A stretch of 30,102 bases of DNA from Candidatus Abyssobacteria bacterium SURF_5 (GTDB lineage: Bacteria; Abyssobacteria; SURF-5). Where the stretch lies: contig QZKU01000129.1 of NCBI GenBank assembly GCA_003598085.1, positions 1-30,102 on the forward strand, read 5' to 3'. The notes below the pieces were generated by a model that did not search any database, was not told where the DNA came from, and was given only the letters and a program-made list of their open reading frames with translations. Positions 1 through 30,102 of this stretch are shown here, piece by piece. The position numbers were made by a program, and so were the translations under genes. Numbering within the stretch: position 1 is the stretch's first letter; each line of letters starts with the position of its first letter.

Positions 1-90
1 GGCTACCGCACCTTCGAAACTTTTTCTTTGGCCCTTTATCACGTACTCGGAAATCTCCCTATACCAGAATTAACCCACAAATTCTTGTGA
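1..90 (+). CDS. C-terminal end of a probable transposase (cut by window edge)
   Basis: Frame 1 is open from the first base to a TGA stop at 88-90 and encodes 29 residues beginning GYRTFETFSLALYH and ending LPIPELTHKFL. A segment of the type GYRxFxxFxxALYHxLGxLPxPxxTHxF resembles, from memory, the C-terminus of DDE transposases of the ISL3-like kind. The rest of the gene lies outside the window, so neither family nor intactness can be judged. No terminal inverted repeat could be identified in 91-247. If correct, an insertion sequence sits directly upstream of the methyltransferase gene at 248. The assignment rests on a short tail and is tentative; another protein family is possible. Confidence 0.45.
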   Translation, partial: GYRTFETFSLALYHVLGNLPIPELTHKFL

Positions 91-247
91 GGAGCTAAAT
101 TTTTTGGGGTTTAATAAGGGGTGGAATGATCCGAATGAATGCAGTAGTTCTGGAAAGGCAGCCCGCCTAACAAGTACCCCTTGCAGGCCGAATGCAATAT
201 TATAGCACCACGGTATCTTTTCTGCAAGGCCGATCGAGAAGATCGAG

Positions 248-1264
248 ATGACGGTTTTACTCTGCCGCGTGCTTGTTCAGGACTACCAAAATAGGATAGA
301 ATGTTATCTGCTCAAACATCCGAGGCAAACCGTTATGGCTGAAGGCAAAATGTTTTCAAGGATAACACGCAAAATATACCGCTCGGCGAAAAACAAGCAA
401 CAGCAATGTCGAATTGCTGACGGTGTGATTCTCGCAGCCTCCCTTATTGGAAAGAAGCAACTGCTTGGCGAAGTGAATGGCATTCCTCTCTACATCTCCC
501 CGACCGACAACTGGGGCCTGCGTGCATTCTTTCTCGGCCCCAGGCGCTATGACGAGAATGAAATAAGCGCGGTAACGTCACTTGCAGATGATCATTGCGT
601 TTTCTGGGATATCGGCGCCAATTACGGCGTCTACACCCTCTGCTTCCTTCGGAATCCGGATCTGCGCTGTCGCATCATAGCCGTTGAGCCTTCGCCGAAA
701 ACGTTCTTGCTGCTCAAAAAATCGTGCGAGCTGAATGGCGACGCCGGTCGCGTGAGCCTGGAGAACGTCGCCCTTTCCGACCACGAGGGCGAAGGCGTCC
801 TGTATCTTTCGTCGATCAACTCGGGCGATAACAGGATCATCGGCTCAGACGACAATGCGGTCCATAACAGGGGCAGGGGACGTAAGAAGACGCCGATCAG
901 GATCACCACGTTGGACGCTCTCGCCAAGAAGTATTTCGGATCATTCCCCAAAAGGAATGTCCTCAAGCTCGATGTGCAGGGCGCGGAACTGCTGGTTTTG
1001 AAGGGCGCCCGCGAGTTAATCGGTGCGTCGGACTATTTCGCCGCATGCGTTGAAGTGTGGCCGCACGGCCTCGAACAGGCCGGCGCCGATGTGAAGGCCT
1101 TCTATGACTTCTGTGAGGCGGCGGGACTGCGGTTTTACGGTATGGATCGTTCCCCCGTCAGCTATTCTCAGTTGCTGGATCAATTGAATTCAACTAATCA
1201 CCGAACCACCAACGCCATCATCATGAAAGGCGACCCTCCGAGTCCTCAAACGAACCCGCGGTAA
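248..1264 (+). CDS. FkbM family SAM-dependent methyltransferase
   Basis: 338 codons. The Rossmann SAM-binding motif DIGANYGVYT lies at residues 121-130, followed by VEPSP (146-150) and the FkbM-typical stretch TTLDAL (220-225) and VLKLDVQGAE (238-247). These are hallmarks of FkbM (Methyltransf_21) enzymes, which methylate hydroxyls of sugars or small metabolites and are common in polysaccharide or natural-product clusters. The substrate cannot be read from the sequence. No recognised glycan cluster adjoins it; a transposase tail lies upstream and an unrelated minus-strand gene downstream. The start is uncertain: ATG 248 has only a weak ribosome site, while ATG 335 (GAGG 9 bases before) and ATG 350 (GAAGG 4 bases before) are in frame and would lose no conserved motif. 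The first 90 residues match no domain I recognise. Confidence 0.85.
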   Translation: MTVLLCRVLVQDYQNRIECYLLKHPRQTVMAEGKMFSRITRKIYRSAKNKQQQCRIADGVILAASLIGKKQLLGEVNGIPLYISPTDNWGLRAFFLGPRRYDENEISAVTSLADDHCVFWDIGANYGVYTLCFLRNPDLRCRIIAVEPSPKTFLLLKKSCELNGDAGRVSLENVALSDHEGEGVLYLSSINSGDNRIIGSDDNAVHNRGRGRKKTPIRITTLDALAKKYFGSFPKRNVLKLDVQGAELLVLKGARELIGASDYFAACVEVWPHGLEQAGADVKAFYDFCEAAGLRFYGMDRSPVSYSQLLDQLNSTNHRTTNAIIMKGDPPSPQTNPR

Positions 1265-1364
1265 TGAGTCTCCCTTTCCGGAATGTTCATTCTCGCTCAT
1301 CGTCTCAAGGCGGAGCTGCTTAACCGGCAAGACAAATAATTGGAGATTGGAATGCTGGGGCTGG

Positions 1365-1841
1365 TTACCACCTTATGCTGATCGAGAAGAAGCCGAAATA
1401 GAATCTTCTATTAGTCCACTGTTCCTCGACGACAATGAGCGCGGGCGAAATGTCGGCGTCGGGCCCGAAAATCCTGTAGGTTCTCATTTCGAAGCCGGCG
1501 TCGTATCCCATTCTGGGTTCGGAAATATATTCCGGACCCCGTTCTTCCTCGGGGATCTCGAACTCGAGCGTCTCCTCGAGCACGTCGTCGTCCGGCTCTG
1601 AGTAATAAGACTGCTCCGAGGACTCGCGGTCGTCTTCGGAAAAAGTGGGCCGCAACGTGATCGATCTGACGGGATAGAGCTCGATGTCCTCAAACGGACC
1701 ATCCTCATCATCTGCCGACACCCAAACATAGCAATCGTGCAGCCAGATATCCGACTCGCATGGAACGTCAGTGTCCGCCGACAGCCTTGCGGGAAAGAGA
1801 CTAAGCAATAAGAGAAGAAGAACTTTCAAGAGCGTATTCAT
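1365..1841 (-). CDS. Small acidic secreted protein, function unknown
   Basis: 158 residues. The N-terminus MNTLLKVLLLLLLSLFPARL, followed by SAD, looks like a Sec signal peptide with cleavage near residue 22. The mature part is very acidic, with clusters such as DDEDG, SEDD, SEPDDD and PEEE. It has a cysteine pair near the start (CESD, HDCY) and an aromatic C-terminus (RRFYFGFFSISIRW). I do not recognise the family. There is no clear ribosome-binding site before ATG 1841. The gene converges with the FkbM gene and diverges from the sulfatase across 258 bases with no obvious promoter. Weak codon periodicity and a lack of homologues I can recall leave some doubt, but the signal peptide and an uninterrupted frame favour a real gene exported to the periplasm or cell surface. 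Confidence 0.6.
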   Translation of the reverse strand: MNTLLKVLLLLLLSLFPARLSADTDVPCESDIWLHDCYVWVSADDEDGPFEDIELYPVRSITLRPTFSEDDRESSEQSYYSEPDDDVLEETLEFEIPEEERGPEYISEPRMGYDAGFEMRTYRIFGPDADISPALIVVEEQWTNRRFYFGFFSISIRW

Positions 1842-2099
1842 TTCGGGTCTTGTCCAAAGAGTCGATCAACTGCTTCTACTTCAAATATAAGAAAAAAATC
1901 CTTGAAAGGAAAGCGGAGAAGCAGATGTGGCCTGAGAGATGCTGCAAAATGTCAATACAACGTTGACTCCAGAAGGTTTCGCGTGTAATAATGGCTGCAC
2001 TTCGATCCACGTCGCGCTTGATTCCTTTCTTGCTTCATAAAGGACCGTGTTTGATTTTTCTTCGGGGCAGCGTTTTCAATACTACCCGGGGAGGAGAAA

Positions 2100-3617
2100 A
2101 TGAGCAAAGAGAGATGTACCCGCAGGAGATTCCTCAAAATGACGGCCTCCGGCTCCGCCCTCTCTGTTTTGGGATGGCCGTTGTTTTCGATTGCGTGCGG
2201 CGGCTCCAAACTCCCTTATCCGGACCAGACCATAAATACCGTCGGGCTGTCCACTGATTCACCGGCTAAATCGCCGAATATCATTATCATCAATGCAGAC
2301 GATCTGGGATATGGCGACCTCGGCTGCTATGGCGGGCGTGTCATCAGGACGCCGAACATCGACGGATTGGCGGGCCAAGGGCTTCGCTTCACGAATTTCT
2401 ATGCCTGCGATTCCGTGTGTACCCCTTCGCGCGCGGGCCTTCTGACCGGGCGTTATCCCGCGAGAATGGGTTTCTGTTTTCCGCTGTTTGCGGAGGATAT
2501 GACGTTCAAACAGTCGGTGACGATGATGGCTGGAAATCTGAGCGCGAAGCTGGGTGCGCTGGATATCGCCACGGAGGCGGCGCCGGGCGGATTGCATCAG
2601 CATGAGATCACGATAGCCGAGGCTCTGAAAGCTCGGGATTACCGAACGGGAATGGTCGGCAAATGGCATCTGGGAGATTATTCGGGGAACGCCGAGTACA
2701 ATCCGGTGCGCCATGGCTTCGATTTTTATTTCGGCGTGCCCCACAGCAACGACATGCATCCGTTTCCCCTCTATCGGGACGAACAAGAAGTCGAAGCGCA
2801 GATAACGGATCAGGGCAAACTCACGCGGCTGTACACGGAAGAGGCGATAAAATTCATGGGATCGTCTCCGGACAAGCCGTTCTTCCTCTATTTCGCTCAC
2901 ACATTTCCACATCGTCCGCTGTTCGCATCGGAAGCTTTCAAAGGAAAATCGGAGGGCGGGAAGTTTGGCGACGCGGTCGAAGAGGTGGATTGGAGCGTCG
3001 GAGAGATCCTGAACTTCCTCGGAGAGAATAATCTGGAGCAGAAAACGATTGTCGTGTTCACCAGCGACAACGGGCCATGGTATCAGGGGAGCACCGGCGG
3101 ATTGCGAGGGCGAAAAGGACAGAGCTGGGAAGGAGGACAGCGAGTGCCGTTCATCATTCGCTGGCCCGGCCACATCGATGCCGGCATCTGCAACGAGCCG
3201 GCGATGAATATCGATCTTCTGCCCACATGTCTCGACATCGCGGGCTTGACGTTGCCGTCTGACAGGATCATCGATGGCGTGAGTATCAGAGGATTATTGG
3301 AGACGCCGGAACGCAAGCCGTCCGACCGGCCTCTGTTCTTCTACCACAATGGCGAACTCGAGAGCGTCAGGGTCGGATCATGGAAATACGTTCGCGAGAT
3401 CAGCCATTACACCTGGCCGATGCCGGTGAACAAGAACCTGGGCAAAACGAGCGAGCACACGTTTGTGCAAATGCCCCTCTTATTCAATCTGGAAAATGAT
3501 CCGTATGAGTCCTACAATGTCATCAATAAGTATCCCGCCAAGGGTGACGAACTGGCGGGTATCCTGGGCCAGTGGGAGAAGCAACTCGAAGCGAATCAGC
3601 TCGGTTTGATTCAGTAA
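2100..3617 (+). CDS. Tat-exported type I sulfatase (arylsulfatase A family)
   Basis: 505 residues. The N-terminus carries the twin-arginine motif TRRRFLKM (residues 7-14), a hydrophobic stretch and SIAC at 30-33, which could be a non-canonical lipobox. The sulfatase domain starts with the metal-binding NADDLGYGDLGCYGG (65-79). The active-site signature is CTPSRAGLLTGRYP, with Cys107 expected to be converted to formylglycine. GMVGKWHLGDY, TSDNGPWYQGSTGGLRG and EGGQRVPFIIRWPG follow in the normal order, so the enzyme looks complete. It would hydrolyse sulfate esters outside the cytoplasm, perhaps of sulfated glycans; the substrate is unknown. Start ATG 2100 follows a strong GGAGGAG site 4 bases upstream. 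Tat export fits the family, because formylglycine can be made in the cytoplasm before translocation. No formylglycine-generating enzyme is in this window. The LEA-like lipoprotein gene follows 92 bases downstream. Confidence 0.93.
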   Translation: MSKERCTRRRFLKMTASGSALSVLGWPLFSIACGGSKLPYPDQTINTVGLSTDSPAKSPNIIIINADDLGYGDLGCYGGRVIRTPNIDGLAGQGLRFTNFYACDSVCTPSRAGLLTGRYPARMGFCFPLFAEDMTFKQSVTMMAGNLSAKLGALDIATEAAPGGLHQHEITIAEALKARDYRTGMVGKWHLGDYSGNAEYNPVRHGFDFYFGVPHSNDMHPFPLYRDEQEVEAQITDQGKLTRLYTEEAIKFMGSSPDKPFFLYFAHTFPHRPLFASEAFKGKSEGGKFGDAVEEVDWSVGEILNFLGENNLEQKTIVVFTSDNGPWYQGSTGGLRGRKGQSWEGGQRVPFIIRWPGHIDAGICNEPAMNIDLLPTCLDIAGLTLPSDRIIDGVSIRGLLETPERKPSDRPLFFYHNGELESVRVGSWKYVREISHYTWPMPVNKNLGKTSEHTFVQMPLLFNLENDPYESYNVINKYPAKGDELAGILGQWEKQLEANQLGLIQ

Positions 3618-3662
3618 TCTCTGAAAAGCATCGAAAGCGGGAACATGAACTCCAATTCCTCT

Positions 3663-3679
3663 GCAGGCAAGATGCCTGC
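3663..3679. repeat. Short palindromic repeat (GCAGGCA-AGA-TGCCTGC hairpin)
   Basis: A 7-base inverted repeat around AGA, followed by GCTAC, lies just before the lipoprotein start. Similar hairpins of the form CAGGC-n-GCCTG occur at 26183-26197 and 29994-30012, so this belongs to a dispersed family of the window. Any reading frame through it upstream of 3710 is repeat-derived rather than protein. Confidence 0.55.
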
Positions 3680-3709
3680 GCTACGTGGCGACGGGAAGGA
3701 GCCGTCAGC

Positions 3710-4504
3710 ATGCGATTACGTTCCAGTTGCTTGATTCTTGCGGTTCTACTTGCGACCGTGGCCGGGTGCGCGTCGCTTCCTCTGGGGAATGCGCCGGAAG
3801 TCCAATCGGTCAGCCCGCGTATCACCGGAATCGACTTTGAGGGTCTGAATCTGGCTTTTGACGTCGATGTCAATAACACCTATCCAATCCCGATCAAGAC
3901 GCCGCGCTTCCGATATGGACTGGATGTGGAAGGGAGCAGGTTCTTTGAATCGGAGACGGCCTCTCAATTTGATCTGCCTGCGGGCAAGGTGGGAACGGTA
4001 ACATTGCCGGTGCGCTTGTCCTACGTGGATTTATTCAGTACGTACACGCGCCTGGCCTCGGCTTCCGAAGCGAACTACACATTGAACGGCGCGCTGCTCC
4101 TGCCCGTTCTGGGGCGCTCGTTTGAGCTTCCTCTTGCTCACAGCGGCACGTTTCCGGTTCTCCGGCCGCCCGCATTCTCGGATGTCAGTATCGACTTTGC
4201 CGATGTCTCGCTTCTCAAGACGAGGATCAATGTCAATGCAGTGATGAAGAATCCGAATGCGTTTGCAATCGGCATCGAGAATCTCGGTTACGTGCTGAAG
4301 CTCGGCACGGTCGAGCTTGGCGGCCTGACCGCCACAACTGCAAAAAGTCTTGAGGCGGGACAATCGGCAAGCCTGTCTCTTTCGGGTCGGGTCTCGGCCG
4401 CGAGCGCTGTGAGTAACCTGCTTAAAGGAGGAAAAGCCGGCGGAGCCGCTATCGTTCCAACGGGTTTTCTTCAGACCCCTTACGGGCCGGTGAATTTTCA
4501 GTAA
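3710..4504 (+). CDS. LEA type 2 / WHy-domain lipoprotein
   Basis: 264 residues from ATG 3710, which has AAGGAG 8 bases upstream. The frame is open further upstream, but that part crosses a repeat hairpin at 3663-3679 and is not coding. The start gives a lipoprotein signal peptide with lipobox LATVAGC and acylated Cys20. Two similar beta-rich modules follow (about 35-135 and 150-250), each with a hydrophobic-N-V-N-N/K-N-P/Y-P pattern: AFDVDVNNTYPIPI and RINVNAVMKNPNAFAI. This is the pattern of water-stress/LEA_2 proteins, found in bacterial envelope lipoproteins of unknown precise role, possibly binding lipids or protecting the envelope. The protein ends in a GPVNFQ tail. The gene stops 11 bases before a strong hairpin and converges with the VIT-VWA gene. 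Confidence 0.8.
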   Translation: MRLRSSCLILAVLLATVAGCASLPLGNAPEVQSVSPRITGIDFEGLNLAFDVDVNNTYPIPIKTPRFRYGLDVEGSRFFESETASQFDLPAGKVGTVTLPVRLSYVDLFSTYTRLASASEANYTLNGALLLPVLGRSFELPLAHSGTFPVLRPPAFSDVSIDFADVSLLKTRINVNAVMKNPNAFAIGIENLGYVLKLGTVELGGLTATTAKSLEAGQSASLSLSGRVSAASAVSNLLKGGKAGGAAIVPTGFLQTPYGPVNFQ

Positions 4505-4514
4505 GAATTATTTT

Positions 4515-4546
4515 GCGGGAAAGCCGGCGCAGACCGGCTTTCCCGC
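4515..4546. terminator. Strong hairpin between convergent genes (probable terminator)
   Basis: A perfect 13-base-pair stem (GCGGGAAAGCCGG / CCGGCTTTCCCGC) with the 6-base loop CGCAGA lies between the lipoprotein stop at 4504 and the VIT-VWA stop at 4585. Neither side has a clean U-tract: TGTGTTATT follows on the plus strand and AAAATAATT on the minus. It may act as a bidirectional terminator or transcript-end stabiliser. Confidence 0.6.
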
Positions 4547-4584
4547 TGTGTTATTAGGGATTTGATTCATTTACAAGTGACTGC

Positions 4585-7002
4585 TCACCTCTTTGCGCCG
4601 GCTTCTTCAAGCAGTCGAACAATCTTCTTGTTGTTGCTCTCTCTCGCCAGCGTCAGGGCTCTCTTGCCGTCTTTCGCCTTGACATTCGCGTTGGCGCCGT
4701 TTTCGAGCAGGAGCTTCACAATGTCGGCGTGACCCGATTGGACCGCATGCATCAGTGCGGTGTAGCCGTCGTTATCCTGCGCATCAACTTTTGCGCCGCT
4801 TGCGAGCAGGGCCTTGACGGTCTCCGCATGTCCATTCATGGCGGCAAGCATCAGAGGCGTGCGTCCCCGGGCGTCTTTCGCATTCAGATCGGCGCCCTTG
4901 CGCACCTCTTCCTTGACTGCATCCGCGCCGTCTTCATTCGCCGCCGCATCCAGGAGAGCCGCATCCTTTTCGCCGGTCATCGCCTGCATCTTGTCAGAAG
5001 CCCCGTTGGACAGGAACCCCTTCAGCCGATCCAATCCGGATGACGGCGCCTCGCACTCCTCGACCGCAGGAGACCTGTACATCGCCTTTTGACAGGTGAG
5101 GCCGCCGACCGCGTAATTCGAAACTCCCTCGGGCAAAGGCAGCGGCTGAACGACTTTCGTGACATCGCCTTCCTTGTTTCGAACCAGCGAGTCGATGGCA
5201 ACGAACGAAGTGTAGTCCGTGAGCAGGTTGTAGGCGAGACCGAGATCGGTCACTTCCTTCACGCGTTTGTCATCCATGCGCAGATTATTGTAATCGGAGA
5301 GCGTCTTGATCCGGTGCCGCGCCCACAGATAACGCAATGCGACATTCGAATTATCTTCGAGCTTTGGGCTGATATCGAGCCTGGTGCTGTATCGGCCGGC
5401 GCCCGAGTACCCTGAAATATGGACGGCGCCTGCCGCCCCGCCCTTGTATTTGCCAAAGACAATCACCGGCCGGTTCGCCAGAACGTCCGGCACGGAGAGC
5501 GGCTCGATATCGTAGGCGTTGAGGCGATCGAATTCGATTTCGATCTGAGTGAGCACCGGCTCGCGGATATATTCGCGGAACTTCTCGGCTGTTTTCCCCG
5601 CCTCATCCGGATGCGTTACAACGAACGGCTCGCCGGCGCCGCAGCGCGCCATTCCCTCGATGAGATGCCGGTTGACGCTCGAGCCGATTCCGAAGCTGAA
5701 CACGTTGGATTTGTTGAGGTTCTTTCGGACGAGATCGAACGCCTCCGCCTCGCAGCTCACATACCCGTCAGTGACGATGACCGTCGTGCGCGAGACGTTT
5801 TCCTCCTGCCGCGGCAATGAGAACGCGGTTTGAAGCGCGTTGATAAGCTCGGTTCCGCCGCCGCCGGTCTGCCGCTCGATGGTATCGAGCGCCTTATCGA
5901 TATTCGCTTTGGTGGCCGGAAGCGATTTCTCCGAGAGCACCGCGGCGCGTCCCGAAAAAAGCACCACATTAAATTTGTCTATTTCCCTGAGCCCGCCGAT
6001 GAGGTCGCGCATGAGCGCTTTGGCTGTATCGAGTGGAAACCCGTACATCGATCCGGAAACGTCCAGGATAAAAATGTACTCGCGCGGCGGTATCGCGGCT
6101 TGAGCTATCCGCGCGGGCGGCTCCATCATGACCAGAAAAAATTTTTCTTTCGGACCGGGATAGAGAAGGACGCCCGACTGGATTTTCGCGCCCTCGAGGC
6201 TGTACCTCAGGATGAAATCCTTCGTGCCAGCCCCTTTGGTGTCTTCGAGCGTAATGAAGGCGTCGCCGGGACCATCGTACTCGATCTTCGTTTTATGCGA
6301 GATGCACCCCATCTTGCTAATGGGAATGCCGGAATTCACGGTGACTTCGATGTCGAACGTGAACGGCTCCGGCTCGCCTTCCTTAAGGTACGGATTTTCC
6401 ACCCACGCGTCGCGGTCGGATGCGCCCGCCTTCGGCGTGTTCGAGTAGCGCGGGCCGACGACGGTCGGGTAGACGAACTCATAGGTTCCGTCCTCGGGCA
6501 CAAGCAGTTCCACATAATTCAATTCGACCTTGATGATGTCACCGGGCATGATGTTGGCCACGTTCATCTGGAACACGTTTGGCCGCTGCTGCTCGAGGAG
6601 CGTGGCGCTCTTGCCGTCGGCGCGCGCCTGCTCATATTCGGCCCGAGCCTTCTGACGCTCTTCGATTCTTGCCTCGATCACGCGCTCGCCGATGGTCATC
6701 CGCATCCCGAAAACGGCCGCATTGGTCGAACCGGGAAAAATGTAAGTTGCCTCGATCGGGCGGGTGCCGGCGTTCTTGTACACCTGCGTCACGAGCACTT
6801 TTGCAATGACGCCGGCGATTTCGACGTCGGCGCGCGTGCTTTGCAGCGGAAGCCGGTCGATGCCGGGGTCGTCGCTGTGGACGAAGAAGTAGGGCGACAG
6901 CGTTTTGTCAGGCCCGACCTCCCTTTCCTGGCCGACCGCACAAAGCGGCATTGCGAACATAAGAAGCAGCACCACTATCAATGTTCTCCTGATCGTTCTC
7001 AT
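4585..7002 (-). CDS. Secreted VIT-VWA protein with C-terminal ankyrin repeats
   Basis: 805 residues. A signal peptide (1-24, hydrophobic VVLLLMFAMPLCAV) is followed by a VIT domain (about 47-175; ATYIFPGSTNAAVFGM, then the E/R-rich ARAEYEQARADG). A von Willebrand A domain spans about 308-480 with an intact MIDAS motif DVSGSM (314-319), a GGGGTEL turn and a VTDGYVSCE segment. The VIT/VWA pair follows the inter-alpha-trypsin inhibitor heavy-chain plan; bacterial members are envelope proteins thought to mediate metal-dependent adhesion or assembly. Near residue 655 is a linker with two cysteines, and residues about 690-805 form ankyrin repeats (GRTPLMLAAMNGHAETVKAL, then GYTALMHAVQSGHADIVKLL). 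ATG 7002 has AAGGAG 7 bases upstream. Ankyrin repeats on an exported VIT-VWA protein are unusual and suggest a protein-binding tail. Confidence 0.88.
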   Translation of the reverse strand: MRTIRRTLIVVLLLMFAMPLCAVGQEREVGPDKTLSPYFFVHSDDPGIDRLPLQSTRADVEIAGVIAKVLVTQVYKNAGTRPIEATYIFPGSTNAAVFGMRMTIGERVIEARIEERQKARAEYEQARADGKSATLLEQQRPNVFQMNVANIMPGDIIKVELNYVELLVPEDGTYEFVYPTVVGPRYSNTPKAGASDRDAWVENPYLKEGEPEPFTFDIEVTVNSGIPISKMGCISHKTKIEYDGPGDAFITLEDTKGAGTKDFILRYSLEGAKIQSGVLLYPGPKEKFFLVMMEPPARIAQAAIPPREYIFILDVSGSMYGFPLDTAKALMRDLIGGLREIDKFNVVLFSGRAAVLSEKSLPATKANIDKALDTIERQTGGGGTELINALQTAFSLPRQEENVSRTTVIVTDGYVSCEAEAFDLVRKNLNKSNVFSFGIGSSVNRHLIEGMARCGAGEPFVVTHPDEAGKTAEKFREYIREPVLTQIEIEFDRLNAYDIEPLSVPDVLANRPVIVFGKYKGGAAGAVHISGYSGAGRYSTRLDISPKLEDNSNVALRYLWARHRIKTLSDYNNLRMDDKRVKEVTDLGLAYNLLTDYTSFVAIDSLVRNKEGDVTKVVQPLPLPEGVSNYAVGGLTCQKAMYRSPAVEECEAPSSGLDRLKGFLSNGASDKMQAMTGEKDAALLDAAANEDGADAVKEEVRKGADLNAKDARGRTPLMLAAMNGHAETVKALLASGAKVDAQDNDGYTALMHAVQSGHADIVKLLLENGANANVKAKDGKRALTLARESNNKKIVRLLEEAGAKR

Positions 7003-7203
7003 TTTCTTTCTCCTTTGCAGATTCAGATCGCCGTTCTCTTGCGTGAAGCGGTCATTCCATGGGGAATTCAGGCAGAGACTCTCGAGATTATCGCCTTTGG
7101 AAGGTTAAACGAACGAGACGAGAAAAAGATTTATGCGGGCCCGCTTTTTTTTGGTCAGACGAGGAGGCTTTTGAACCGGTATTTGGAGGAAATTACTGAG
7201 TGC

Positions 7204-8190
7204 TCACCCCTCAGCTTCACTCAATTTTTGGAATTCTATTGTCAGGCCGGCATGAATGGGGCAAATCCGTATCTTGCAGGGTTCCGTTTTCCCGCGGCAG
7301 GTATGTACTTCAATCTCAAAATCGATGCAGTTGTCCGCCTTCAATGCTTCCTGGATTTTTTCATCGAGCGAAACGCCGTGAGCGGCCGGCAGATATTCGG
7401 ATATGTTTTTTCCCGCCATCTCACTCCTTCGCGAGCACAGGAAATCTTCCGCCGGTTTATTGCAGTTTCGCACACTGAGCCTCTCATCGACGATAACGAT
7501 GGGGTTCATGATATTATCGAATACGGCCCGATATTGCATCTCGGCTCTCATCAGGCGCAAATTCGACTCCCGCAGAAGCGCGACCGTCCGCTCGAGCTTC
7601 TCCTTGATGGAGGTCTTGGGTTCGGCTATCTCGTATCCACAGGCCTCGATGTCCGCCGGGACGCCGATGAGAAATTCGCACTCTTTGTCGCCTTTCCCGA
7701 TGCATTTGGTCTCGACCACCGACAGCTCCTCGATGCCCGTCTGGGCGTGCCTGTGGGTATCCCTCATGAACGCCTGCAAAACGCCGCGGGTGTAGTCGCA
7801 CTTGGAGCGACTCTGCAGATTATTGTTGGCGGCATAGGCCCAGCCCTCGAAGGAGTCTGCGCACCGAATGATCGCCCACCCCTTCGACCAGAACAGTTCG
7901 GCTATTTGAAAATTCCCGAAGCCGGACTCGGAATAGGTTTCAACTGCGCTGATGAAACCGTTCTCGTCCGGCGTAAGCTCTTTTGTTTCTATGGATGAGC
8001 TCACGAACGAAGTGGATCCCTGGATACCGGCATGACAGACGAGATCATCAGCCGTATCTCCCACCTCGCGCGCCAGGACTTCCCTCATGCCGTAGAACCC
8101 GCCTTTGATGTCCACGAGCGACATCCTCGCGCCGCCCACTTCAATCCAGCCGCGTCTGACAAAATTGATGAAGTCGCGCTCCTTATCCAT
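7204..8190 (-). CDS. V4R domain plus PAS domain sensor protein without an output domain
   Basis: 328 residues. After an N-terminal region, a V4R (4-vinyl reductase-like) small-molecule-binding domain covers roughly 60-180, with the diagnostic CIGKGDKECEF containing Cys163 and Cys171. A short helical linker (about 193-217) leads to a PAS domain (about 218-325; YRAVFDNIMNPIVIVDE, then ICPIHAGLTIEF). V4R domains bind hydrophobic or aromatic ligands and sit in regulators such as XylR/DmpR and near BchJ. Here no kinase, GGDEF, AAA or DNA-binding domain follows; the protein stops after the PAS. It may act by protein-protein contact with a separate partner, or be a shortened sensor. ATG 8190 has GGAGGG 5 bases upstream. 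It lies between the methyltransferase (168-base gap) and the VIT-VWA gene, all on the minus strand. Confidence 0.82.
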   Translation of the reverse strand: MDKERDFINFVRRGWIEVGGARMSLVDIKGGFYGMREVLAREVGDTADDLVCHAGIQGSTSFVSSSIETKELTPDENGFISAVETYSESGFGNFQIAELFWSKGWAIIRCADSFEGWAYAANNNLQSRSKCDYTRGVLQAFMRDTHRHAQTGIEELSVVETKCIGKGDKECEFLIGVPADIEACGYEIAEPKTSIKEKLERTVALLRESNLRLMRAEMQYRAVFDNIMNPIVIVDERLSVRNCNKPAEDFLCSRRSEMAGKNISEYLPAAHGVSLDEKIQEALKADNCIDFEIEVHTCRGKTEPCKIRICPIHAGLTIEFQKLSEAEG

Positions 8191-8358
8191 GTGGCCCTCC
8201 AGACAGGTTCATTGCATAAGGAAGTCCGTCATTCGATTTGTGCTATTATCCCGCCAAACGATTCCTTATGTCAAACCGCGCGGAGGTCGCGTATTCGACT
8301 GACCGCCAGAGTGCCGCCTCGCGGATTTGCCACAGCTTTCGCGTACGGCCTCATTTGC

Positions 8359-9357
8359 CTATTTCTTTACTGCGATGACGATGCTGAGCGGGGCCGGATC
8401 GAAGCTCATCGCATTGATCTCGCGGAAGCCGGCGCCTTCGAGGAAACTGCGCACATCGGATATGGTATACGTATCGCCGTGCTCGGTGTCCAGCAGCATA
8501 TTCAGCGCGAACAGGAGCGGAAACAAGGGGCCTGTCCTTTCCTCATTGGTGAGCACGTCCGCGATTATCACGATGCCGGGAGCATCAAGCGCATTGTACA
8601 CGCGCTTCAACAGGCTGCGATTATCATCCGCCCCTTCCCCGTGCAGGATATTGGACAGCAGGGCTGCGTCGTGTCCGGCGGGGAGCGACTCGAGGTAATT
8701 GCCGGCCGCGGTGGAAAGTCTGGCCGCGGCGGGAGAGCGGCAAATATATTCGGCCGCGACCTCGACCACCGGACCTTGATCGAACACAGTTGCTCGCAGG
8801 TTCTGATACTTCTCGGCTAGCGTGATGGAATTTACGCCCGAGCCGCCGCCGATATCGAGAAGTCTGTTGTATCCGGAAAGGTCCACAACCTGCGCCAGCA
8901 TGGTTGCGCTGAAGACCGACGTGCTGTGCATCGCATGAGTGAAGAATTTCATCTTCGTCTCGTCTCTCATGGTCCGCGCGATCGGCCCGTTCCGGCGAAC
9001 GGCCTCCGGAAGCCGGGCCCAGGTTAAATACGAGGCCGCCTCGAGCGACACGAAATTTCCGGAATAGAACGGCTTGTCTTTCACAAGAAATTCGCTGGAA
9101 ACCGGCGTGTTCTTATATCTGCCCTCCGATTTCTCGAGCAGCTCGAGCGCCACGCACGCGTCCATCAGCATTCGCGCAGGGCGCGGATCGATATCGAGCA
9201 GTTTCGCCATCTCCTCGGATGTCTTCGGTTCATCAAGATGACTGAATAGATCAAGCTCGTTTGCCACTTGAAAAGCTCTTGCCTCGCAATACGCATGCGC
9301 GAGATTCCAGAGGGGAAGCGGGTTAATCGAGGGAATTTGGGGCATGTCTTCTCTCAT
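8359..9357 (-). CDS. SAM-dependent O-methyltransferase-like protein with N-terminal dimerisation domain
   Basis: 332 residues from ATG 9357, chosen because AGGAG sits 7 bases upstream; an in-frame ATG at 9384 lacks this. The N-terminus (about 15-100) is a winged-helix dimerisation domain (ARAFQVANELDLFSHL, then LDIDPRPARMLMDACVALEL). The catalytic domain carries LLDIGGGSGVNSI (SAM-binding, 166-178), VFDQGPVV and LLSNILHGEGADDN, whose His238 takes the place of the catalytic His of plant-type and acetylserotonin-like O-methyltransferases, followed by PGIVIIADVL. This plan (Methyltransf_2) methylates hydroxyls of aromatic or polyketide-like compounds, and also covers BchU and TcmN-like enzymes. 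The substrate is unknown. It lies 53 bases after the phosphotriesterase-like gene, probably in one transcript. Confidence 0.88.
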   Translation of the reverse strand: MREDMPQIPSINPLPLWNLAHAYCEARAFQVANELDLFSHLDEPKTSEEMAKLLDIDPRPARMLMDACVALELLEKSEGRYKNTPVSSEFLVKDKPFYSGNFVSLEAASYLTWARLPEAVRRNGPIARTMRDETKMKFFTHAMHSTSVFSATMLAQVVDLSGYNRLLDIGGGSGVNSITLAEKYQNLRATVFDQGPVVEVAAEYICRSPAAARLSTAAGNYLESLPAGHDAALLSNILHGEGADDNRSLLKRVYNALDAPGIVIIADVLTNEERTGPLFPLLFALNMLLDTEHGDTYTISDVRSFLEGAGFREINAMSFDPAPLSIVIAVKK

Positions 9358-9410
9358 ATGCAATCTCCTTTGCACAGCCAGCACTCATGCAGGAAGGAAT
9401 GAGCGATTTT

Positions 9411-10517
9411 TCAGTGCGCGAGCAGGCGGGCGGGATTTTCGACCGTCAGCATGTTGATGAACGACTCGTCGATATCCAGACGCCTCAACCACGGCACAAC
9501 GAAATCGGTGAGCCGGCAATAGCCGTCTCCGCCAAACCTGCGCGTGAGAATCTTGAGAAAGATATCGGTTCCGATCACTATCTGCGACGAGTAACCGGAT
9601 TTCAGGAGCGCAACCAGTCCCGCCATCCGCTGCCAGTCGGCGGTGATGACGCTCCCGATGGCTTCCGCATCATGATAGTGCCCGAACGAGTCGATCGAGA
9701 TGTTGAATCCCTGGTCGAGCAGTTCCTTCGCGAAATCGACGTCCAGTTGCCAGGAGGAGGGATCGAGCACAAGTGTTGCGAGGTCCTGCGGGACAAAGAA
9801 GAGCTCGGCGTGCGCGATGACGGCCCGCCCGGGTGATAAGCCTTCGTCGAGCATGACTTTCACCACCTCGCGCAGGCTCGCCTTTGAATCGAGCGGCGGA
9901 TGCACGGTCAGCGACAGTCCGGTCTCGTTCGATATGCGAACCGCCGCACGCAACAACAATTTTTGTTGTGCGCTGAACGGCTCGACCGAAAACATCATGC
10001 TGTCGGTTATCATGATCTTGACGTGTCCGGCCCTGATCCCGGTCTCGTCGATGCCGTTCTCGATTTCGCGGCGCATGAAGTCCATGTAATCCCGCATCGA
10101 CATCGCGCGGTACCGCTCGGGCCACGAGTCCTCGGCGTACAGGCCGGTGGTCGCGATAATATGCACCCCTGTCTTTTGGGAGATTCGGCGGATGGCGGGC
10201 AGATCGCACCGAAGGCCGGGCACGCTCATATCGACCATGGCGTTTCCGCCCGCGTTCTTGAAGTCGGCCGCCTCGGCCGCGATCAGTTCCTCGTCGCGCA
10301 GATCGAGCGCGTCGCGCGAGAGAATGAAGAAGTGCTTGAGGGATCCGAGGTTGTCCAGCCGGACCGGGTCGTCGGGCGCAACCGGCAGATGGCCGGGCAG
10401 GATATCTTCGTATCTGCGGCGGAAGACACTCATGTCGCAGACGGTGTGCTCATGCATCGAGGTGAATCCCAGCTTCTCGGGAGATATCGGCCCCAGGACA
10501 GTTGTTATCTCAGCCAT
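9411..10517 (-). CDS. Phosphotriesterase-family metal-dependent hydrolase
   Basis: 368 residues from ATG 10517 (GGAGG 7 bases upstream); an in-frame ATG at 10544 has no such site. The start TVLGPISPEKLGFTSMHEH is typical of the phosphotriesterase/PHP family. Candidate metal ligands follow in family order: His22 and His24 (HEH), Lys167 (HVKIMI, the carboxylated bridging lysine), His206 (VHPPL), His236 (AHAEL) and Asp318 (IGTDIF). Known members hydrolyse phosphotriesters, lactones or N-acyl and ester bonds; natural substrates are often lactones. It lies downstream of the DegT aminotransferase (214-base gap holding a repeat hairpin) and 53 bases before the methyltransferase. A lactonase-like or deacylase step on the sugar or cyclitol product of the neighbouring enzymes is a reasonable inference, not shown. 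Confidence 0.87.
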   Translation of the reverse strand: MAEITTVLGPISPEKLGFTSMHEHTVCDMSVFRRRYEDILPGHLPVAPDDPVRLDNLGSLKHFFILSRDALDLRDEELIAAEAADFKNAGGNAMVDMSVPGLRCDLPAIRRISQKTGVHIIATTGLYAEDSWPERYRAMSMRDYMDFMRREIENGIDETGIRAGHVKIMITDSMMFSVEPFSAQQKLLLRAAVRISNETGLSLTVHPPLDSKASLREVVKVMLDEGLSPGRAVIAHAELFFVPQDLATLVLDPSSWQLDVDFAKELLDQGFNISIDSFGHYHDAEAIGSVITADWQRMAGLVALLKSGYSSQIVIGTDIFLKILTRRFGGDGYCRLTDFVVPWLRRLDIDESFINMLTVENPARLLAH

Positions 10518-10629
10518 TGGTTGCCCTCCGGCGATCCACGACATGCGGCCTAAAGATTAATGCGATTCACTGAAGCACCTTCGAAAGAGGGGGTTTGAAA
10601 TGCGACACAACCAACATCCCGGTTTCAAA

Positions 10630-10665
10630 ATTCCCCTTAGTCCCCCTTTCCCAAAGGGGGAAATT
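10630..10665. repeat. Palindromic intergenic repeat (CCCCCTTT-CCC-AAAGGGGG)
   Basis: An 8-base inverted repeat at 10642-10660 is embedded in a longer symmetric context (ATTCCCCTTAG before, GAAATTAAAG after). This CCCTTT/AAAGGG element is a widely dispersed intergenic repeat type in environmental bacteria. It lies between the aminotransferase and phosphotriesterase genes, so it could affect transcript processing in that operon. Confidence 0.6.
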
Positions 10666-10731
10666 AAAGAGAGCGGCAGAAAGCGGTATGTACAAGAAGC
10701 AGTCGGGCTCGCCTTAGTGAATGGCATTACC

Positions 10732-12003
10732 CTAAAGATTCCCGGCCAGCGCTTTATTAGCCGCTTTTTTAAAAGCGGCGCCGATTTGATCGAGGTAATC
10801 GGTGCACGGCACATGGAACCCGATGCTCTGCAAGGTGAGCTCTTCGCCGGAGCAGCGTTTCTCGGCCACGGGACAATCGCCCTTGCGGTATTCAATCGAA
10901 CGTCCGGCATAACCGCATGACCAGGGACACCCCTTGCCCCAGAACCGGCGCTCCTGGAAGCGCGGCCTGAGATGGATGGGGGTTCCGACGTAGCTGTTCG
11001 TTTCGAGACCTTCGAGCGCGAGCGCGTTTCGGAATTTCTCGAGCGGCACGTTGTTGAGCTCGTCCGCCTTGTAGATGAACGGGATGATGTGGACGGCGTG
11101 CTCGCAATTCGGAGCGACGAAGGTTGTCCTGATGCCGGGAATATCCGATAAGGAGCGCGTCAGATACGCAAGGTTTTTCCGGCGCTGGGCGACCCACGTG
11201 TCGAGGTGTTTCAACTGCACGTTGGCAATGGCCGCCGAAACCGCATGCATCCGGAAATTCGGGGCGACGCTGTCGATGTAGGCGCCAAGCGGTTTGTCCT
11301 GCAACTCCATGAACTGTCGCATCGGATGTGAGGCCCAACTCACGACCTCGTCGAAGAGCGTTTCGTCGTCGAATACGAGGATGCCGCCCTCGCCGCCGGT
11401 GAGGTTCTTCGAGGCTTGGAGGCTGAAGCATCCGATATCGCCGAGGCTGCCGACCTTTCTGCCATTGTATGTCGCGCCATGTGCCTGTGCGCAGTCCTCG
11501 ATGACGCGCAGATTGTGTTCGCGCGCTATCTCGTTGATCGGGTCCATATCGCACGGATGCCCGTAGATGTGGACCGTCACAATCGCTTTTGTCCGGTCTG
11601 TGATCTTCTTTCGTATCTCATCCGGGCGGATGTTGAAGGTGAGCGGGTCGATATCGGCAAAAACAGGAATGGCATTATTATGGAGGATGCACCCGACGGT
11701 CGCGCCCCACGTATAGGGCGAAACGATCACCTCGTCGCCCGGACCCACGCCGCTGACATGAAGAGCGGTATCGAGCGCCGCCGTTCCGCTGTTGACGGCG
11801 AAGGCGAATTTGCGCCCCTGATACTGCGCGAAGTTGTCCTCGAACTCTTTGATGATGCCCACCTGCATGATCGGAGAAAGGGATTCCTCTCGCAGGACGC
11901 GAACGACCGCGTCGATGACCTCATCATTGATCACCGGCCAGGGTGACGGCGCAATTGTCACTGCCGGCCCGGATTCGCCATGAGATGCCTTTGTCTGGTC
12001 CAT
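10732..12003 (-). CDS. DegT/DnrJ/EryC1/StrS PLP-dependent aminotransferase (AHBA synthase/aminocyclitol-like)
   Basis: 423 residues, ATG 12003 with AAAGGAG about 10 bases upstream. The fold-type I features are clear: NSGTAAL (71-77), PYTWGATV (96-103), VIEDCAQAHGA with Asp170, and SLQASKNLTGGEGG with the PLP-binding Lys199. The C-terminal third is distinctive: a cysteine-containing stretch (GCPWSCGY) and DCPVAEKRCSGEELTL. From memory the CPVAE..C..E pattern resembles 3-amino-5-hydroxybenzoate synthases and glutamine:scyllo-inosose aminotransferases rather than the UDP-sugar enzymes of LPS. It would transfer an amino group to a keto-sugar or keto-cyclitol. It is the first gene of the minus-strand run and faces the isomerase and Gfo/Idh genes across a 366-base divergent region, which suggests one shared pathway. 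Confidence 0.9.
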   Translation of the reverse strand: MDQTKASHGESGPAVTIAPSPWPVINDEVIDAVVRVLREESLSPIMQVGIIKEFEDNFAQYQGRKFAFAVNSGTAALDTALHVSGVGPGDEVIVSPYTWGATVGCILHNNAIPVFADIDPLTFNIRPDEIRKKITDRTKAIVTVHIYGHPCDMDPINEIAREHNLRVIEDCAQAHGATYNGRKVGSLGDIGCFSLQASKNLTGGEGGILVFDDETLFDEVVSWASHPMRQFMELQDKPLGAYIDSVAPNFRMHAVSAAIANVQLKHLDTWVAQRRKNLAYLTRSLSDIPGIRTTFVAPNCEHAVHIIPFIYKADELNNVPLEKFRNALALEGLETNSYVGTPIHLRPRFQERRFWGKGCPWSCGYAGRSIEYRKGDCPVAEKRCSGEELTLQSIGFHVPCTDYLDQIGAAFKKAANKALAGNL

Positions 12004-12369
12004 TCAGATGTTTCTCCTTTCCAACCTGGGTTCGGCTGTGCCGCCCTTGCTGCGTCTCGTTGGCGGCAGCCGGACGAAACCCCTCGCTTTCTCCAAATCG
12101 AGCGTTCCAACATTATATACAATTTCAGCTTGTCCCGCTTGTTCATCTCGACTGCGTGGCCGGTATCGGCTAACATTGACAGGCGCTTTGTTCCATTATC
12201 AAGCAGCGGGGATTAATTATCCGCCCGATTCGACGGAAGAGCGGCCGGATGTGATAGAATTCCCTTTGCAAGTGGAGGAAAAAGCTTCCGTCATCCATTG
12301 GCAGCGGTCCGATGCCTGCAACGCTGCGAGAAAAGCCGGGACGTTCGCGTCCTCATCTCAGGAGGCTAT
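12004..12369. other. Divergent intergenic region between aminotransferase and isomerase genes
   Basis: 366 bases without a gene that I would accept; the short frames inside have no ribosome sites or domains. It must hold the start signals for both flanking genes. The minus-strand TATAAT at 12117-12112 is the best promoter-like hexamer. TTGACA occurs at 12176-12181 on the plus strand, but with no convincing -10 at the right distance. No riboswitch-like or long dyad structure was seen. Confidence 0.5.
12112..12136 (-). promoter_or_regulatory. Candidate promoter for the DegT-led operon
   Basis: On the minus strand a perfect TATAAT (12117-12112) lies about 109 bases before the aminotransferase start, preceded by GTA and an AT-rich stretch. 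A poor -35 (GGGACA, 12136-12131) sits only 13 bases upstream, so the call depends on the -10 alone. Confidence 0.3.
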
Positions 12370-13335
12370 ATGAAGATAGGATTGTTCACGCCGATGCTGT
12401 TTCATCTTTCAGTTGACGAGTTGGTCGACAAGCTGGTCGAGTTGGGAGTGGAGATGGTGGAGATTGGAACGGGCAATTATCCCGGGAATCCTCACTGCGA
12501 CATCGATGAATTGCTGGCCGACGAGAAGAAGCTCAGGGAGTATCACGGCGGCTTTGCCGCAAAGGGCATCCAGATCAGCGGCCTGAGCTGTCACGGGAAT
12601 CCGCTGCATCCGGACGCCGAATTTGCGAAGAGCAACCACGTGACATGGCGCAAGACGGTTCAATTGGCGGAAAAGCTTGGAGTAGGCGTCGTCAATTGCC
12701 TCTCCGGCTGCCCGGGCGATTCGGAAGGCTCCAAGTTTCCGAACTGGGTCACCTGCATGTGGCCGCCCGACTATCTCGAGGTTCTCGAATGGCAATGGAA
12801 CGAGAAGGTTATCCCGTACTGGAAAGAGGAAGCAAAATTCGCGAAGTCTCACAACGTGAGGGTGGCGCTGGAACTGCATCCGGGAACGGTCGTCTATAAT
12901 CCCGAAACGCTGCTCCGGCTGAGGGAGGCGGCGGGCGAAACTATCGGCGCCAATTTCGATCCGAGCCACCTGTTCTGGCAGGGAATCGATCCGGTCGCCG
13001 CCATCCGCGAACTGAAAGGCGCCATTTTCCACGTCCACGCGAAGGACACTCTTATCGATCGCACCAATTGCTCGGTCAACGGTGTCTTGGACACCAAACA
13101 CTACGACCAATTGAGGCGGCGCTCATGGATTTTCCGCACCGTCGGCTACGGCCATGATCTGCAGACGTGGAAGGAGATCGTCAGCGCGCTCAGGATCGGC
13201 GGCTATGATTACGTGCTCAGCATCGAACATGAAGACGTGCTCGCGTCGCCGGAGGAGGGCCTGAGGAAGGCGGTCGCTTTCCTTCGCGAAATCATCTTCG
13301 AGGACGAGTTGCCCGGCGGCATGTGGTGGGCGTAA
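12370..13335 (+). CDS. TIM-barrel sugar phosphate isomerase/epimerase-like protein
   Basis: 321 residues from ATG 12370, chosen for its AGGAGG site 5 bases upstream; the frame is open earlier but without a signal. It has the xylose isomerase-like (AP endonuclease 2) TIM-barrel plan: MKIGLFTPM at the first strand, and metal-ligand candidates Glu168 (ALELHPG), Asp197 (GANFDPSHL), His223 (FHVHAKD) and Glu286 (LSIEHED). Family members isomerise or epimerise sugars, keto-sugars or inosose (IolE/IolI type), and the cytoplasmic enzyme is usually encoded beside a Gfo/Idh/MocA dehydrogenase, as here (104-base gap). The conserved TGNYPGNPHCD segment and the FDPSH-W motif are typical of the oligosaccharide/inositol-linked subgroup. 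The exact substrate is not evident. Confidence 0.88.
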   Translation: MKIGLFTPMLFHLSVDELVDKLVELGVEMVEIGTGNYPGNPHCDIDELLADEKKLREYHGGFAAKGIQISGLSCHGNPLHPDAEFAKSNHVTWRKTVQLAEKLGVGVVNCLSGCPGDSEGSKFPNWVTCMWPPDYLEVLEWQWNEKVIPYWKEEAKFAKSHNVRVALELHPGTVVYNPETLLRLREAAGETIGANFDPSHLFWQGIDPVAAIRELKGAIFHVHAKDTLIDRTNCSVNGVLDTKHYDQLRRRSWIFRTVGYGHDLQTWKEIVSALRIGGYDYVLSIEHEDVLASPEEGLRKAVAFLREIIFEDELPGGMWWA

Positions 13336-13355
13336 GAGATTTTGGATTATTTTTG

Positions 13356-13381
13356 CAGGGGCGGACCTATGTGTCCGCCCG
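13356..13381. repeat. Palindromic repeat (GGGCGGAC-CTATGT-GTCCGCCC)
   Basis: An 8-base-pair perfect stem (13359-13366 with 13373-13380) and a 6-base loop lie in the gap between the isomerase and oxidoreductase genes. The form GCAGGGGCGGACCTATGTG followed by TCCGCCC is a common dispersed element in environmental genomes and is related in plan to the GTAGGGGCACGGC elements elsewhere in the window. Confidence 0.6.
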
Positions 13382-13439
13382 AAGCGAGAATCGGTGAAGC
13401 CGAGAATATTATTAAGATATAATTCGCGAGGAGGCTGAC

Positions 13440-14498
13440 ATGACGGACAAACTGAGAGTCGGAGTGATCGGGTGCGGCGAGATATCGGGGTTGACCACCT
13501 GGGGGTTTCGGACGGATGATCGCAGCGCCATCTATGCGGTTGCCGACCCGAATGTCGAGCGGGCCGAGCAGCGGGCATCCGAATGGAAGGCGGAGAAGGT
13601 TTACAGCGACTACCGCAAACTATTGGACGATAAGGCAGTCGATGCGGTCATGATCATAACGCCGCATGATTTGCACCGGCAAATGGTCGTGGAGGCGCTC
13701 GATGCAGGTAAGCATGTCTCCGTCCAGAAACCAATGGCTCGCAATGTCGAGGAATGCACCGCGATGGTCGAGGCGGCCAAACGCGCCAAGGGAAAATTCC
13801 AGGTATTCGAATGCTATCCGTTTTATCCCCCGATTGCAAAGGCGAAGGAATTGATCGACGCGGGCGAGATCGGCGACGTTTCGATGCTTCGGCTTCGCAC
13901 AACGAGCGGCTCGCTCCAGTGCGGATGGGAGCTCACCTCGACGTCATGGGAATGGAAATTCAATCAGGAGCGCGTCGGCGGCGGCACCATGTTCGACGAC
14001 ATGCACCACAAATACGCGCTCGCGCTGTTCTTCGGCGGGCCTATCGAGCGGGTCTCGGCCTTCATCGAGAATCCCGGCATGTTTCTCGATACGCCGGCTA
14101 CCGTCATGTGGAAACACAAAGAAGGCATTCGCTACGGCGTGCTCGACGCGACGTATTCGCCCGACCTGATTATCGACACAAAATATTATCCGGTCGAGGA
14201 GCGGGTCGAGATCACCGGCTCGAAGGGCATCATCTGGGTGACGAGGCTGACCGGCAGGCTGATGAACGTCGCGCCGCTGATCATGTATCGGGACGGCCAG
14301 ACGCACTGCTATCACGATATCCCGTCAGAATGGGAGGAAGGCTTCATCCGATGCGCTCAGCATTTCATCGATTGCATTCTCGAAAATAAGCAGCCGTATC
14401 TGTCAGCCGAAGAGGGATTGCGCGTGGTGCAGTTCGGCCGGGCCGTTTACAAATCGGCCGAGGCGGGCGCGGCCGTGTCGCCGGACTCGATCGGCTGA
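13440..14498 (+). CDS. Gfo/Idh/MocA family NAD(P)-dependent oxidoreductase
   Basis: 352 residues with GAGGAGG 5 bases before ATG 13440. The N-terminal Rossmann fold shows GVIGCGEISG (8-17), AVADPN (33-38) and VMIITPHDLH (70-79). The usual EKP motif reads QKP (96-98), a conservative change seen in part of the family. The C-terminal domain carries MFDDMHHKYALALFFGGP, where Asp and His would be the catalytic pair, and long beta-sheet segments. Such enzymes reversibly oxidise a hydroxyl of sugars, inositols or amino-sugars with NAD(P)H. Lying 104 bases after the TIM-barrel isomerase on the same strand, it most likely forms a keto intermediate that the isomerase or the divergent aminotransferase uses. 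Confidence 0.9.
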   Translation: MTDKLRVGVIGCGEISGLTTWGFRTDDRSAIYAVADPNVERAEQRASEWKAEKVYSDYRKLLDDKAVDAVMIITPHDLHRQMVVEALDAGKHVSVQKPMARNVEECTAMVEAAKRAKGKFQVFECYPFYPPIAKAKELIDAGEIGDVSMLRLRTTSGSLQCGWELTSTSWEWKFNQERVGGGTMFDDMHHKYALALFFGGPIERVSAFIENPGMFLDTPATVMWKHKEGIRYGVLDATYSPDLIIDTKYYPVEERVEITGSKGIIWVTRLTGRLMNVAPLIMYRDGQTHCYHDIPSEWEEGFIRCAQHFIDCILENKQPYLSAEEGLRVVQFGRAVYKSAEAGAAVSPDSIG

Positions 14499-14591
14499 AG
14501 AGATAGTTGGGAAGATTTATACCGGAGAGAGCAGAAGGAAAACAAAGCCGAGTTTTCCCTCTTAGTGGTTCGATCACGGATTATCAAGGAT

Positions 14592-14624
14592 TGTAGGGGC
14601 ACGGCACAACGCGGCGCCCGAAAA
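14592..14624. repeat. Degenerate TGTAGGGGCACGGC repeat copy
   Basis: TGTAGGGGCACGGCACAACG followed by CGGCGCCCGAAAA lies between the oxidoreductase and the PKD-protein stop. It matches the better copies at 24639-24687 and 24947-24995, with a decayed right arm. It belongs to the same dispersed family and marks the 132-base gap as repeat DNA. Confidence 0.55.
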
Positions 14625-14630
14625 CTGTAT

Positions 14631-15932
14631 CTACCACTCCAGGCAGTCGTCTGTCAGCAACCCATCGTTATATTTCTTCAGAATCCACGCGAGCTTGAGC
14701 ATCTTCTTTCCCTGCCGCACATCAGTGGACACGTGGTACGGGAGTTTTCCAGGATACAGGCAGAGCAAAGAGTCGGCGGCTTCAATCGTGTCACCCACCG
14801 GCGCGGGATCGGAGCCCTTCTCGATGTTCAGCTTTGCGGCAATCAGTTGTTTGGCCAGAATCAGACTGGCGTCGCCGAGCGAAGGAGAATTCAGAAGGAC
14901 TACGAGTTCCATTTTCGAATACTCTTCGCAGCCCAGAGTCAGGGAATCTGCGGTCCACGCTTCCGGATGGTTCTTCCAGAAGCCGAGACTCTTCGGGCAG
15001 AGGTATTCACCACAGTCCGCCACTTTAACGAGAACCGTGTCCGGCTCGCTGTTGCAGTCGCCGTCGTTGACGATGAGCTGGAACACGTAGTCACCGGCGC
15101 AATCGGCGGTGACCGTCGGATTGCAGGCGGTTTCATCCGAAAGAACAGCCATGCTGCATGCCGGCTTGCTGAGGATACTCCACGAGTAGGTGAGCGGCCT
15201 GCCGTCGGGATCGTAGCTTGTGCACCCATTGAGCTGAACGACGTCATCGACACATGCATTCTGATCCGAGCCGGCTTGTGCGATCGGGCAAACGATCGGC
15301 CTCTCCCTGAGAACCGGGCCGGAAATGCAAACGTAGCCGGGAGCCGGACGGTCGGTCCGCATAATATCTTCATGATCTGCTTTTGTCGCCGCTAAAATGC
15401 AGCCTTCCCCGAAGCCAATGCCCGGAAGCAGGGCCGTGTCATCAAGGGTGACGGTAAAGGTCTGCGTCTCTCCGTCTCCAATGACAGCCTCGAATTTCAC
15501 GCCTTCCAACTGAGTTGTCGGGTCTGGATAGATGAGAACGCACTCGCTCCCGATTCCGCCGGTCGAGCAATCTGCAAAAATATCGTAGATCGTCATGCCG
15601 GGAGCGAGGTATTGGTAAAATTGAGCGAGGTCGACCCCCAGCATCCAATGGACCAAATCCGTCCCTTCCAAATCGTCCGGGTACTTATACACTTCATACG
15701 TGAATGTCACGAGAGGCGAGACGGGCCCGGGAGCAACATCCACGAGGGTGACACTGAATTCCTGGCCGCACGTGTCAACCGGACCCCGTTCACATTCTGT
15801 GCACACTGCTTTGAACAAGTCGATTATGCGCGCGCCGGCCCCGGGCTCGGGACAGAGCAGCACTCCGAATGATTCATGTGTTACCATCAGCATGATGAGA
15901 CAAATTGCCAGCCCGACGAGTGCCTTTCTCAC
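14631..15932 (-). CDS. Secreted protein with PKD domain and WKNHPEAW C-terminal domain
   Basis: About 433 residues. GTG 15932 is preferred because AGAGGG lies 8 bases upstream; GTG 15941 is in frame but badly spaced. A signal peptide (RKALVGLAICLIMLMVTH) is followed by a cysteine-rich region (VCTECERG, VDTCGQEF). A PKD-type Ig-like domain follows near 230-315 (SYDPDGRPLTYSWSI, GDYVFQLIVNDGD). The C-terminal module has LGFWKNHPEAW and LILAKQLIAAKLNI, a tail known from extracellular proteins of planctomycetes, deltaproteobacteria and others. These features suggest a cell-surface or released protein. It follows the export operon, with 70 bases between the permease stop and this start, and may be one of its substrates, although no type I secretion signal was seen. 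Function is unknown. Confidence 0.78.
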   Translation of the reverse strand: MRKALVGLAICLIMLMVTHESFGVLLCPEPGAGARIIDLFKAVCTECERGPVDTCGQEFSVTLVDVAPGPVSPLVTFTYEVYKYPDDLEGTDLVHWMLGVDLAQFYQYLAPGMTIYDIFADCSTGGIGSECVLIYPDPTTQLEGVKFEAVIGDGETQTFTVTLDDTALLPGIGFGEGCILAATKADHEDIMRTDRPAPGYVCISGPVLRERPIVCPIAQAGSDQNACVDDVVQLNGCTSYDPDGRPLTYSWSILSKPACSMAVLSDETACNPTVTADCAGDYVFQLIVNDGDCNSEPDTVLVKVADCGEYLCPKSLGFWKNHPEAWTADSLTLGCEEYSKMELVVLLNSPSLGDASLILAKQLIAAKLNIEKGSDPAPVGDTIEAADSLLCLYPGKLPYHVSTDVRQGKKMLKLAWILKKYNDGLLTDDCLEW

Positions 15933-16002
15933 GTCAACCACCCTCTCTTCAATAGTTCCATGAAGCCCCTGTTGTTAATGATAATAGTTTGAATTATCCA
16001 GA

Positions 16003-17232
16003 TTATTCAAATCTCAATGCAGCGACCGGATCCATTCGGGCCGCCCTCACTGCCGGATACATGCCCGAACAAATGCCGACGAAGACCGCGGTCAATAACG
16101 AAAGGGTCACGGCCCATCCGGATATGACAGTTTCCCATCCAATAAGCCTTGCTATTTGCCCGGATGCAACGATGCCGCAGCATATTCCGATGGCGCCTCC
16201 GAGAGATGTGAGCATCGCCGCCTCGAACAGGAACTGCAGGAATATATGGGTCTGATTCGCGCCGACGGCCCGGCGAATGCCGATTTCTCTCGTTCTTTCA
16301 GATACGGTGGCAAGCATGATATTCATGATCCCGATTCCGCCGACCACCAGCGAAATTGCGGCGATGCAGCCAAGGACGGCATTATACACCCGGTGCGTTC
16401 TTCTTGCCTGATTCAGAAGCTCCTGCGGCACTATCATGTGGAAGTCCTCCAGGCCGCGATGGTTTTCGTCAACAATTCTCTTCAGCAGTTTCGCACTCAG
16501 GAGCACGTCGGAACCGGGTTTGACCTGTGCAATAATTTCTGAAACTTCCGGTTCGACAGATTGGGAGGATACGAGCGCCTTCTCGGTCCCGAGCGGAATT
16601 ATGATCAATCTATTGACGTTTCGTGCCGCTATCGACTGGCTCTTGCGAGTGTTCCAATCTCGCTTGCCCAGGATTCCGACAATCTTGAACATTGTGTTTT
16701 CTATCCGCAGGCTCTGTCCAACGCGTCCGGCGGAACCCAGGCTCTCGAGGACGTCCCACCCGATGCAACAGCAGAGGGTGCTCTTATCGACATCCTCGAG
16801 GCAGATGAATCGGCCTTCGGATACGGAAAGCCCCATTATCTTCTGGTAAGCACCGGTCGTTGATATTATCTCGGGATTGAACCCCATTCTTGCATTCGCC
16901 ATGGCGGCCTTCACCTGGAGGAGCGGCGCAACGTTTTCCGCTTCGGTCACCCGTGCCTGAATCCTCTCGAGATCACCCTTGCTTAATCCACCCGCATGAA
17001 CCTGTTTTCCTGATGTTCCCGCCCCGGCAGGCTCGAGACTTCTCAAGATGACGTTGTTCTTGCCGAGCTGCTCGATGAGCGCCAGGGCTTCCCGCTTCGA
17101 ACCTTCTCCGATGGAAACCATTGCAATGATTGCGGTCACCCCAAAAATAATGCCGAGCGTGCTCAGGAACGTCCTGAATCTGTGCTGGCGGAGCGAAACC
17201 ATGCCGTCTCTGATAATGCCGAGCGTCTTCAT
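16003..17232 (-). CDS. MacB-like ABC transporter permease (FtsX family)
   Basis: About 409 residues. ATG 17232 is the likely start; an in-frame TTG at 17238 abuts the ATPase stop, and no good ribosome site separates them, so coupled translation is likely. TM1 is at about 18-42 (RTFLSTLGIIFGVTAIIAMV), followed by a periplasmic MacB_PCD-like domain. Three C-terminal TMs include the FtsX signature SERTREIGIRRAVGA and a final TMs-to-end segment MYPAVRAARMDPVAALRFE. It would couple cytoplasmic ATP hydrolysis to the periplasmic adaptor and TolC-like channel encoded just upstream. Lacking a fused ATPase, it belongs with the two-gene MacB/LolCE/YknZ type rather than fused MacB. It exports a hydrophobic compound or peptide of unknown identity. 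Confidence 0.92.
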   Translation of the reverse strand: MKTLGIIRDGMVSLRQHRFRTFLSTLGIIFGVTAIIAMVSIGEGSKREALALIEQLGKNNVILRSLEPAGAGTSGKQVHAGGLSKGDLERIQARVTEAENVAPLLQVKAAMANARMGFNPEIISTTGAYQKIMGLSVSEGRFICLEDVDKSTLCCCIGWDVLESLGSAGRVGQSLRIENTMFKIVGILGKRDWNTRKSQSIAARNVNRLIIIPLGTEKALVSSQSVEPEVSEIIAQVKPGSDVLLSAKLLKRIVDENHRGLEDFHMIVPQELLNQARRTHRVYNAVLGCIAAISLVVGGIGIMNIMLATVSERTREIGIRRAVGANQTHIFLQFLFEAAMLTSLGGAIGICCGIVASGQIARLIGWETVISGWAVTLSLLTAVFVGICSGMYPAVRAARMDPVAALRFE

Positions 17233-17238
17233 ATTCAA

Positions 17239-17916
17239 TCAATCCGGCTGGATTGCGCCGTCGCGAATGTGGATGATCCTCTGGGCGCATTCGGCCAATT
17301 GCCGATCATGAGTCACCAGAACCACCGTCATGCCCTGCGCATTCAGTTGGAGAAACAAGGACATGATGTCTCTCCCGGTGCCGAAGTCCAGGTTTCCAGT
17401 AGGCTCATCCGCCAGCACGATCACAGGATCAATCGCTATCGCCCTCGCGATGGCGACTCTCTGTAATTCTCCACCCGAGAGTTCTGAAGGACGATGCTGA
17501 ATCCTGCCCGCGAGCCCCACCTTCTCTATCGCACTGACGACCCGACGATCGGTCAGCCCTTCGTCGTCATCCCTGTAGAGAAATGGCAATCTCACGTTTT
17601 CCAACACATTGAATCCATGGATCAAGTTGAATGTCTGAAACACGAACCCGATCTCATTGGCGCGGATACGAGAAAGCTGCTTGTCCGAGAGATTCGAGAC
17701 GTCCCTGCCGCCGAACCGATACACGCCGGAACTCGGCCGGTCCAGGCATCCGATTATGTGCATCAGCGTAGACTTGCCCGAGCCCGACGGCCCCATAATT
17801 GCCACGAATTCCCCTCGATGAATCCGCATGCTTACGCCGCGCAATGCTTCGACGCATAGTTGCCCGTTCTGAAAGACTTTCTTAATAGATTCGGTTTCAG
17901 CCAACAGCTCTGCCAT
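17239..17916 (-). CDS. ABC transporter ATP-binding protein (MacB/LolD type)
   Basis: 225 residues. Walker A (GPSGSGKST, 42-50), the Q-loop, the signature LSGGELQRVAIARA and Walker B VIVLADEPTGNLD are all intact, and the order fits MacB/LolD/YknY ATPases that pair with FtsX-like permeases. The gene overlaps the adaptor gene by 20 bases and is followed directly by the permease, so these form one complex: a cytoplasmic ATPase dimer driving export through the envelope. ATG 17916 has no strong ribosome-binding site and is probably coupled to the upstream gene. Nothing about the substrate can be read from an ATPase of this class. Confidence 0.94.
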   Translation of the reverse strand: MAELLAETESIKKVFQNGQLCVEALRGVSMRIHRGEFVAIMGPSGSGKSTLMHIIGCLDRPSSGVYRFGGRDVSNLSDKQLSRIRANEIGFVFQTFNLIHGFNVLENVRLPFLYRDDDEGLTDRRVVSAIEKVGLAGRIQHRPSELSGGELQRVAIARAIAIDPVIVLADEPTGNLDFGTGRDIMSLFLQLNAQGMTVVLVTHDRQLAECAQRIIHIRDGAIQPD

Positions 17917-19423
17917 GTCTGCATCTGATTTGGGGACCGCTTCCGACCTTCATGATTGTCGACTTCCGGCTCTGCATCTGATCGGAACGAGGTTCTATGA
18001 GACAAATTTTCTCGCCCTCAGACAGGCCTTCTTTCACTTCCGCGAAGTCCTCCTTTTGAGCGCCCACGATCACTTCCCTCAGCTCGTAGCCATTCCCGTG
18101 AACGACATAGCAACACTTGCGGCCTTCCTTTTCGAATATCGCATTTATCGGGATGGCGAGAACATCCCTGACACTGTCGGACACGATTCTCACGCTTGCG
18201 GTCATGCCCGGGCGCAACCGCGCGTCTTGTTCCTGTATCGCGATCGTTACCTGAAAATACTTTTCGGCAGTTTTCACCTCAGCCTTTTCCTCGGCCAGCA
18301 CTCCGATGGAATGAACCGCTCCCTTGAGTCGAGTCTCAGGATACGCATCGACGGAAACCGTCGCGGGAAGTCCGCTTCTCAGTTTATGTAAATCCACTTC
18401 GCGCACCTTCGTATTCACCAGCATCTCGGAGATGTCGGGCAGATACACAAGCGGCTGATTCTGCCACACGGTGTCTCCCACCTGAGCTCTTCTTCTTTCA
18501 CCCCTGAAGTACGTTTCGCGGATGATGGCAAGGCCGGGTGTGGGCGCCGTTATCACGGTCTTGGCGAGCTGATCTTGCGCCGCCGCGAGCGAGGTCGCGG
18601 CCAACTCAACCTCTCGCTTCGCCCGGTCCAGCTCGGCTGACGCCTTGGCGACGCTGATCGCCATTGATTTCTTCGTCTGTTCCAGATCCGATTTCGCCCT
18701 CTCGACTTTGGCTCTCGCCATTTCAATTTTTGCGGGAAGCAGGTACTCTTTGAAAGCATCGAGTTTTCTTTCCGCAATTTCAAATGTTTCCCTGGCCTCG
18801 TCTATCTTTTTTTTCGCTTGCTCGGTCTCGGCGGGATTACTGAAGCCCTGCTTCTCCAATTCCTCCAGGTCAGCGAGGTAGCCGGATTTCTCAAGGTATT
18901 CGCTTTGCGCTTTTTTAGCATCGTTCTCCAGTTGGGCAAGTTCGAGTGGACCATCCCCTTTTTCTGTCTTCTCGAGCTCCATCTTTGACACTTCAAATTC
19001 GTATTGCGCCGTTTTGACCTCTCGAACGGCTTGATTCTGTTCCCATTCGAAACTCTGCTCAAGCGCTATCACATTGGCCTTGCACACTTCAAGCTTTTCG
19101 GAGCAGGCATCCACGTCTTTTTCAAAGAGGGTCGGGTCCAGGCGAATCAGGACGTCTCCTTTCTCGACTCGTGTGCCGTTTTCGATGATTGAGATGATCT
19201 TGCCTGAATCTCCTTTGACCTCGGAGCTGACCGTAATGGAATATGCAGCTTCAAGATGGCCAACCAGTTGAACGCTCACGTCGAACGATTTCCTCATTAC
19301 GACCGCAAAGATCATCTCATCTCCGGCGAGTCGGTGTCGGTATACACCGGCGCTCAAGAATCCAATCAGCATCACGGGGACGATCGCAAGGGTTACATAA
19401 AGCATTCTTTTCTTTTCGTTCAT
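17897..19423 (-). CDS. HlyD/MacA-like periplasmic adaptor subunit
   Basis: About 508 residues from ATG 19423, with GGGG 5 bases upstream; it overlaps the TolC stop by one base (TGATG). An N-terminal membrane anchor (YVTLAIVPVMLIGFLSAG) leads into a biotinyl-lipoyl half (SITVSSEVKGDSGKIISI; NGTRVEKGDVLIRLDP). A long alpha-helical hairpin follows, about 125-285, rich in E/K/A heptads, consistent with docking to a TolC channel. The second half has TVITAPTPGLAII, a beta-barrel region (RLRPGMTASVRIVSD) and a membrane-proximal domain. The hairpin is longer than in most RND adaptors and closer to MacA or HlyD style. Together with the ATPase, permease and TolC-like gene it would form the bridge between the inner and outer membranes. 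The last 7 codons overlap the ATPase gene. Confidence 0.9.
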   Translation of the reverse strand: MNEKKRMLYVTLAIVPVMLIGFLSAGVYRHRLAGDEMIFAVVMRKSFDVSVQLVGHLEAAYSITVSSEVKGDSGKIISIIENGTRVEKGDVLIRLDPTLFEKDVDACSEKLEVCKANVIALEQSFEWEQNQAVREVKTAQYEFEVSKMELEKTEKGDGPLELAQLENDAKKAQSEYLEKSGYLADLEELEKQGFSNPAETEQAKKKIDEARETFEIAERKLDAFKEYLLPAKIEMARAKVERAKSDLEQTKKSMAISVAKASAELDRAKREVELAATSLAAAQDQLAKTVITAPTPGLAIIRETYFRGERRRAQVGDTVWQNQPLVYLPDISEMLVNTKVREVDLHKLRSGLPATVSVDAYPETRLKGAVHSIGVLAEEKAEVKTAEKYFQVTIAIQEQDARLRPGMTASVRIVSDSVRDVLAIPINAIFEKEGRKCCYVVHGNGYELREVIVGAQKEDFAEVKEGLSEGEKICLIEPRSDQMQSRKSTIMKVGSGPQIRCRHGRAVG

Positions 19424-21060
19424 CACAGCCCCGCTGGTTGCTCCAGGAGAGTCCCGATTGATTCCCTGAAGGCGTAGGTCCCGACGATATAGTCGATGAC
19501 GACGGAAACGAGATTTGTCTGCGCCCTCCGCAACTCCTCTTCCGCCTCGATCAGGTCAAAGTTGTTCGCCATACCGTGCTTGAATTTCACCTGGGCCAGC
19601 TTGAGCTTGCCTTCGGATTGTTTTATCTGTTGTTTCTGGATCTCGATTCTTTGTTCGGCTTTGATCAGGGTGCGCAACGAACTTTTCACGTCGCGAACCA
19701 CCTCGTCGCGTGTAAGGACCATGTCTCTGTAGGCCGCCTGAACCTCGATCAGGCTCTGTTCATATGCGGCGCGCTCCGCGGTGCGGGCGAGATCCGTCGT
19801 GCTCGTGAGATTGATTCCCCAGAAATATTTATCCAGTTGCAGGCTCTCTTCAAATACGGCGCTCTCTTGAAACGGAGAAAAGGACAAGACCACGTTGAGC
19901 TCCGGAAGTATCCCGTGTTTCGCCACCCTGGATCGCCGCTCCACATTCATTACCGTATCCCACGCCTGCTTGAGTTCCACGCGGTTTCGGAGCGCAATCT
20001 CGATCGCTTCTTCTTCTTTCATGCGGACGATGCTGTAGTCCAGGGGCGCGGAGACATCGATGTCTTCCTCAATGGGAAGGGCAAGGATGAGTCTCAGATT
20101 ATCGAGTGCATCCTGGTAAGCTTCCTGGGCGGTGGCCAGGCTATCTTCGGATTGTTTCATCTGTATTTCGGCACGATACACATCGATCGGAGTGGCCAGT
20201 CCGAATTTCTCCTTGACTCGAGCGGCCTGAGCATGGCCTTTCAGCCGCGAAACGGATTCCAGATTCAGCCGCACGAATTCACGCTGGCCTATCACAGAAT
20301 ATACGGCTCCAACCGTTGAGATCACGGTACCTGCGCGCGTCAGGTATAACGATCTTTCTGATGAACGCTCACCGAACTCCGATTCCCGCACGAGCGCCAG
20401 ATTGAATTCGCGGCCCGCCCCCCTCAGGAGCGGTTGTATAAGGAAGGAATCGACGCTGCTCCTATAAACGTCATCGTCTCTCTCCACGTTCGGGCGAACT
20501 GCCAAGACTGTCCCGATGGGAAGTTTCTTCTCGATCGAAATTCCAGCCCCGAGAAGCTCTCCGTCGTCCTCGTCATCGCCGCCCGTGACTCCCGCCACGG
20601 CGTCTGGAAAGAGCTTGAGTTCAAACTCCGACTCAGCCGAAACGATCGATAGCCGGGCGCTCTCCAGCCTGTCCCTGGCGTCCAGGATGCTCCTGTTCGC
20701 CTCAAGCGCGCGGTTGATCGCATCTTCCAGCGTCAGCACAAGGACAGGATCGGCTGCGGCGGTATCTTGAGAACGCGCATGAGAGCCCGGCTCTTCCTGG
20801 ATGGAACCGGGGCCTTCACCCGGCGGGCTTGAGAGGGGTGGGCCCCCAGCTTGGGTTGCATCGGTTTGAGGCGGAGCATTGTCCGGTTGTTGGATTTCTG
20901 CGGGAGTTGTAAAAGCGCCCGCCGGCAGGATCATTCCCAGAACGAACAAGACACAGAGCGCCGCAAGAGTGCAGCCGCGTCTGCATCTCGTTGCCGCAAT
21001 CAGACTCGAGGACAAGCCTTTCACTCCACGTGATATGTCACTACCGCGTCCCAATGCCAT
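19423..21060 (-). CDS. TolC family outer-membrane efflux protein
   Basis: 545 residues as an open frame. ATG 21060 overlaps the end of the FecR gene by 40 bases and its GGAGG is 13 bases away, so a later GTG (21024) or TTG (21015) with GGAG nearby is possible; the signal peptide (about 30-50, TLAALCVLFVLGMILPAGAF) is kept in each case. A Pro/Gln-rich stretch (about 55-95) precedes the conserved TolC beginning LTLEDAINRALEANRSIL. Two OEP repeats follow (helices RLKGHAQAARVKEKFGLATP and EGKLKLAQVKFKHGMANNFD), each with the inner helix and strand pattern. The porin-like trimer would connect with the adaptor to open the cell surface. The N-terminal low-complexity region is longer than usual. Confidence 0.9.
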   Translation of the reverse strand: MALGRGSDISRGVKGLSSSLIAATRCRRGCTLAALCVLFVLGMILPAGAFTTPAEIQQPDNAPPQTDATQAGGPPLSSPPGEGPGSIQEEPGSHARSQDTAAADPVLVLTLEDAINRALEANRSILDARDRLESARLSIVSAESEFELKLFPDAVAGVTGGDDEDDGELLGAGISIEKKLPIGTVLAVRPNVERDDDVYRSSVDSFLIQPLLRGAGREFNLALVRESEFGERSSERSLYLTRAGTVISTVGAVYSVIGQREFVRLNLESVSRLKGHAQAARVKEKFGLATPIDVYRAEIQMKQSEDSLATAQEAYQDALDNLRLILALPIEEDIDVSAPLDYSIVRMKEEEAIEIALRNRVELKQAWDTVMNVERRSRVAKHGILPELNVVLSFSPFQESAVFEESLQLDKYFWGINLTSTTDLARTAERAAYEQSLIEVQAAYRDMVLTRDEVVRDVKSSLRTLIKAEQRIEIQKQQIKQSEGKLKLAQVKFKHGMANNFDLIEAEEELRRAQTNLVSVVIDYIVGTYAFRESIGTLLEQPAGL

Positions 21061-22262
21061 TCTGATCCGACACCCTCCGATATCACCCGGATGGTAACGA
21101 TCGTCGACGATCCGGGCGCGCTTCCGGTAATAGTCGTCGGCGTTCCAATCAGATCGCCGGTATCAGCAATCGGGCTGCCCTCATAGATGACTTGAAATCG
21201 GTCCGGGACAGTCATGGGATTGCAGTCCAGGCTTACATCTACGCGGGTAACTGTGCGTTCCCCTATTTCGGGAGAGCCATCGATTTCCGTGTCCGTTGGT
21301 GTAACAGGAAAAACTCCGCTTCTGCTCGCCGTTACCGTCACGGTCTGAGGAGCAGCCGGCGAACTGCCGCCGCCCCCGCCTCCACCTGCAGCGGCCGCCG
21401 CAATGGCGGCTCCCGCCACAGCCGCGCCTCCCACCGCCGCCTGGCCGGGCGAAACCTGGAACCCGCCGCCCATGCCGCTCCTGAGCAATCCGAATTTTGC
21501 CTGGTAAATAGCCCATTGCGCCAGAAAAGCACCGGATATGGCCGTAGGCTTTGCGGGCGGTCTATTGGGCGTTACCTCGGTCATGTAATTTTTCTTGACG
21601 CGGACGGGGCCCTCCATCATCTCGCGCGTGCGCACATCCACGCTTCCGTCCACAACGGCGACCGTTGTTTTTTCGGGGCCGGCCTGAACAGTGAAGATCG
21701 TTCCGCGAACTCCGGTTACCGCCGCGGGGGTGGCGACATGGAATTTCGAGTCCTTTGTTCTCAATTTGCCGACGTCGGTCCATATCTGGCCCCGGTCGAG
21801 ATTCACTTTTACCTTAATATCTTTCTTTGGTGACTGCTGTAATTTGTTGAGACCTACGTTGCTTTCCGGCTCTACTGCCATGATCGCCTGGTTCCCGAGC
21901 AGAGCGATCGCTTTCGAGTCGGAGCCGGTTCGGACCGAGTCTCCCTCATTCAGAACAGTCCCTTTTTGCACGGGCGTCCACTGCTCTCCACCCTTCGGAA
22001 GCACATCCACCGCGCCCGTCACCTCGACGACGGTACCCGTGGTCGCGGCCATTTGACTCCTCGATACCGCCTTTACTTCATCTTTTTTGATAAAGGAGGT
22101 CCCTTTATCGGTTTCTACTGCTATGAACTGCTCGGTTTCCTCAGTTATCTCTCCCTTTACGACGTCTCCGTTTTTGAGCTCAACCTCATCGGCAAGTGAT
22201 GTTGCCGAAAAGAAGAAAAGAATGACAGGAATGAAGACAAGTGAAATGATTTTGCGGTTCAT
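21021..22262 (-). CDS. FecR-domain periplasmic protein leading the export operon
   Basis: 413 residues, ATG 22262 with GGAGG 10 bases upstream. Signal peptide (1-24, ISLVFIPVILFFFSATSLA). A short VELKNGDVVKGEI module (26-60) is like the LSm-type regions seen in secreted proteins. A FecR domain follows at about 95-215 (GDSVRTGSDSKAIALLGNQA; SKFHVATPAAVTGVRGT). A Gly/Ala-rich linker (about 270-300, poly-A then poly-G) joins it to a C-terminal beta-rich domain. It has no FecA-like partner, no sigma factor and no transmembrane anchor typical of anti-sigma FecR, so it is more like secreted FecR proteins of unknown role. As first gene of the operon, it may bind peptidoglycan or the efflux complex. 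Confidence 0.85.
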   Translation of the reverse strand: MNRKIISLVFIPVILFFFSATSLADEVELKNGDVVKGEITEETEQFIAVETDKGTSFIKKDEVKAVSRSQMAATTGTVVEVTGAVDVLPKGGEQWTPVQKGTVLNEGDSVRTGSDSKAIALLGNQAIMAVEPESNVGLNKLQQSPKKDIKVKVNLDRGQIWTDVGKLRTKDSKFHVATPAAVTGVRGTIFTVQAGPEKTTVAVVDGSVDVRTREMMEGPVRVKKNYMTEVTPNRPPAKPTAISGAFLAQWAIYQAKFGLLRSGMGGGFQVSPGQAAVGGAAVAGAAIAAAAAGGGGGGGSSPAAPQTVTVTASRSGVFPVTPTDTEIDGSPEIGERTVTRVDVSLDCNPMTVPDRFQVIYEGSPIADTGDLIGTPTTITGSAPGSSTIVTIRVISEGVGSEWHWDAVVTYHVE

Positions 22263-23189
22263 GTGAGCTTATCCTCCCGATTAAACAATTGCGCCTGCGA
22301 ATAAGCTAAATGACTGACACTGACAGCAGCCCCTTCTTCTGTTGGTTTCCCCCTTTCGGGAAGGGCATACTTCTCATGATGGAGAGGTTGAATCTGCCAG
22401 GGACGAGGTGCTGGAGTCTCTGGAAGACCCGCGTGATAGGCCGGGGTGATTATATCACGGAAATTTGGATTTGTCACGAAAGTGTCGGACCGACAGAACG
22501 ATTTTCAGAAGCGTTCTTGTGACGCCGACTACAGAGCCTGCTTCTGGAATGTCCGCGCTCGCCCGGTAACCAGGTGGAAATTCCGATTGTAACCCTCGAT
22601 GCCTCAACCGATTCCGCTCACTTTACCTGCAGGTGAATAGCGGCCGCCAGCGCCTTCGCCGGATTCGATAGTCTGAAAACATAAGATACACTGCTTTTCG
22701 ACGGGGTACGCCCTCATCAAACCTTTCGAACATCATGGCGCGGCGGAGCCGCAACCAACCTCTTGGACCACGAATTACGAATTCTTGGAACCGCCGATGA
22801 ACGACGACTACAACGCCGATTGTTCCCACCCACGCGATCTCATTCCCACCGCAGGAGCGGGTTTCGAACCCGCCCGTTGTGCCGCCGACCCCACCTTTTT
22901 TTGTCATCCTGACCCCGCGCCTCGCGGAATGGACTGTAGACTGTGGACTGTCTTACTATAGACTGTTTTTAAAAATCCAATCACCAAGACACAAAGGCGC
23001 GAAGAAAGAGTGGTGGAACCGTCAATAGACGCCGATGTCCTTTCCATTGTCATTCTGAGCGAAGCGAAGAATCTCCTCTCCTCTCTCGTCCGAAATTTAA
23101 CATCGGCTCGATTTGACTTCCCCAGGAACGGAAAGGTAACATGGGGTAATTACAGGCCGCATCATCTTTCCGAACGGGGAGACACTCCG
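22263..23189. repeat. Repeat-rich intergenic region before the YihY/BrkB gene
   Basis: About 930 bases with no gene I would accept. It holds a decayed CCACGAATT/GAATTCTTGGAACCG segment (about 22770-22800), a GCGGGTTTCGAACCCGC hairpin (about 22857-22875), a TGGACTGTAGACTGTGGACT stretch, and the element CACCAAGACACAAAGGCGCG running into GAAGAAAGAGTGGTGGAACC (22981-23040). It ends with a TTCTGAGCGAAGCGAAGAAT repeat (23046-23075). Each occurs in imperfect form elsewhere in the window or is a known dispersed type. The T-loop-like hairpin is not a tRNA, because no acceptor or anticodon arm surrounds it. Confidence 0.6.
22979..23040. repeat. Dispersed repeat CACCAAGACA...GTGGTGGAACCG, copy 1
   Basis: This matches 26413-26470, sharing an identical block GAAGAAAGAGTGGTGGAACC and a following GCCGATG; a shorter copy of its left part is at 26265-26295. 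The block is not part of any gene. Confidence 0.65.
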
Positions 23190-24509
23190 ATGAAGGGCGT
23201 ACTCACCTTTCTCAGCGAGGATATCTGGCGAATTCCATTGAAGGAGCAGCCGGCGCGCAGATCCTGGTGGATCAAGGCTCTGCGGGTGATCGTCTTGTCG
23301 GTCAAGGGATTCGACCGGGACAGATGCACGCTGCGGGCATCGGCCCTCACTTTTTACACGCTGCTTTCGATCGTCCCGATCATGGCGATGGCCTTCGGAA
23401 TCGCGAAGGGCTTCGGATTCGACCACATCCTTGAAGAAAGAATCAGGGAACAGCTTCAGGAACATGAAGAGGTCGTCTCCCAGATCATCACGTTTGCCCG
23501 CAATATGCTCGACAACACGAAGGGCGGTCTGGTCGCGGGCATCGGCGTGATCTTCCTTTTCTGGACGATCATCAAGGTGCTGGGAAACATGGAGCGCTCC
23601 TTCAACGAGATTTGGGGCATCAAGAAGCATCGAACCATGGCGCGCAAGTTCAGCGATTATCTCTCGTTCATGCTGGTCGCGCCGATCATGTTCATTGTGG
23701 CCGGAAGCATGACCGTAGCGGTCACCAGCCGCATAAGCGACATCCTGACAACACACGACTATCTCGCATTCGTTTCCGGACCAGTCCTGCTTCTGCTCAA
23801 AATCCTTCCGTTCGCGGTGCTGTGGGGATTGTTCGCGTTCATCTATATGTTTCTGCCAAACGGCAAGGTGAACACGCGGTCGGCTTTGCTTGCCGGAATC
23901 CTGGCGGGCAGCGTCTATCAGATCGTGCAGTGGGCGTACATCACGTTCCAGATAGGGATCAACAGCTACAACGCCATCTATGGGAGCTTTGCCGCGTTGC
24001 CTCTGTTCCTGATCTGGCTGCAGATGAGCTGGTTGATTCTGCTGTATGGAGCGGAACTGTCGTTCGCGCATCAGAACGTGGCGACCTACGAGTTCGAACA
24101 GGATTGCCAGAAGGTGAGTCCCGCGTTCAGAAGATTGGTCACGCTCGCGGTCGCGCATCTGTGCGTGAGCGATTTCCGAAAGGGCGAGCCGCCGCCATCC
24201 GCCGGCGAGATTGCCGACAGGCTGGGGACTCCGGTTCGAATGGTCAACCAGGCGGTTTACGACCTCGTACAGGCCGGGATTCTCTCAGAAGTTGGCGGAA
24301 ACGAGACGAAGGATGTCGTTTATCAGCCCGCCCTCGATATTCACAGCCTCAGTGTCCGGGAGGTAATCAACCGCCTCGAAAACATCGGGATCGACGCTCT
24401 GCCGCTCGCGAAGTCGGAGGCCGTCGAAAAAATCAGCGCATCCCTCGACGGCTCCCGCGACGCCTCCACCGCATCCGTTCCGAAAAACGTGCTCCTCAAA
24501 GACCTCTGA
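23190..24509 (+). CDS. YihY/BrkB-family membrane protein with C-terminal winged-helix-like domain
   Basis: 439 residues from ATG 23190, with GGGAG 8 bases upstream. The frame opens at 23010, but that leader runs through the 23046-23075 repeat (translated SIVILSEAKNL) and is not credible. The hallmark SALTFYTLLSIVPIMA starts the membrane part, followed by GGLVAGIGVIFLFWTIIKVL, NMERSFNEIWGI, a six-TM bundle and MSWLILLYGAELSFAHQN. YihY/BrkB proteins (UPF0761) are inner-membrane proteins often labelled RNase BN by error; their role is unsettled. Residues after about 305 form a soluble winged-helix-like region (SAGEIADRLGTPVRMVNQAV, then YDLVQAGILSEVG), which suggests cytoplasmic regulation or nucleic-acid contact. 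The gene stands alone between repeat tracts. Confidence 0.88.
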   Translation: MKGVLTFLSEDIWRIPLKEQPARRSWWIKALRVIVLSVKGFDRDRCTLRASALTFYTLLSIVPIMAMAFGIAKGFGFDHILEERIREQLQEHEEVVSQIITFARNMLDNTKGGLVAGIGVIFLFWTIIKVLGNMERSFNEIWGIKKHRTMARKFSDYLSFMLVAPIMFIVAGSMTVAVTSRISDILTTHDYLAFVSGPVLLLLKILPFAVLWGLFAFIYMFLPNGKVNTRSALLAGILAGSVYQIVQWAYITFQIGINSYNAIYGSFAALPLFLIWLQMSWLILLYGAELSFAHQNVATYEFEQDCQKVSPAFRRLVTLAVAHLCVSDFRKGEPPPSAGEIADRLGTPVRMVNQAVYDLVQAGILSEVGGNETKDVVYQPALDIHSLSVREVINRLENIGIDALPLAKSEAVEKISASLDGSRDASTASVPKNVLLKDL

Positions 24510-24638
24510 ACGACAAGAGCAGGAGTTCTCAGGTCCGCTGATTACGCTGGTTTTCGACGATTATAAGAGAGGCTTTTCTTGACCACGAACTATCAGATAA
24601 ATTGCCGAAACCACGGATTAACGCGGGTTTTCACGGAT

Positions 24639-24753
24639 TGTAGGGGCACGGCATGCCGTGCCCGAAAAACCATTATCCGCAGACGCCCACCTCCACTTTA
24701 TCCGCAGATTCCGCTGATTTACTCAGATTGAAGACAAGACTAATTTCACCACG
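24639..24753. repeat. 115-base composite repeat, copy A
   Basis: The left half includes the 20-base perfect palindrome at 24644-24663 (GGGCACGGCATGCCGTGCCC); the right half is GCTGATTTACTCAGATTG and onward. The pair with 24947-25061 is in direct orientation, 308 bases apart start to start. Confidence 0.7.
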
Positions 24754-24946
24754 TATTGGCGCGAATTAGACGAATTCTTGAAACCGTCGATACACGCCGA
24801 CAAACTCTCCGTTCGTCAACCTTGAACCTGGAACCCCGGATCGGGTCCGGGGCATGCTTTGAACCTTGAACTAATCTTTTCACCACGGATTGACACGGAT
24901 TCACACGAATTGGAGGGAACCGCCGCTGAACGTCGATACACGCGGG

Positions 24947-25061
24947 TGTAGGGGCACGGCAAGCCGTGCCCGAAAAACTATTATCCGCAGACGCCGTCCT
25001 GGACTCGATCCGGGATGACGCTGATTTTCTCAGATTGAAGACAAAGACTAATTCCACCACG
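24947..25061. repeat. 115-base composite repeat, copy B
   Basis: The left half holds GGGCACGGC-AA-GCCGTGCCC at 24952-24971. The left 49 bases match copy A at 47 of 49 positions by eye. The right 42 bases match copy A with one extra base and two or three changes. Confidence 0.7.
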
Positions 25062-25090
25062 AATTCGCGCGAGACGCAGAAGACTATGGG

Positions 25091-26062
25091 TCATTCTTTG
25101 ATTTTTGGAGTCGTCCCGGCGAGGCCGAGTCTGACGAACAGGAAGGGCGCGAGCAGCACGCCCGCGAGAGCCGCCATCGCATAGCGCACGTATCGCAAGA
25201 TGTTTCCGAGGATAGAGGAATCGCTCGCCGCCAGTCCGAAAACCGTATCGAGCAGGAGCAGCGTGCCGATCACTAGGACCACGGAGAGCGCGTACCGAAG
25301 CGTCTTGCTCACAATGCAGCCGCTTCGAGGATCGAAGCGAACCCATTTTGCCTCGAGCGGATAGCCGAGCACGATTCCCGCCAGGAATCCGAGGTAGCTC
25401 ACGAATGGAAGCGGCTGTCCGAGAGCGCTCGACGCGTAGAGCGGCCGCGTGCCGAGCCAGACGAGTGCGCTTGCCGCAACAACGATCAGGAGCTGGTGCT
25501 GCAACGTGTGCCTGTTCCACAGCCCGCGGATGTCGCCGACAAATCTTATCGCGAACAGAGCGATCGGGACTCCCAAAATCCAACCCAGAACGATATCCTC
25601 AATGTAATGGACGCCAAGGTAGGGACGCGAGATGCCGGTGAGAATGAGCGTTGCGATCGCAGCGGTCCTGACGTATCGGCTGTTCACGCTGCCGTACAGG
25701 TACGAATAGAAACAAGACCCTGCCATGGCATGACCGGACGGGGTGGAATACTCCGGCGCAAGCTCGTGGGCATTCGCCGTTGATACCGCCCACTTCTCCA
25801 TGTATGTCCCTTCCCGGATGAACGGTCGCGGGTTCGCGATGATGGTCTTCAGCACATGGTTCAGCGACATCGCGAGCAGAACCAGCGCCGACAGTCGGAA
25901 CGCCAGTTTCTTGTCGTAGGCGACGTGGATAAGCGAGATCACGAGTATGTAGCCCTCGACCTCGCCGAGGAAACTGAAGAGCTGGAGCAGCGCGGTCATG
26001 GCGCCCGTTCGATGTTCGAACAGGAACTGGATCAGATCGAGGCGAAACGAACATTCGGGCAT
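25091..26062 (-). CDS. PAP2-family lipid phosphatase (membrane)
   Basis: 323 residues from ATG 26062, with GGAGA about 6 bases upstream. A much longer frame to 26455 exists but its first 131 codons run through repeat DNA and should be dropped. The three PAP2 signature motifs are intact: KTIIANPRPF (72-81, K-x6-RP), STPSGHAMAG (106-115, PSGH) and SRPYLGVHYIEDIVLG (145-160, SR-x5-H-x3-D). His111 and His152 are the catalytic pair. About six to eight hydrophobic segments make it integral to the inner membrane, active on the periplasmic face. It probably dephosphorylates undecaprenyl pyrophosphate, phosphatidate or a similar lipid. The C-terminal part after 170 adds further TM segments. It is flanked by repeat tracts on both sides and does not appear to be in an operon. 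Confidence 0.9.
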   Translation of the reverse strand: MPECSFRLDLIQFLFEHRTGAMTALLQLFSFLGEVEGYILVISLIHVAYDKKLAFRLSALVLLAMSLNHVLKTIIANPRPFIREGTYMEKWAVSTANAHELAPEYSTPSGHAMAGSCFYSYLYGSVNSRYVRTAAIATLILTGISRPYLGVHYIEDIVLGWILGVPIALFAIRFVGDIRGLWNRHTLQHQLLIVVAASALVWLGTRPLYASSALGQPLPFVSYLGFLAGIVLGYPLEAKWVRFDPRSGCIVSKTLRYALSVVLVIGTLLLLDTVFGLAASDSSILGNILRYVRYAMAALAGVLLAPFLFVRLGLAGTTPKIKE

Positions 26063-26687
26063 GCTGTCTCTCCGGCGGATGATGGTTGAGCGCTGCAAGG
26101 CGGCGTCGGTCTGGCTGTCGTGACAGGCGTGCGGCAGCATTCTATCTGTGCTGATTGTCTCTGTCAAGCGCGCAGCAGGCAAACAGGCGTCGCCTGTGGA
26201 AAACCGGAGAAACAGCGACAAGAATGAAACCACGGGGATCAGGAGACCCTGGGAAAGGAAAAGCCCAACCACCAAGACACAACGGCACAAAGAAGATGTT
26301 CTCCCGCTGAAAGGTGAAAAGAACCCACAGGAGGGAACGGAGGGAACGGAGGAATCTTCTTTTGATCTGGAACCTTCAACCCGAAACCTGGAACCCGAAA
26401 CCTTCGCTGGCAACCACCAAGACAAAGCACGAAGAAAGAGTGGTGGAACCGCCAATGTCCGCCGATGAACGCCGATGTAGGGGCATCCCGCGCCTCGCGG
26501 GAACGTGCCGTTAGCAGAATTGGAAAAACGGGATTCAGGCCAGGGATTGGAAAGGCGGGCTTCCGGCGGTGGGCGTTGGGCTAAGATTCTCTTGAACAGG
26601 AGGAACCGGAGGTAACAGAGATGTGAAATGAAGAATGGGGAGTCGATGTCTTCCTCTGTTTTCTCCGGTGCTCCGTTGACTTCCTCC
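26063..26687. repeat. Repeat-rich intergenic region before the PAP2 gene
   Basis: 625 bases without a credible gene. Contents: a hairpin ACAGGCG-T-CGCCTGT (26183-26197), a CACCAAGACAC element (26265-26295), a short GGAGGGAAC tandem (26330-26352), CTGGAACC/CCGAAACC phrases, the CACCAAGACA...GGTGGAACCG copy (26413-26470) and a GTAGGGGCATCCCGCG element (26476-26510). From 26597 to 26689, AGGAGGAACCGGAGGTAACA forms a loose inverted pair with a CTCCGGTGCTCCGTTGAC-type arm ending next to the 78-residue gene. Confidence 0.6.
26413..26470. repeat. Dispersed repeat CACCAAGACA...GTGGTGGAACCG, copy 2
   Basis: The second copy of the 22979-23040 element. It contains the same 20-base block GAAGAAAGAGTGGTGGAACC and the GCCGATG that follows. 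It lies inside the false N-terminal extension of the PAP2 frame. Confidence 0.65.
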
Positions 26688-26924
26688 TTAAAAACCTAGT
26701 TCTCCGTCTTCGATGTCAAGCGCTAAGGATATCGCAAGCGCGTTCCGGAGCATGAAGGAGCCGTAGCTTTTTGCCAGATGTAGCAAGTGTTCAGCGGCTC
26801 GTGGAGTCCAGTCTCCCTCTTGAACGAGCACATCTTCAAGCGCTTCTTTTGAAACAGTCTCAGTGTCCCCCAAAAGCGCCCGGTACTCATCAACAAGGGA
26901 GCTTACGTCCTCAATTGTGTTCAT
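26688..26924 (-). CDS. Small orphan protein (78 residues), unknown function
   Basis: MNTIEDVSSLVDEYRALLGD and following is an acidic, helix-rich, soluble protein with no signal peptide or membrane segment; it ends in IEDGELGF. The start is well supported: GAGGAGG lies 7 bases before ATG 26924. I do not recognise the family. It may pair with an unlinked partner or be an acquired small regulator. It sits just left of the AT-rich helicase island and 177 bases after the helicase stop on the same strand, so membership in that module cannot be excluded but is not shown. Its stop abuts degenerate repeat DNA. Confidence 0.65.
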   Translation of the reverse strand: MNTIEDVSSLVDEYRALLGDTETVSKEALEDVLVQEGDWTPRAAEHLLHLAKSYGSFMLRNALAISLALDIEDGELGF

Positions 26925-27101
26925 TGATAAGCCTCCTCAGTCCTATAGAATACTCTTGACTCAGCCATTGGAATGATACATCGACTATTCGAAAAGTTCA
27001 AATGATCGATCGCGGGCCGCCAATATGATCAGACTGTCTCGAAAAATATGAAGTTGATGTTTTCCGGCTTATGGAAGGTACGATGGAAGGCTTGAAAGGT
27101 C

Positions 27102-29123
27102 CTACTCGAGTTCGGATATTTCTAAATTGGGCACTCCGGCTGCTTTGATGAGGTCATAGACGCGATTGAACCTGTGCGGATCTCTTGTGGGATCGGATTC
27201 ATCTCCCGGAGGTACCCAAATCACCATTCCGCACCTTGCCCTCGTAAGAAGCACCCGATATCGATTACGAATATATTCCTGTTCGACAGCTTGTCGGCAC
27301 CTTTGCCACTTGGACCCTCTGAAGTTACGATACTCCCACTCCTCACCGGTTTCATCTGGTGTCAGGTCTCCACCCCAACAAACGCCCACCCAATCAAGTT
27401 CGAGTCCTTGGCACTCGAATTCGGAGGCAGCTACTTCAAGCTGGAAACTGGAGCGGATGTCATCCGGTCCAGCCAAATACCATTTTTCGAAGGGATAGTC
27501 AGAGCGGAAATTCGAAGATGCTTCAAGGCCGTACGCACGCAGGCGCTGATCTTCAGAGGTACTGATAAGACCGCAACGTAAATTTCTATCTGAAAAAGTC
27601 CGCAACCTTAGCCAGCGTCGTGCATCCTCCAAATCACGAGTAACAACAACAGGAAATTCGCGAGTATCTGGAAGTTTTTCGAACGTTCTGATGGTATCAA
27701 GTTCTAGAAGGGCATTCACCCATTCTGCGATAAGTTGGGCACGGTGACTGCGGACACTAACACTTAAGTGAAAGAGTGGCTCTGCAACAACTTCCATATT
27801 TAAAGCCGTCTGATCATCAAATAGTCGATGATCGGCCACGCTGGCTCCTCCTGATAACGCCTCTGGCGACGCGACTACTGACCATTTCTTTTGCGAAGAT
27901 AGCAGGGCTCGTCCCCATTCTTCAAGTCCGGCCTCGCCCAAATATATCTCCTGCCCTCCGCCAACTAAAGCTATGATAACGGCCCAATCAGAAAAACGTT
28001 CCATCACTTCAAGTAATTGGGCAGGTTCGGAAATATCCAAAGATCGTTTCCGCCTCATCTGCTTCCGATCCCATGCGCGCTGAGCCTCGTCAAAAATCAC
28101 CACGTGCTCGTGTGGCACGGCGTCAGGATTTTCATGGTGATGGCTCAGGAAGGTATGCACGTTTTGTATGAAGATCTCCACTTCATATTTGCACTCGCGG
28201 CGTTTGTGCCCTTGTCTCATCTGGTTCTGAACGATGGCTTCACGGATAATTTTAACGAGTGGTCCGTTTCCAGAAAGAAAGATGCCTGAAGGCCCTTGTT
28301 TAGAGCGAATTGCGGGATCATGGACGACGTTCAACCCTGTCAAAGTCTTGCCGGCTCCGGGCACACCAGTAACGAAACAGATGGTATGTTTTCGCTGCGC
28401 CTTGGAGCCTGCAATTATGTTCATTAGCATATCTGTCGTCTTGTCGAGATTTTCCGCATAGCTATGCGAAATTTCACGAACATCCTGACGGTCATAAAGT
28501 CTCTCTGCGGCTTCGATAACAGTCAACGTTGGCCGATAAGCAGAATTCAGCCATTCATCTGCTTGAATGGGCATTTCTTGCTTTCGTTGGAATGCATCAA
28601 AGCATCTCTTTAGACAAGCTCCTAATTTTTCTGAATTAGTTGTTTGAAGATTCGCAACTGAATCTGAAAGCAGAAAATTTTGCATCGCATCTGGAAGCTT
28701 GGCGTCGGCTGCACAAAGAATCGGGATAATACGACGGCTTGCGCTCTCGGCGTGAAAATCTCTCAAGTTCAGGGCATAGTCTTCTGCTTGCCAGCGGGAG
28801 GAAGCTTCAAAAGATGTCGCGGCAAATTTGAATTCTAAGACCATTACGATATCATGAGCTAGGAATATGACATCTGGTCTCTTCTGCCTCCTTGGAATTT
28901 CGTATTCAAGAATGATATGCCAGAGCCCAACCCGAGGGTCTTCGCAGACAAGAAGCCGAAGCTGGGTTTTCAGGACATCAACTTCTTCTGCCCACACCCG
29001 TATTTGTCGGCTTTGCTGACTTTCAAATCCGCTATTTGCGATCGCAGTGACGAGTCTACCGACAATATGATCTTTATCGGTTGTGAGAAATTCTCTCACT
29101 GAGGATGCGAATCCGGCCGCCAT
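27102..29123 (-). CDS. PD-(D/E)XK-like nuclease fused to Schlafen-group-3/DUF2075 helicase
   Basis: 673 residues from ATG 29123 (GAAGGTG about 8 bases upstream). The frame opens at 29363 but that part overlaps the XRE gene and has no signal. Residues about 65-120 look like a restriction-type nuclease core: E74, RPDVIF with Asp84, VMVLEFKF with Glu97 and Lys99, and a QAEDY motif (Gln112, Tyr116). Walker A VTGVPGAGKT (251-260) and Walker B VVIFDEAQ (341-348) begin the superfamily-1-like DUF2075 (SLFN-g3 helicase) domain. It continues through SVRSHRAQ, a GLELDWVGV segment and the motif-VI-like RYRVLLTRARCGMVIWVP. All motifs look intact. Nucleases joined to such helicases are candidates for anti-phage or mobile-DNA control. 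The gene is distinctly AT-rich and forms an operon with the XRE gene 43 bases upstream. Confidence 0.88.
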   Translation of the reverse strand: MAAGFASSVREFLTTDKDHIVGRLVTAIANSGFESQQSRQIRVWAEEVDVLKTQLRLLVCEDPRVGLWHIILEYEIPRRQKRPDVIFLAHDIVMVLEFKFAATSFEASSRWQAEDYALNLRDFHAESASRRIIPILCAADAKLPDAMQNFLLSDSVANLQTTNSEKLGACLKRCFDAFQRKQEMPIQADEWLNSAYRPTLTVIEAAERLYDRQDVREISHSYAENLDKTTDMLMNIIAGSKAQRKHTICFVTGVPGAGKTLTGLNVVHDPAIRSKQGPSGIFLSGNGPLVKIIREAIVQNQMRQGHKRRECKYEVEIFIQNVHTFLSHHHENPDAVPHEHVVIFDEAQRAWDRKQMRRKRSLDISEPAQLLEVMERFSDWAVIIALVGGGQEIYLGEAGLEEWGRALLSSQKKWSVVASPEALSGGASVADHRLFDDQTALNMEVVAEPLFHLSVSVRSHRAQLIAEWVNALLELDTIRTFEKLPDTREFPVVVTRDLEDARRWLRLRTFSDRNLRCGLISTSEDQRLRAYGLEASSNFRSDYPFEKWYLAGPDDIRSSFQLEVAASEFECQGLELDWVGVCWGGDLTPDETGEEWEYRNFRGSKWQRCRQAVEQEYIRNRYRVLLTRARCGMVIWVPPGDESDPTRDPHRFNRVYDLIKAAGVPNLEISELE

Positions 29124-29166
29124 GGCTAAGCACCTTCGGAAGTCAGTTGGTCTGGCACAAAAATCA

Positions 29167-29415
29167 TTATTGCTGTCGGGTGTCTTCTTCAAGTTTTCTG
29201 AAGAAGCTAAAGAGCGAAATCTCAAGCGCCTTTGCGATTTCGAGAAATTCCACCACGTCAAGCCTTCGTTCGCCTCGCTCATATTTCGAGACGAAGGATT
29301 GCGGGCGCGACAACTTTTCCGCCACCTCCTTTTGAGTAAGTCCGGATTTTTTCCGCGCCTCAATCAGGAGCTTGCGGAACTTGTTGTATTTGTTTGTGAA
29401 AGGAGATTTTTGCAT
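29167..29415 (-). CDS. XRE-family HTH regulator preceding the nuclease-helicase gene
   Basis: 82 residues. The HTH_3 fold covers about 13-66: LIEARKKSGLTQKEVAEKLS, then RPQSFVSKYERGERRLDVVE, with the characteristic GLTQKEVA and SKYERGERR elements. It would bind DNA as a dimer, probably repressing its own operon. A 32-base dyad overlaps the promoter just upstream (29427-29458). ATG 29415 has no ribosome site and lies 5 bases from the -10, so the mRNA may be leaderless. The stop is 43 bases before the helicase start. It is AT-rich like its partner and unlike the left part of the window. Confidence 0.9.
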   Translation of the reverse strand: MQKSPFTNKYNKFRKLLIEARKKSGLTQKEVAEKLSRPQSFVSKYERGERRLDVVEFLEIAKALEISLFSFFRKLEEDTRQQ

Positions 29416-29420
29416 GGTTG

Positions 29421-29450
29421 AATATAAACCTAGAATGGGATAAAACCCAA
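29421..29450 (-). promoter_or_regulatory. Candidate promoter of the XRE/nuclease-helicase operon
   Basis: On the minus strand TTGGGT (29450-29445) is followed after 18 bases by TATATT (29426-29421). The -10 ends 5 bases before the ATG at 29415, so the transcript would start near the codon and be leaderless or nearly so. The -35 is poor, which fits a repressible or activated promoter. Confidence 0.4.
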
Positions 29451-29458
29451 AACAGGTT
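29427..29458. promoter_or_regulatory. 32-base dyad, candidate operator of the XRE regulator
   Basis: AACCT-N4-TGGG-N6-CCCA-N4-AGGTT is symmetric about 29442.5, with both pairs of arms sharing one centre. It covers the -35 and spacer of the promoter. The size and position fit a dimeric XRE repressor site for autoregulation. Confidence 0.45.
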
Positions 29459-29596
29459 ATCTATAGAGGCGGGTCATTGATTTCCCTGGTGGATACGAGG
29501 TTTGCTTCCGAGGGGGCTCAGGTAGCTCAAGAATTGGTTCTAAGAAGTAAGCCGCTATGTCCCAAGAGAAAAAGCCGATCTACAATCGCACGTCTT

Positions 29597-29872
29597 TTAT
29601 TTCTTTCGCGAACGTATTCGGGTATCGTTCTTCAGAATCTGTTCCGCCTTCGAAAGAATTGCGGCGGGTGTGATTTTTAATGCTTTTGCTATGTGGAGCA
29701 GGCTTAGTACGGTAACGTTTTTCTCTCCGCGCTCCACGCTGCCGATATAGGTGCGATGTAAATCGGCTTTTTCGGCGAGGCCTTCCTGGCTCAAGTTAGC
29801 TGCGGTGCGGAGGACGCGAATTGCCAAACCTACCGCCATAAGATATTTTTGGTCACGAGGTAATCTTCGCAT
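29597..29872 (-). CDS. Second XRE-family HTH regulator
   Basis: 91 residues. The HTH spans about 15-70: LAIRVLRTAANLSQEGLAEK, then ADLHRTYIGSVERGEKNVTV. The HRTYIGSVERGEKN block is typical of regulators related to controller proteins of restriction-modification and other defence loci. There is a 181-base gap on its 3' side before the first XRE gene, so the two are probably separate transcription units. ATG 29872 follows directly on a 16-base palindrome and lacks a ribosome site, suggesting a leaderless, autoregulated mRNA; the in-frame ATG 29839 is a less supported alternative. No restriction enzyme or methyltransferase gene lies beside it within the window. What it regulates is unclear; the adjacent helicase operon is a candidate. 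Confidence 0.9.
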   Translation of the reverse strand: MRRLPRDQKYLMAVGLAIRVLRTAANLSQEGLAEKADLHRTYIGSVERGEKNVTVLSLLHIAKALKITPAAILSKAEQILKNDTRIRSRKK

Positions 29873-29888
29873 GCTACTTAAAAGTAGC
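29873..29888. promoter_or_regulatory. Palindrome GCTACTT-AA-AAGTAGC abutting the second XRE start codon
   Basis: Perfect 7-base arms around AA lie directly against the ATG at 29872. XRE and controller proteins often bind such sites at their own promoters, and occupancy here would block transcription initiation or early translation. Confidence 0.5.
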
Positions 29889-29993
29889 AGCGAGTGGGGC
29901 GTTTTTCTACAGACTAGAAATAGCGACGACAGAAGAGCCTGTTACGAGTTCCAACCAGGTTACAAGTTGAAGTGGGGCCGCGTATTCTGGATT

Positions 29994-30012
29994 CACAGGC
30001 GAAACGCCTGTG
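29994..30012. repeat. Short hairpin CACAGGCG-AAA-CGCCTGTG
   Basis: A perfect 8-base inverted repeat followed by CTA. It resembles the hairpins at 3663-3679 and 26183-26197. It lies 3 bases before the apparent 5' end of a group II intron. Confidence 0.55.
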
Positions 30013-30015
30013 CTA

Positions 30016-30102
30016 GTGCGCCTGCAAGCAGGCGCGACCAGAGAGGTGAAAGTCCTCTTCGGAAGATGTCCACTTCCGTTAGCCGAAGGTAACTGCGTCG
30101 CC
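30016..30102 (+). mobile_element. Probable 5' end of a group II intron (cut by window edge)
   Basis: GTGCGCC, the classical group II 5' start, is at 30016. It is followed by a hairpin GCGCCTG-CAAG-CAGGCGC, then GAGAGGTGAAAGTCCTCT and CCGTTAGCCGAAGGTAACTG, which match from memory the start of domain I in many bacterial group II introns. The reverse-transcriptase gene and the catalytic domain V would lie beyond 30102, so completeness is unknown. It sits just 3' of a short hairpin repeat, a position favoured by some intron classes. Confidence 0.5.

Follow-up and report, generated by a model that had tools for sequence, protein, structure and literature searches.

A catalogued candidate phage defence nuclease-helicase of the PDC-S41 family, preceded by two XRE regulator genes, in Candidatus Abyssobacteria bacterium SURF_5

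Nhi of Staphylococcus epidermidis combines a nuclease and a helicase in a single protein and provides a tested single-enzyme precedent for the locus described here (PMC10732053, PMC11084316). Nhi reportedly breaks down the replication intermediates of phages (PMC11084316), and phage SSB was reported to activate it (PMC10732053). The Hna abortive system also carries helicase and nuclease domains in one protein and was reported to be triggered by phage SSB (PMC10732053). In vertebrates, the group III Schlafens (i.e., SLFN5, SLFN11, and SLFN14) contain a helicase of the Pfam family PF09848 and a linker domain, the limits of which were given for SLFN14 (PMC12499436) and which was described in SLFN5 as "of unknown function" (PMC8789055). 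A further point of comparison is the controller (C) protein of type II restriction-modification (R-M) systems, whose C.PvuII-type operator, the C-box, has a consensus of two GACT-tat-AGTC copies with a central GT (PMC4824078). Lastly, PADLOC-DB 2.0.0 lists PDC-S41 (model PDLC05014) as a single-gene phage defence candidate under a name that conveys neither its domain anatomy nor its mechanism, and we found no experimental test of PDC-S41 in the literature searched.

The window analyzed here is the whole of contig QZKU01000129.1 (30,102 nt), one of 145 contigs of the 5.1-Mb genome of Candidatus Abyssobacteria bacterium SURF_5. Positions 1 to about 26600 contain ordinary genes (sulfatase, aminotransferase, efflux parts, phosphotriesterase, and members of the BrkB and PAP2 families), and they are followed by a minus-strand block (26688-29872) with the reading order XRE2, XRE1, nuclease-helicase, and a 78-aa ORF. 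The original prediction described a small XRE gene followed by one large fusion gene, with a second XRE gene adjoining, in an AT-rich island, and our data agree with each of these points. Both XRE proteins are HTH_3 members, and the GC content of positions 27102-29888 is 0.481 compared to 0.559 +/- 0.013 in equal-sized windows from positions 1-26650 (i.e., 48% versus 56%). Similarly, GC3 of the fusion gene is 0.445 while that of the other genes ranges from 0.61 to 0.78. Since both GC content and fusion GC3 lie below the rest of the window, the block was probably acquired horizontally. A promoter scan gave 8 candidates versus 3.4 +/- 2.1 in shuffles, none of which fits the cassette start on the minus strand, and a terminator scan of the window remained near chance level. 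A group II intron had also been proposed to adjoin the block. The last 87 nt of the window (30016-30102, plus strand; GTGCGCC...GAGAGGTGAAAGTCCTCT) resemble an intron 5' end, with the signature GTGCG...GTGAAAGTCC, and probably represent a group II intron truncated where the contig stops, whereas an Rfam scan of the window gave no match. Other copies of group II domain V are present in the genome, several of them at contig ends, and such recurrence would explain the contig break at the end of the window.

The fusion gene (27102-29123, minus strand) runs from an ATG at 29123 to a stop at 27102 and encodes 673 aa. A longer mechanical ORF begins at an upstream TTG, but homologues start at the ATG at 29123. 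Residues 2-668 of the fusion align with positions 3-654 of the 657-position PDC-S41 profile in PADLOC (750 bits, E 3.9e-226), and the same model was matched by all 70 aligned homologues. Thus, the module is not undescribed, as had been supposed; judged by its full-length profile match, the fusion is a member of a widespread family already catalogued as a candidate in phage defence. In comparison, the PADLOC model for Nhi gives the fusion only 16.7 bits (E 5.5e-4), and we therefore regard Nhi as an analogue from a different family. Hna is likened to the fusion by architecture only. The AlphaFold2 model of the whole protein has a mean pLDDT of 90.4. The fusion is a real and well-formed member of the catalogued family, and the novelty of the locus lies in its regulatory wiring. 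Relative to the PDC-S41 listing, what is new is the coupling to XRE/C-protein genes and the 78-aa neighbour, together with the position of the closest homologue (61% identity) inside what its domain content indicates is a DISARM-like operon.

We found that the N-terminal domain (residues 1-222; 28458-29123, minus strand) carries the PD-(D/E)XK motif in the correct order and conserved (D84, E97-x-K99, Q112-x3-Y116). Across 7 of 7 diverse homologues, E73, R78, R82, D84, E97, K99, Q112, and Y116 are invariant along with the helicase motifs. All of the nuclease residues named in the original prediction (D84, E97, K99, Q112, and Y116) are invariant, with E73 as an addition, in each of the 69 homologues (from 70 aligned) that hold the region. 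The AlphaFold2 model of residues 1-222 has a pLDDT of 91.0, and its best matches among solved structures are Can2 (Z 9.6), Cdn1 (8.6), McrC (7.4), and EndoMS (7.4), with Upx and then NucC and Holliday-junction resolvases further down, all of which are PD-(D/E)XK nucleases. Several of these matches are defence nucleases (Can2, Card1, McrC, NucC, and Upx; Z 5-9.6). A nuclease fold had been suggested for this part of the protein, and the predicted model supports it. A Foldseek comparison of the domain model with the PDB gave no match under E 1e-3, and a sequence profile of the nuclease domain searched alone returned nothing convincing. The moderate Z scores combined with the conserved motif make the assignment of residues 1-222 to a predicted PD-(D/E)XK nuclease fold firm.

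The remainder of the fusion contains the SLFN-g3 superfamily 1 helicase (PF09848; residues 247-638; 27210-28385, minus strand; E 1.1e-79), which is the only Pfam family above cut-off. The helicase is intact, as originally proposed under the names DUF2075 and Schlafen group 3: Walker A (GVPGAGKT, residues 253-260; 28344-28367, minus strand), the Walker B/DEAQ box (residues 345-348; 28080-28091, minus strand), and the C-terminal TRAR motif are all present. The Walker A glycines, K259, and T260 are invariant in 70 of 70 homologues, as are D345, E346, and Q348 of the DEAQ box, while A347 is found in 68 of 70. Structure matches to the helicase half include UvrD, SLFN11, SLFN14, Dda, Pif1, and RecD, and in a sequence search of the PDB the matches to SLFN5/11 and other ATPases were confined to the P-loop region. 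The fusion differs in architecture from housekeeping RecD and UvrD, and we rejected both identities.

We compared the fusion with the group III Schlafens, with which it shares a helicase family. Residues 7-639 of the fusion model are collinear with residues 405-899 of SLFN11 (Z 18.7, rmsd 8.5 Å, 391 residues). The nuclease domain alone aligns with residues 400-554 of SLFN14, inside the linker domain, at Z 5.9, which we treat as a lead since Z below 8 can reflect a common arrangement. The bacterial domain retains the full PD-(D/E)XK set, whereas no function was ascribed to the linker domain. The Schlafen RNase core is absent from the bacterial protein, in which PF09848 alone exceeds the cut-off and residues 1-222 are predicted to fold as PD-(D/E)XK, and we therefore rejected its classification as a classical Schlafen. 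We tentatively suggest, as a possibility short of an expectation, that PDC-S41 might correspond, in prokaryotes, to the C-terminal half of group III Schlafens and that the linker of SLFN5/11/14 might be a decayed PD-(D/E)XK nuclease. A bacterial antiviral nuclease-helicase might then have become part of an interferon-induced antiviral protein.

We found that the two regulator genes upstream of the fusion differ in their resemblance to C proteins. XRE1 (82 aa; 29167-29415, minus strand; HTH_3 E 8e-13) ends 43 nt before the fusion ATG. Its best PADLOC match is capH (35.9 bits), and with 30 bits to Control_protein the regulator nearer the fusion appears only weakly C-like. XRE2 (91 aa; 29597-29872, minus strand; HTH_3 E 3e-11) ends 181 nt before XRE1 and matches Control_protein with 65.7 bits, the strongest such match in the genome. 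Among homologue loci, the gene directly upstream is an XRE gene in 12 of 88 cases, compared with 4 among 1173 genes at other positions (Fisher p 9e-12), a contrast somewhat favoured by the use of an XRE profile derived in part from these same upstream genes. An independent Pfam scan recovered HTH_3 as the sole family recurring upstream of homologues (11 of 82). In most XRE-coupled loci the upstream XRE gene overlaps or abuts the homologue gene. On the homologue tree, parsimony requires six changes, and XRE coupling has therefore probably arisen several times. Since most homologues have no upstream XRE gene, the regulator is an optional add-on to the nuclease-helicase gene. A survey of whether homologues recur with an XRE gene in defence islands had been proposed; the upstream XRE gene does recur, and some relatives lie beside defence genes.

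The coupled regulators are more specific than the generic XRE repressor first proposed, being of C type in XRE2 and in most XRE-coupled relatives. Nine of ten scanned homologue XRE proteins match Control_protein (68-85 bits). We scored C-boxes out of 18 against the C.PvuII-type consensus, other C-box classes being known, and the regions upstream of homologue XRE genes reached 18 (L045, a perfect C-box), 15 (L022 and L024), 14 (L026), and 13 (L063). These loci form two independent clades, with L022, L024, and L026 close relatives and L045 and L063 likewise. By comparison, none of 837 control upstream regions reached 14, and five reached 13. In the window, the C.PvuII-type search gave no significant C-box: a weak C-box-like core upstream of XRE2 (TATTTCTAGTCTGTAGAAAAACGCCC; 29897-29922, minus strand) scored 11/18 (shuffle p 0.14), and XRE1 scored 9/18 (p 0.92). 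A search for palindromic operators at XRE1 gave none that was convincing. Far upstream of XRE2 lies a perfect palindrome (CACAGGCGTTTCGCCTGTG), which overlaps in part with an element that has further copies in the genome and which we did not count as an operator. XRE2 is C-like, but its upstream box falls short of significance, and a C-type circuit is therefore a putative control of the fusion gene in the window. The likeness to type II R-M systems does not extend to the controlled gene, which is a nuclease-helicase, with no methyltransferase recognised within the flanks of XRE-coupled homologues by motif (rather than profile) search and none seen in the examined ORFs of the window. L071 and L079 each contain one methyltransferase-motif candidate of uncertain assignment, 3-4 kb from the gene.

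The reading that we consider probable is an acquired, self-contained PDC-S41 nuclease-helicase, timed by its regulators, that would degrade foreign DNA or its replication intermediates in a manner similar to Nhi. We asked how the distribution and neighbourhoods of homologues bear on this reading. An alignment-based scan of genome contigs gave 391 relatives, of which 80 were kept, and a single-sequence scan of the same contigs found none. Elsewhere, relatives were present in viral contigs (4), one phage scaffold, and four plasmids. The closest homologue lies in a Solidesulfovibrio MAG (L014), in an operon in which it is preceded by a relaxase, a C5 methylase (DrmMII-like), and an SNF2 helicase (DrmD-like) that overlaps the relative by 4 nt. 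The relative is followed after 2 nt by an Eco57I/MmeI-type methylase (DrmMI-like), the DrmD and DrmMI matches being assigned to this locus from its domain content, and then by a UvrD-like helicase and DUF2290. Neighbours include type I R-M and McrBC genes, as annotated, in L010, and, named by reading translations, McrBC-, HsdM-, and HsdS-like ORFs in L012 and Dcm-, Vsr-, and Z1-like ORFs in L013. PADLOC model families numbered 107 among homologue neighbours versus 9 in the control, an excess that comes largely from L014. Homologues are therefore not confined to housekeeping contexts, as R-M, McrBC, and DISARM-type neighbours occur in some loci.

Such neighbours could also mean that the family is an auxiliary effector of DISARM, type I/II R-M, or McrBC that degrades DNA marked or cut by a partner, with the window copy a remnant or orphan. 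The tight packing of the L014 operon fits this account, as does L025, in which the homologue gene and a C5-methylase gene share 4 nt. Moreover, only 230 nt of contig lie upstream of XRE2, and an R-M-type partner could therefore lie off the end. Most homologues, however, have no R-M, DISARM, or McrBC partner, and no methyltransferase was recognised in the examined flanks of the copies coupled to XRE genes, so that we consider an auxiliary role unlikely. A nuclease-helicase of DNA repair or recombination, comparable to Dna2 or AddAB, might instead process host flaps and breaks and move between genomes with no role in defence. Foldseek and VIA-align matches do include RecBCD, AddAB, and Dna2, and many homologues stand singly among housekeeping genes. 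Against this, relatives are present in few of the 98 genomes sampled, full-length members are spread over many bacterial phyla and two thaumarchaeal records, and the homologue tree mixes phyla in a pattern unlike species descent. The foreign base composition of the window gene and the defence-type neighbours in L010, L012, L013, and L014 also argue against a repair function, which we regard as quite improbable.

The 78-aa ORF (26688-26924, minus strand) lies 177 nt downstream of the fusion, has no Pfam match, and may encode an accessory protein. In L085 and L092, homologues of this ORF (E 1.7e-13 and 2.1e-12) are immediate neighbours of the PDC-S41 gene and are oriented divergently to it. Members of this rare family occur in 2 of 241 genomes, and searches of viral contigs and of plasmids recovered none. 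The second of these genomes (L152) gave no PDC-S41 gene; there, the 78-aa homologue follows a 258-aa ORF read from its translation as an HNH endonuclease. With only 2 homologue loci containing it, the 78-aa family was rejected as an obligatory partner; as a nuclease-linked accessory, its protein is a lead only. A toxin-antitoxin-like module, in which either the XRE proteins or the product of the 78-aa ORF would restrain a toxic nuclease-helicase at the level of protein or transcript, leading to addiction or abortive infection, would fit the small XRE genes coupled upstream. It would also fit the 78-aa family, which is rare and adjoins the gene at three loci and an HNH-type gene in a further genome. 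We nevertheless hold this reading to be very doubtful, since the coupled XRE proteins are C-protein-like with DNA operators, which indicates transcriptional control, and since most homologues have neither an XRE nor a 78-aa gene and hence no obligatory antidote.

For the self-contained nuclease-helicase that we favour, we infer that DNA is the substrate, that phage is a target, and that the regulators act in timing. The superfamily 1 helicase would load on DNA, probably at ssDNA stretches or forks, and then translocate, thereby delivering the PD-(D/E)XK domain, which would cut the DNA. The target would be the DNA of phages or plasmids, either as it enters the cell or as it replicates. With no recognised methylase to mark self, discrimination between self and foreign DNA might depend on DNA or replication structure, as was proposed for Nhi. 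The upstream XRE proteins would keep expression low or delayed, in the style of R-M controllers, and this would spare the host when the island enters a new cell.

Our data define in concrete terms the anatomy of a defence candidate that was catalogued but apparently not yet characterised, with two enzyme sites and named residues. They also point to a regulatory logic borrowed from R-M systems, consisting of a controller protein and a C-box with no recognised methylase, and to a small protein that may act as a partner. Should the structural relationship with the Schlafen linker prove true, PDC-S41 would provide a hint at the former function of that domain.

We found that the nuclease-helicase adjoins a gene of a rare 78-aa protein family, which has no Pfam name, in three genomes, namely in the window (26688-26924, minus strand) and at two loci from other genomes, L085 (5137-5433, minus strand) and L092 (7660-8004, minus strand). 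In a fourth genome (L152), the family gene (5730-5984, minus strand) is adjoined by an ORF that reads as HNH-type.

The probable 5' end of a group II intron lies at the contig end (30016-30102, plus strand), and further copies of intron domain V are present in contigs C35, C73, C88, and C100 of the same genome (G000), several of them at contig ends. A short repeat with the palindrome CACAGGCG-TTT-CGCCTGTG (29978-30014) recurs in contig C46 (G000:C46:19346-19382; 37 nt, 92%). A different element, ATACTTATTGTATG...CATACAATAAGTAT, long, palindromic and operator-like, precedes (5') the XRE gene resembling R-M controller genes in L043 and L071, both Flavobacteriaceae.

In L014, which carries the closest relative of the fusion, DrmD-like and DrmMI-like genes flank the inserted PDC-S41 relative within a DISARM-like operon (1647-17177); its neighbors are a gene for a relaxase and a pair made up of a helicase and DUF2290.

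The predicted structure of the N-terminal nuclease domain (residues 1-222) aligns with residues 400-554 of SLFN14 (9jr9_A). In this alignment, the bacterial nuclease domain falls on the human Schlafen linker domain, and the match is collinear with the helicase common to both.
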